From assembly GCA_000442125.1 (NCBI GenBank), contig KE546973.1, positions 1-64,000 of the forward strand: 64,000 bases of DNA. The letters run 5' to 3'. Positions 1-64,000 of the stretch are shown in pieces. Made by a program: the position numbers and the translations under genes. Below the pieces are notes generated by a model that saw nothing but the letters and a program-made list of their open reading frames with translations, did not search any database and was not told where the DNA came from. Positions within the stretch are counted from its first letter, which is position 1. Each line of letters starts with the position of its first letter. The stretch comes from Opeltia flavorubescens. Its lineage: Eukaryota > Ascomycota > Lecanoromycetes > Teloschistales > Teloschistaceae.

Positions 1-95
1 CCTAACCCTAACCCTAACCCTAACCCTAACCCTAACCCTAACCCTAACCCTAACCCTAACCCTAACCCTAACCCTAACCCTAACCCTAACCCTAA
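1..95. repeat. Telomere repeat array (CCCTAA)n
   Basis: About sixteen uninterrupted copies of the hexamer CCCTAA start at the first base and stop abruptly at GATCT. This is the C-rich strand of the TTAGGG telomere found in most filamentous fungi, so the window begins at a true chromosome end, not at an internal telomere-like tract. No degenerate hexamers are seen beyond the array. Confidence 0.97.
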
Positions 96-504
96 GATCT
101 GATCGTGCATTCCTGGATGACCCTAGGCCTCTACGGGTAATTCAGGGTCCCATTTGACTTTCGCGTCTCTGCTTACTATCGCCAAATGTCCTGTTAAAAA
201 AATGTCGCTCTCTGCATAAGTAGCGTAGCCATGCCCCCGGATTTCCTCGGCCCTATATCGAACGGCTGTCGAAACGACCCGGCAGATCACCCGTAGAGAG
301 GTCGATGAGCATGAGTGGCATGACTTTATCTAGTCTAATGCTCGTGATCAGCGTAGATACCTCGGACTCTGATATCTAGAGAGTTAATGTGGCACATAGT
401 GATTCTATAGTTCTGGTTAAGTCGTCGCATACAAGGATAGAGTCAAGCATGCTGTAAGGGGAGAGGGATAGGTCAAATGTCATATATCCCCCTTGAATAT
501 TCCA
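96..504. other. Subtelomeric spacer without a gene
   Basis: No convincing reading frame, tandem repeat or helicase-like sequence is visible between the telomere and the first gene. The terminal P450 gene therefore stops only about 410 bp from the telomere repeats. Confidence 0.6.
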
Positions 505-2030
505 TCAATCCGGCCAGACGAGATCCACCCGGTCGCTTGCAATGAGCATATTGAACCAGCCCATGACATCCAGCTCTTTCCGCATAGGCCTAGCACCTTT
601 CAACGCTTTCGTTCTACCCAAGTGTTCGAGTGCGGCATAAATCTCCACCATCGCCATATGCCTGGCGATGCAGGCTCGTGAACCCTTTCCAAATGGCGCC
701 CAATCGCGGCTCATGGCTTCTGCTGCTTCGGCTGATGGTATGTCGATCCACCGCTCTGGGAGAAAACTCATTGGGTCCGGAAAAGTGTTCGGATTGAGAT
801 GCAATTCGTACATTGGTACTCCAATACTAGTGCCATGCGGGAAGACGTAGCCACCATAGGTGTATCCCGCTTGCGGGACGGTGCGGGGGAGGCGGGCGGG
901 AAGAGGCAAAGCTAATCGTAAACCTTCTTTAGCCGTCGCTACAAGGTATAGGAGCTCAACGGTTTTCCGTGGACTGGGTTGAGCGTCGTTACGGCTGACC
1001 TCATCGCAGAGGATTTCGTATCTAAAAACGCTTTAGCGTGTCCTCGATGGACGAGGTAGTCCCGTGATGCCTACTTTTCTGGGTTTGATGCCAGCATGTG
1101 ACAGATCGAAGCCAGACAGAGGTATGTAGGGTCCACTCCAGCGTAGAAAGAGTCCTGGCATTGCGCTTTGATTTGCCCGTGGCTGATACCTGCCTCGGCG
1201 AGACGTCCTTGGAAGCTCATGTCTTCAGAGATGTTGTCCATGACACCCTTGATGTAAGTCCGCATTGCATGGGTCGATGCAGCTACCGTCGGGCCTGCGA
1301 AATAGTCTGATATGGAGCATAGAGTCATGAACATCCAGCGAGGTACGTACCAAAAGCGAGAAGCGGCTGCCAGAGAGGTGATGTAGCCAGACACGGAAAG
1401 CTCGTTTGTCTCTTCATTATATGTCTTTGGAGAGTAGCGAAAGAGATACGCTGCCATTATGTCCATAGCAAAAGCTCGGCCTAGAGGTAGGAGATCGACC
1501 ATACGATGCTTCTTGGCTGCTGCTTGAACTCTGCGAGCGAATTTTGCCGCAGCGTTCTCAATGATTTCCGAACCGTAGAGACTAACGTTCTTTGCTGAAA
1601 ACAACGGTTGCACAGCTCTGGCAGGACCTTTGCGAGCTTCTGGTGATGTCGCAGAGAACATGGTCTGATGCCCGTCGACGTCGAAGTTCTTATACCACGG
1701 CGCTTTACAAAATCCATGATGTTCGCTGTAAATCGCCCCTTGCGCAGCACCGTCTGAGATGCTAACTTCCCAGGGAGCGAGACGAACGATGCTACCGTAC
1801 TGTTGATGTAGTTTGTGTACAGTAAGGTGATGATCCCCTTTATAATTACTCCATGCCAGCCATAGCGATGTGCACTTAGCCAAGAACGGACCTGGCACTT
1901 CTCTGAGAGGATGAAAAAGGATATTGTAAATCGTTTGGATGCAGAGAATCAAAAAGGTTGAGCAGAGTGTAAGAATCATACCCTCAAAGAATGGTATCTC
2001 TTTGACATTGGAGAGAATGAAGAAGGACAT
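505..2030 (-). CDS. Cytochrome P450 monooxygenase (490 aa, two exons)
   Basis: A membrane-anchored haem monooxygenase. The exons are 1075-2030 and 505-1021. The 53-nt intron (1022-1074) opens with GTAGGC and closes with TTTTTAG, and its removal restores one frame across an apparent stop. The N-terminus has a hydrophobic anchor (about residues 15-40) followed by the proline hinge HPLREVPGPF. The I-helix reads AGVDPT instead of the usual AGxDTT. The ExxR motif of the K-helix is KEGLRL (about residue 349), then comes PERW. The haem loop is FGKGSRACIA with the ligand Cys near 436; its last Gly is Ala. The shape recalls fungal CYPs of terpene or trichothecene-type pathways, but the substrate cannot be read. 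It is divergent from the MFS gene, which suggests a two-gene metabolite or detoxification unit. Confidence 0.9.
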
Positions 2031-2395
2031 GGCCGCAAGTATAGAACTTCCTGAACTCAGAGCATAGGAATGTACGACGTGAGACTTCCTAGCAGTGAAG
2101 AGAAAAGAAATGACATCGTTTCCTGATCAAACTAGTGATGCTTTGATCTTAAGCTAAGAGTTTCCCTGCTGTCGGATTTGATTCATGCGCAACTGAGTTA
2201 ATTTACATGATGCACGAGTTCGATGACGTTCAAAGATCTGCAATGCATCAGTAANCCCTTCCTGACCCAGCCACTGTCTTGTTTTGTTTTCTTTTCTTCC
2301 TCATGTTCAAGAAGGTCAAAGACGCTCAACCCTGTCTTCCAGAGTCCTACACTATACCAAAAAAGTAGCCTCAAACCTTCTGACGAGCTATACTC
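2031..2395. promoter_or_regulatory. Shared intergenic promoter of the P450/MFS pair
   Basis: 365 bp lie between the P450 start (2030, minus) and the transporter start (2396, plus), so both promoters must sit here. One ambiguous base lies near 2255. I see no recognisable factor site. Confidence 0.5.
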
Positions 2396-3899
2396 ATGGA
2401 GGCCTCACGCGTTCGATTGCCAGTACTCCTGCGCTACAGATCGTCTACGCTGCTGATCTTGAGTACCGTATTCATAGCAATTTTTACTGTACGTTTCCTC
2501 GGGTGTAATTGTCATGGAGAGAACCTAGATCGAGCAAGATACTGATGTAGTGGCCCAGGACTGGTTTCTGTATGGCGTGATCATTCCCGTACAGTCTTTC
2601 GCCCTGGTCAGCCAATCCCACGTCAAAGCCGAGTACACGCAGCGATGGACATCCTTTCTTCTCGCCATCTGCGGTGGGGCTACGTGCTTCTTTTCGCCAA
2701 TATGCGGGTACATCGCAGATAATACCGTCTCGAGGCGCTTTCCTCTTTTACTTGGACTCATCTCCCTTACCACTGCTTGCACTTTGCTCTGTATAGGATC
2801 CAGCTTGGCAATGCTATCGGCTGGCCGTGTATTGCAGGGTTTGAGTGCCGCTATCTTGTACACAGCCGGATCGGCATTGGTGGCAGAAACGGTGGAGCAT
2901 GAGCACCTCGGGCAAGCCATGGGCTGGCTCGGCTGGGCACAAACAGCCAGCACGATTATCGCACCACTCCTCGGCGGAGTGGTGTTCGACCGGGCTGGTT
3001 ATCAAGCAGTGTTCGCCATGGTATTTGCCATGATTGGGATTGATTCGATTCTGCGATTCGGGATGATTGAGAAAAGGATCGCACGGAAATTGCAGAATCA
3101 GGCGTCATCACAGGAGGAGCATGATAGTACACAGAACGCTATCATCGACAATAGGCAGGGTATGACGACGGCGGTCCCAGCTACAAGAGGTAAACCGACA
3201 TTATGTTGCGTTCTCATCGAGAAAGTACATCTCCGCCGGTTCCTTGGTGGCGGGAAACCACCCAAGCCTGCTATTTTCAGACTTCTCCGGGAACCGGACC
3301 TACTGATCGCTCTCGGGGGAATCTTCATCCAGACGCTCTTCCTTACCTCCTTCGACACAGTTCTCCCTCTCTTCGGACAGGCTACATTTCACTGGGGCCC
3401 TACAGCTGCTGGCCTCTCCTTTCTCCCGCTTCTGATCCCCACACTTTGCGCTCCCCTGATAGGTCACTGGAGCGATAAGTATGGGGCGAGGTGGCCTGTG
3501 ACGTTAGGGTTCGTCCTTGCCGTACCAGGCTTCGTCTGTCTTCGCTTCGTAGCGCATGACACGTTTGCTCAAAAAGTACTATTGTGTGCCTTGTTGGCTA
3601 TAGATGGATTGGCCTTTACGCTGATAGCGATACCTTTGTCAAGTGAGGTTGCTCTAGCTGTGGACTCCAAAGGAGGGAGCCGAGTGTATGCCCAGGCATA
3701 TGGGCTGTTCAACGTCATGTTTGGTGCTGGGCTGGTAGCTGGACCATTGCTATCAGGATATCTACGAGATAGATACGGATGGGAGATTCTGGTACTCGTC
3801 CTTTCATGTATAAGTGCTGTAAGCGCTGTGGCCTCTGCGGCTTTGATCGACAGAAGACGTAGGAAGTCTTTGTCGCCATCAGAGCTCACCCCGGCCTAG
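2396..3899 (+). CDS. MFS transporter (487 aa, about 12 TM segments)
   Basis: A proton-coupled exporter of the major facilitator superfamily, DHA1 or vesicular-amine-transporter-like. The exons are 2396-2488 and 2529-3899. A 40-nt intron (donor GTACGT, acceptor CCTAG) supplies the first membrane helix and a true ATG; the long 3' exon on its own starts only with a GTG. The loop 2-3 signature is GYIADNTVSRR, and helix 4-5 has GRVLQGLSAA and GWLGWAQTASTIIAPLLGG (motif C type). A charged cytosolic loop near residues 200-240 separates the two six-helix halves. The second half has GHWSDKYGARWPV, the repeated loop motif. The 40-nt intron is at the short end for fungi, so the exact 5' splice choice is less certain than the rest. 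The divergent P450 suggests export of that enzyme's product or substrate. Confidence 0.88.
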
Positions 3900-5041
3900 C
3901 AACCTTTCAGGTCCCTTAGAAAATCAATTCTAGAAACTAGTAATTTGATAAGCCAACCTCGGAATGCGTGGATCCAAAAGGGTATCCTTGTCAACCTTGG
4001 GATCCGCATATGCTATAGGGATCGTGGGAGTGGGTGTATGGGATACTTCCACAATCCAAGGCTGCCAAGATGATACCGCCTTCTTCTCGAAAAGCGATAG
4101 TCCATTTCATGGGAACATCACAGTATACAGAGACGCAATGTTTTTCGAAGGGAGCCCCTTCCTAACGAAACCATGAGCTGCGACTGAGGACTAGACCTTC
4201 CGTGATCGAGGCTTGAGGGATGGCTTACGTTGAGAGACCAAGGAAGCCCCCTTGGTAAATGTGTTTGTCGTGGAAGGTGGAGTGAACGTGGCCATACCAG
4301 AGGATAGGACCTGCTGTTTCGTAATAGCTGTTTGGAATGATTCCGACCAACGGAGACCCGTAATTATTGGCTTTCCTGTAACTTGTACTGTTTCGACTTC
4401 GTCTCCGGTTAGAAACCCTGAGTACAATGACGAGGAGCTCACTTACTACCACTGAATTTGAGTATGGCAAACAAATGTATATATAGACTGTCTATCCATA
4501 ACGCATGGAACTCGATTAGCAGAGCGATACAGCTACAAACGGTGGTGAATCTAATAATCTGGTACCCAATACCGGCTCTCGATAAACTTTCCCGTTTCAG
4601 CTGCCGGTACTATTTTTATAGAAGTTAAGATACGTACTATAACAGTGTATCCAATATGCCGTGTCTACGAATACTACGCAGGACATATCCGGTGCGAGAA
4701 ATTGAAACACGTCTTCCGAAAGACTTAGTGCTGGTGGCTTTTCGGCTTTGCAAAATCCTAGTCTTGTTCCTCAGCTGCTAACCCCGTAGGGTAAAGCTAA
4801 AGCACTAACACAAGGATAGTCCCGTCCATACTAGGGTTTCTAGCGCGATAATCTGTGCAAAGAAGTAACACTACGTTACTTTGGAGGTCCATGAGTCGAG
4901 GTACCTGTTCATTTTCACGTGGCCTGACCCACAATAATCATAAGTGCTTTCTTTAGCCATTGAAGCTATCTCGACATTCAAAGGATAACTGCGTTTCCAA
5001 GCAGTCAGACTCTACAAAATTTTGACTACATTCCAATCAAG
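3900..5041. other. Gene-free spacer, 1.1 kb
   Basis: It holds only short open stretches (for example 3964-4176 and 4252-4455, plus strand) with no motif, signal peptide or splice context that I can support. It may contain worn remnants, but none is identifiable by eye. Confidence 0.4.
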
Positions 5042-7669
5042 ATGTTACCACACTTCCTCCATTCGACTTACAAAAGTTATAAAGTTAGTGTCTATTCAAC
5101 GCACGGGGTCAAAATTCTCGCGACTGCGCGTGCTAATTTCGGCCCGGCATCTTCATAGGAGGATACAGATTTCGTTGCCACATGGCTAGCAGTCACGGCA
5201 AAGCGCTATGGGTATCGGGAGAACTTCCTTGCGAACAGCGATACCAGCAATCCGAATATTGCAACCGGCAGACTCAAAGGCAAAGCACGAAAACTAGCTA
5301 AGGCTACGAACAACGAAGCGCATGCCCCAGAAACAAATATTGGTGATCAAGCGGAGAACAGACGTATTTACACTATTAAAGTCAAAGATTTCACCGACTT
5401 AGCGCACTTTATTGTGGCCAAGCCAAAATGTAAAGTNCCACTGGTGCTCTTCCAGTCTCTGACTCGCGCAATTGCCCTTCGTCGGAAGCATGGCATGTCG
5501 TCATAAGGTCAAGGAGATCAGACGGATTCTGACAAATCTCATGCCTACTTCTTAGGGATCCTCGAGAGTACATACGAGATTTTGATGCCATATNTCTTGC
5601 TCCCGCATCAGACAACGTCGGAAGATGAAGTGGACTCTGTCAAAGAGACGGATGACTCGTGGAACAATATGTTCGTTAAACTGGAACTTCAAGAACCCTC
5701 CGATCGTTTCCAAGAATTCCTTGATGCTCCCGATGTCGAGCAAGCAACGAAGAAAGAGTTCGAAATGAGCCCGCGGTACAATGCGGATTTAGGCCAAATC
5801 CGACAGGAAGAATACATGGCGGAACACTTCTTCTTCCAGGATATCAGGCAATATGCTACAACTGTCCGGGAAGTCTGGCGTGTGTTCAGGCATGGGACAG
5901 ATCTTGCTGCCATTTCCGTCACGGTCAATACGATGATCACCTTTGTACGAGATCTAGAGCAGGATTTCCAAGCTCAATTTCCGACCAAGGTCGACTTCCT
6001 GGACAAGATATCTATCTTCTATCCTGCGCAGTGCCGCAATCAAATTGTTAGCCAGGACTACCTGAAAGACCCCAAGGGGTATGAGATTGCTGAGGATATA
6101 ATGCGGACCACATACGACATTGTACGCGCTTTGCAGGAGGATGGACCAGCTAGGTGTCTGATTGAGGCTGGAACATATGATGAGCGCGTACCATGGCTCC
6201 AGAAAACTCCAAAGGAGAAACTCCTGGAGAACAAGTCACGCCTCGGAGAGGTGTATCCCTTGCTCAATTTTCTTTCGAAGAATATCACTGAAAAGACAGG
6301 AATGCCAGAAGATGAGCTGATCCGCGGTGTACGGGACATGGAACGCGGGAAAGCTATCTCGGTGTGGCTTGTCTTCGCTTTCCATTGCTTCCTGGACGCA
6401 CAGCACATACTCGGGGAGAGCCTTCGTCAGCCTTTCCTGCAACTCAAGGGGCTGTGTGACTCGGTCCAGGATTCCATCAAAGACGTCAAAGACTTTCATA
6501 GTTCGATGAGCATGGATTGTTGGCCAAAACAAGAGCAACAAATGGATGATGTGCTACAGTTCATCCAAGATTGGATGGCGAGAGACTATATAGCAGAGGG
6601 ACTACGAGATGTAAGTGTCAGCAGAGGTGTGTGAACATTTCCAAAAGCTGATGGGTCATAGTTCATGCAAGAATATAGCCATTCTCCTCTTTATCCTTTC
6701 AAGCTGCTCAAGATTCATCCTTTACTCTGCGGCTTGTGGGCTTTTGCGTTAAGGCTTCACACTTAGGAAGTCGGCATTAAATTCGTCAATACCACTGGAT
6801 CGATTCTCTCTATCGTCCATCTTTACAACGCTATTTACCGAGGTACTGGGATTGACAGACGCTGGCGTGATATGGAAGCTCTTTGGACATTGCATACTCC
6901 CCATGCGCTCTTCGTGGGCGACCCACCCGATCTTGACAGTTGTCTTAAATGATGGAGGCTTAGCCTCGGAGAGTCCGCCACCACTTACGCCCGCAATCCA
7001 AGTAAGCAGGTATCCAAAGGTAAGATGTCCGGAAAGGGTGCCAAGGGCCTCTCGCTACTTGCACGAGTCAGCAGGCTTTGCGGCGACAGATACTGCAACA
7101 ATCAACCCTCAGTGTCATGGACCAAAGATTCTGTGAAAACTATCGTAGATTCGATCACAATTTCCAAGCCGCCTAACGGTGCTGTAATATCCCAAGATGG
7201 AACCGCAATGGTCATCCAGGTCAACGCAAGGGAGGTTACCAAACCAAGACCAGGACTCGGCCTCTACAAGCCGCAAGCCTTGGAGCCCATCATGCCTATC
7301 CAAGATTTCGTGGGTGACTTTCTGAGCATACTGGAACTTGAGACCAAAGAGATGAGCTTCGACTACTTTCTGATGCACCGCATTTGCTGGAAACTACTTC
7401 GCAGAACCAACGAACTCTGTCGTCCTCAAATCACGGAGCTTTATGGCGCTGGGTACCTCCCATCCGAGAAAGATTTACCGCTCATCACGGAGTACATCTT
7501 CCAAAACATTGTGGCTGACGACGAGGCCTCTATGGAAGATCTCGAGGCGATGAATCCTATGCTATCTTTGGCAAAAGTGGCATTTGAGGAAACATTCAAG
7601 GACGAAGCCGAAGTTGTAGTGCAAAGGTCAGAGAATTTGGGGATAAGCCTCGCTGACCTTCAACTATAA
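5042..7669 (+). pseudogene. DUF6604-family protein, pseudogene with three in-frame stops
   Basis: A near full-length (about 833 codon) member of the fungal DUF6604 family, whose function is unknown. The exons are 5042-5083, 5159-6610 and 6662-7669. The first intron has donor GTTAGT, branch GCTAAT and acceptor CATAG; the second has donor GTAAGT and acceptor CATAG. Exon 1 encodes MLPHFLHSTYKSYK and runs into EDTDFVATWL, the family's opening. Later landmarks are FTDLAHFIVAKPK, RAIALRRKHG, SHAYFLGILES, HPLLCGLW and the C-terminal block MLSLAKVAFEETFKDEA. The frame is preserved throughout except for TAA at 5504, TAG at 6764 and TGA at 6950. Each equals a CAA, CAG or CGA codon with C changed to T, the signature of repeat-induced point mutation. 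Two ambiguous bases (near 5437 and 5594) show that the local assembly is imperfect, so some stops could be sequencing errors. Confidence 0.85.
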
Positions 7670-9195
7670 CGAATGTAATACATAGATCATATATATACCA
7701 CCAAAAAAAGTCTGGCCTTCCAGCAGACCGAGACTTCTTCCATTTTATAACCATAATCTATCGCAGTCAACCTTATTCGAAGGGGAACAGCAGTGTTTAT
7801 CTCTCACCACCGCATTACACTAGGGCAGTGATCAATCCTACTTGTCGCGCAGACTTCATCAAATACAGAAAAGCTATAGACCGGCGCAATGTCGTTATAA
7901 CGATTATATAGATGATTTCATGCCTTATAACTACCAGTAAAGATTTAATAGGCATTTATTTGGGAACGGCTCGGACAGTCATACAGGTAGTATTCGCTTC
8001 CAACTGGCTGGCACTATCCTTGCATTTGACTTGTCCTATAGTGTTATGCTTTCCCTATTCGCGATCCGTCATTCTGTCCTGAATGGCTCTAATATATCAT
8101 CCTACGCAAATATCTTGTCGCATATCCCTTGCGTTTTCTATCGCTAGAGCTCCCTAAATGACTATTTCGATAGATCGAGATGCTCGGAAACTGTAATATG
8201 TATGTGATATAGGCTGTGTGGTAGATAACGAACAAAGAAATTGTTATAGGAAATATGTAGAGTCTCTCGACTTAGACCAAAGACTACATGGTCTTGACAA
8301 CCATTGTTTTAAGTGCCATAGCAAGGGATGGGATCGGAGACGTTTCTTTGAATGCGCGAGGTAGCGGAGGAGGATCAAGTGATGGTGTTGCAGGCTTGGA
8401 TCGAAAAAGGTAAGCGGCAGGAGAAACACCTTGAGAAAGAGAAAGAGAAGAAGCGAAGGTAGGTATAGTCTTGCATAGGACCTTTATAGCGTGGGCAGGT
8501 GTCTACTATAGCCAGGATTTAAGGATGGATTACAGAGTTGGAGAGAGTAATAGCATAAGTTTTGAATGCTACCTATTATTCTTTAAGTCTAAGCCAAGTA
8601 ATACAATCGTCCTAATGAAGAGAAAGACTTCGGGTCCCGCGACTTAGTAAATCTATCGAGAGCTCCCTTGAAAGATATATTCAGTCTCGTCCGAGGTAAA
8701 GAGAGATCGTTTGCTAAAAGTCCACTACAACGTGCCCTCGACGATCTCGGACTTGGAGCAAGGGATAACTCTCCACTAACGTAATGAAAGTCTGCCGACG
8801 GCTATTACTTTGAGAATGAACTTTTCTTGTGCCAGTGCTTTGTTGAGATCCATTCGCTACGTCTCTCCTTTTCTGATCTAGCTTGAAATACTTTCTCTCT
8901 CCAACTCAAATGCGCACTCATCCACTTTGTCCTTTTGGATATACTGCAATTTTTTATAGCGATATCCGAAGACGTGTCATTATTCCTGAGCCGAGAAAAT
9001 GGAAAGATCTAATATGCACACGTATGGCTTGTCTGCTTAGAAATTGCTGCATTACGATCTTCCGCTAATTTTCTTTTATCCTCACGAGCTCTGCTGTTGT
9101 CGATTGCTAATTTGGTATTGATAAACACTTTTTAGCGAATGTAACTAGTAATGCGAAAGGTAGTCTGTGTCTTGTGGTGCTCCAGATAGTATCTC
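7670..9195. other. Gene-free spacer, 1.5 kb
   Basis: Moderately AT-rich sequence between the DUF6604 pseudogene and a minus-strand gene. I found no frame with codon bias, splice signals or domain resemblance, and no repeat. Confidence 0.45.
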
Positions 9196-10347
9196 TCAAA
9201 AGTAGTCAGAACTTCCTTCATCGTCCTCGAGAGGAGCCCATGAAAGCAATGTCGATTTCGTATTTAGATGAGCCTTGTTACTCATCCATCTCACGTACGC
9301 ACCTTGCCCAAACATCGTGGGTTCCCACTGATCAGTCAAAATAAAGACATCCTTGCTGTTAGCAGTCCATAGGCGAATATGTCTGCACGCACGACTTTTC
9401 CTGCATTTCTCGATTCGTACGTTGATACCTTGAGCTTTGAGATCTTCCTTTACTCTTGATAGAAGATCTCCGCTCATGAGATGGAGTTGTGCGAACTCTC
9501 GATCTGGGATGACGATCCACGCCACCTTTGCGTTTTTCCTTGCCTTTTCCTCGACTTTCTGCATTTTCGGACCATCTGTCGACAACAGATCCTTTATCTG
9601 CTCCAGGGAGGGCTTCGTCACCACTGCGTTCTCCCCGAAAAGCGTAGGCTCCCAGAAGCTTGAATTCCTAAGGATCGCTGCATTGAGCTTCTTGGAAGTG
9701 ATAATCCGAACAAACATTCTGTCTTGACTCACACTGCAAAAGAACACAGGAATCCTAATGCCCTGCTCTTGGAAATCTTGCAAAAGCCTTGTCTTGAGCT
9801 CGTTGGGACCTGTGCTGATAAGCTTATCGATGGCAGTACCCTCATCCAAGATTTTGATTTCCACAAGGCGTCCTTCCTGCTCGGCCTCTGACTCCATTGC
9901 TAGTCTGCTATCCTGCGAATGATCACCCATGACTAGCGAAGCTGCAACAGCGGACTCGGAAGAGTCCATGGCTCCAGAAGTATAGCCAGCCTTGGTAGAT
10001 GCGTGATCGTACTGAACTTCAGTAGCCTCGGAATCTTGATCGTGAGCTCCTAGCGGGTCAGTCTCCATGAAGACCCCCAAAGATTGTATTACTCCATTGA
10101 TCCGGTCAATCTCATTGTGGACAGCAAGATCTGTGCCTGCGGCAGCCTGCACCACTTCGAAGACCTTGGCTGCATCCTCAAGAGCTGATAGCATGACCCC
10201 TATCAGAATACCGTACCTCGTATTAGTATGTTGGAGGCTTTCCATATGGCGTCGGACTTTCTGGACATAACTCCTTGCTGCATGTGGCGCGGCAACTGCC
10301 GGAATCGTGGTCATCATTGGAGGGCGAGGCCACTCTAGCGGCGCCAT
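9196..10347 (-). CDS. Unknown protein with two tandem LINE-ORF1-like modules (383 aa)
   Basis: A single-exon gene starting at the ATG complementary to 10345-10347. Residues 1-95 form a helical N-terminus and residues 96-155 an acidic, low-complexity linker. The rest is an internal duplication. Module 1 (about 161-243) ends WEPTLFGENAVV and module 2 (about 275-354) ends WEPTMFGQGAYV. Each has a leading IKILDE or AWIVIPDRE strand, a helix ending QEQGI or KAQGI, and then a strand-rich part with R-x-I-x-T or R-L-W-T-A. The pattern of a Trp, four residues, FG and AxV recalls the gag-like, RRM-fold ORF1 protein of fungal Tad-type LINEs. That is an inference from memory, not a search. The frame is open and codon use looks like its neighbours, so a host gene built from such modules is possible. 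It shares a 347-bp promoter region with the helo/ankyrin gene. Confidence 0.7.
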   Translation of the reverse strand: MAPLEWPRPPMMTTIPAVAAPHAARSYVQKVRRHMESLQHTNTRYGILIGVMLSALEDAAKVFEVVQAAAGTDLAVHNEIDRINGVIQSLGVFMETDPLGAHDQDSEATEVQYDHASTKAGYTSGAMDSSESAVAASLVMGDHSQDSRLAMESEAEQEGRLVEIKILDEGTAIDKLISTGPNELKTRLLQDFQEQGIRIPVFFCSVSQDRMFVRIITSKKLNAAILRNSSFWEPTLFGENAVVTKPSLEQIKDLLSTDGPKMQKVEEKARKNAKVAWIVIPDREFAQLHLMSGDLLSRVKEDLKAQGINVRIEKCRKSRACRHIRLWTANSKDVFILTDQWEPTMFGQGAYVRWMSNKAHLNTKSTLLSWAPLEDDEGSSDYF

Positions 10348-10694
10348 TTTAAGGTTTCGGTGACTAGTCTAGAGTGGAGACACTAGATTGTAGTGTCAGG
10401 TCTATCAATGTGGACAAAATTCGAAAGGCTAAGAGCTATCGTCTTTGACTTTTGCTACACCGCTTCAACAAGATGCGGCGTCAGGGCGGAGGATAGATGA
10501 TGGATAAAGGGACAAGAACCAGAGCTGTCTTGCTGACATGTGGGGTTAGGGTGGACTTGCCCACTTATGGCACGTGCACGGATAATGCCAAGACGCTAGG
10601 ATAGAGTAGGGCTGATCGGCGCCAAGGCTGAATCGTAGGCTCAAGGTGCAACCATCAGACTCTCTCCTTTGCCTTGCTCCATGGACTGCCTCTG
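10348..10694. promoter_or_regulatory. Divergent promoter region
   Basis: 347 bp separate the starts of the minus-strand duplicated-module gene and the plus-strand helo/ankyrin gene. Both promoters must lie here; no specific site was recognised. Confidence 0.45.
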
Positions 10695-13097
10695 ATGGCT
10701 GAAGTAGTTGTAGGGATTGCATGTGCTGCTTCGGTCACGGGTCTTATCGATGTATGCTGTCGCTTGGCTGGAAGGATCTATGTTACCGTTACTGCGATCA
10801 AGAATGCGCCCCAGATCGTCCGAAGTTTATCACGAAGAATCGCAGATCTACGCATTCTTCTGGAAAGGATAGATCAGCTTGTTCAACGATACTCCGCAAC
10901 ATTTTGTGCGACCCAAGACGCGTCGCCTATTCAAGCTATTCAGTCGACCTTAGAGGCTTGCTGCACAGAGCTCGTTGAGGTTGAAACTGCCATAGTCGCT
11001 TTGCGCCGCACTTCAGGGAAGCTACAGGATCTACGTGGACGGGTGCGATGGGTTTTCGATAAGTCCAACATTGAGCAACATTGTCGCAATCTCGAGGCTT
11101 TGAATGGCCGTATCACCACGGCGCTCTCCCTGGCGGGCCGGTACGCAATCGTCGATACCTCATTCAAACGCCGCTGACTACGTCTAGTCATCATGACATC
11201 AGTAGTAGAGATGATAATCTCAGATTAGGTGTTCAACTCGCCGACATGGGCAATACACTTGGCACGTCAATCAAAAAGCTTCATGCTAATTCAAAGAACG
11301 CCAACTTGGTCCAGTCCAGAAATCAGCAAAGGATCAACAGACGGCTTCGAAAGCTAGACCACGGAAGGAAGGAGCTGACTGCAATGCTAGTCGAGCTTTC
11401 GTCGCTACAACTAGAGCGTCGTCAGACGAATCAAGAATTACCCCTAGTGCAGTACACTGGGCTGGAAGCGATGGTCTACACGTTGGTAGAGATGAGGACC
11501 AGCTTGAGTGCGGCTACATCTGCACTACGCTCACTTCACCTGCACAAAATATCGCATGAGGAGATTGACTTTCTCATGGACGAGTATGAGCACCTGGTCA
11601 GCTTTTGTAGAGCGACTCTTGACCTACAAAGCAATGAAGGCAATATATCCTCTCAACAGCGCAGTATTGTACAAGATAATCTCACGGTCGACGAGAAGAC
11701 CCAGCTCCAGTCGGACTCAGTGACCACAATCAAGAAGCAGCGAAGAGCATACACCACTCGATCCGGGCGGCTTGAAATTCAATTCTCGGAAGGAGTCGGA
11801 GACGTCAACGACCGACCAACAACGATCCGGCAAACGTCTTTCCAGTACTTTCCTCATACTCGCGATAACGCCAACAGCAACGGCGTATATGCATCGTTCC
11901 GGAGACACGTGCAAATGGCAAGGAAGCCTTACGTTACTCGATGCCTACGTGAAGTCAGGATGATTCAAGGAGGCGAGGTATATGATCAACTGACCGCAGC
12001 ACTCAAAAAAGACGATCTACTTACAATACAGCGTATGCTATCCTTCGGTGATATCAGACCTTGGGACAGATATAGGGATGCGACTGGGTCTCATGGGTAT
12101 GACGCAAGTCGAAATCTTGTCGAAGTACGTTTGCTTGCAAGAGGAAAGGCACTTGACGTCACTGATACGCTTTGTGAACAAAGCTAGCAAGCTCATTCCT
12201 CGGGTTCAATATGTGTGGCTATAAAGTCCTACAGTATCTGCTGAATGGATCTTGGGACGTCGAGAACTCCCACGGCCTCCAATTTCTTCTCTGGAGCATG
12301 GCACCGTGGAAGCCCGAAGGCATGTTTGATAGAGATTTTGACAATCGATGTCATGCATCAGCAACAGCTTTCGAATTGGGCCAGACTTTCGATGAGGATT
12401 TCGTTACTATATCCTTCCATCCGATCGCATGTTTTGAGCGGTACCAATTCTCTGTGTACGAGAACGTTCGCAAGACTATGGACTTTTTCATCTCCCACGG
12501 TATGGACTTGGAGGCAAGGAATACCACGCACAATGAGACGGCTTTGCTCAGTGTTGCAAGAGCGAACAATAAGAACTCGGCGTTATGGATGCGCGCTCTC
12601 CTTGAATCTGTAAGTGCCTCGAGCCTTGATCGCTGGAGTAGTCACACCCTTGTCAGTGACGGCCATGTTGACTTAAGCTTATTCTACAGGGTGCAAGCAT
12701 CACAGCAGTAGACCACGAAGGCAAAGGACCCCTTCATTTGACACTCTATCTGCAGAGGAGTAGATCAGGCCGTTCCGACGCTGCTTACCAGTCTATGAAG
12801 GAGAAGTTGGTACTTTTGTTGCATGCAGGTTGCTCTGTTCGTGATATTGACAATGCAGGGCGTACACCCGAAGATCTCGCACGGCTGTCTCCAAAGAAAA
12901 TGTGTGTTTGGAAGGAGGCATTAGAAGAGGTCGGTGTGCTGCAAGCGCCGTTGGAAGCTTCAGATTCGGAACCGGCCAAGGATGAGACCATCCAACAAGA
13001 GTCCGAAAAAACTCATCTGTGCGATTCGGAAGCCGTGGCTGAACATGAACAGAGTACCAAGGTTATTGGATCGGGTCAGCATCACATCTGGATATAA
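10695..13097 (+). CDS. Helo-like N-terminal domain protein with C-terminal ankyrin repeats (738 aa)
   Basis: A four-exon gene: 10695-11140, 11188-12124, 12184-12609, 12690-13097. The introns open GTACGC, GTACGT and GTAAGT, and the first has a CTGAC branch. Total coding length is 2217 nt in one frame. Residues 1-150 (from MAEVVVGIACAASVTGLID) match the fungal N-terminal domain of STAND proteins, the helo-like fold that in NOD-like proteins triggers cell-death or incompatibility responses. The middle is helical and charged, and I see no Walker A/NACHT NTPase. The C-terminal third carries degenerate ankyrin repeats, for example ETALLSVARANNK, GKGPLHLTLYL with LLLHAGCSVRDID, and NAGRTPEDLA. The upstream in-frame TTG at 10674 is not a eukaryotic start, so I use the ATG at 10695. 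The helo-ankyrin layout without an NTPase suggests a signal receiver or regulator for a partner STAND protein. Confidence 0.85.
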
Positions 13098-13246
13098 ATC
13101 ATTGCTGTTTCAGTTTCGATAGCCCTATTATCCAAACGTCCGATCTTGCACTTTAACAATCTCCAAATCCTACAATCCTCGCGGCCAGCAACGTACAGGA
13201 CAGTCAACCCATTACCCTCTACGATCTAAGCTTCCCGAGCAAATTC

Positions 13247-13611
13247 TTAGGCTGCTTCGCTTTCAATCTGCTTTTCAAGCGCTCTGGTCGCCTTCCTCAG
13301 GCCTTCTACAGTCGTAATGCCTTTTCCCTTGTCCCTCGCTCGACGCGCTTCTGGAATTGAAGACGTGGCTCCGTCCTGCATTGCTGTACGACCAAGGGTC
13401 CCCTCAATTTTCGCAAGCCTTTCTTTAACGTCGTCAATCTGATCGGACTATGCAACTCGGTCAGTTACCGTTTAACTTAGGCTACTGATCTGCGGCGCAC
13501 ATAGTTGGGCTGCCCGCATAATTCCCTGCATCCCTCGATCAACGCGCAGGCGGCGGCGCCGGCGATGACCACAGTGCTCGCTCCGGATATCATAGGCCAG
13601 ATATCAGGCAT
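13247..13611 (-). CDS. Small membrane/coiled-coil protein, unknown (103 aa)
   Basis: Two exons (13501-13611 and 13247-13447) joined across a 53-nt intron with donor GTGCGC, branch ACTGAC and acceptor CATAG; 312 nt in one frame. Residues 12-30 (STVVIAGAAACALIEG) could form one membrane helix. The second exon gives a highly charged helix (SDQIDDVKERLAKIEG, then VEGLRKATRALEKQIES) of coiled-coil type. The frame stays open upstream of the chosen ATG for about 40 codons to a possible acceptor, so the start could lie further 5'. I do not recognise the family. It is tail-to-tail with the helo/ankyrin gene, with only about 150 bp between. Confidence 0.5.
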
Positions 13612-16359
13612 CGCCGTGTAATGAGGTGCTGGTTCGATTGCTGGACTTGATTTCTCGTGACCTGTAAACTTTGTAGTCGAGTGCCTGACGAGCTTTAGGA
13701 TGAGGGTTCAGCAAGTCTTTAGGGATGGGCGCACAAACGTATAGCCTTGTCTACCATGCATGGTGAGTTGTCCATGACCCAATTTTACAGCGAATCGCAG
13801 CAGCCTTGCACAGCCTCGTCTGAATTTGGTAAGTGCCACCTTCATACCACCAGCCGTGAGAATTTGTGCCGTGAATCACATTCATTCCGATGTTTCGAGG
13901 CCAAACCCTCGGTAAGATTATAACAACATGTTAAGCCACAGAAAATCATCACGCGATCCGTTCTGCTAAGTTAATCACGAAAGTTTAAGACGAGATCGAA
14001 CGAATCATAGCTGAACGAGCAGATCCAGGCACAAGGCGGTATCGCCAGCGGCGAGGCAACTAGCGTGATGGGGAGCACGAAAGGCAGTAGGGAGTAGATA
14101 CGCTGCTGCTAGTCTGTCAAGATTTGTAAGAGGTAAATCCTTCGCCATTGGAGTCCACGAGTGCCGCTTTCGACATCCTAAAAATGCATGAGTATTGCTA
14201 CATGTTAAGCATAACCAATTCGCAGATAGGATCAGACAAGAAGAACGTATGTAATCAGGAGACTTGAGGTCGCAATAAGGACTCTAAGCAGAGTATCACG
14301 AATCCACGACAGAGGTATTACTAGTATTTTGATGTTTCAACCTTTCAATGTTCTATTTTCCATCATCATTTTCAGCTTACCAGGAGAAAAGGTACCTTTC
14401 TTTACCGACGACAGGGGTAACCATATAAGCTCCACCATGATCCTATGGTCTTAGCTTTGTCATTCCCCGTAGGTAGCCCGATCCTCTCACTTGAACAAAA
14501 TTCTGATACATGCCCAGAATGTTTGCGTCTCATTCCTTACTTTATCTCATAGCTCATCCTCGGTCGTACCCGTCTCGGTCAATAGATGGTCTCAAAATCA
14601 CGATAATGGCGATATATATCTTATCTTGTATGACTAGAATAGCGCGGAGATAGCATGCCTCCATCGAGCAGGATTATTGATGGATTGAAGTGTACAGAGT
14701 GCACTACTATTCCATTATTTGCTTGAAAGTTTGAATTCTATCCATCGCAATGATTATTAAGAAGCCATATCATATTACACTTGTCACCTCTGCGAAAACG
14801 CATGTAGAAATTCTTTGAGGTGTTCATTATTGAGTTCAAGCGGATCATACTGCCTGTAGATTCTAGAAACCGACCCTTCGACGAAGACGACCTCGTATTT
14901 GATAATGTCTAGTATACTCAAATCTCAAGTATATTTGGGAAAATTCGATGTTAATAATCCCGCATTGCGACAGTATCGTTGAGAGAGTACTGAAACTCAA
15001 TTATATCACTACTGGTAGAGAGATGCAAATAATGATTTAGTATAAGGTTTCAATCCAGATGAGTATTGTTGGTAATCAATTGTTATCCCACGCGTTGCAA
15101 CAGCAGCGAGATATTGCTGTGGAGAGACTGTACATTGCATCATAAGTAGATTATGAATGATGATTGCTTTGACGAGAAGGGCCTACTATCGACATGAGTT
15201 CCGACAGTAAACGTCACCGACGTACAATAGGAGAAGGACAAAGATCCACACAGTAATAAGTAAATCAAAGGAAAGATTGATTTGTAAGGATTGCGAAGGT
15301 CATGGCTGTCTCTTTTACCGAGGACGTAGGTGGTCTAGTGTTAAGGCGCCAATCGTTCATTGGTATTTACACTACTCTAGACGACCGCTAGAAGAGGACG
15401 CCGTCGATTTTCATTGGCCACCGCTGAAACCCGGAAGGTCAATCCGATGTGACAGGCCATTCTAGTGGTCGCTAATCGAGCGGGTTTATGCTAGCGCAGA
15501 CTTCTTAATCGGTCTAGCTTCTGTATCTCAGATTTTTCCGTCGAGAACAAAGATCATTCATGTACTCTTCTGGATCACATGAGAAGAAAAGTAATCTCAA
15601 TATGGTAGAATGACATGCATACCACCATGCATGTTGAACATATATCTCCAACTACTTTAATTCATCACGGTCGATAAATATACGAACCTGGTCCCAGCTC
15701 GGCTGGCGCGAAAGCCACAGGCACTAGTACCCCTGTCAATTGACAGCCCTAACTTAATCTCATGCGCTAAGCTGGGGATCGAATCCTTCGCCAGATTTCC
15801 GATGAACTGGAGCATTTCCATTCGACGAACACTCGATATCTCGTGCATGAAGCCAGTGATCACTCATGTGTCCAAAAATCCTTCGACCTGGCCTCGAAGA
15901 TTGCTTGCATACGGATATAGTCAGGAAGGAAACAAACAATTGTGCATGTTCGACAAAACAACCATTTTCATCAATTAAGATAAGCAACGACCCGCAACTT
16001 ACCGAATGATTGTTCGCAACAAGCACAGTCCAATAATCGAGACTGAGAGCATGGCACCGCTAGAGCCTCTTAATTTAAGCGAAGCTGCTCGGTCGTGATG
16101 TTGAGCTCTTCCCGTGCAGTAGTGGCCTAGGCTAGGCGATCTTCTGCATGTCTAAATACCTGCAGGGTGGGGTTCTCAGTATAGTCGGTGAACATGTGGC
16201 TTTCCATCTCGTGGAACCCATCTCTAATCTTTTCTTGTCCATGTGAGTCTTTGTTTCTTCTATCTTTTGACTTATCTTACGCATTACTCTCAATTGTAAT
16301 TCTGGTCTGAGATACTCAACTCTGTATTGTGAATCACACCTTGAAGCTGCGCCGTGGCA
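13612..16359. other. Gene-poor spacer, 2.7 kb
   Basis: No supported gene. Two stretches near 14960-15000 and 15090-15140 look weakly alike (TCCCGCATTGCGACAG versus TCCCACGCGTTGCAACAG) and could be decayed copies of one sequence; I cannot name it. Short open frames near 15277-15465 and 15657-15863 show nothing recognisable. The last part is the promoter of the permease. Confidence 0.4.
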
Positions 16360-18599
16360 ATGGGTGCTCCGAACGAGCTTCACGCGGTGAATCAACATGG
16401 CCATACCAATCCTGAGAACACCATCAATGAAATGGAAAAGACGCCGCATGTGATCGAAACAATCGTGCCATCCGCCGACGAGCGCGATGCGCAAGCATTG
16501 GCACGTTTGGGCAAGAAGCCTGTACTGAGGGTGCGTGGCTCCTGTTGAAATATCTTTCTTCTTCGACAACGGGTGGTGTTGAACGATCCACAGCGACGCT
16601 TTTCCTTTATAGCCATGTTGGGCTTTACATGTACCGTCCTGGTGACTTGGGAAGTCATACCGATGTAAGCTCTTTGCGCCCTGCCATCGAGATTCGGAGA
16701 ATATCTTTGACGTATCTGGGTAGTATCTATGTCACCGGTCTTACCAAGTATGTTTTACCCTCAGACATTTTTGCTTTGCACAATGATTGACCGTGCACTC
16801 GCGCAGCGGCGGGAACGCTGGTTTTGCTTACAGCTATCTTTTCGCACTCGTTGGCAGTCTTTCCATTTTCACAGTCCTCGCGGAGATGGCGTCCATGTGA
16901 GAACTTTTTTCCACGGAAATTTGAATGTCTATGGATTTTGATATTGAATTCTTAGTGCACCCACATCCGGAGGACAATATCATTGGACCTACATGCTTGC
17001 ACCCGCGTCTTGTCAGAAGTTTTTCAGCTTTATCATGGGTATGCTCCTGGGAGCAGAGATTTGACAGCTATTAGACCTTGCTAAATATAGTCCAGGTTGG
17101 CTTGTTATATGCGGATGGCAGGCCCTCGTAGCCAGCAGCGCCTACCTATCCGCGAACCTGATCTTGACACTGGTCACAATGAACAACCCCGGATATTCAC
17201 CAACTCAGTGGCAAGGCACGCTCCTCTACTGGGGTCTTATGGCCCTTGCCATTCTAGCCAATGTGTACTCCAGTACTGTCCTGTCCAAAATCCAGTTCTT
17301 CTTACTAGCTCTGCATATACTCGGCTTCTTCGCATTTCTGATTCCTATGCTTGTCGTATGTACCTCCCAAACATCGGTTGAGGTTCCCCGAATCTCGCTA
17401 AGAAAAAGTAGATGTGTCCGCATAAGGCGACTTCGACTGAGGTTTGGACGCAGTTCAACAATGGGGGAGATTGGCCAACCATGGCATTATCAGTTTTTGT
17501 GGGTTTGATCGGTAGTGTGTTTGCAAACAACGGTAAGAGACCTCTGTCTTCCGAAACTGGTGACGAGCCATCATTGACACTACCATGACAGGTACCGATT
17601 GCGCCGTGCATGTGAGCTTTCTCGCCGATTCATCGCATAGTATTTTGACTAACGTCTGCCCACCATAGATGGCTGAAGAAACAAGGGGTGCTGATTACGT
17701 TATACCATGGTCCGTAATTGCCACCTCAGTTCTGAACGGTCTTCTCGGCCTCGGCACACTCCTAGCTATGCTATACGTGACCCCCAATATCGATGCCGTC
17801 TTGGAAAGTCCTACGGGTCAACTCGGTTTTCCTTTCATGCAGGTCGTTCTCGACTCTGTTGGCTCGTACGCCGGCGCGACGGTCATGATCAGTATTGTTA
17901 TTGCTATGTTCATCTTTGCGATTATGGCCTTTCTCGCCACGGCGTCTCGTATCGTGTTTGCCTTTGGACGAGACAAGGGCCTTCCCTTTTGGCAAACAAT
18001 GGCCAAGGTATGTTGTTGCGTGTTCGTTTGTGTCTGCCAACTCGCCACATCTTCATTCGTCTTCAACTGACCCGAACTCGATACGGCATTCTCTGACTTT
18101 TTCCTATCAGGTTGACTCCAAGACGGCGCTCCCCAACTACGCAGTCTTTGTTATAACCCTTGTTGCGTGTGTAGTCGGGCTCATCAACATCGGCTCCGCA
18201 ACCGCATTCAACATCGTCCTCTCAATCGGCATATCCTCTCTCTACAGCTCCTACACCATAACCGAGCTCCTGCTCCTCTGGCGTCGTATCCGCGGGGACA
18301 TTCGAAAACCCAGCGAAATGGGCGGCCGCACCTGGCAAGCCAATGAGCTTGTTTGGGGTCCCTTCCATATCCCCGGTATCTGGGGCATCGCACTCAATAC
18401 ATTCGCGGTATGCTACGGGACTATCGTCATTATTTTCTGTCTCTTTCCTGCAACGGTGAACCCGGATCCGGCGCATATGAATTGGGCGTGTTTGATTACG
18501 GCCGCTGTAATCTTCTTCGCGATGGCTTACTATCAAATATATGCAAAGAAGGTGTTCAAGGGTCCTGTTGTTGAGATTTCGCCGTACCAAATCTCATAG
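16360..18599 (+). CDS. Amino-acid/GABA/choline-type permease, APC superfamily (555 aa, ten exons)
   Basis: A plasma-membrane or vacuolar amine importer of the fungal amino-acid/choline permease group. The exons are 16360-16530, 16594-16664, 16724-16747, 16807-16896, 16956-17038, 17096-17355, 17412-17532, 17592-17611, 17669-18007 and 18111-18599. All introns are GT..AG, the phases match, and coding sums to 1668 nt. A hydrophilic N-terminus (about 55 aa) precedes RRFSFIAMLGFTCTVLVTWE (TM1). The hallmark block SGGQYHWTYMLAP follows, then GWLVICGWQALVASSAYLS. Also typical are FVGLIGSVFANNGTDCAVHM, an EETRGADYVIPWS loop and SRIVFAFGRDKGLPFW. About 12 TM segments are expected. Two micro-exons (24 and 20 nt) make automatic annotation prone to error. 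The exact substrate cannot be read. Confidence 0.92.
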
Positions 18600-18934
18600 A
18601 GCTTTTACGCCGAGTGTTTCTCATCGGCGGCTGGGTGAACTCTCTCGCTAATACTACCGGATGATACTGTCTAATTTGGTCAACTTGTAGCGGACATCGT
18701 TTAAGCTCTATGGCTAGAGCATGGTTTTGTGTCTCTCATCTAGCTTTCAGGGGCAGTACATAGGCATCATACTACAAAGGCTAGATAAACAGCGTTCAAG
18801 CATACAAGAAGGGCTTTCCATATCCTTAGGATAACTTCGTCAATTCTACACTCGGCTGCTCAACAGCGGCATGTCTCTAACCGTTTATTTACCAAACTAG
18901 GTCTGGACACTTGAAATACACTCCTTCTTTCTCT
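18600..18934. other. Convergent 3' spacer
   Basis: Lies between the ends of the plus-strand permease and the minus-strand acetyltransferase. It holds the two 3' UTRs; no terminator element or gene is seen. Confidence 0.5.
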
Positions 18935-20094
18935 CTACTTCTCCTCCCAAGGGATCTTTGACTGCCCTTCCACCCATTTCCCGCCCGCTGGTCTCCACAT
19001 GCGATACATATGAATGGGCGTCCTGAGATCTAGTCAGCCCGTAATTTTAGGCACGTCGGTTCTCATTTGTATAAGAGCAAGAGAAACTGTCAAATAAATG
19101 TATAACATTAAGGCCGAGGAACAATACAAATGAGCTGAGTATCATATTAGATCATGGACTGAATGAGATTAATACATACTGCATCTCCCGCTCCAATTTC
19201 CTCCATTCCGGACTCGCGTTCCGTTTTGCAGTTTCTAGGTAGTTGGTGCCGGCGTAGACATAGCCGTTGGCTTCATATGTGAGCTTGCCCAGGTCTGTCG
19301 CTTCAATGAAAGACTCGAGGTTCAAGCGATCGGCTTCTTTGACACCTAATACATCCACTTTAGTACACCATTCGCTTCGTGAGATGAATGAAAATCAAGG
19401 GTCCTGATCTGCCGAGAGCATGCTTTGTAAGATTGGAGAGTTAATATTCATCAGCTTACCCCAATGAATGAGCTGACTACCAATTCCACGGCGGCGATGT
19501 TCCGGATGAACGACGAGATAGCAGAGAACTAATCCAAGGCGCCAATTAGAGAATAATGAATGATAAGGAACAGGGAGAACCAATCCAAGTCGAAAAAGTG
19601 GCTCTCATAACAATTGACATACACATATGCGGTCTCGCCATTTTCTTATACCGATCACCAATAAACTGATCAAGAAGGTGATTCGCAAACTCGCGCGGCT
19701 CTCCTGCCCAGCTCATCAAATTAGCAATCCCACCCTTAACCTCTCCCTTCCGCTACCCATCATCACAACAATACTCACCCTCCGGCCACCACTCCGCCTC
19801 CATAGGATGCTCCTTAAAAACCGGATACGGATTCTCCGTATACGTATTCCATAACGCCGCACCAACAATTCTATCACCAATATCCGTATCCACGACCTTA
19901 AGCCAGCAAGCCGTAGCATCACCACGAAACTCTCTTATCAAACGATCGCGCAGCTCGATGAAGCCTGCAGGGCTAGGATCATGGCGAAAGAGACGCCAGA
20001 GCCGGTTGACTGGTGTGGCGTAGCTTTCGCAGACCAACTGGACAAGTTCGTTGAACTCGGAGTCTGAGGTGACGCGATGGAGCTGCAGAGGCAT
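18935..20094 (-). CDS. GNAT-family N-acetyltransferase (239 aa, five exons)
   Basis: An acetyl-CoA-dependent N-acetyltransferase, substrate unknown. The exons are 19779-20094, 19623-19703, 19460-19528, 19180-19345 and 18935-19022. The introns open GTGAGT, GTATGT, GTAAGC and GTATGT; the first has a GCTAAT branch. Coding sums to 720 nt. The acetyl-CoA loop is HPEHRRRGIGSQLIHWG (R-x-x-G-x-G type, near residues 140-156), preceded by the strand MFLCYLVV. ADRLNLESFIEATDLGK follows, a C-terminal motif B region with the conserved EA(T/S)..G. The N-terminus (MPLQLHRVTSDSEFNEL) and the WWPEG segment match the common fungal single-domain GNATs that act on small molecules. The gene ends with IPWEEK. Confidence 0.88.
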
Positions 20095-20992
20095 CTCTCA
20101 AGTTGAAATAACAACAATGTTTAAAGATTTGTAGAGACGTACGAATGATGCTGTAGATGCCAATCGTACTTTGGCTTCATGCTGCTAGAATGGTCGAAAA
20201 AGCTTAGTCTAATCTCCCCATGACCCGCGCCTTAGCGACTGTGCTCTGGCAGCATTAGTCGCGAAAGTGTATACCTATTGAAGTCTGGCGTGCGAGGCTA
20301 GAGTGTAGACAGCGTTGAGGCGTCGCAAGCGCAATGCTGGCGTAAACTGTAATAGCGGACTAATCAAAAAGGCAGGTGGGCAACATTCACTCACTACTTT
20401 TCGCATTAAGAGCAAACGTTGTATCTTATTTAATGATAGAGACTGAGCTTCATGTTTCTTTCGCTACCTCGATCGTCTGGCGGCACCAGTCGTTTCCTCG
20501 TGCTACAACAGCCGTATATGTCAGCGCAGTTCAAAGCTTGGAATTGAACGGCTGCACTTCGGTGGATCATCACACGCCGCCGCGTGTTGGTATATCTGAT
20601 ATCACGTCTCTAAGTCAAAGGTCATTTTGTATTCACAGATATAAGATATTGCATCCGTCGATCTGAAAAGATAGCTTTTGCATATGTAAGAGCATCTTTT
20701 AAAAGATGAGAAGCGGCGGAGATGGATGGATCGGTCTTGTATCATACTTATCTCGAAAATGCTATTCCCGAAGGAATGTTCAGCGTCGGGAACACAGGAG
20801 TGGAAGAGAAGAAGAGAGTAGTAGTAAAAAGATTGAGTAAGAATGTATATCAAGATCATCCAGGAGAAAAGGACAGATCGCGGATCCAAGAATCCAAGCA
20901 TTACAGGACAAGTTAAACGTAAGGACAGTATGGCCCGGTTGAAAGCGAAGACTACCTTTGTGATTATCTCGGCCTCATTTGAGAAAGCGCTA
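20095..20992. other. Spacer, 0.9 kb
   Basis: Lies upstream of the acetyltransferase. No gene is supported; the short frames on both strands lack domains. The right part may include eroded sequence continuing from the DUF6604 fragment. Confidence 0.4.
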
Positions 20993-21146
20993 ACAGAATC
21001 CTTAATGGCAAGAACAAGCCGAAGATTCATCAGGCTTAGTTTCAAATTCTCTAGCATTTGCACTTTGGCTTCGTCCTTGAATATATCCTCATATACCACA
21101 TTTGCCAACGATAAGAAGGGTTTTAACCCCCTTAAGGCCCTTGGTG
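20993..21146 (-). pseudogene. C-terminal fragment of a DUF6604-family gene
   Basis: The minus strand reads LSLANVVYEDIFKDEAK, then LENLKLSLMNLRL. This aligns with the C-terminal block of the DUF6604 pseudogene at 5-7.7 kb (LSLAKVAFEETFKDEAE, then SENLGISLADLQL). Nothing of the other roughly 750 residues is present: the next gene's 3' end lies directly upstream. It is a truncated, unexpressed relic that shows a second family member once stood here. Confidence 0.65.
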
Positions 21147-21150
21147 GTAG

Positions 21151-21947
21151 TCATTGTTGGCCCATCCCGCCATCGACCTTGAAAAATCTAGCATGCAACA
21201 GCTCAAACCCCGTCACCCCCTCCACATCCATCAGCCAATGACTATTCCGCTTGAAATCTCCCGTTTCCATAAACCGCATATGCGACTCAACCTCCTCCCA
21301 GCCTATCAAATTAACATACACCGTACTTTCCTCCCTCTCACCCCCCTCTTTCCCTCCCGTCAACGGCGCGAGAATCCTATCCTCGATCGCCCATGCAGGA
21401 ATAAACTGTGTCAGCGCTTCACTTCGCTCCACGACCGGTGTCATCTGTCGAAAGGAGTTCATGTTGCTGATCTTGACGTCATGAGGCAGAGGCGAAGGCT
21501 GGAAGTAAGCGAAAACGATTTCCGTGACTCCGATATGGGTTCCTCGCCTAGGTTCGAGCGCAGGTGATGGGTCTTCTGGAATCGCGACGTGGAAAATAGC
21601 TGGAGGATTTCCACCGGCCTTAAGTAATTTTTGGTAGAAANATGCGTCGTGGGCGGAGTAGTCGCTATCCGGCATGAGTCAGTCACAGCGGTAGATATCG
21701 ATGAGACGGAAGTAATTACGTACGATGACTTTGTAAAATTGGTACACATCTCCATACTATCCCAAATCATCACAACGATGACAAACCCAGGCTTCTCGAT
21801 GAATTGAGCGTAATATGCCTTTTCAGCGCCATCAGCGGCGAGTACAGCTCGAACGTGATCTTCAAGGGCTGCTTTGTACGGAGAAGCAGGGTCCGTGAAT
21901 TCCACATTAGAGGCAGAAGCCTCGAAAACGGTGATTTCGGAGATCAT
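21151..21947 (-). CDS. Dimeric alpha/beta-barrel (ABM/EthD-like) protein (245 aa)
   Basis: Two exons (21724-21947 and 21151-21664). A 59-nt intron has donor GTACGT, branch GTGACTGAC and acceptor GGATAG. Coding is 738 nt in frame. The start is the ATG giving MISEITVFEAS; the upstream in-frame TTG is ignored. The protein appears to hold two ferredoxin-like halves: residues 1-75 with a strand GFVIVVMIWDS, and the C-terminal half with YVNLIGWEEVESHMRF followed by GVTGFELLHARFFKV. The motif pair IGWE..E.HM..ME with a late H-x-R strand is what fungal antibiotic-biosynthesis-monooxygenase-like proteins show. The family includes small-molecule oxygenases and stress proteins without cofactor. One ambiguous base falls in codon 86 (near 21642). 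Confidence 0.75.
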
Positions 21948-22529
21948 GGTGGTGGTCAATGTGCTTCGGTACAGTAAAGATCTACTGCGGATGTACTGCT
22001 TGTATTATCTGCTTGGTGCGCAGGGGAACGGAACGTCTCGGAAGCACGTAGGTATCGATGTGAAATCGATGACGTCGGAGATGATCGGCGCACTCCATGA
22101 TTACGGAGGTTGCATACAATAGTTGCTTTCGTCAACGCTGACGTGTGACCAGCTTATAGCCGCTTGTTTTATATACGAGATATAGCGCTTTGAGATTTTA
22201 TGGATCATGCGCACCCATAGTCATATCGCTGATTTAGCTATCAATTTACACCCTTTTGAAGCCCTATAGTAGACCTTTCCTGTAGCTTCGAGTCTTCTGG
22301 AACCAGATCCAAATTGGTTGAGATCTCTCTATAAGTTTTCCTAGTGATTTTCACGGCTTTGCAGAGTTTCATGTGGTGTTTATCTGTGTAATCGTGGTGT
22401 GCCCCATGGCTCCGATATAATATCGTGATATAACTGTACACCTATACAATCCCAGCACATAACAAGCTGCATTCACGAGAACATTGTAGAAAAGCCAATC
22501 TCACCCCATTTAAACTGAAGTCCTTCTCG
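21948..22529. other. Spacer, 0.6 kb
   Basis: Contains the promoter of the ABM-fold gene and the 3' end of the T5orf172 gene. No gene-like frame was seen. Confidence 0.45.
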
Positions 22530-23453
22530 TTACTCATCATCAACAGCACGAAACGCATCCTCCACCTCCTCAATCCCATCATCACCAAAATCAAACCACT
22601 CCCTAGCATTCAGATTCAGCACGCGCTGTGCTTCATATCGTCGATGAAGCGCGCTCTCTGCGCTCCGCATATCCGGGACATTCCGGGTCGTGATGATGTT
22701 CAAAGCGTACGGATTTCCAGTCTGTAGCGTTCGCAGTCGAATCTCCGGATCGAGACTCATGCCGATTTTGTAGTACGATGTGCCTGTCATGTGGATTAGG
22801 TAGACGTAGCCTTTGGAACTAGGTTCCGTCTGCTCCCGCCGGAGGTTTTCGAGGTCAATTTCGATGGTTGCTGCTGTTGGTGGCGAATTTATCTGACTCG
22901 CTAGCAATTGGGGGACAGGCATCTGCGGCGCCGGCATCTGATGGGCCGTACTGGCATCTATGTCGTCGATGAGGGTTTCGAAAGTCTGGAAAGACGCATG
23001 CTCCGGCGCCACGCGTCTCAGAGTTGGAATATACGTCGGTGTCGGCGCCGGTATCTCTTCCAGCCTTGTTCGCAGCTCCCCATCAAGAGGGACAGGCTGC
23101 CAATTAAACCAGTGATCAAAGCCCTCTAGCAATCTCGTCATCACATCGTCCGGTATGGCAGGGTTCCCGTTTGCGACCGGCCCTTGACCGTGATGGCGGG
23201 TACCGACAGCGAGTTGGACAAAGCGACCAGGTCGTCCGCCGTGACTGTTGCAAAGAAACCAGATGTATGCCGTAACGGTTGGGTTAGCGATATCTGCTAT
23301 GAATTGCGAACGTACTTTGACCGTGGTCATGCCCTTTGGAAACCCCCATAAGTGTTGCGGAGAGAGGTAGTGCCAGTGGTTGGTAACCTGGGGACTTGAT
23401 GATTGGGCGAATCGCTGATTTCCGACACGGATTATGTAGTGCGATCGGGGCAT
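22530..23453 (-). CDS. T5orf172/MUG113-type GIY-YIG protein (307 aa)
   Basis: A single-exon gene. The C-terminal 90 residues form a GIY-YIG superfamily domain of the T5orf172/MUG113 kind: GYVYLIHMTGTSYYKIGMS begins the fold (Y-x(n)-YKIG core). The arginine helix follows in RLRTLQTGNPYALNIIT, and the catalytic-type Glu comes from AESALHRRYEAQRV, then REWFDF. The N-terminal 200 residues are unrelated to any domain I know. They include a basic first part and a Pro/Gln-rich linker (MPAPQMPVPQLLASQ). Members are predicted nucleases or nucleic-acid-binding proteins; fission-yeast Mug113 is meiotically upregulated. The same domain is common in phages and large DNA viruses, but this copy looks like an intact host gene. 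There is no neighbour with a linked role. Confidence 0.8.
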   Translation of the reverse strand: MPRSHYIIRVGNQRFAQSSSPQVTNHWHYLSPQHLWGFPKGMTTVKVRSQFIADIANPTVTAYIWFLCNSHGGRPGRFVQLAVGTRHHGQGPVANGNPAIPDDVMTRLLEGFDHWFNWQPVPLDGELRTRLEEIPAPTPTYIPTLRRVAPEHASFQTFETLIDDIDASTAHQMPAPQMPVPQLLASQINSPPTAATIEIDLENLRREQTEPSSKGYVYLIHMTGTSYYKIGMSLDPEIRLRTLQTGNPYALNIITTRNVPDMRSAESALHRRYEAQRVLNLNAREWFDFGDDGIEEVEDAFRAVDDE

Positions 23454-24486
23454 GGTTTCTGGTCAGTCCTGGTGACCTCGGAATCATGAAGAATTCGCAT
23501 CTTGGATATAAGAGTCATCTCATGCTGAATGTTGGGATTGGTAGCGCCTACAAGGCTCCAGTCTGCCTTTTAGAACGCCGTGATTGGCGCCGAATGCATG
23601 AGGTGTGGTGTGTTGGAACTGCGCCACATTGGGGGCGAGATCGTCTTCCTCCCAGATACCGCCATCTCTCAGTTCCTGGCATCAGGGACAGCTCGAGCAT
23701 GAACGTTGGCAATTATATTAGGGACAAAATGATTAGATTGGGTCGCTGCAAAATTTCAGTCTGTTAGTACTATCATAGCATGGGTGAGGCTGGTAAGTGG
23801 CCTGGGGTGCCCATGCCGGTAACGGTATGCCAATCGAAAATCTCCCTTGTCGAGTTGCGATGGCGAGATTTATATCGCCGCCAACTGTAATGGTCAGTAG
23901 ATTCAGATTGTGCGAGAAGCTACCTATAGACGTGCGATATGGAAGCGATGGTAATCTATGCTTACTCTTCACAGTAGCTTAGAGACGGGACGGCGTTCAA
24001 GAAATGCCCTGAGTATATCCAGAGGAAGTGACTCAATTTCTTATAGAGAGGTGTTGTCAACAATAATTGTTAGGGTTTTTGATTGTAAGCTTGTCGGATC
24101 TCTTTTTGGCATACTACATCAGCGCACAATTTGAACAGAAAGTAGCATAGCTGCCTAGGAGATGATTTAACTCGATGGTCCGGCAATCTCGAATATTTTT
24201 ATGCGTAACTTCATAGCATACAGATCCTTGTCTTGGCTCACGCATTGGTGCGATAACAATGTGATTCCTTACTGCAGACGAGGTACTTGAGATCTGCAAT
24301 GCATACCATGTGCGGAATGGACTGTAGGAACTCGCCAGGGTAGTGCAAGGTTCCTCAAAAGCGGATGCAGTGTTACAATGGACCCATTATGATAGGTGCA
24401 TGTAGATCATGGATGTGAACTCAGAAGACAAGCTTGGGCTGCGGAAATTGGGCATCATGATAGATTTGTCTGCTGCCCCTCATGGA
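23454..24486. other. Spacer, 1 kb
   Basis: Separates the T5orf172 gene from the secreted-protein array. No gene was recognised; a partly decayed array member here cannot be excluded. Confidence 0.4.
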
Positions 24487-24495
24487 TATCATACA
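24487..24495 (-). promoter_or_regulatory. 3' UTR UGUANNAUA element, member 1
   Basis: The minus strand reads TGTATGATA 212 nt after the stop of member 1; a second copy, TGTATCATA, is at 24525-24533. It matches a nine-base PUF-protein site and also contains the UGUA bound by cleavage factor I. Confidence 0.5.
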
Positions 24496-24706
24496 AAGCA
24501 TAACCTCCACCTACTCCCCGAAAATATGATACATCCTTTTCCATCGTGATCACCGATTGCCTCCAGTAGATATACAAGTCTTTTCCCGGCATCTCCGTGA
24601 GAGAGTCCATCAAATTTCGTCAATCCGCAGTCTTGAGGTGGAGGAACTGCTGCAAAATCTGTCAGCGTTTGCTTTTCAAGAATATATTGCGAAGAGACAT
24701 ACACTC

Positions 24707-25105
24707 TCAGCACTTCTGGGAAAGATCATGATCACAGAGCTTAAAGCTATTCGCCGCTTCCCCAGCTATGAGATTACAACCCGCCGTGACGAGCTTTCCA
24801 GAAATACTGTCGTAATCGGCAGCCTGCCAATGCCCGTTTTTGTATCGACCGATAGCCAGAGTCTCGTTCTTGCTCAAGGCACGGGAGATGCAAAAAGCCA
24901 CTGCGTCGAAGCCGATATCGTGATGGACCTCATCGTACCAAAGCTGCGAGTATGCTCTGAATCTGTTGCCTGTGCAATTGGTGTGGCCCTTTGGATACAT
25001 CAGGATATGAACGTCGGCCAGCGGGGGAGTGGTATGAGGGATAGGAGGGATAGCGGCACGCGTAAGGGTGCAGAAGAGCAGGAAGAAGATCATGAGAACC
25101 TGCAT
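24707..25105 (-). CDS. Array member 1: small secreted protein (132 aa)
   Basis: A candidate effector. The signal peptide MQVLMIFFLLFCTLTRA is followed by a mature chain with MYPKGHTNCTG (the family's Cys-Thr/Ser-Gly). Next come IGFDAVAFCISRALSKNETL and IGRYKNGHW (the FGxYKxG block), then AGCNLIAGEAANSFKL (the GC...GANSF block). It has two extra cysteines compared with its paralogues: one in FCIS and one near the C-terminus. There is no intron in the coding region; a GTATGT donor-like site follows the stop by about 10 nt. Two UGUANNAUA elements lie downstream. The function is unknown, and secretion is inferred from the leader. Confidence 0.82.
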   Translation of the reverse strand: MQVLMIFFLLFCTLTRAAIPPIPHTTPPLADVHILMYPKGHTNCTGNRFRAYSQLWYDEVHHDIGFDAVAFCISRALSKNETLAIGRYKNGHWQAADYDSISGKLVTAGCNLIAGEAANSFKLCDHDLSQKC

Positions 25106-25425
25106 CTTGGTGGAAAGGTAAAGATATGGCTTGGAAATGGGCTCTTGATATGTGAAATTAGATGATGTTTGCTTTGCGACAGGAGATGGGTAAGTATGTT
25201 GGTTTAGGGTACCGATTAATTACAGCAGCACCGCCCTGTATGTTCTTGTATGGTGATCGAATGAGTGAAGCATTTTTCTATCTAATTCATTCTAGTTCAA
25301 TCATTGCCACAGACAGCTTCACAACAAGTAAATATGTGGATGCACTCATGACTTTGTCGTCGGATAATTCACTGAATTATTGATTCGAATTCAACTCCCT
25401 GATACTGTCTGCTGCTCCTCATGAA

Positions 25426-25435
25426 TAATGATACA
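25426..25435 (-). promoter_or_regulatory. 3' UTR UGUANNAUUA element, member 2
   Basis: TGTATCATTA on the minus strand, about 218 nt after the stop. It is the ten-base variant of the element found after the other members. The flank GAGGAGCAGCAGACAG resembles the member 1 flank. Confidence 0.45.
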
Positions 25436-25652
25436 CTATAATACCGACACCTGATTACCAAAAAAAGATCTCTCCCTTCTCATTCTGGTCTCCAATTGTC
25501 TCCAATATGAATTTGTGCAGATAGTTCACCGTGAAAGCTCCCAAGTCATCTCATTGACTGTCCTAAGTCCTGTGATCCCGATGTTCCGGTAAAAAAACTG
25601 CACATAACCATCAGCAATTAGTCTCCAAAGCTCGGTCAACAAATACTCACTC

Positions 25653-26078
25653 TCATCCCGGGAAACCTGGCACCAAAGAATCACGCAGCTCGAAAATATT
25701 GATGTATACCTTATCCGGCACATAATGACATACCTTGCCCTTAACAGAAGAGCCACTAACACTATATACAACCGTAGCATTCCACCATTGCCCGTGCTCA
25801 TACTCGCCGAAAAGAAGAGTCTCGTGGGCCTTCAGATCACGTGCGATGTAAAACTCAGATGCATCGAAGGAGACATCATGATAGACATGGTTGTATTTGA
25901 CGTTTTCGTATTCTGCCATATGGTGCATCCTGTTGCAATCTCTTCCGTCTGCACCGTGGAAACGAATGTAGAGATCGGACAAGGATGAGCGCTCTTCCAA
26001 AGGGACGGTGGGAGCAAGAGCGTAGCACAATGCGGAGATGACCAGCCAGGTGTAGATGGCCAGGTAGAAATGACCCAT
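25653..26078 (-). CDS. Array member 2: small secreted protein (141 aa)
   Basis: The leader MGHFYLAIYTWLVISALCYA differs from the common MRxSIIL type, and the mature part starts APTVPLEERSS. The family blocks are present but divergent: DGRDCNR replaces CTG, VSFDASEFYIARDLKAHETL and FGEYEHGQWW are clear, and the last block is KVCHYVPDK...NIFEL. It is intronless. A GTGAGT site begins within the stop region and points to an intron in the 3' UTR. The fold is probably the same as its neighbours, but it is among the more diverged members. Confidence 0.78.
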   Translation of the reverse strand: MGHFYLAIYTWLVISALCYALAPTVPLEERSSLSDLYIRFHGADGRDCNRMHHMAEYENVKYNHVYHDVSFDASEFYIARDLKAHETLLFGEYEHGQWWNATVVYSVSGSSVKGKVCHYVPDKVYINIFELRDSLVPGFPG

Positions 26079-26484
26079 CGTTTAGATCTGCTTAGAGGGA
26101 GATTTGGGAAAGGTATGGTAGGATAGTAATGATTGTTAGCAGGTATTCAAAGTATCAAAAGAATACAACAGGAAGATATTGATACGATAAGTAAAGTGTG
26201 ATGTTGCGCTGGTCATCCACGTTCACTGAGTAATCAAGACAGCTTTATCATGAGTCAATCTTTGATACACTCAGGAAACCACGGAATCCAAGACGTCATC
26301 CGATTTAAGATCGCAATGGAAAGCCTTATAGTGAATGTACATTCGGGGTGAAGGTGGTATGTTACGACAGATGCAGCACCCTTCTCCAGACATTTCGTAC
26401 GAGAAAGAGAAAAGTAAAAGAAAATCGATATTGAATTGAACCCCATTACATGATCTGAGAGCCCTCTGTGGGGGTGCACATGGA

Positions 26485-26493
26485 TATAATACA
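26485..26493 (-). promoter_or_regulatory. 3' UTR UGUANNAUA element, member 3
   Basis: TGTATTATA on the minus strand, 199 nt after the stop of member 3. Confidence 0.45.
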
Positions 26494-26691
26494 AGGTCCC
26501 ATTTTCACCTGATCTACCGAAAAAGCATACCCTTCTCATCTTGACTGCCTACGGTCACTGGCTGATTGGACTGTCCACCCCGTCCCTTCTTGAAAGAATC
26601 ATCGAGTCGCAGTATCCAAAAGCATCGAAAGGTGAGGAGCTTGAAACCCTTTAGTGAAGGTCTCCTGGGAAGAACAGGATCACTTACCACT

Positions 26692-27078
26692 CTAATGATG
26701 TATCAAAAAAGTACCAAGTGTGAAGCTATTCGCCCCTTTCTCATTACTAGGCAGAACATTGCACGTATCCTGAGCCTCATTACCCGCATTGGCCCTATAG
26801 TAATTCTTGGTCCGGTCATGATGACCGTGCTTGTAGTGACCAAAGTCTAAGAATTCGCCATAGGTGAGTGCGCGATCGAGATCGAAAGACTTTGCGGGAA
26901 AGCCAAAGCCGTATTTTGGATCGGTGTATTCTGGATTGAAAAAGACCGCTCTATCCCCAGTGCAGTCTGCATGCTTACACATGCGGATGCGGAGGTTAGT
27001 GGAGCGTTTGTTGAGAGGGAGAGCGAGAGTGAGTGTGAGGAAGTAAGAGAGACATAGGAGGATCATCGAAGCACGCAT
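26692..27078 (-). CDS. Array member 3: small secreted protein with Kex2 site (128 aa)
   Basis: The signal peptide MRASMILLCLSYFLTLTLA is followed by LPLNKR, a dibasic Lys-Arg that the Golgi protease Kex2 would cut, leaving a mature protein of about 103 residues. The blocks are KHADCTGDRA, YGFGFPAKSFDLDRALTYGE, FGHYKHGHH and TCNVLPSNEKGANSFTL. The leader plus LPLNKR is almost the same as in member 6. The coding region has no intron; GTAAGT follows the stop. Confidence 0.82.
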   Translation of the reverse strand: MRASMILLCLSYFLTLTLALPLNKRSTNLRIRMCKHADCTGDRAVFFNPEYTDPKYGFGFPAKSFDLDRALTYGEFLDFGHYKHGHHDRTKNYYRANAGNEAQDTCNVLPSNEKGANSFTLGTFLIHH

Positions 27079-27540
27079 AGTGAAACAAAGGGGAAGAAAA
27101 GTTCAAAGGGAATGTCGTGAAAAGAATGTACGGAGGTGGGAATGATAGAGTTGTTATGAGTTCAGACTCGAGTGAGACAGAAGCTCACAAGAGGAAATCA
27201 AGACTTTATACAGTGGTCTTTTAAGACTTGTTTGGTGAATGGCAAGTCGATCGTATTATTGCGCTGCTTTCTGGCTTGCACTTGTCTAAGCCCCCTTGGA
27301 TACAATCTTGACATCGAAATCGAATAATTCATTGGGCTTTTGATAATCAAGTCACGATCGATAGATCCGTTCTTTGCATCGTCGTGTCACTACCGAGAAT
27401 TCTTAGATATAAGGGTTTGAAGCGTATATTGGTTAAAATTTCTTCAGTCCAAGCTTGTACAGATAATAAAAACCTCGATCTCTAAGTCGACGGGGCTTAT
27501 AGTGCATTGACCCCGTTCGTACCACTGACATCTCTATAAG

Positions 27541-27549
27541 GATAGTACA
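27541..27549 (-). promoter_or_regulatory. Imperfect 3' UTR UGUANNAUA-like element, member 4
   Basis: TGTACTATC (last base off consensus) on the minus strand about 190 nt after the stop of member 4. Confidence 0.25.
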
Positions 27550-27739
27550 CTTTGCCCCTTCCAAATGATCTCCAAAGATATGGTCCTTCCTTATGCCCAT
27601 TGCCATCGAACACAGTCAATTCGTCCATTCTGCTGTTGGTAAGATTGAGTTCCCACATCAAAGAGACTCTAAATTTCATTAGCACCCACCTTCGATGAAC
27701 AAGATCTCAAGCCAACTCACCGGCCAATGCTGAGTCTGA

Positions 27740-28111
27740 TCAAGATCTGTTCAAAATGAGAACATCTGCCCCTTTGCCACTGGGTAGAGGATTGCACCCC
27801 TTGATAGCAAAGCGACCCGGACGCGCAGTGTAGTAGGTCACAGCTTCGTTCTGCCAACCATTGTCCCATCGACCGAAGGTTATAGATTCGCCTTTTTTTA
27901 ATGCTCGAGAGAGGTGGATAGCACTGGCTTCAAGACCAAAGCCGTGGTACACTTGGCCATATTCGGGGTCAGTGATAGGAGCGTATTTGCCTTTGCAATT
28001 TGTACGGTCGCCAGGGTATAGTTGGATTATGAGTGAGGCGTGGTTTGGAGGAGGATGAGCATAGGTGGGGAGGAAGCAAAACAGAAGAATAAATACAATT
28101 AAAGCATGCAT
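27740..28111 (-). CDS. Array member 4: small secreted protein (123 aa)
   Basis: The leader MHALIVFILLFCFLPTYA is followed by mature HPPPNHASLIIQLYPG. The blocks are RTNCKGKYA, YHGFGLEASAIHLSRALKKGE, FGRWDNGWQ and KGCNPLPSGKGADVLIL. Only two cysteines are seen in the mature chain, so one disulfide is likely. It is intronless. A strong GTGAGT donor lies about 25 nt past the stop. An open frame further downstream (27497-27685, minus) sits where the 3' exon would be and is judged non-coding. Confidence 0.82.
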   Translation of the reverse strand: MHALIVFILLFCFLPTYAHPPPNHASLIIQLYPGDRTNCKGKYAPITDPEYGQVYHGFGLEASAIHLSRALKKGESITFGRWDNGWQNEAVTYYTARPGRFAIKGCNPLPSGKGADVLILNRS

Positions 28112-28571
28112 GATAAGAGCGAAGAATGGAAGGCTTGTCTTGGGTGACTCGACAAGTTAGCTAAGTGAAGAGGAGGTTTCGATGGACAAGTAGTTTTTAA
28201 GACTAGAAACGATAATGGCAGAAGTTTAGGATGCGAAGAGTTCTTGGAAGATTACGAAGTGGTAGATCATAACCCCTGTGGTAACGACGAAGTGAACCAT
28301 ATCTTTGCATTGTTCATCCACATTCACACGCTGCTAAAGGCAGCTTCATAGAAGATCGAGGTTGGATATATCAACGGATTATGAGATTCTAGATTCATTG
28401 AGGGCTGGTTTTCACAAAGACGCTCCTAACAGGTTTGCATCCAGTACGAACGTGAAAATGAGTTAATTCATTCGCCTTGTCACCATTCAGAAGCACACCA
28501 GAATTAAGGAACCCCAATGTGGAAGTCAATCGAAGTGGACTGTGCCTACACAGTATGCAGTCTATCGTGGA

Positions 28572-28580
28572 TATGATACA
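28572..28580 (-). promoter_or_regulatory. 3' UTR UGUANNAUA element, member 5
   Basis: TGTATCATA on the minus strand, 168 nt after the stop of member 5. Confidence 0.45.
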
Positions 28581-28747
28581 CAAAAGCCCTCCGCCAATCT
28601 CAAAGGAAAGAAACATCCCACTTTTCATCCTAACCACTAACCATTCTTGGATGTCTTACTTCCTCGCTCACGATTGATCCAATGAAGATACCTCAAGGTC
28701 TTTCAGCAGATATCCTTTTTAAAAATGGAGCTCCTACCATTGTGAGG

Positions 28748-29152
28748 CTATTTGGAACCCTTGTTCAGCTGTATACTATCCGCTCCTTTGCCGGGAGGTA
28801 ATTGATTGCACCCCTTCTTTGCCTGAGGACCGGCATGCGCAGTATAGTATATTGTAGCCGGATGCCAGCCAGCGCCAGGATTGTTGAATTGACCGAAATC
28901 GATGGATTCGTGTTTCTTCAGCTTCCGAGAGAGGGAGAAAGCCTTGGCTTCAAGGCCAAGATCGGGGTATGCTACGCCATATAAAGGGTCTTTAAGAGGT
29001 GAAGGGTCGCCGCCTGTGCAGTCCATGTGATTGCCGTCATATACGCGGATTGTGATTTTGGCTTCTTCGGGTCCGTAATAAGGCATTTTCCAGGCATAAG
29101 TTTGGGTGAGGAGGAAGCAAGATAGGAGGACTAGGATGATCGAAGGGCGCAT
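28748..29152 (-). CDS. Array member 5: small secreted protein (134 aa)
   Basis: The signal peptide MRPSIILVLLSCFLLTQTYA is followed by WKMPYYGPEEAKITIRVYDG. The blocks are MDCTGGDPS, YPDLGLEAKAFSLSRKLKKHE, FGQFNNPGAG and KKGCNQLPPGKGADSIQL. It is closest to member 4 in the C-terminal half (YYTA.., GADSI/GADVL). It has two mature cysteines and no coding intron; a GTAGGA site follows the stop by about 17 nt. A clear upstream block shared with member 6 lies at 29377-29405. Confidence 0.83.
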   Translation of the reverse strand: MRPSIILVLLSCFLLTQTYAWKMPYYGPEEAKITIRVYDGNHMDCTGGDPSPLKDPLYGVAYPDLGLEAKAFSLSRKLKKHESIDFGQFNNPGAGWHPATIYYTAHAGPQAKKGCNQLPPGKGADSIQLNKGSK

Positions 29153-29376
29153 GGTGTTGGGAAGTAAGAGAAGGCTGGTGCAATGGTGCTAATTGAACAG
29201 CCTGAGTCGTGACGAGTAGGTAAAGAAGTTGAAATGACGACAGAATTGTACGAACACTTCAAATGTGTATAGTGGAAGCTCAGAGAGACCAAAAAGCTAG
29301 GTGGAGACAATAGCATGGATATTTATTACTCTTATACTTATTCCTGAAGTGAATTGAATTTTTCTCTTCACTATCC

Positions 29377-29405
29377 GCGTTAACTCATTACTCAAGGCAG
29401 TGTCA
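29377..29405 (-). promoter_or_regulatory. Shared upstream block of member 5
   Basis: On the plus strand it reads TAACTCATTACTCAAGGCAG, 225-250 nt upstream of the start. It is nearly identical to the block before member 6 (GAACTCGTTACTCAAAGCAG), while the surrounding spacers have diverged. Confidence 0.5.
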
Positions 29406-29506
29406 CGATGAATGACTCTAGATATACTCGAAAAGCCACGACAAAAAGATCACAGCTACTTTTGATCAAATTGTAATGTAATCAAGAATGTTTATTCAAT
29501 TCATTT

Positions 29507-29537
29507 CCAATGGATCCAGTCCAATGGATCCAGATGG
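29507..29537. repeat. 14-bp tandem duplication
   Basis: TCCAATGGATCCAG occurs twice in direct succession between members 5 and 6. It is a small local duplication without an evident role. Confidence 0.7.
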
Positions 29538-29568
29538 ATTGACCTCGTTATCTGCTAGATCTCGAGAA

Positions 29569-29577
29569 TATCATACA
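29569..29577 (-). promoter_or_regulatory. 3' UTR UGUANNAUA element, member 6
   Basis: TGTATGATA on the minus strand, 236 nt after the stop of member 6. Confidence 0.45.
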
Positions 29578-29812
29578 TAACAGCATGCTAGCTGATCTCC
29601 AGCAGTTACATCTCTCGTGAACTCTTCTCTCGTCCTGTTTCAAAACCTAGCCTGAGATATCTTGTAAATTGCCGATCATGCCATTGGTAAGAGAATCCGC
29701 CAAGTCATCTTCATCCTAGAGTAAGTGAAGGAATCCTATCGTTTGTCAGCACATACCCAAAAAGAGGACGAAGACAAAAATAATCATGCGAACCTACCAG
29801 CCATTGATCGTC

Positions 29813-30196
29813 TTATGTCCCAGGTTTAATCACCAACTTGAAGGTATTCGCCCCCTTCTGATCCACAGGCAAATGATTGCACCCAATCCCGGCTTCAAAC
29901 TCTTGTTTCTTCCAATATACCTTCGTTTTCTTATATTTGCCGTCTTTATAGTGGCCAAATTGAAGCTCTTCATCGAGTCGTAGACCTCTGGTGGGGAGAT
30001 AGAAAGAATATGCGTCGAAGCGAAAATCGTGGTACAAATGATTGTATTCGGGCCTGACGCCGACAGTTCTGTCGCCACCTGAGCAATCGCTTGTGGGGTA
30101 CATGTATATCGTGAGGTCAGCGGTGACGCGTTTGTTGAGAGGAAGGGCGTGGATGAGGAGGCACGATAGTAGCAAAAGGATAATTGAGGCGCGCAT
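29813..30196 (-). CDS. Array member 6: small secreted protein with Kex2 site (127 aa)
   Basis: The signal peptide MRASIILLLLSCLLIHA and the propeptide LPLNKR (Kex2-type Lys-Arg) precede mature VTADLTIYMYP. The blocks are TSDCSGGDR, LYHDFRFDAYSFYLPTRGL, FGHYKDGKY and GIGCNHLPVDQKGANTFKL. The central block carries a short insertion (PTRG). It is basic overall, with a KYKKTKVYWKKQ stretch that its paralogues lack. No coding intron; GTAGGT follows the stop by about 18 nt. Confidence 0.83.
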   Translation of the reverse strand: MRASIILLLLSCLLIHALPLNKRVTADLTIYMYPTSDCSGGDRTVGVRPEYNHLYHDFRFDAYSFYLPTRGLRLDEELQFGHYKDGKYKKTKVYWKKQEFEAGIGCNHLPVDQKGANTFKLVIKPGT

Positions 30197-30375
30197 GGTT
30201 GGGAAGAGAAGAGGCTTGTTCTTAGAAGACGAGGAAGCGGAGAAATTGAAGAATGAGAATGGAAAAAGATATGAGGCTGGCGGACTTCAATATTTCCAGG
30301 GGGATCCAGACTGTGCCGCGGTTGTTCCAGACTCGTTCAACGTAGAAAGTGAATCATAATTTAACGTCAACCACT

Positions 30376-30407
30376 CACGTGAACTCGTTACTCAAAGCAG
30401 CTTCATC
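30376..30407 (-). promoter_or_regulatory. Shared upstream block of member 6
   Basis: Plus strand: GAACTCGTTACTCAAAGCAG followed by CTTCAT, 180-210 nt upstream of the start. It is the best match to the member 5 block; weaker forms (AAGGCAGCTTCAT, AGACAGCTTTAT) precede members 4 and 2. Confidence 0.5.
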
Positions 30408-30590
30408 TCCACGTCATGGAATTCTGGATACACATCAGAAAGAAGACATCTAAGACAAAGGCAAGGGTCGATGGGGGCATCTACAGTATGGCAAATCAAA
30501 AATTTGCTAGAAGCTGATGAAATCGACCTCGAGACAATGGAAAGCAAGATAGATTGGATCTCGCCCACGCCATCTACTATCCCTCTTTGA

Positions 30591-30599
30591 TATTGTACA
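30591..30599 (-). promoter_or_regulatory. 3' UTR UGUANNAUA element, member 7
   Basis: TGTACAATA on the minus strand, 234 nt after the stop of member 7. Confidence 0.45.
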
Positions 30600-30832
30600 T
30601 AAATTGCCTTTCGGCTGATATTAAAAGAGTGTGTCCGTCCCTCATGCTGATGATCAACTGTCCATGCCCCTGCCACTGAGTATCGTACAAGCTGCCAATC
30701 CCATCATAAGTAATATTTTTCGCCTTGTCGATCCCACCGTAGATTTTCTGGATAGAGGGATGCTAAGATTTATGAGCTACAAGTGGAGGAAGCAGAAGAT
30801 AATGACGTGGGACTCACTTACTAGCACTTTGC

Positions 30833-31216
30833 TCAATGCCTATGGTTAACAAGCAACTTGAAGGTATTCCCATATTTTCCCGGATCCAGAGAATAGCACA
30901 CCTCCCCCTGTAACTCAGCTAAGGTAGTGACCACCTTCGCATCATTATGCTGACCGTGTTTGTATTGACCGAATTCGATTGACTCGTTGAGCATCATGGC
31001 ACGAGAGAGTTTCAAGGCTGTTACGTCGAATCCGAAGCCCCAGTACAGATAGTTGTATTCGGTGCGGAAAGGGTTAAGAGCGCCACCGCTTCCACAAGCG
31101 CGACGTTTGTATTTCTGAAAGAGGTAAACAGTCATGTCGGTCGAAGAGCGTTTATCGTGAGGAAACGCCTGGACAAGGAAGCACGAAAGAAGAATGAGGA
31201 TGATTGAGACGCGCAT
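30833..31216 (-). CDS. Array member 7: small secreted protein with Kex2 site (127 aa)
   Basis: The signal peptide MRVSIILILLSCFLVQA is followed by FPHDKR (Kex2-type dibasic) and mature SSTDMTVYLFQ. The blocks are RRACGSGG, YWGFGFDVTALKLSRAMMLNE, FGQYKHGQH, then EVCYSLDPGKYGNTFKL. The Cys-x-Gly motif is reshaped here (ACGSGG), and the last block has KYGNTF instead of KGANSF. It is intronless, and GTAAGT follows the stop by about 18 nt. It is the last member before the decayed 5-kb gap. Confidence 0.82.
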   Translation of the reverse strand: MRVSIILILLSCFLVQAFPHDKRSSTDMTVYLFQKYKRRACGSGGALNPFRTEYNYLYWGFGFDVTALKLSRAMMLNESIEFGQYKHGQHNDAKVVTTLAELQGEVCYSLDPGKYGNTFKLLVNHRH

Positions 31217-32151
31217 CGTGAGATCAAAGAAGGGGTGGCTAAAAGGAACGTATGAGATGGGATCTTCGGCGTGCGAATCTGAAAAAAGGCGGAAATGATA
31301 TGCTAAGGAGCAGAAAAGATTAAGATGAGGATGGCAGAATTCAAAGCGAGTTGAAAGCTCGCAGGGACGCTAGATTGTGATGCTTAGAGACATCTCAAGT
31401 GACATAAGTAGTGAAGTAATCTTCAGGTTGGTTGTTCGCGTTCACTCGCTTTAGAAGCCAGCTATACCAGCAGTCAATCCATGATCTACTCAAGAAACAC
31501 CTTAATCGGAAGGTTCATTCAGTCCCGCATGTAAATGTGATAATCAATGGAAACATTCACTATGTTGTGAAGATTAGAGCCTAACGATCGTTAGAAATTG
31601 ATTCCATATCAGCTCAGTCTTTGCACGTTACACCAAAAATGTACAGCAACTGATCTGACGATCAGGCATTAATTTGGGAAAAAGGAGCCGATGGTATCTA
31701 TGTTCATCACATCACTAAGATGATATAACGCCCATCGGCTATGATGGAATCTCAGCCCCAGGTTATGAACAATGCCGGGTGATATGAGAGCTACAAAATT
31801 AAACCGCGCGCAACGATTTCCATGTGCCTTCCCAATTCATTTACGCTCCGTCAGATGGAGAAGTATGAAAAGAGTCTCATTTCGAATGTTAACGTTATGA
31901 TGATGCGAGAACTGATATGAGATACGATGATCGATCCAGCAGTGGTGGAAACAAGTGTACCTATTCTCACAACATCTCCTGCCCTGTCACCGGGAATTAA
32001 GGTCTCAACGTAGCCCAATGTCTCCTCCGACGCGAAAGGAGTAAGCCTGGTAAGATCCTGCTGCGTCATTTCTTGGCTGACGCTCAGTGACCTCAGTCTG
32101 GACATACGTCATGCATGCGGCTGCCTACCTTTCTATGCACAACCTCGATTA
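31217..32151. other. Spacer after member 7
   Basis: Holds the promoter of member 7, including a TTCACTCGCT block near 31440 that is like those of other members. After that comes sequence downstream of the hydrolase fragment. No intact gene. Confidence 0.4.
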
Positions 32152-32433
32152 TCAAAGGGTAGGGAAGAGCATAGGCCAGTCATGTGACATGGCCTCGTAC
32201 TGTTTCCAACGAACGTTGACGCCACCCACATAGGCCCTGTTCATGGTAACTTTAGCGGCATCGACCATTCGCTCCTCCCCCAGCTCGAACCACATTAGAG
32301 GTGCTCCTATCCAATGCGAAGCGGCTGCCGGTGAAGACAAGCGGATAGCAAAATTGCAGATCTTATCATTCAAACCCATTATAGATGCACGGTACTTGAT
32401 GACATCATGCGACGTATATGAGAGTACCCTCAT
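32152..32433 (-). pseudogene. Alpha/beta-hydrolase C-terminal fragment
   Basis: The minus strand encodes DVIKYRASIMGLNDKI, then SHWIGAPLMWFELGEERMV, RAYVGGVNVRWKQYEAM and SHDWPML. This is the layout of the C-terminal part of fungal alpha/beta-hydrolase-3 (steryl-acetyl-hydrolase-like) enzymes, in which the catalytic His lies in H-D-W. No catalytic GxSxG region with a consistent frame was found upstream. It is a gene relic inside the gap of the secreted-protein array. Confidence 0.45.
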
Positions 32434-33586
32434 GGATGTAAGAAATGGTGACTGCAGAAATCATATAATTCAACATGTTGCTATACTTCCTCATGTCCAA
32501 CCAACCTGAAGAACCGGTGCCCGCAGACAGCGATAGTGGGCCACATGTCCATTGCACACGGAGATTACGCATTATTGGGCATTTCCAATGCTCATCACCT
32601 TAGCCGAGCGATCGCATGGCTTCTGGAAGTAAATCCTGTACATCGCCCTGCTCGGTCTGAGGCGCAAGTAGCTCAACGTGGGTAACGAAAGAAGTGGCAT
32701 CTGGCTTCTCGACCTTCAACGAACGCCTTCTGGCGGATCGATGTTGACATTTGTTTGCCTTACTGAGGCTTGCCGTCCTCGCCTTCCGCGCGAGTGAGAG
32801 GCTGCAATTTGATCTCTCCCGCTCTAAGGCCTCAGAAGTAGCATAGCGGAAGGTCATTCCTGCAGGAATAGAAAGGATCAGGGCTTGATGAGCCGAGAAT
32901 CAAGTTTGAGGCCGGAAATCTAGGGCACATCTTCAATTCACCTTTCTATAGATCTACATAAGATCTAGGTGATAGCAGTGCGGCGCGTCGAGCAAGGCAA
33001 CCGCTGGGGTACAGTCGCCTTATATGCACAGAACGCATTTTGGACAGTGCGCAGTCCGCTTCGGGTAGATTTTCCATTGATCCCGATGCAGCTAAACAAG
33101 CTCCTTGGACGTGAGTGGCCTTTTATGGGCAATAATGTGGATGCTTTATAGGCTCTTGCCATCCCATCCGCCTGGGTCTCTAGATTAAATGTTCTCCCTG
33201 GGCCACTGTTCTTCCTGTACAATCTGTGGGCCTCAGGGTCCTCGCAGCTGCATTGCTGACAATTCCTTTGATTGCCTTGTATCGGTTAGTCAAGCCTGCG
33301 AATCGAGTTTTAGCAATGGGAGGATAGTTTTGGGCTGGGATGATATGTTGATCTTTAAATTTTCTGATGCACCTGATAACTGCTCTCGCTGCGCTCCATG
33401 ATGCTGTATGCTGCATTACAGGTAGTGGGTGGTGCAGGCGTAGTCACCGTCAAAATCTTGGACAGTTCGCTACTCCCACCTTTGCTTCTCGAAAGCTGTC
33501 GAGTTCCTCAAGTAAGGTTTTTTGGCTCATTCGCTGTGGTCTCACCTTCTCATCTCCCTACATAAGGTTCTGATATACAGCCATAG
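32434..33586. other. Decayed spacer
   Basis: Short frames on both strands (for example 32600-32857 minus and 33189-33573 plus) with several stops. Parts may belong to the hydrolase relic, but I could not assign them. Confidence 0.35.
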
Positions 33587-34680
33587 ATGGCTTCTGAAGA
33601 GCATGTCGAAGATGCTATTCGTGGCCCGATGATTCTGGTTGCTTCGTGGTTCTTTCTGAGCTTAGCTATCGTCATCGTCTCTCTACGTTTCATTATGAAG
33701 ATGAAGAAAAAGGCATAAGGCTGAGATGAATTTCTGATTTATGCTGCACTGGTTCGCCTCTACCATCACGTCTTCACATGGTATCTCTTCTCGTTAATCC
33801 AAATAGGTTGTCGCAATTTATGGCATGATATTGCACACCTTAGTTCGTGATGTCTGACATTCAATCGATCACAATGTATACCATCTTGTTGAAAATACAA
33901 AGCGTTGTAGGTATATCTCTCGTCAAATGGTCCGTTTGCGCCGTCGTCGTTCGCCTAATCAAAAGAACCCATCGGCGTATCCGCATCGCGCTATGGGTCA
34001 CCATTTTGCTTCTGACAGCAGTCACGTTTGCAACAACTCTTTTCATCAGTCTTCAATAAATACCTTTGTAGAAGACATAGCGTCCTGGCCTGCCTGGATC
34101 TTTTACACCAAAGTCAGTCCAGACCCAGCTGGTCCGGGTCTTTTTTGATGAGTGATTTGTATTGAGCAAGAGCTTATGACCGCTGCTGACTATACTGACT
34201 TTATGGTAGAGGTTAGCACTGCAACTGACTTTGTTTGCGTGATCATACCGACCCTCATTACCCGCGAGCTTTGAGTCAATCGTGGGACGAAGATTGGAAT
34301 GATTGCCATTATATGTGTAGGATTCATGTAAGAGCACCAGAAACAGAGAAAAAATCCTTTAACAATCCGAAGCACTGCTGCCTGTGGCATTGACGTGACT
34401 GTGACTGTTGGAATCGTGATAAAAGACACGAATTGTAAGTGAAGAAACTGATCACCTGTGCACATGAAGTCACGCGCACCAAGACTGTTCAACGATGCAA
34501 ATAAGGGGACTATGTTCCTAGACAAATGTGGGTTCTGTAAGTGTTCCACCGTACTCGTCCATCCATTGAGCTCATTCCGCTTACAGCTTCGAACAAAGAC
34601 TAGGTATCACAGTTGCTAGCCTCCCAATTTTGCGCACGCGGATGGCTGCAATCCTCGATAAGATAGTCAAAGTGTGTAGC
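33587..34680 (+). pseudogene. PTH11/rhodopsin-fold integral membrane protein, pseudogene
   Basis: Starts MASEEHVEDAIRGPMILVASWFFLSLAIVIVSLR in pieces that match the opening of the fungal rhodopsin-fold (PTH11-related) seven-TM family. Stops follow at once (33716 and six bases later), after which DEFLIYAALV continues the family's D-D-F/Y-L-x-x-x-A motif. Later pieces are GISLVKWSVCAVVVRLIKR (TM3), a TM4 VTILLLTAVTFATTLFISLQ, TATDFVCVIIPTL (TM5/6) and GITVASLPILRTRMAA (the ASLP-x-LR end). At least five further stops break the chain, so it is a dead copy. Several stops are TGA or TAA where CGA or CAA would fit, in line with RIP-like decay. Confidence 0.65.
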
Positions 34681-36151
34681 TCTTGGTCTATGCCTTACAA
34701 AAAGACGAACTGAGTTACTATGCAATACTACTTCCGGCGCCAACTGAAAGACTTGGACGACTTGGAGGGCAAACAACTAGTGCGTGGCAGCAGTTGGGTG
34801 ACGTTACACTATCTTGAGTGGCTACATTGCGGCAAAGTTGGGAGATCTGCGGGTGGTCTATCCAAGATATCAAGGTAGAATTGCCATACACTCATTCGTT
34901 AGCGCTCAGGAATGCGTGCAGCCAAGAATAGTGTGAAAACGACAAGTTTGCGGTCATTCAAATTTCCCATCAACGTTCTTCTGTCTACCATGATATTTAC
35001 TACGTATGGCTTTCACATAATCTAGATGTAATAGTCCTTGGTTAATAGTTCTTCTCTTTGATTGAACTAAGCGTCCAAAAAGCTTGCGAACTTGCAGCAT
35101 CTTTTTCGGATTTGGGATTATGAGTTAAAGGTATCTAGAAGCTATATGAACTCATAGAGAACGAACGGCTAAAACCCCTGAGTCTGTGACGCGTGCACGC
35201 GTGAACGGTCTCAAAACTTTTTCTTCCGGGAAGAGCGCTTATCGGTTTTCGGTGGATCGAAGCAAGACTATGAACCCTAGAATTATTGGAGGCATCACAG
35301 AATGAACCGGGGACATCTCCGTTTGGTATGGGTTGGGATAGGTGTCTCTGATAAGCATTTGATCAATCGGCGAATCAGCTAACCAATCAAGAATGGAGGA
35401 TTTGGATGTACACAATACAACGTAACAAGCTTCTGAACCTTATTTGCATGCAACCAGACGCTTCATCCAAGGTCAAAGAATCGCAAGAACAGTTTGGAGA
35501 CTCCTATGACGACCGCAGCATCCATTTCAGCCATCTTTCCGCCGGGTTCAAGTTATCAAGAAGTACCAGCTAGGTTGAAGTTGTACAAAGATGTCTAAAT
35601 AGAGCGTGCGGGCAGAATCTGCTCGTTTTCTCGCTCCTTAGGCTGTGGTCTTGAGCCTGGCAAAGAAGATGCTCGCATCTATCGACACCCGATGGCCAAG
35701 GAGTACTTCCCATACATCTTTCGGCACGATAAATACAGGCATTCTTTGGTTAGGCTCAAGTGCTGGCAGTAGCATGGGAATAAAGAGAAAGAAAAGGTTT
35801 ACAAGCGGCGCCCTAGTAACAAACCTTGAATTTGGTGTCAAGGAATGACTGAGGAGGCGTACATTTAGCACATATCACGTAGTGTCCATCGTGGATGAGT
35901 GTATCCAAGGATCGAAAGTTCTTTGACAATCATTTTAATCCTTTTTTCGATCCTCAATTGGGATTGTCACCGCATTGGCACGATTAGTACTTGAGAGGCA
36001 AGGCGAGCTGCCGCCAAAACGCATCATGCAATTCCAACTGAGGATGTTTTCAGCGTCACAGATCTGAGCAGAAAGTAATGACCTTGACGTGTGAAGAGAT
36101 AAGAAGTATCATAGATTGACTGAGCTCACAACATCCATTACCCTCCGTGAA
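34681..36151. other. Spacer, 1.5 kb
   Basis: No gene is supported. Short frames around 35638-35871 lack recognisable features. Its right end contains the 3' flank of array member 8. Confidence 0.4.
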
Positions 36152-36160
36152 TATGGTACA
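36152..36160 (-). promoter_or_regulatory. 3' UTR UGUANNAUA element, member 8
   Basis: TGTACCATA on the minus strand, 232 nt after the stop of member 8, although this member lies 5 kb from the rest of the array. Confidence 0.45.
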
Positions 36161-36391
36161 CAATCCTCCCTCCCGCTGATCTCAAAAATGACCAATATTC
36201 AAAGAAAGCATTCCTTCCTCATGCGTATTCCGGGTCCTAAGTCACTTCCAAGTCATGGATCTCGCTGTCGAAAGATAGGATCCCTCGTGGTATTCCCTCG
36301 CGAATCATGGAACGCAGGAGCCTTGAGAATACGGAATATTAGTCTTTCCCAACAGAAAACAGTCCTTTAGCCAAGAGCTCCTTACCAATCC

Positions 36392-36787
36392 TCAACCCTT
36401 CCTCAGCTCAAAAGTATTCGCCCCATACCCATCAGGCAGCGCATGGCATTGATCATCAACAGGCCCTTTCAAGGTATAGATCTCCCAAGTATTCTTCGGA
36501 TCCCCCTTTGTCTTATCCCTGTATGCTTTATATCGACCGAAAACCAGCGACTCGCCATCCTTCAGTTTGCGATGCAGGTAGACAGCTCCCACATCCCAGC
36601 CAAATCCGGAATAACGCTTGTTGTATTTGACGTTGTTGTGATCCCAGGACCAGTCGGAAAAGCCGGTGCAGTGTTTTTGGTCGGTGGGGTAGATGCGGAG
36701 GTCGAGCTTAGACGATGAAGGATCAGGCTTTGGGAGGACTTGAGTGATGATAGAGGAGAGGAGGATGAGGATGGTTGGCACGCGCAT
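36392..36787 (-). CDS. Array member 8: small secreted protein (131 aa)
   Basis: The ATG at 36787 gives the leader MRVPTILILLSSIITQVLP; the frame is open further 5' but without a better start. The mature chain has DLRIYPTDQKHCTGFS, SGFGWDVGAVYLHRKLKDGE, FGRYKAYRDKTKGDP (an enlarged FGRYK loop) and DDQCHALPDGYGANTFEL. The block before YSGFG is enlarged too (SWDHNNVKYNKR), which makes it one of the longer mature proteins. No coding intron; GTAAGG comes just after the stop. The upstream block near 36961-36985 (TTGTTCACGTTCACTCA) matches that of member 7. Confidence 0.82.
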   Translation of the reverse strand: MRVPTILILLSSIITQVLPKPDPSSSKLDLRIYPTDQKHCTGFSDWSWDHNNVKYNKRYSGFGWDVGAVYLHRKLKDGESLVFGRYKAYRDKTKGDPKNTWEIYTLKGPVDDQCHALPDGYGANTFELRKG

Positions 36788-37354
36788 GGTGAGCCGCAGA
36801 GTGAGAAAGAATTTGGAGACTTGGTATGATTTGGGTTCTTCGGGGTGTACCGGTGGGAAAGCGGAGATGATGAAACAGCAAGACATTACCGACTTAGGGA
36901 CGCCACGCTACTGTCCCATCGAAATGTTCAAGACGAAGTCGTGAAGCAGAGTGGTTGAGTTGGTTGTTCACGTTCACTCATGGCGAAAAATAATTGATCT
37001 GACGAGTCAATTCTAGTTTCACTCAAGGAATATCGGATATAGAGACTTCATCAGACGATGACTTTGACCTGCAAGAGAACAAAAACTAGAATGAAGTGAC
37101 CCTGCCAACACCATCTGATGTTTCTCACAGACATTCTCACCAACGCCAGCTCCAGCGTCTCTCACCAGATTCCGACCCACTTTGATCAATATCCGGCCTT
37201 GATGATCAGAAATATCTCTGACCTAATTGAAACAAAATCCAAATCCATCCACCCCAGAGTCTCGGAGGATCAAGCCTTCAACACCCATCAGCACCCCCAC
37301 TCCAAACAGACCCACAGTCAAAAAACCACTTACCAACCGTCAATCCCAAGCCAT

Positions 37355-37738
37355 CTAATCCTTCCTAATCATAAACGCATTCGCCCCCTTCATATTCTTC
37401 GGCAACGGATGGCACCCCTTCTTAATCTTCGGCCCCTGAACCATATAAAACCACCCCTTCTCATCATAGTGGTAGAAATGGATATTTTCACCCTCCACAA
37501 GATCGCGGCTGAGTTCGAAAGATTTCACATCAATGCCGAGGTGCTTGTACATGAGGCCGTAGTGAGTTTTGGGGGAGTGTCCAAACTGGATGCTGTAGAT
37601 GTCTTGAGATTTGCAGTTGCTGGTCGGGTACATTGAGATGTCCATGCCGTAGGGATCATCGGGTCCGGCGGGGGCGGGGACAGGGTTGGCGTGGGCGAGG
37701 AGGGAGAGGAGGGGGATGAGGATGGTTGAAGGGCGCAT
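37355..37738 (-). CDS. Array member 9: small secreted protein (127 aa)
   Basis: The signal peptide MRPSTILIPLLSLLAHA is followed by NPVPAPAGPDDPYG. The blocks are YPTSNCKSQD (the Cys-x-Gly glycine is lost), YKHLGIDVKSFELSRDLVEGE, FYHYDEKGW and KKGCHPLPKNMKGANAFMI. It is the only member without a UGUANNAUA element in its downstream 250 nt. The 5' half uses almost only C-ending codons, whereas the 3' half is rich in G. A GTAAGT donor follows the stop by about 25 nt. Confidence 0.82.
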   Translation of the reverse strand: MRPSTILIPLLSLLAHANPVPAPAGPDDPYGMDISMYPTSNCKSQDIYSIQFGHSPKTHYGLMYKHLGIDVKSFELSRDLVEGENIHFYHYDEKGWFYMVQGPKIKKGCHPLPKNMKGANAFMIRKD

Positions 37739-39369
37739 GGTGAGTTGGAAAGGGGTAGATGAAGCTGAAAGAAATCTTCTGTGAACAAATGAAGTCTTAA
37801 GAGAGTGTGTTTGAGTAGTCAGACAACTTTGAAGAAGAGAAAAGAGATGGGTTTTCAGCGGATTTATATACAACTTCTTCCTAGCCCAATTGTGTGACCC
37901 ACGGGCAATCGCGCTGACGGTATTCTATTCGCTCAGCAAGTTCCACATTTCGACATAAAATAAACCAAGTGAAACCCCGTTGAAGTCAACGGGTACATGG
38001 TAAACGGTGCAATCATGAGTGGTGCACCGGCTCATCCGGCCACGGTTCGATGTGTGAGAAGAAGAGAAGCTTTGTAGCTCGTATATCGAAAGCTTGGTCC
38101 ACCTCTACTTTCACCCATTCGTCTACCATTCCGAACATGGCACGTGTACACTGGGTTCAGAACCTTAATCCATCGTCAAGACAGCAACTTGCCCCTTCCC
38201 AAAGGTCGGGACTAAACCAGTTGCAATGGTATTACCATTGTATATAGTAATTTTATTAAATCCTCACACGAGGTTGAGACAAAGATTCTCATGAGCAAAT
38301 AGAATTGCGAGCTCGATCGAGCGTGGATGAGAATCTCGAGGAACAGTGCATACCAGACCAGGATGGTGGTCTCCCAGCTCAAGCACTTGAAAAAGGGGTC
38401 AAAGCAGTTTTCAAAGGTAATGAAAAAACTAATCATGGGAATGATTCGAAAAACATGCATGAGACGACCTTAATCATGGGCCAGTTATAAATATCCATGG
38501 TACCGTTCCGAAGCGGGCTTTTACGTCCTAATCAGGTAATCTTAAGCCGCGCCAAGTACTGCGATATCATCCACACGACAATTTTTTATAAAATGCAATA
38601 AGCTCGTTCGCGGAGAACCAGGTAAGCGAGTAATGGATCGCGTTGGATGAACAAAAAGGAATGAGATTAGCCAGATATCACGGGCACAGACGAATGCTTG
38701 TCAACTTCGAAATCCTAGGCATAGGCGTCATGTTTCCTTGGCTTACAAGCTGCACAAATGTATCATAAATCATGATTACGATGCTCTAGCAGGACAACGA
38801 AAGACGATCTCACGTTCGATTGCCAGGACCCAATATCGGACCAGAACGACATTCGACCTGTGATGAAATAATGGATGTCAGTCGAGACGAACTGCCTACC
38901 CAGAAAAGGAAAGTATCGCCTGGAGAGGATTGATCCGTCAGTGCGGGGTGCATAAATGTATAAGCGCTCCATATATTGCACAGCAACCGAGATCTTACAT
39001 AACCACCTAAGAGATCTTGCATTGAACGATTTTAGCCAAGTCTAAAAAGAAGCAGAGATGAAGAGAATGGAATCCTTCGGTCCAAGGTAGGAGGGGAAGG
39101 CGGTGTGATGATGGCACAATCAATGCCGTCATCGCGCATTGAACGAAGATGCCATTCCTGAATGCCATGTACAATCGCATCATCATGCTGCTCACAAATA
39201 CCTAGCGCTGCCTCTGGTGCTCTTTCGACGAAAAATCGAAAAGTGGAGGGCGAGGTGATGGACAGCTATATCTACGAGGCGTCTCACCTCCGTAGGCTCT
39301 TTCTTGACTGATCCCTACTTACCAAACCATCAAGCATCAAGCACCTAAAGTGCCAGACCATTCGCGAAG
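37739..39369. other. Spacer, 1.6 kb
   Basis: Lies between the array and the SnoaL-like gene. No gene was recognised, and no tenth array member was detected by its conserved blocks. Confidence 0.45.
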
Positions 39370-39988
39370 ATGCAGTTCAATACTATCCTGTTTTCAACCA
39401 GCGTCCTCCTCACCTCCCTCCTCCCTCTAACCCTCGCCGCCGCCACCCAATCCACCTCCCTCTCCACCTCCGACATCATCACCCTCTCCTCAATAACCCA
39501 ACTCCTCTCCCTCTTCAGCATCTCCCTCGACAAAAAAGACTTCTCCGCCCTCCGCTCCGTCTTCTCCCCCACCGCCGCCCTCCTCGGTAACGGCGACCCC
39601 ATCACCGGCATCGACGCAATCGTAGATTTCTACACCACAGTATTCCAGAACGCAACCCTAAAGACAGAGCACACATCTGACACAGTCTACGGATACGATT
39701 TTACCAAAACGACGGCGAAGTCTACGAGTTATGCTACAGCGGTGTATTTCGGGCCTGAGATCTTGGAGCGGGGAGGGGGGTTTTTTTCGAATACTTCGGT
39801 TGTGTTCAGGGAGAGGTTTGAGAATGAGTATGTGAAGGAGAAGGGTGCGGGATGGAGGATTTCGAGCCAGTTGCTTACGATTTTGGTATGTATTTGTTGC
39901 GAGGAGAGGCTGTTTTTCGATTGAGTGTGCTGACTTTCGTTTGTTGCAGTCGATTGAAGGACCGATTGAGATATTGCAGCCTGTGTAG
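39370..39988 (+). CDS. Secreted SnoaL-like (NTF2-fold) protein (184 aa)
   Basis: Two exons (39370-39885 and 39950-39988). The 64-nt intron has donor GTATGT, branch TGCTGAC and acceptor TTGCAG; the last exon encodes only SIEGPIEILQPV. The signal peptide MQFNTILFSTSVLLTSLLPLTLA is clear. The mature chain has the SnoaL-like pattern: a first helix (ITQLLSLFSISLDKKDFSALRSVFSP) and TAALLGNGDPITGIDAIVDFY, then a string of beta strands. Fungal members of this fold include polyketide cyclases and many orphan secreted proteins; a function cannot be chosen. Codons 1-100 end almost always in C, while the rest favour G and T. Confidence 0.85.
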
Positions 39989-40746
39989 TTGGCCAAATTC
40001 ATCGGTGAAAGGAGATGAACAGGCGCGTGAAGGTACAAAGCTAGCAGACACAAGCGGTGGAGTCTGCATACTACCACTTGGAATAACGCCTCATCGTCAA
40101 TCGAGCTCGCCCATATGGAGCTTGGATGTAAATTTCATGCTGAGCAGAAGAAGAAAAGTCATGTCCACACTATATCCAAGCAAAGAATCAAATGTATCGA
40201 TCATTGATCAAAGATCGGGTTTGGAGAATCTAGTCAACGAAACAAGAAAAAGCTTCCTTATTTCGCATTCTGAACCCCAACTATTTCGAAAATGCCTCCA
40301 ACGACTGCTGTAAAAAATATCTAAGCATGATACACCGCCGTATCTCAAGACATCATTCCCAGTTCCGAATTGAACTCGTCCCTCGGACCCAAAATGGGCT
40401 TTCATGATCCATTGACTGCTATACCCTCCTCCAAAGGTACGCTTGAGGATGAACCATCGTATATCTCTCAAGCCATACTATTCTTTTAGATCACAGGGAG
40501 CTGTGAGCATGAATAAATTATTCATCACGTACCTTGAAGCGTGAAGGAAATATTCTACTTTGATGGAAGACATCGATGGAATCTCATCCGTTTTGTGTTG
40601 ACCATGAACGCACTGGGTTGTATCATGTAGGGATGACTTTGATCTCGCGGAGTTCGGTTGGACATAGTGATTCATTGGTCGTCGTCATTTGAAACCTAGC
40701 TGTGGTTCGTGATACTTTCCAATGCTCGAGAGGAATACTTTGATCA
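39989..40746. other. Spacer, 0.76 kb
   Basis: 3' flank of the SnoaL-like gene and promoter of the next gene. Nothing else was recognised. Confidence 0.45.
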
Positions 40747-41885
40747 ATGATGCCATTCCAATGCACTTTTAGATCCCGCAGAAGGACTTTAGCTTATGCT
40801 TTAGTACTCACCTATCTTTTTTTACTCATCTCGCTACACATCTTCAGGAAAAACGATAGCCCCGATACCTCCGTGACATACCCATTCCAGCACTTAACCC
40901 ATTTTTCAGACCAAATATCTCCTAACCCTAGCACTCGCTACCGAGATTCAAATTTAAGAAGACGAGACGACATAGGCCGAAACGATGTAGATCTCCACTA
41001 CTACACCTGCAAAGGAGAGAAAGCACTCAGCATGATAAGCAACGAACCACCTTCCACCCGAGTCTTCACACGCCAAGATTTGACGCGTGTGTGGTCTCTA
41101 CTGCAGTACACCGGCCAGCCCAACCCGCAATTCGTCCGAATATTCGATCAATTAAACATATCACATGCGCCTGGAGATATCCAATCAGTCTACGCTTTGC
41201 AAGACAAAGATACCACCGCTGCAGACGGACACAGCAAAGTCGTAAGTCAATGGATGTCCTCCCCTGTGCCATGTAGACAACATGGGACTGAATGACGCTA
41301 GCCTCACACGGGTGCATACTACAGCAATCAGTTCATTGCCAACGGCAGTACGCACGGAACCATCGTTGCAGAACTCAACTATTCACCTCGAGGGGTGGTC
41401 GCGCCAGGACGGCCGGTCCCAGAATTGAATCGATGGTCTGATGTAATTTGGCTGTTGTGGTCTGATATCGCAGGGAACAATGTATTTACCCCTTCGTATG
41501 CTGAGGTATTGGAAGTATCTAATGTCTTTGGAAATAGTCAAAAGGTCTCCAGTACATCCTCCGAGACAACATTCGCACCGACTTGACGATAAGCATAATC
41601 GATCAGATCGAAAAGACCGGAGGGGTACCGCTTAAGTTGCCTTGGCCTGGACACGGATATGATATGCGATCTGATGCTGGGAAGGCACTTCTTGCGAGTC
41701 CGCATGGAATTGGGATTGCGTATTTGTTGAGGGATCATCGAGATGTGTTGGGGAGGAGGAGTCCTTATGCTCGTGTGTTCACTTTAGGTTATGAAGGTCG
41801 TAGTGATGAAGGTTCAACGCCGATCTATTATCTGCTTTGGGAATTGCGAGATGCAGATCGGGGTAATGTGTCGATGAGTATGTAG
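40747..41885 (+). CDS. Type-II membrane protein of unknown function (333 aa)
   Basis: Three exons (40747-41241, 41332-41505, 41553-41885) with in-phase introns opening GTAAGT and GTATTG; 1002 nt of coding. Two ATGs stand in tandem at the start. Residues 15-35 (YALVLTYLFLLISLHIF) form an N-terminal signal anchor, so the rest would face the Golgi/ER lumen or the outside. A conserved-looking core follows: IANGSTHGTIVAELNYSPRG, RWSDVIWLLWSD, KLPWPGHGYDM and GIGIAYLLRDHRDVLGRR. I have seen proteins of this look in many ascomycetes but know no assigned domain. The short second intron (47 nt) hides the junction SYAE/YILRDNIRTD. Confidence 0.75.
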
Positions 41886-42121
41886 TAAGTGCCATCAATT
41901 TGGATGATGCAAGAAATCTGGGCACATTGCTCGTCTAATCGCAAATGATCGTGCTAACCGCTCCCCTGCTCAGTGCCCGGCTGCCTCCTTTCGAATCCTC
42001 AGCAATCCAAAATCATAAAAATGACATACAAAGTAGAAATGTAATTGAATTGACTGCAGTCACCCCATAATCGATCCATCGACTTCCCGTCACAGCTCTC
42101 TTGCCCAAGCCAATGAAGCCA

Positions 42122-42510
42122 TCAAGCCTTTGTGACATGGCGAGTACCGAGCGAATTGCCATTTGCATCATAGCACACAATACTGAAGTGTTTGCGCACA
42201 TCATCCTTGCTCGAATGCTCCCCTTCCCTAAACGCCGTCACCTTGATTAGCTTGCTGCGTCATGAAACAAAAGAGCTGCGTCATGAAACAAAAGAGCTAC
42301 TCACCTAACAGCCAGCTCAGCAGTCCCTTCTGGAAGAGGTTCGGTATGTTTTTCGATCGCTTTAGTGAACTCCGGCTCAATGGCTTGAATGGCTACCGTG
42401 GGTCGGGTCCAGAGTTGGGTATGAGTGGCTCCTGAGACTTTGACGAGCTTGCCGCTCACCACAGCGGCCTCTTTGAGTAGAACTTTCTGGAGGATTTGGT
42501 TTGATGACAT
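42122..42510 (-). CDS. Small conserved-looking protein, unknown (112 aa)
   Basis: Two exons (42305-42510 and 42122-42254) across a 50-nt intron with donor GTGAGT and acceptor ACGCAG; 339 nt in frame. The start is MSSNQILQKVLLKEAA; the longer upstream frame has no ATG. The chain is short and soluble-looking, with KLVKVSGATHTQLWTRPTVA and a strand pair HFSIVCYDANGNSLGTRH. No family was recognised. The intron is mostly a 21-bp tandem duplication, so two AG acceptors lie 21 nt apart; use of the intron-internal one would bring in a stop after four codons. Confidence 0.68.
42254..42295. repeat. 21-bp tandem duplication inside an intron
   Basis: GCTGCGTCATGAAACAAAAG plus one A, twice in perfect succession. 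It fills most of the 50-nt intron of the 112-aa gene and doubles its 3' splice site. Confidence 0.85.
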
Positions 42511-42931
42511 TTTTGATGATGATTGAGATTTTTGATGATGATTGAGGTCTGGTTCGTTACTGTTCGAGATGAAGTTTGCAGAACAGGTGAGCTCAAAGCG
42601 AGATGAGAATTGTAATTTGAGGCTTGTTTGAGGGAAAGACAACAGGGGACTTTTATGCTCGGAGGATTCACTTTGCTCGGTGGTCACGAGCGCAGAGACC
42701 CACTCGCGCTATTTCCATCATAGATAGGTGAATTTTGAATTGACTATGAATCATGAGCAAATGCTGGCTCAATTCACAGTGAATTGAGAGATGAAGAGTT
42801 GTTAATTACAAGCAGGAAAGTGCCAATGACCTCAACGCCAGACATGTCAAAACCTGGGTATCGTAAAAATTGTCTTTTGATGATTGCTAGGTCATCATGT
42901 GTTTGATGCCTGTATTGTGCCAGGAAAGCAT
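42511..42931. other. Spacer, 0.4 kb
   Basis: 5' flank of the 112-aa gene and 3' flank of the kinase gene. No feature was seen beyond short A/T-rich direct repeats (GAATTGA, GATTTTTGATGATGATT) near 42510-42545 and 42730-42790. Confidence 0.4.
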
Positions 42932-44022
42932 TCATTCAACATCCGCCGGTGGATCTGTGAGCCACGGATCTTGTAGCAACTCCTTGGCGGACGGTCTGTC
43001 TCTCGGATCTAGCTGCATTAGTCTCAGTATGAAGGCACGATCTTCCCTTGATATATCTTTTGAAGAAGCCATCTTGAAAGGAAGTCGTTTTTCCACTGAA
43101 TTCATGATCATTGTTAGGGTCTCGAGTGTGTCCTCATCCACCAAAGTTCGATAGCTTAGCGGGAAAGGGCCAAAATATTTGTCCATTCGACGCATCACTT
43201 CCCAAGGATATAATGGATCCGTGACATCCATTTCATAAGGGCTAAATATATGCCAATGGTCTCCGAATATGAGGCTGATGAGCTACTAAACTTTAGATGA
43301 CCGGGTGGAATGAATGGAAGGCAAAGTAATATCTTACTGTAGCTCCTAATGACCATATGTCTGTTGGTGTACCCCAAATCTGATTGAGCATGGCTTCGGG
43401 ACTTCGGAATATGGTAGCCCCAATGACATGCTCTTTGGTGATGATATCTTTGTGCACGCTATCCCCAAGGTCGGCCAACTTGATGTCGCCAAAACGATTG
43501 CCGTTCTCGCCATGATTGACCAATATGTTGTCAGGCTTGATATCTGACCTGAAGTTAGATATTGAAAGGGAGAAAGCGACTCAACATGTACCTGTATGAA
43601 CGATACCCTCGTCGTGCAACACAGCCAAGGCTTCTAGTACTGTCCTTGCAACACGTTTCACATCCGAGGACTCAAATTTCTTAATTCCAGACTCGATGAG
43701 TGTATTACTTTCCAGGTATTCCAAGATCAATAAAGGAGGATCCTCGCTCTCATCAACGAAGCGGCGAAATGATGGCACAGCTTGAAAACGCTGTAGAAGG
43801 TCACGCTCATCACGGAGGTAAGGCTTTGGAGCAGACTTGACGATGACATTTTGGTCTGTTCGTTGATTACTGTTACTAAGTCAGAAATGGTTGAAGACAG
43901 TGCATGGACGTTTATACTTACACGGCACGCCATACGTTCCTGTGCAGTTGCTTTGAGATGAGATAGGTACCATGATTGCCAACAACTTTGGTATCATTGG
44001 GCATCGATAATGTAGAAGCCAT
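42932..44022 (-). CDS. Atypical small protein kinase (313 aa, four exons)
   Basis: The exons are 43922-44022, 43592-43875, 43338-43543 and 42932-43282; introns of 46-55 nt keep phase and coding sums to 942 nt. Kinase landmarks: NVIVKSAPK (beta-3 Lys); LILEYLES (hinge); IVHTDIKPDNILV (catalytic loop, HRD replaced by HTD but with Asp, Lys and Asn kept); IKLADLGDS (DFG replaced by DLG); RSPEA (APE); DIWSLGATL; and DPRDRPSAKELLQDPW (subdomain XI Arg). The glycine loop is not recognisable: the N-terminus reads NHGTYLISKQLHRNVWRA. The key catalytic residues are present, so it may be active despite the odd nucleotide loop. It resembles the many orphan fungal kinases near CMGC/SRPK. It stands alone. 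Confidence 0.85.
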
Positions 44023-44874
44023 CCTTCGAATCAGCCTCATCGCAGTCCATCAAGAGCCGATGCCGGAGGATCAGTAGAGATAGCAGGTCTTCCCGGTTAT
44101 CCCCGACTTTCCCACCGCGTCAGCGCGTCTAAGCTCTGTAGGGCTGAAATCTCACAGCCCTAGTATTTGCACTCTTATGACATCATCAGCTAGTTCTCGT
44201 GAAAGACATGCTTCGTAATCCTTCCTGGTCACCATGTGGTACCAAATTGATCTGGATGACCAGACGTTCTACAGCTATTTATCTCAAAGCACTCTTTTTG
44301 ATTCATTCTGCAGCAGGACCGAGACACTATTGCCCTTACCAGACCGTTTTCCAAACCATCGAACATATTTATTTCCTCATGTAATCGTTGGAGGTACTCG
44401 CATCCTCATTGCTACCGCCATAACAAGTATCCACCTACATCAGGCACCACGGCGGGATGATTACTTTCAGTGATTTGATTGAGAGTACCGCGATAAAGTA
44501 AGAGACGCTGCATGCTGAGGCACGCTGCACAGACACATGCCATCTGCGAGACGCACGAGTATATTCTTGAGCTGCTGAGTTCTCTGCATCTCATTGAATA
44601 GTGAATATTATCGGAGGAGGACCTCTAGACGTGTCATTCTACCTGCTCTGTTCTCTGCTTGGCTTTAAACCAAAACAAATGGGCGATTCTCGGGCTACTG
44701 AGTTCGGGCCAAGCTGATCGGCATGTCAATTAACGTGCTAAATCAAAGTGCATGTGTTGTTACATCATCGACATTAGGCAGACATCTACTTGAGACAACA
44801 CTTAGCGCCGATGTACAAGAGCTCGACAAGAAGTCGAAAGTTCTACATTTCCATTTTCTAGATCATCAGCCAAC
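44023..44874. other. Spacer, 0.85 kb
   Basis: Divergent region between the kinase and the NmrA-like gene. No additional gene is supported. Confidence 0.45.
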
Positions 44875-46031
44875 ATGGTCCGCATCGCTATCGCAGGAGG
44901 TTCTGGTGGGATTGGTCGTACACTACTCGACAAGCTCGCTCGAGGTGGCAAGCACACTGTTTTCGTCCTCAGTAGGAAGGTACTAGCGCAAATCCAACCA
45001 TTTCACCCACCACGAGAAATATCTCTTCACGTTCAGTTTTTGCCCGACGCTGACCCGAAATGCATTGCCAGTCTACACTACCTTTTGAGTCTCCGGCAAA
45101 CGTGCACTGCCTAGCTCCAAACTATGAAAGTGTCAATGATTTGACCAACCTCCTGAAACAAAAGGAGATACATACAGTCATCTCGACTCTCAGCCCACCT
45201 AGCCCAGAAGTCACAGCGGCTCAAGATAATCTCATTCACGCCGCAGCTCGAGCTCCGACCACAAGAAGGTTTATTCCAAGCATATGGGCAATCGACTTTT
45301 CTTCCAATGACGAGTATGGCCCCGTGCAATTGAAATTCGAGTAATTTCAACGTCTCAACAATTCTCAGGCATCTACCCTTGTCGTTTAAAGCTGCTAAGT
45401 GTCAAGCCATCAAGCTACTCAACGAGTATCCCGATCTTGAAGTCACAGAGGTTCATAACGGGGGATTTCTCGACTACTACGGGATGCCGTACTGCGACTC
45501 CTACATGCTTCCCGAGATCCCATACATTGATATTGCAGCTTGCAAAGCGGCCATTCCAGGAACTGGCGATGAAAAAATTGTCCTAACATACACCAAAGAT
45601 GTCGCTAGATGTGTCAGGAAGATGGTTGAATCTGATGAGAAGTGGCCCGCTGTGACGAGACTTGCTGGTGATTTTACAACTTTGAATGAAGTCCTCGAAG
45701 TCGCCGAGCGGGTCCGTGGTAAGTTGCGCGCCAATCAGTCCAAAATGACGGATTCCGGGACTCAGCTAGGCCAGGTACCAAATTCGAAGTCGTCTATAAT
45801 TCTGTGGAAGATCTGCGTGCTGGCAAGATTTCTGAGATTCCCGCATATGTCCCACTCTATGATGTAATTCCGAAAGACTTGGTACTAGAGATGATGGCTG
45901 GATTCGGTGTGGCTACGGCGACTGGCCTCTTTACCCTTGAGGGCGAGCGTATCAACGAGAAGTATCCGGAAATCAAGACAACTAAAATGCGAGACTTCAT
46001 CAGGACTCATTGGGCTGACAAGAGTGTGTAA
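44875..46031 (+). pseudogene. NmrA-like / isoflavone-reductase-type NAD(P)-binding protein, probably broken
   Basis: The exons are 44875-44979, 45072-45718 and 45775-46031, with introns of 92 and 56 nt (GTACTA..CCAG with a CTGAC branch; GTAAGT..GCCAG). The opening MVRIAIAGGSGGIGRTLLDKL holds the Rossmann glycine pattern. TVISTLSPP, RFIPSIWAIDFS and VLTYTKDVARCVRKMVE are typical of NmrA-like atypical SDRs. In exon 2 a TAA at 45342 interrupts the frame, and about 20-30 nt later the reading frame shifts by one before continuing as FKAAKCQAIKLLNEYPDLE. No GT..AG intron in the right phases bridges this. Either the gene is freshly broken or the assembly has an error there; codons elsewhere look intact. 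Confidence 0.72.
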
Positions 46032-46301
46032 GAAGCGCTACCAGTCTTCGGGGGGGATGACAAGTCAATTAATTTGAGAATGGAAAAAGTCATGCGTCAC
46101 GAAAAAGCGAACAGGAAAGGTTACGTGTCGCTCATATAGACTCAGAAAATATTCTGTGTCACCGAGAATCATCCTTTCGTCGCTAAGTTCTGATGTCGAA
46201 GCTTACGTCCAGTGAAGTATCACTCAGATTGCCAAAGTTAATGCATCATAGTAATATCGACCTCCTTGTAATTTTACAGGTTTCATATAGAGTTTAAAAT
46301 T

Positions 46302-47046
46302 TCAAGAAGTCGCTACACTCCCTACAGATGGATTCGGGTCTGCGTCCGTCAGAGTGATTTGCGCTCCAACATGTGTAAGCATCCGATCTCCCGACGTCAA
46401 CTTCAGATCAATGAAATAAGTTGCCTATCAAAGTATTCGTCAGTAGATGACACAGCCTGCAGCTCCGATGATATGCAACTAACCTCCATAATCCACCCTC
46501 GCGCGAGATCCATACTTGTCTTGATTATTGCTGGGCCATGCCGAGGTGGGCACCCGGAAAGCCCATTAGGTTGCTCTACTGTCGCCCAATCACACAATTT
46601 ATCTCTGATGGCAAGCATCTGAGCTGATTGCCCCGTTCCCAGTCGTGCTTCGATATCGAAACTCAGATCGATGGTAGCAAGATCTTGACGGAAGGTGCCG
46701 CTGGCTTGAAGCGCGCAAGGAAAGCCACTACAGAATTCGAGATCAGCATTGTATACGCCATTTGGATATTGCTGAGAAGATGTTGAGGCAAGTACATTTG
46801 ACATGGGGTAGGCGTCATGGAAATGGATGCGATGGAAAACAAATTGTTGGCGGGATCGTCCATGTAGAAAAAAGGCGAGCCTCCCGGAATCACATTGTCT
46901 GTTCCATTGATTGCGTTCTGGATATTGTGCACCAGTTGCAAGTTGGAAGGTGCAGGCCGTCGGTACAGTAGGCTTGCAAATGACAGTTGAGAAAACGTTA
47001 GTGTGATGATCACCAAAATCGGCGCACTAATTTTCAAAGGATACAT
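46302..47046 (-). CDS. Secreted ML-domain (NPC2-like) lipid-binding protein (197 aa)
   Basis: The exons are 46796-47046, 46484-46727 and 46302-46400. The first intron (68 nt, donor GTACTT, branch GCTGAT, acceptor TGTAG) hides an apparent frameshift; the second opens GTTAGT. Coding is 594 nt in one frame. The signal peptide ends near SQLSFA. The mature chain reads GGSPFFYMDDPANNLFSIAS, then SMTPTPCQIG, ASGTFRQDLATIDLSFDIEA, KLCDW and a final GWIMELTSG. This order follows the ML (MD-2-related lipid-recognition) domain, with the usual three disulfide-forming positions only partly kept (Cys in PTPCQ, GFPCA, KLCDW, LSGCPP). Family members bind sterols or phospholipids. Assignment to ML is by pattern and moderately sure. 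Confidence 0.65.
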
Positions 47047-48377
47047 AAGTAGGACAGGATCGTGAGGATTTGATGCGGAAGGGGCAACGAGTATGTGACT
47101 CTTATGATGAGCTGGTCGCGGACTAGCATGGACTGATATCATGTTGCCGGCGCGTACAACACCACGGCGATCGGTCAAAGCGCCAGCAGCCGATGATTGC
47201 GGAAATATGTCCATCCTGCACAAAACTTGCGTCGACTCTATACAGCCAGAATTGCATCCATTCTTGCTATTCTATTGCCGGTATGTCATACTGTTCTTGG
47301 TATGTAGCCACGATTACCCGGTCTGCACGCTCTGGCCAGCTATCAATTGAGGTGGGAGATATTTGCGTTGCCCAATCCTACACCCTAACATAAACAAGTA
47401 CCGATAAAGTGGACCATCAACCTTTGGCTCGCGTCGATCCTCGGACGGGTGGATTTGAAACCCGTCGGCGGCTAAAGTAGTAGCCGCTACCGATTATAAT
47501 TCCATACCATATGTAGGGTTAACGATGATAAATCAGGCAACCGTCGCATTTTTTCCCCTCTCCACCCATCCAAAGAAACACACGTTTAATATACCCGACT
47601 GTTCAAACTGTCTACAAGGCACAACGAAACGAGTCGTCAAATGGGTATTGGGAGATGGATTTCCTGGGGTTCTGACAATGAATACACCCTCAGTTACGGA
47701 CGAGAGAATAACATCTTACAAGGACTGGTAGTCGCAATGGCCATATGCGACCTGCGTCCTGAGCTTTGCCTCGAAATCTCAATTCCACTCTGGTTACACA
47801 GAGCCAGGATCTCATGGCCTTCACCGGCGAGGCTGTGATCATCTCCACTTCTCTCATCATTGACCGAGGGTCCTCATGATTCTTATTATGTAGGGAAGCA
47901 TATCATCGGCCCCTCTTCCTACTCGAGAAGCACGCACCTAGCCATCCGCAACACATGCATTGGAGAGGGTAACAGAAGTTTGAATAACACGATGAGGCTC
48001 GCCGCAGAAATCTCGCTCCGCATGCCGTCTAAATATCGCAGATTGTGCTTCTCAGTGATGGTTGGTGGGTGGCGGCGCTAATTGCATATTTCCGAAATGT
48101 CGGTGGAGGTGGTACAAGGCGATACCAGGCTGAAAAAATGTGTTTCATATTACAAGGACGGTAGGAGAAGTCCTGAATATGACCCAGCAAGCTCTCTGGA
48201 GGTCTCATTTCATCATATGCCGTTCTTTGCGCGTTGCTCTCGAGCCAAGATTCAAAATTTGTATAAAGGGCACTTTCCCGACTCCGTATCTTTCATCTTT
48301 GAGCAAGTGTATTTCCACGGATTCATTGCACCTGTTACAAACCCCTCTTCCTCCTTCGCAATCTTCACTCATATACA
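47047..48377. other. Spacer, 1.3 kb
   Basis: No gene is supported. A hairpin near 47440-47490 was tested as a tRNA and rejected. Open frames at 47525-47838 lack features. Confidence 0.4.
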
Positions 48378-49607
48378 ATGAATACTCGTCAATTCTGCGA
48401 CCTTTTTCTCAGAATTGTAAGCCTGAGTAGCTCGTTCCGCCACTCCTTTGCAAGTGTAACATATCCACCTCAAACGTAAGTATAGAAGTAAAAGTAGTGC
48501 AAGCGTGTAGACTGACTTTTACAAAGAAACCAGAGTACTGCAATCCTAGAATGGACAGGAATGGGTGACTCCTATGCGTCTGGTATAGGATCAGGAAATA
48601 TGATTCAATATTTTGATGGGACCTGCTACCGTTACGATGGCGCTTACCCATTTTTACTCGAAAGGAACCTCAATCCTCGACCACCCGGCTTCAATTTTGT
48701 GGCCTGCTCAGGCGACAAGTTTTTGACAATTATAGGCAAACAATTCCGAGATCAACCAACATCTATTCAAAGACCTAATTGGGGAGTGCGACCCCAGTTT
48801 GTGACCTTGAGCATGGGCGGCAATGACATTGGCTTCAAGGAGCTGGTTGCGATATGCATATATTCAATTCCAATTGCTCTTTTCAAGAACTGTGATGAAA
48901 TTATCGCATACTCGAACGAACGCGTCAACAGTAACGACTTCGTGGACGAGGCAGCCAATGTCATCATAGCAGCTCTGGCCAAAGGTGCCAGCAGAGGAAG
49001 GCCAGACTTAAAAGTCTACGTGACCGGCTACGCACAATTCTTCAATGAGCAAACACCACAATGCAATGACGTGAGCTTCAGACCGGACTGGCAACCTTTC
49101 GCGCGGAAAGAATACCTCACCATCGAGAAACGTCAAGCTTTGAACGCAATTGCACGGAACCTCAACACCGCCTTAGCAACCGCCGTCATGCGCGCGAGTA
49201 CCGGTGCCCCCAACAGAGTCTTTTTCGTAGACTACGACCAAGCATTCGAAAGTCACCGCTTCTGCGACCGCAAAGAGCCAAATCCTCAAGATCCAGATAC
49301 GTGGTTCTTCACCTTTGATTCCAACGAAGCGGCCGTGGGTCGATTCCTCAACAGCATCCCCCAGGTTCATCGAGTTCTGACAGGCCAATCGAAAGCGACC
49401 ATGACCTATGATGAGCTCTTCTCTGTTATCAGCAGAGCTGCAGGTGGTAATCGGGAGAAAGTGGAGAACGGGGTGGGATTTTTCCGGATCTTTCATCCGA
49501 AGCCTATGGGGCACATGGTAATTGAACGCATCTTGAGGGAAAGGATCATGACTACTAATACGCCTATCTTCGATTCCATCCCGATAGTCGCAGTAGACAG
49601 GTCATAA
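48378..49607 (+). CDS. SGNH/GDSL hydrolase (389 aa)
   Basis: Two exons (48378-48475 and 48536-49607). The 60-nt intron has donor GTAAGT, branch GACTGAC and acceptor CCAGAG; coding is 1170 nt. A secreted or surface esterase/lipase is likely: the N-terminus is moderately hydrophobic (FCDLFLRIVSLSSSF), a weak leader. Block I is GMGDSYASGIGSG with the catalytic Ser (about residue 45). Block III is SMGGNDIGF (oxyanion Gly/Asn, about 126-132), and block V is FHPKPMGHMV with the catalytic His (about 352-359). The spacing fits bacterial-type SGNH enzymes found in many plant-associated fungi. A C-terminal extension of about 30 residues follows the last block. Confidence 0.88.
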
Positions 49608-51370
49608 AATTAGAAGTCTTGGTTCATCGAAGGCAGCGCGGAGAAGCGGTTCCCTCTCGCAAGAATACTGCTCAGTCTCGTACTGACAACGATGTTTGTC
49701 CAAGATAAGAAGGATACGACCATTGTAATACAATCAACAAGCACAATCTCACGAGATAGATATCATATTTTAATAACATTTTGATCGCCTTGATTAAACA
49801 TCTCAGGTTCTGCTGATCAGATCCCCCAGGTGAATTTCTTCTGATTTTCATGTCGTCCTCTCCTGTTCTGCCTGTGCCCATCTTCACACCAGTTGGCAAA
49901 ATCAATGAGCAAAAGAAACCCAAACTCAAACAAAAACCACTGCGCTATAAGATTATATCAAAAATTATCGGCGCGGAAACTATTAGTCGTCAAGACATGA
50001 TTACATCTAGCTTAATCAATAAATAATAATACTTCCTACAAGAATCCCGATATCTTATTTCCCATACGGCAAAAACACATACACTCAACCCTTAGCAATA
50101 GCGTTCATCAAAACCCTTCGCCATATCAGAGATGATCTCTCCTTATCCATTTATTACCAGAACAATAACCTACTGTCCCAGATTGAATTACAAAGTTTTC
50201 AAAAAAAGAAACAATTCTTTTACGTATACAACACTCTTTCAGATTTACCCCCTTCGCTAAATTATCCAGCTCTACCACCATCTTTAACTGTACATCCCCA
50301 CCAACTAGCCACCCCAAAGAACCCCTCACCTAGTAGGAAGCTTGAAAAAGAAAAACCCTTATCTGAATATTTCGCCTCTTCTTCAGCCACTACCAGTGAT
50401 AATTACACTTCCTCAAAAAATGTATAAAAAGACTTGGAGGAGGGCAGGAAAGGCGCTGTATTTCTCCAGTGAAAAGAAGACCATAACGTTAACCATATTA
50501 TTCATTAGGTTATATCCTATACCCTCCTCACCTTTCTATATACGTGTTTCCCCGATATTATTTAGAGCATATAATACGGGACTAGCTATATTCACCTCAT
50601 CAAATAAAGATTTTCACTTTTGAATGGAAAAAAAAACAAAATAGAAAAGAAATACAAAAATCCTAATCTACAAGAATTCTACGAGAGTTAGCCGCGAAAC
50701 GACGCAAAGTCAAAAAAAAACAAAAAAAAAAAAACATAATTCCGCGATCACCCCACCAACATAAATCTCTACACAGCACAAAACATAACCTTTACTGTCA
50801 CATGAATGTGAAAAAGTATATCTGTATTTTTAAATCACCTACATGAATTCCCTTTCTCACAGAGCCTTCCCGTGGGAAAAGAAAGTCAACGCACGTTTAT
50901 TGCGAGGTATCAGATTTTACATTACCTGTAGGACCGTGCATGTAACCCACCAAATCTTACGCTACATCATGCAGATTTCTCCCAATCAAGAAGAAAAAGC
51001 TAAGCGCCAAGTTTTATTAGGGGGGGGGGCCAAAACTCAACCATATTAGTTATACAATCTTGGCCTTGCCGCCATTTGCAAAGGGGGGTTTCATCATATA
51101 TTCCATCACACCGGATTTTCTTTATGAGAAGAGAGAGAGAGAGAGAGTGATAAATCGAACTCCCGTCGGTGAAGAAACCCAGATCCACCCCTTCACAAAA
51201 AAGACAGGGGATTCGGTTTATTTATTGTATCTAGCGGGGAAAAAATATTAGCATCGGATGGTTTGATGAAAGAAAGATCTGTAAATATTGAGGTATTCGC
51301 GCAACTTTGAACAATACATCAGTGTCTTTTTTCCATCCGTCAATCCACCAATGTCGATTATTCCAAAAGG
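49608..51370. other. AT-rich low-complexity spacer, 1.8 kb
   Basis: Many A- and T-runs (for example A-runs near 50630-50640 and 50715-50735), a G-run near 51020 and a (GA)n microsatellite near 51128-51147. No gene; the longer open frames (50342-50623, 50843-51049) look like chance in AT-rich DNA. Confidence 0.5.
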
Positions 51371-53407
51371 TCACTCAAGTTCAATAGTCTGCATCCCCTT
51401 CTCCGCCTCCTCCACACCCTCCCCACCCATCAACCCATGAACGTAGCAATCGCCCACAAGCCCCCACCTCTCCCCCTTGCTCCTCAACACAATCAACACC
51501 TCGGATCCAGGAACCAACCAAACCTCATCCCCCACCTCCGCCGACAGCGGCCCTATACCAATCCTTCCCTTCTGGGTAGCAAAGACCCTAGCATGCGAAA
51601 CAATGACAAAGCTATCCCCGAAAGTAACCAGACGTCTCATGTGCTCTTCGTACCTCACGTCCCTGGCCCCCAGGGGCATATTCCCCATGAGTTTCGCGAA
51701 TGCCTCGATCTCGGGGGCGGAAGGGAGGATATTACCGCTACTATCATCGCTCTCATCAGCAAGAGAATAGATTGCGGAGCGGATATCTTCCTTGATCTTA
51801 GTTTCAGCAGTATCAGCATCGGTAACATATTCCTCCTCCTCAAACTCAATATCATCCTCCTCGTCTCTCAGGAGCCAAGTCGCCGCCATAAAAAGCCACC
51901 AGCTCCTAAACGCCGTTCCCAGGCTCTTCGGCGCGGGGACATCATACTCCGCACTCCCGGGATGAAACCCCGAATCTTCAACCAAAGTTCTCCAGATGGC
52001 TTCTGCGCGGGGTTGTCCAGTGCAAGGATAGAATTCGTCCATCTCGATGAAGATACGGAGGAGACCGTGCCAGCAAAATTCCTCCCAGATTTGCTTTTTG
52101 GTTTCGCCAATGGCGGTGATGGTGTCGATATGTGCGGCTCGTACCTCGAGAAGCACCGTACTACCTTCCTTGTGGATTATTTGCCATTCCGCCTTAAGGT
52201 CTCCCGACGCCCGAAAAGTCCCTCTCTTCTGATTACCAACACCAGTCGCAGACGTGGAGTCGAAGTCAGGAACCCACGATGGCAGAGCGTTCGTTTTTCT
52301 AAAGCTAGCGTCTTCGACGAAAGATAGGATGAAGAGATCCCCCGAGCTTTTGATGATATATTCCGCAGCTTCGGTATAAATCTGAGCTGTCGATTTACCA
52401 TAGTCCGGTTTCAAAAGCGGATGAGATGCCCTTTCCTCCTGAGACCCTTCAAAGAAGCCTAGCAGGCCGTACACTTTATCCTTTGGATTAGAACAATAGT
52501 TCGCCCGACTGAATATAAGCGCTGTAGCAAGCCTAGATCCGAATTCGAATTCTCGATAGAACATGTGATACAACACCAAGATTGCTTGTTGAATCGCCGA
52601 CATGATGGGTGTAGCAAGCTCTCCCTCCGCGTTTTCCGTCTCAAGGAACCCCCTTTCGCCAGCCCAGGGTGAGCCATCGATGTAGACGGCGGCATGCAAC
52701 AACTTCTCCTGATCGATTCGGTACTTGCCAACAAAGAAAGCCGTGAGCCGCGCCATTCGACATTCCTGAAGGATCCAGATTCGAGAAAACCACGTTCTCC
52801 TATAGAGCGACGCAAGAGCCCTCCAATCACTATCTTGTATCGACAAGCCGAGAACATCCCGAGTCCGGACACTGACTTCAGGCCACGGATTAAGCGGGTC
52901 CACCTCCCTCAGTAGGTCCCGATCTTTCTCCGCCAGCGCATCCAGAAGCTTCAAGGCCGGCTTCGTATATTCATCTTCCTCACCGAGCCAAACAACAACA
53001 TGATGCGCCCTCTGATAAATATCCCTCATCTTCAAAATCTGCCGACTCCTCTCCTGCACATTATCCTGATCGATGCAAACCGCATCGATCCACCACGGCC
53101 CATCCCCAGGCTCTTCGGCCGCGCGTTGGAAAAAACGAAACAGGTTTTCGGAAACAAATAATAGATGCCGCCCATTGCAGATGATAGGACAGCACCTCTC
53201 ACCGGTCATTCCCTTCCGCGCCGCTTGGATTGTTGGTGCGCCCCACGTATACGAAAGCGCCGCGTAATGATGCTTTGTCGAGATATCGGCGACGCGAAGT
53301 GTGCAGCGGATTTCTCCAGCATCAGACGATGGATGAATCGTTAGTAGACGAAATGAATCCGGAGCGTCCAAAGGCAAAGACTCGTAGATACTATGTGTCT
53401 CTTCCAT
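51371..53407 (-). CDS. HET-domain protein (678 aa)
   Basis: A single-exon gene of the heterokaryon-incompatibility class, whose members trigger cell death on non-self recognition. The HET domain covers about residues 45-230. Block 1 is YAALSYTWGAP (about 48-58). Block 2 is PWWIDAVCIDQDNVQERSRQ, followed by MRDIYQRAHHVVVWLG. Block 3 is WFSRIWILQECRMA, then a catalogue of family spacers (ANYCSNPKDKVYGLLG, a very typical HET block). The C-terminal half is variable, with an acidic stretch DEEDDIEFEEEE near residue 520. It stands alone, with no STAND partner beside it. Fungal genomes carry dozens of these; which of them act in incompatibility cannot be told from sequence. Confidence 0.93.
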   Translation of the reverse strand: MEETHSIYESLPLDAPDSFRLLTIHPSSDAGEIRCTLRVADISTKHHYAALSYTWGAPTIQAARKGMTGERCCPIICNGRHLLFVSENLFRFFQRAAEEPGDGPWWIDAVCIDQDNVQERSRQILKMRDIYQRAHHVVVWLGEEDEYTKPALKLLDALAEKDRDLLREVDPLNPWPEVSVRTRDVLGLSIQDSDWRALASLYRRTWFSRIWILQECRMARLTAFFVGKYRIDQEKLLHAAVYIDGSPWAGERGFLETENAEGELATPIMSAIQQAILVLYHMFYREFEFGSRLATALIFSRANYCSNPKDKVYGLLGFFEGSQEERASHPLLKPDYGKSTAQIYTEAAEYIIKSSGDLFILSFVEDASFRKTNALPSWVPDFDSTSATGVGNQKRGTFRASGDLKAEWQIIHKEGSTVLLEVRAAHIDTITAIGETKKQIWEEFCWHGLLRIFIEMDEFYPCTGQPRAEAIWRTLVEDSGFHPGSAEYDVPAPKSLGTAFRSWWLFMAATWLLRDEEDDIEFEEEEYVTDADTAETKIKEDIRSAIYSLADESDDSSGNILPSAPEIEAFAKLMGNMPLGARDVRYEEHMRRLVTFGDSFVIVSHARVFATQKGRIGIGPLSAEVGDEVWLVPGSEVLIVLRSKGERWGLVGDCYVHGLMGGEGVEEAEKGMQTIELE

Positions 53408-53968
53408 TATCGGATAGTATGCGCGCTGTTGTTCTTTATTTTATTTTTGCTCCGAGCAGTACAGGTAAGAGAGCAGTTCGGAAACAACCGGCGAGAAAGG
53501 CTTTGCCCCCCAATTTATATCTCATATGATCCATCCAAAAATCTCAGCAGCGCACAATGTACTTAGCATGACTACAAGCGCCTTACAATGGATTTCTGTC
53601 CTCGGCAAGAAAAGTGGCCTGCGTCTGGACAACGCGCTGCGGCGTACAATACTTTCTCACTATACTCATACACGCTTGGATACTTTGGCCGTATTTTGTA
53701 GAGGGAGAGAAAGTAAGAAATACTGATGTTGACACGAGTAAGACTCTTCGAGAAGTCATGCAGCTGCCCAAGTCAGGCGCTAATCCCAATCAGGGAACCT
53801 GCCAACCACCAATTGTTTTGAAAGTCTATAATGATCCATATCATAAATTCTCTACTATAGATTATTATTCAACATGCTCTCGATACATTTTCCTTTGCCC
53901 TGCCCCATCCCCTCACTCCCCCATCCTCCTCCTCCACCACCTTTTACCTCAACCCCCACCCCCCTTCA
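53408..53968. other. Spacer, 0.56 kb
   Basis: 5' flank of the HET gene and 3' flank of giant gene 2. No gene was seen. Confidence 0.45.
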
Positions 53969-56900
53969 CTAAGAACCCCCCGTCGGAGCCGTAAACCCAA
54001 CCTTCATCTGCAAAAACCCCTGGGTAGCCGTATACGGCCCCCGTTTCCAAACAGGCTTCGCCTCACTCTCCGGCCTAACCACATCCATCGCATTATACAT
54101 CGTCACTCCTCCCGTAGCAGCGGCGGAATTGTAAGGTTGAAGCCATGTCCAATCCGCCGGATTCGAAATCTATATATATCACGATGAGTGTTAGTATATG
54201 CTTGACTTACTTACCGGCAATATAGATTGATGATAGAAGGGTTAAGATGGAAAAGGATCAAGAGGAGGTGTCAGGACCCCCTGCGGATGTACGCACCCCC
54301 GGCACCCCCACACTCCCATTCGTCGTAGGAGCTTTACTCTCCTCATCCAACCTATAATCAACCCCCACCTTCCTCCCCATATCAAACCCCATCAGCCGTT
54401 CATCCACCAACACCGGTCCCGTCCTAAAGAAAGCCGCTACCCTCCCCAACCCCTCCTCAAGCGAAAACCTCGGAATAAGTAACGTTTTAATAGGTAAGAT
54501 AGAGCTATAAAAGTGAACAGGTGTAAAAGGGTCAACGATAGCAGAGAGGATGGTAGATTGGGCGAGACGTTGAGCGGGCAGCGGGGTGCCGGATGTGGGG
54601 TCTGGGTAGTAAGGGCGGAGGGTTAGGGTGGAGGGGGGGATGAGGGATTGTGAGGAGCCGAGGGCGGAGGGGGTGGGGTGGTAGGTGTAGAATGTGGAGG
54701 TTGTGGGGCGGACGAGGGGGTAGGGGGGGGTGTATTTGCCTGTGATTTGCTGGTCAGTGTCTGTTGGAACGTACAGCTTCCCTTTTTCTCCTATGCATGA
54801 ATTTGGCGGCAGCTGTTTGTTTGCCCAGCGACATATGCTCGAAAAATTTCGAAATGAAGACAGAAAACGAGAATCAACTTATATACACTTACCTGCACCC
54901 TGCTGCTGAAAGAACCCATACAACCCATCAAACACATTATCTTTATCCCCAATCTTAACCGGGAACGAATAGCTCGTCACATCCGCACTCCCAACACCAG
55001 CATTAGTCGGAGCAATAGTACATTGATTCTTCAGCGGAGAATCCGCCAGTTCAAGAGATACAGCAAAGGAAACAAGCGCCAGTGGTCGGCCGAAAAGACT
55101 TAGCATTGACTCCGAATACGAAGACGGATTCGCCTGGATCGATGATACTGTATCTGACAAGCTTGAGAATAGGTCCGACAAATAACCAGGTGTTTCGATT
55201 TCTTTGAGAAGACTGGCAAGGAAAGGATCGGATGTGTTCATGCCGAATTGGTCAATTGGGAAAGGTTTCGAAACAGGAGTCCCGGTCAAGGCTTGGAATT
55301 CACCGATGAAGACGCCGTCTTTGCCGAAGACCTGATGAGGGATGGTTAGGATACTAAAGTCTATCGCGGTAGAGGATTTTAATATTTATCGTAGACTCAC
55401 CTGCATACTCGCGTTTGCATAGTTCAGCACCAACCATCCCCTGACTGGGTTATCCCAATCGCTTGCTGCTGTTAGAACGGTAGACTGCATCATGGAACCG
55501 GTAGGTATATCCACCACAAAGTCCGCATTGATTCGCGCGTTCTGATTGATGCTAGGTGGTAGTTGAACGAACTCGCATAGCTGATTGGTACTTGGTAGCA
55601 CAGTCTTCGCCTGGTCGACACCATTTACATTCACCGTATCCATTGAGTAGGCCTCACCCAGGCAAGGATATAACGGAAGCCGAGTCACTCCAACACCGTG
55701 GGCAGGATCGCAGGTGGTCTTGATGCCTTGGACCACCTGACCAAATTTGTCGATGATATTGAACTTGGTGAATCGAAATTGACCATGCGTGCAGGGCTTG
55801 AAGGGTGAATAAGTGCTTGCATCGGCGGGAATACGGACCAGGCTGGCAAAGGGCGTTGTATCGATTTGCGTGCCTTCCAAGGCAAGATCTGCAGCATTCA
55901 GAGATATCTCTGCCGAGATTTGAGCAGCGCCGCTATCGACAAACTGTGGCTTGCCATCTTTGTCATAAATGACCGGCGTGAGATGAGTGCCTTGCATTTG
56001 TGTGATGAGTTGATTCTTGAAACCATCCAAAGGCGTCGAGACTGTATCTAGCTGTCGAGCACTCGCTATCACTTCATCTTGTTGATCCTGTGTGATTGGA
56101 AGATTTGCTGCGCCGATTCGGTCGAAAGCTTGCTGGAGGGTCGTTGCCAATATAGACGAGGCCTGAGGAATGATAGGACATCTTCCACTGATTGTACGTA
56201 CATCACCTTGGATAGTGCTGCTTGTCACATCACTCGTATCTTTGATATGATAGCCAACCACTCCAGACCCCGCCGCTTCGGAAAAATCCCAGCTGTCGAA
56301 GGGAATGTGATAGTACTCGGCTTCCCATTCGATGAAGAGCGGGAACCAGCCATTGCTTCCAGTAAACCTGTCACCATTCTTGTAGTAAATGTCACGATCA
56401 AGTGTACTCAGATCATTCGTCCAATTCATACAACTTTCCAAGAAAATCCGTTCAGTGGCTTCTCTGAATTCTGGAGGTACTTTATCACGCATCCTGTATT
56501 GAAACGATGAATCCCAAATGCAAACGCTACCAGGTGTGTGACTACCAGTGGTACTTGTCGTGTTACTAATACTGCGCACTGGAAGCGTATCGTCGACGTT
56601 CAGAGGCCATGCAGAGCGCAATCCAGCTACGAATAACGTCGGATCGCGCTGCATGTAGAATGGCAACTCTGCACCTTCTTTGAGCTGATCCTTCAGCTGT
56701 GCATTGTTCTTAATACCATCAATCAACGACTGTAGCTGTGGAATTGTATTGGATATTACATCGATCTGTCGAGTCAAGGCTGCGGCTGCTAGGAGAGCGG
56801 CTTTTTGTCGGTCCGCTTGATCGGATACATTGCCTTTCGACCGATCACATGCATACGTCCACCAGACATTAAACAAGTCGCCCTGTAGTCTTTTGCGTTG

Positions 56901-58471
56901 ACGAATGTAAGCATTGACTCTAGTCTGGTTCTCATTGAGCCCTCGTAATGTTTCGATTGTCTCTTGGCTGGGAATCTGATTCTTGGAATCATCGGTCTGC
57001 GATTGCAAGTGCCATAGACTACCTGATGCGGAAGGCACGTAGTTGTTCATAGCAAGCATATCTTCAGCCTGCAATTGAGCGTCAAGATTATCATTGAGAT
57101 CCAACAGCAAGGTTCGCATCTTTAAGATGTTCTTCTTGATCAGCTCAGCAGGTACTACATCCTGTGGCGGAAGGCCAGTCTCAACGTCATCTGGGATACT
57201 ACCCAACCAACCGAAGAGAGCATCAAGGGCATTCGTCCCTATCGAAACTGGATGTGACTGGAGGAATTCCTTCTGGACTTCGTCAGCTGGATAAATAGTC
57301 ATGGGTTGCCATAGCCTGGGAAAGGTATTGGCATCGTCCGGACCAGGAAGGGATTTCTCCCAAAGTATATTGTACATGGACCCATAGCAAAAAGTTCTCA
57401 TTGTGTTGTTCCGGTCAAGATCTGTTCGCGTAGAATCGTTCATTGGACGAAGGCCTAGCGTCGTCAATCTATCGTATTTTGTCTGATCAGCTGCGAAAGG
57501 TGCATTAAGCGGATCTGTGGCGGGGTCTGGATGATAGCCCACGATGGTGTAAGAGACATTGACGTCGTAGAACTTCCCTCTTCCCTCAGGGTCGACAAAA
57601 CTCATATCGTCAAAGAAGGAGAAGACGGAAGAATTCTGGGGTTGATAATCACTAAAGTACGGATTGGCTGCACGGTGAACTGTCAACGGTATATGGGTCC
57701 GGGCGTTGGACTCTCCAGGCCAGTCAGCCAGCTTCCATCTCTGACCAAGGAAGGTCTGTCCTTGCTGGGAGGGTGGAAGGTCGAAATCGATCAGCGGCGA
57801 AGAAGTAACTTCGACATCCTCATCTGGTGGAACAGCGGTAATATTCCGCACGGTATCCTAAAAAGCATGAGATAAGCATTTCGAAGAGAGTGAAGAGGAC
57901 AAGCACTGACCCCTTCAATCAGATAGAATTGTGTAAGCACACCGCCTGTATCAATGTCACCTCCACTGCCTGCTCCATCCATATTGTCCAATTGAGCCAA
58001 AGTAGAGGTAGCAGAGGTGAATCTCTGAACAGGCCAGCCGGCGTACATATTCCCATCCGGTCTCATAATTCTCCGCATCACAATCCATCGCGTGGGTACC
58101 TGAGGGTAGATTGGCTGGCCAGGCTCGGTGTTTCCAGTACTGAAACCTGCCTGCGCTGCTTTGGAATCCACATCAGCAGTGCTCGATCCCGTAATGCCAT
58201 TGCGATAGAACTTTGGCAAGCTCCAATGCAAGTAAATGCCAGTACGGCCCTGAGATACGCGATAGAGATCTGCTGATGAGAGGTACGGGCCTGGTGGAAG
58301 ATCGTCGAAGATATCATGCTGAAGAAACTCGCTATCCAGCTGCAGCGCTTTGAAGTTGGGTGTTGTCAGCGGTGCAACGTATGCTTGATCGGCTATGTCA
58401 TCTGCTTGTCGACGGTCATAGTTGAGGTACGCGTTCACCAGCATAGGCACATAGACTCCTGTCGAGCCCAT
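53969..58471 (-). CDS. Giant protein 2 of a two-gene module, unknown (1366 aa, five exons)
   Basis: The exons are 57911-58471, 55401-57857, 54893-55331, 54297-54739 and 53969-54169. All four introns are GT..AG in matching phase and coding sums to 4101 nt. The start is the ATG giving MGSTGVYVPMLVNAYLNYD. There is no signal peptide or TM helix. Visible motifs: QGRTGIYLHWSLPKFYRNG (residues 75-93), QVPTRWIVMRR (about 125-135), a helical stretch around 535-580 (LTRQIDVISNTIPQLQSLI), WFPLFIEWEAEYY (about 690) and YYPDPTSGTPL in the C-terminal part. The G-I-[YH]-LHW-[AS]-LP / VPxRW / PLF-[LI]-EWE set recalls large uncharacterised bacterial proteins. That is recollection, not a search. It lies 743 bp downstream of giant gene 1 on the same strand. 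Function is unknown. Confidence 0.8.
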
Positions 58472-59214
58472 GTTCGCCAGCCGTGAGGTTAACCAAAGAA
58501 TGTCGGTATCAAGTCCTCTTGAGGTTTGCAGCGACAGTATCTGAGAGGACTTCACCAGCACGACTCCGGCTATTAGGACCTCAGAGCTGAGTAAAAGATT
58601 CTATGTTGCCATGCTTTCATGTCTACCCCACACCTTGCCTGTATGTCAAGCTCGCATCTTGTAGCACGAACGTGGCTTCGGTGCTCGCTGCCATATTGAA
58701 ACTAGTCGACCAAAGCTCGTGTTCGCCGAAGCACCTGACTGTGATCGATGGAGAGACGAATTCGCCTATTCCTCGTCACGGCGACTTGAATGCCATGTTC
58801 AGACCGCCTACCAAGCCGTAAGAAGCTTCAGAGTTTGCACCAGCTGGGCCGAGACTCTCGTGTTCGCTTGTCCATCGAGCTCGATGGCAATCCAAAACGC
58901 CGTGTGAATTGCCATGGCTGGCTGAAGAAGACTTGGTCTTCATGACCGGAGATGTGACCTTGAGTGGCGTGGCTGATTGGGGTGATGCTAGTCAAGATAG
59001 TCGATAGACGATCGGGATGACACGAGATGGTAGCGTGTGTAGCTCTCAAACATGCAGTAGCGTATTGCGCGATCTAATGCAGGATCAACACACTAGTTTC
59101 CCCATAGCTGCAGATTGAAAAGGTCCAAAGTGATTTATCCCGAGCTTGAATAATACACGTAATTTTAGACTAGCAGGCCATTACCTCCACGCTGCACCAA
59201 ATCATTCATTTTAC
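58472..59214. promoter_or_regulatory. Spacer between the two giant genes
   Basis: 743 bp that must carry the end of giant gene 1 and the promoter of giant gene 2. No site was recognised; plus-strand frames here are shadows. Confidence 0.4.
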
Positions 59215-62200
59215 CTAGGCAGCATAACGCGCATTCATCAGATTCAGCTCAAGCAAGGACTCGCCCTTAGCTTCGGCTTGTTCACCGGATCCATTCACGA
59301 CATATCGTTCGCTTGTGGTGAAAACTGTAGGAAGATACTGGGAGTACAATTCGTCATCGGGTCCATTAAGTTGTATGTCTTCAAGCACGAAGCTCAGATC
59401 ACCATACATAGTGACATCCCAGTATTGACCGCCCGTCCATGCATTGGCGTTCGACGGATCTCCAGTGTTTGGTGTGATTGTCACCGCAAGATAGTCGGAG
59501 TCGGTGTGGATGAGTGATGTGGTTGCCGTCCAGCGCCTTCCCTTGCCAACCGTACGAGCGCGTGGCACTTGGTCTGCCGGAAAGGGTCGGATGAGACTCG
59601 ACGGACTGGGAGAGTAGAGATGGACATCGGTACCGACTGGGAATAGTATTTGCATCGACACAAGCTTCGTTCCCATCCCAGGACTGAGATCAGCCGACCA
59701 AGCCGCGTCGACGAATCCAATGGATACATGTATGTTTGTGCGAAAGCCGTAGCTCAAAGGAAGTACGGAGATAAGACCCTTTTCCGTACGCTGAGTCGTG
59801 GTCGTTGACGTACGGTGAAAAGCACGAATATTGAATATGTTGATGATGGATTGAGGCCTGTAGGAGCTATCGACATGCGTCTGGCCAGGGCCTCCCTGCC
59901 ATACTGGGCTGCGGATCATGTTGTCGAAATAATACCATATCTCCCTGTCTCCGGGCATGTCAAGATAAAGCTCAGCCCGACCCAATGCCGCAAGATGAGG
60001 TGTAGTACCCGCAGATGGGGGCACCGGTGGTGTGTAAGGTGTAGAAGCTAAGCTTCGAGGATTATGGATAGTGGGTGGCGCGATAGACGAAATAGGAATT
60101 GCACCGGGCCGTGGCTTCGAGGTTGAGAAATGATTGTTCGGTGTTGGCATTGCTTGCAAGTTCGCAGGACAAGTCAAATGGAGTTTAGGAACAGTAGATA
60201 CTAACTGAGAGCCTAGTAAGGAAGGAGTATCTTGAATTCCACTGAGGAGACTGAGCTCTGCACAGCTAGACCATTGGTTCGAAGCGTTTTGCGCTTCGCT
60301 CAGCGCCTTGAGACGAACATAACGGCAAGTCGTTGGAGCGAACGTTACTGTCGTTGGATCTCGAGTCAGAGCGAACAATCCTTGAGCGAGGGGAGGATCA
60401 GTGTAGTTTTGATCATTGCTGACGTGGATTTGATACCGTCCAATAGTCCCATTGAAACTATCCGGATACGGTCGAGGAGTGTAAATCAGACCGGCAATCA
60501 CTGTCGGTTTTTTCATGTCAATCTCGATCCAATGCGGTAAAGGTACAATGGAATCGATCCATTGGGTATGCCAGAGCGTGTGAATATCCCCATCCAGAAC
60601 ATTCCAAGGTGGATGTTGCGACGGTAATGATTTAGTTTCATAGCTGTCCGCTCTGACTGTCCAGCCGGTGCGGTCGAGCTTGAACATGCCACTTGCAGCA
60701 TCTATGAGAGCTTGAGGCCTTAATGCTCGCCAATTGGCCTCGAAAACTTCAAGTGCTGGGTCATCATTTGGGAGGAAGATGCTTGATTCCGACGTCGGGC
60801 TGATCTGAGACTGCGTGTTGTTGGCAATGTCGACGCTGGTGATGGGTTTCCAGCGAAAGGTGAGTTGCGACGTCGTCAAGTCTCCCACTTCACCGAGCAT
60901 GTTGCATAGCTGGTGTTCTGGCCCATGGAGTGTAATGCCGTCAGGGAACTGATCCCTTGTGGGCTCGCGGTCGAAGAGCGCAATGATGGTGTCGGTGTCT
61001 ATCATTTCTTTCCTGATCACTTCTGGTCGACCATCATGCTCACTATCTTCGTTGATCTCGACTATCCGGGGTGCTGATATTCGTAAATCTGGGAACTTGG
61101 CGACAACCTCGGAGCGTAGGACGAAACCCCAGCGGGGAATCAGTGGTTTTGGAATATCTTTTGTGAGCGGGCTTGACAGATAGTCATCTAGATTCGCCTT
61201 GATTGACTCGCGGATCTGATGCGACATGAGAAGATTAGTCACTTGGGCAATCGATCGAATTGGGTGGTGAGTATACCTCGTCTTGTTCAGTAAAGTGCTC
61301 GGTGACGGAGAATGCCCCGTCAAAGAAGACTTTGAACCAATTTTGGTCAACGTAGAAAGTTCTGATAGATTCCTTGGGGGTGAAACCTGGATCGGGAAGC
61401 ATGTAATGAAATGGGATCCCTTGCAAGTACCAGGCATCCATGCACCAAGTCAAGAGCTTAGCATAGTCTGCCGACATTGGGCAATTGAGTTCATTGAAGC
61501 AGTTTGAGGCTGGTGCACTATCACGCAACATCTTGTTCTTACTGCATATTGCCAATTTAGTCAGAACCAGTAGCCATCTCGATCAAGGCCCACGCATGAA
61601 GTTCTATCAGATTCATAGAGACGGTAAGGAGTACATACCTCGGGAGCGCACGTGAAAATTGAGCTTGTGTATTTTGGAGGTCTCGTACGTAGGCTTGCTG
61701 AACAGCTTTGGCCTGGAACGCGAAAGTTTCCCGGGCTGCTTGAAATCCCTGTTGCTTACCCCATCGACCTGAAACGATGGAGCCGTCGGTTGGTTTGAAC
61801 TTGTTCAACGACATCAAAGAGTTGGGGAGTGCATTTAGAGCATCTTTTCCAGCGATGTAAATGATCTCATTGGGAGGAGAATGCAACTGCGAGCTTTGGA
61901 CAGCAACAGTCTTTGCGACATTCATAGAGTCACAATGGCAGTCTCTCTTCAATCGCATCAACGCAGCCGATGTGGATCGGTCATTGGCCATCAATAGGCG
62001 CCCCAACTCCCATGCAAGCTGGAAAGAGAGGTCCAAGATACCAGTAAATGTATCTGCAATTGCTAAGTCTGTACCATAGTCTGAGGGTGGGAAGTCAACA
62101 ACAGCAGGCTTGAATGGTGTGAGTGGCCCACGATGGAAAGCCAAGGTTGGATCTCCATCAGATGTACGGTAATCAAGGAGACTGTATCCGCCAAGAATCC

Positions 62201-63407
62201 GATTCTTCGCCCAATCATCTGATTGCACAGTACCTGAGGAAGCCTGGTTGAGTAGCACGTCAGGCGCGCGAAGTGGTTGGACGTCGCTTCCAATACCTCG
62301 GAATAAAGCATGCAATGAAGCACCTGCACTCGGTACACAAGTGTAACTCCAGCTGTACAGACTAACAAGAGCCGCAGGCCTCTGATTCATTGGATCAGCA
62401 TTGACGTTCTCGAGCAAACCGTAAAGAGAGACCAAGTGGGCATGAACAGCAACAGGTGCATCGTTGTCTAATGGACCAGTCCTGACACCGATAACGGTAG
62501 AAAATTGCTCTTGTCCATTACCTGCCCGATTAGTCATCCCAGACGTCTCCACGGACCGGACGTTGCACATTGGCTTGAACCGATCCAGAGTGAAGCCGCC
62601 GGCATGCGTCCGACCAAAAATACCTCTCATGAGATTAGCAGAAACAAAGGCCGTCTGCACCGTTGTCTTATCAGTACTATTGGCGTCACTGTACGCGATC
62701 GATGAAGATGCAAGGCCATTCCATAGCAAGTCATTGAGCTGACTGACGGTCAATAATTTGGTAAATGTTGGGGAGTTGGTCAGTGGAGATAGCTGAGCGG
62801 ATAAAGCAGCATCCGAAGCTGTGAGTTCATCCTCAGTAAAGGTTAATAAACCAATCCAAGGTGCCGAGGATTCCCCTTCCGAGTCAGACGGTGACATGGA
62901 CCATGGCAGCGATGCATTATTGAAAACCACATGAGGCAGTACATCTATAATTTTGTCAGTGCCAACTCATGGGTGAAAACGCAATGGGACCGAGCAGCAC
63001 AAGAGGCTATGGTGGTACAATGTCCAAATTCAGGAAAAAAAGAAGAACATGGTGAACCGAAGCCTACTTGAATAGTCCGAGTGCCCAGGTGGAGGATAGA
63101 CGGAATGTATGGCAGACTCGTCCAGGGTCCAGGGCGACTCAATAACCTTGAACTGCTGCAAGGAGTTCTGGGTCTCTGTCTGAGACTGCCATTTGATCTC
63201 TTGCTTGATATTGATGGTATATTGCTTCTCGCCCTGTATGTGCGGTGTTGATGAAGAGTGGATCCTAACTTTTCCCGAAATCAAAGGATCGACTCCAGTT
63301 GGTGCTTGCGCAGGGAGTATAAGATAATCATCGATAGCTGAGAAGACGTCTTTCCGTGGACCGGACGCATCCTCAATGGAAATAACGGGGTCAGCTTTGA
63401 TGAGCAT
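59215..63407 (-). CDS. Giant protein 1 of a two-gene module, with F5/8-type-C domain (at least 1303 aa)
   Basis: The exons are 63068-63407, 61639-62944, 61277-61541 and 59215-61215. The introns open GTAGGC, GTATGT and GTATAC, the phases match, and coding is 3912 nt from the first ATG in frame. The frame stays open up to 63518, where an acceptor-like TTACTAG stands, so an extra 5' exon is possible. Motif order: YSNVLPHVVFNNASLPWS (about 110-127), APWIGLLTF, IPFHYMLPDPGF and QNWFKVFFDGAFSVTEH (before residue 637), then PRWGFVLRSEVVAKFPDLRI (about 665). An F5/8 type C (discoidin) jelly-roll occupies about 822-965: SYETKSLPSQHPPWNVLDGD, HWIEIDMKKPTVIAGLIY, RYQIHVSND and CRYVRLKALSEA. Discoidin domains bind carbohydrate or lipid surfaces. 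No leader or TM helix is seen. The other blocks resemble uncharacterised bacterial proteins as I recall them. Confidence 0.78.
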
Positions 63408-63747
63408 ATCGAAGCTGCCAAAATTTAAATCAAAGTATCTTTTGTGGAACTTGATATGAGTTGAGAATGGAGATGAATGTGGGCGAGGGATTTTGAATGT
63501 TGAAGATGGCAATGTCAACTAGTAAAGCACAGATTTACTAGCTGTATGGTAAAGAAAACCCCGGGTATTCTTCAATTGCCATGGTGAGAAAAGGATCAAC
63601 AGACGGATGATTGACGGAAATAGATCTGTCATCGTGAAGATCTGGGTGGGGGGACGGGACAGACGCGCGATGAGCAGAGTAGAGAAGTAGCTATGTTAGC
63701 CTGGTGGTACTCTACCAGGCCGATCTGGACTTAAGCCATGCCGCATT

Positions 63748-63978
63748 CTAATGGCTGAATACGATGTTTTGGCCATGTTGACCGACGACAGCTTGCACTC
63801 TAGTGCTCGTGTCAAAGTCTTGAGTGAGAAACTCGGCCCATTCTGGGTATGGTATATTTGAGCAAGCGGCGAGCCGAGCGACTAGATGCTCGACCAACGG
63901 AGTCTCCAAGTCTTCATAGCTCCAGCATCGTGGCTGAACCCACGCGGGGAGTTTTGGATCAACAGACGCAGGCGTCAT
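63748..63978 (-). CDS. Small gene or first exon, unknown (76 aa if complete)
   Basis: The ATG at 63978 opens MTPASVDPKLPAWVQPRCWS and the frame runs 76 codons to a stop at 63748. The composition (acidic, Trp/Pro-containing) is protein-like, and it stands just upstream of giant gene 1 on the same strand. Its promoter lies outside the window. It may be a complete small gene or the first coding exon of something spliced onward; no domain was recognised. Confidence 0.35.
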   Translation of the reverse strand: MTPASVDPKLPAWVQPRCWSYEDLETPLVEHLVARLAACSNIPYPEWAEFLTQDFDTSTRVQAVVGQHGQNIVFSH

Positions 63979-64000
63979 GGTAGTGGGACAGTATACTTCG

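Follow-up and report, generated by a model that had tools for sequence, protein, structure and literature searches.

Why does a lichen-forming fungus carry, beside a telomere, a row of small genes for divergent, apparently secreted proteins? The question is raised by the window analysed here, the first 64 kb of contig C9 in a genome of 34.4 Mb in 23 contigs. The genes, the family that they form, their array, the telomere and the wider family in the genome are observed directly. As to their meaning, the reading that we favour as probable, with appreciable reservations, is that the array is the largest cluster found of an orphan secreted family in a Teloschistaceae lichen fungus, that its products have a crystallin-like fold and that they are interaction proteins directed toward the other cells of the thallus.

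The array, its surroundings and the wider family

The window opens in copies of CCTAAC, so that the place of the array, 24.7-37.7 kb from the telomere repeat, is subtelomeric; the opposite end of the contig is also telomeric. The nine minus-strand open reading frames (ORFs) of 123-141 codons announced in the preliminary description, and the tandem arrangement beside a telomere that it gave them, were all found as follows:

1..95, no strand, telomere repeat, 15.8 copies of CCTAAC (repeat count at the window start)
24707..25105, minus strand, member m1, 132 aa, uninterrupted ORF (used for the first structure model)
25653..26078, minus strand, member m2, 141 aa, uninterrupted ORF
26692..27078, minus strand, member m3, 128 aa, uninterrupted ORF
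27740..28111, minus strand, member m4, 123 aa, uninterrupted ORF
28748..29152, minus strand, member m5, 134 aa, uninterrupted ORF
29813..30196, minus strand, member m6, 127 aa, uninterrupted ORF (mature part, 29813-30127, used for the second model)
30833..31216, minus strand, member m7, 127 aa, uninterrupted ORF
36392..36787, minus strand, member m8, 131 aa, uninterrupted ORF (start taken as the ATG at which the signal peptide begins)
37355..37738, minus strand, member m9, 127 aa, uninterrupted ORF

The longest ORF of m8 extends to 36886, i.e. over 33 extra upstream codons. From start to start the steps are of 973, 1000, 1033, 1041, 1044, 1020, 5571 and 951 bp, which amounts to a spacing of 951-1044 bp in m1-m7 and m8-m9, interrupted by a 5.57 kb step from m7 to m8. 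That interval had been called a decayed gap preceding two outliers; decay is not supported, since it contains no recognisable family remnant (hmmsearch rows at E >= 2 only), the stretch from 31.5 to 36.2 kb is single copy within this genome, and no repeat origin was found for it.

Several neighbours were recorded in the window. Between the telomere and the array, a protein encoded at 22530-23453 (minus strand) matches T5orf172 and MUG113. A HET-domain (heterokaryon incompatibility) protein of 689 aa is encoded at 51371-53440 (minus strand); inside its ORF, an unfiltered tblastn row at 52684-52785 (E 3.4e-4 over 34 residues) is taken by us as a chance match. At 55386-62966 (minus strand) there is a possible cluster of three long frames (469-823 aa): an F5/8 type C domain is present in one, and Pfam gave nothing at E <= 0.01 for the other two. 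Less than 4 kb from the telomere, a cytochrome P450 adjoins an MFS transporter (505-3899, the P450 piece at 505-1032 being read by eye). The open frames at 6953-7669 (plus strand) and 20602-21150 (minus strand) are alike in stretches, again by eye, and may be two copies of one subtelomeric gene.

The family extends beyond the array. Searching the genome with eight family proteins returned nine more ORFs at six places and a remnant at a seventh, for a total of at least 18 ORFs and at least eight places:

C13:1262508-1262888, minus strand, family ORF
C13:1536823-1537191, minus strand, family ORF
C8:656523-656909, minus strand, family ORF
C8:104982-105398, 106074-106535 and 107239-107709, minus strand, three-gene array with starts 1.14 and 1.17 kb apart
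C12:109014-109397 and 112616-112999, minus strand, gene pair
C6:1430085-1431038, minus strand, multi-domain member, two domains in one ORF
C21:460047-460226, minus strand, remnant resembling m9

The first C12 copy (109014-109397) has lost the last block and the second cysteine. In the C6 gene, the degenerate stretch between the two domains resembles, by eye, a third one. An assembled read-set protein, P0001, begins as other-frame letters of the COX15 region and continues with the 3' part of the C6 gene (L048:2586-3539); it may stem from a rearrangement or from a chimeric contig. At all eight places the family lies on the contig's minus strand, for which we found no explanation (a chance of 1 in 128, since contigs are oriented arbitrarily).

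The proposed expansion near the telomere holds for half of the places: four of the eight are no more than about 115 kb from the end of a contig, the other four being internal. For four subtelomeric places the binomial probability is 0.023, with a 115 kb limit set post hoc and 46 ends assumed, although one end that was read, that of C21, is not telomeric.

Divergence, selection and searches for relatives

With m6 as query, the genome search recovered the other eight members of the array at E-values from 8e-21 to 1.4e-6, which means that their relatedness is not due to chance and that they are a single family. It is as divergent as had been described, pairwise identity in the array ranging from 21 to 51% with a mean of 32% (36 pairs). 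The ordered blocks said to be shared by the nine are not strict: the only invariant positions are L10, Y57, R75, E81 and C110 (m1 numbering). Across the 15 domains of the array branch three residues never vary, namely R47, E53 and C83 (numbering of the mature m6 domain). The C8 trio, which does not keep the R and E, constitutes a second branch, linked to the first by profile comparison (hhalign 96.4%, E 1.2e-9). Two cysteine positions are conserved to at least 90% across the 18 proteins, one in the CxG after the first strand and the other in GC..L; past residue 18, cysteines number two in 14 of the proteins and three to five in the remaining four. In the tree of the 18 proteins, where 11 of the 15 inner branches are open, m4 groups with m5 (88/83) and the array is not one clade (4 changes versus a shuffled mean of 6.3, with 26 of 500 shuffles as low). 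Upstream of the genes, no shared promoter element stood above chance: 9-mers were common to at most 3 of 14 regions, and single-base shuffles reach 3 too.

The hydrophobicity of the nine members agrees with the signal peptide attributed to each. The Kyte-Doolittle 11-residue maximum is 2.35-3.57 at their N-terminus versus 0.38-1.84 past residue 30, and a hydrophobic N-terminus is present in all 18 family proteins, which are probably secreted. Members m3, m6 and m7 carry KR at residues 22-24, after the signal peptide, which suggests a processing site. Identity is 43% in the signal peptide versus 31% in the mature part, and higher in the former for 52 of 66 pairs (12 genes).

The same number of pairs and genes was used for Nei-Gojobori estimates. 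In the 28 pairs with dS <= 1.5, dN/dS was invariably below 1 (0.38-0.91), the remaining 38 being saturated or undefined. The diversifying selection previously proposed is therefore not what the measurable pairs display, and bursts of positive selection are neither shown nor excluded by pairwise values. What these values do indicate is that the frames were kept.

Database searches bore out the impression that no known sequence family is involved. Of the 18 members, 16 were scanned against Pfam; none passed a cut-off, the rows being weak ones at E >= 0.057 only, and NCBIfam likewise gave nothing over cut-off for family members; known effector or toxin sequence families were accordingly set aside within that scope. 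Against PDB sequences only weak rows were obtained (best E 0.052). The nine members drew 898 candidates from a protein database, none of them at E <= 0.01, and a profile of the 15 domains drew 213, with a single match at E <= 1, namely this genome's own C6 gene; this search depends on shared 5-residue words, and absence from it is not proof. The profile check advocated in the preliminary description thus hit no housekeeping family. As a control, the COX15 exon adjoining the C6 member was run against the same database. It was 100% identical to one cluster and matched ten rows named as Teloschistaceae genera at 86-92% (Gyalolechia, Gallowayella, Loekoesia, Pyrenodesmia, Caloplaca, Teloschistes, Ikaeria and Haloplaca), and Lambiella, outside the family, also at 86%, from which it follows that related lichen fungi are represented there. 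On this one gene, the assembly most likely comes from a lichen-forming member of the Teloschistaceae; 5.8S rRNA, sought as a species marker, was not found. PF00030 run over the genome gave two sub-threshold rows, neither at a family locus, and profile similarity to the Protein S domains was not significant (hhalign E 0.21).

Predicted fold and possible role

Structure models were made, from overlapping family alignments, for m1 (pLDDT 86.1, pTM 0.71) and for the mature part of m6 (pLDDT 91.1, pTM 0.82, eight strands). Compared by VIA-align, crystallins accounted for 45 of the best 50 rows with the m1 model and for 47 of the best 50 with the m6 model, where 79-85 of 104 residues were aligned. 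The top Foldseek row for m1 was DdCAD-1 (E 0.029, probability 0.96), which we take to have a crystallin-like domain. Unrelated folds had been named beforehand as the outcome that would count against the family; the two models, though built from overlapping alignments, both resemble crystallins. A Greek-key start, searched as [YFW]x(4-6)[YFWC]xG, a pattern widened to admit Cys and longer loops, is present at the first strand in 11 of the 18 proteins, with the x4 spacing in 5 of them. The crystallin calcium motif, [ND][ND]xx[ST]S, which some members of the superfamily lack, was found in none of the 18 (C6 by its first domain only). No match at E <= 0.001 came from a viral structure library. HM-1, SMPI and MiAMP1 were not among the structure matches listed, which excludes nothing. 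Judging from the models, the domain is likely a compact double Greek key of the beta-gamma-crystallin type, and one disulfide probably joins the two conserved cysteines.

Taken together, the probable secretion, the conserved core, the single probable disulfide and the divergence outside that core suggest extracellular binding proteins. The proteins would be made with a signal peptide, followed in m3, m6 and m7 by a dibasic KR site, and would fold outside the cell into a single double-Greek-key domain with one disulfide and without calcium. With the core kept and the rest diverging, each copy could acquire a separate extracellular partner, and the role would be to act against, or to manage, other cells of the thallus. 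This might be microbial antagonism, by analogy with the killer toxin HM-1 (WmKT); the proteins could equally well attach to the algal photobiont at its surface. The preliminary description had proposed host- or niche-directed effectors. The divergence and the probable secretion that it described are supported; the 'in planta' comparison that it advised is inapplicable because the fungus is most likely a lichen mycobiont (Teloschistaceae), and the partner would be the alga or microbes. We judge a partner-directed use, whether antagonism or symbiosis, to be about twice as probable as a structural or inhibitor use.

The alternatives are not mutually exclusive, and a different fold would be compatible with any role. 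The one that survives best, while still unlikely, is that these are the fungus's own structural or stress proteins, either secreted into wall or matrix or abundant like the Abundant Perithecial Protein (APP) of Neurospora, and devoid of any partner-directed role. APP has a crystallin fold; 21-51% identity between tandem copies and signal-peptide-like starts would fit such a role less well. Less probable again is another all-beta fold, crystallin-like at low resolution only, against which stand the predominance of crystallins and the extent of the alignment for the m6 model, its eight strands and the Greek-key start in 11 proteins. We give little weight to secreted inhibitors, of proteases for example: the Streptomyces metalloproteinase inhibitor SMPI has a crystallin-like scaffold and is thus of the same fold class, and the proteins are small and of one domain, but none of the 16 members scanned passed a Pfam cut-off and no inhibitor appeared among the best 50 structure rows per model, the latter excluding nothing. 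That the ORFs are pseudogenes or never-expressed remains of a subtelomeric family, as the C21 remnant and the truncated C12 copy might suggest, is very improbable given that an open reading frame persists in 18 of the 19 copies (a C12 one without its end) and that every one of the 28 measurable pairs, drawn from 12 genes, has dN/dS below 1.

Returning to interaction proteins, an extended version may be put forward tentatively, as more doubtful than not: a lineage-private, telomere-expanded, crystallin-fold secreted repertoire, including a one-gene concatemer, would serve, each copy separately, in the recognition or restraint of algal strains or of microbes in the thallus, as a lichen counterpart of the effector families of plant pathogens. 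The interest of the family is that it offers specific candidates, open to testing, for the interaction proteins of lichens; with 18 ORFs, a predicted fold and a chromosome map, it is small enough for one-by-one expression and testing. Should the proteins prove structural, the finding becomes ordinary.

Comparison with known systems

Relative to the beta-gamma-crystallins (lens, Protein S, clostrillin, N. crassa APP), the likeness lies in the predicted fold, the number of strands and a first-strand motif that some members carry; the family differs by its lack of significant Protein S profile similarity and of the calcium motif, by probable secretion and by one probable disulfide. WmKT and HM-1 are one toxin, which has five disulfides. 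The present proteins resemble it in probable secretion, a single small domain and a predicted all-beta fold, and differ from it in having two cysteines in 14 of 18 cases and no sequence match found. As described in the available text of PMC12715866, HM-1 of Cyberlindnera mrakii is secreted, from a 125-aa precursor, as a single mature domain of all-beta fold, and binds wall mannoproteins before inhibiting glucan synthase.

For lichens, the accessible part of PMC9232553 reports that most genus- or species-specific small secreted proteins of Gyalolechia flavorubescens are raised early in resynthesis. The genus belongs to the same fungal family, and specificity and early-symbiosis expression are what make those proteins comparable; that part of the article gives no fold or family assignment. 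Predicted effectors in X. parietina are credited, in the available text of PMC12712428, to the main Xanthoria study (10.1016/j.cub.2024.12.041), which may already report the array family.

The closest published precedent found is PMC10462633, by which orphan candidate effectors of fungi with this fold had earlier been presented as a class. As far as the consulted text goes, that study deals with ascomycete orphan candidate effectors and describes an eight-stranded double Greek key, divergent in sequence and kept in fold; the crystallin/WmKT fold occurs among orphan candidate effector families in more than 80% of 20 fungal genomes. The present family conforms to the description of small, probably secreted proteins lacking a recognised domain, with a hydrophobic N-terminus in 18 of 18 and nothing over a Pfam cut-off in the 16 scanned. 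Compared by description, both groups are small fungal orphans, secreted or probably so, with a crystallin fold that is here predicted; the tandem subtelomeric array and the multi-domain copy are what differs here. The words lichen and Lecanoromycetes are absent from the main text of PMC10462633. If the fold holds, a lichen fungus joins those sharing a toxin-like fold that, according to the part of that source available, is widespread among the orphan candidate effectors of other ascomycetes (PMC10462633).
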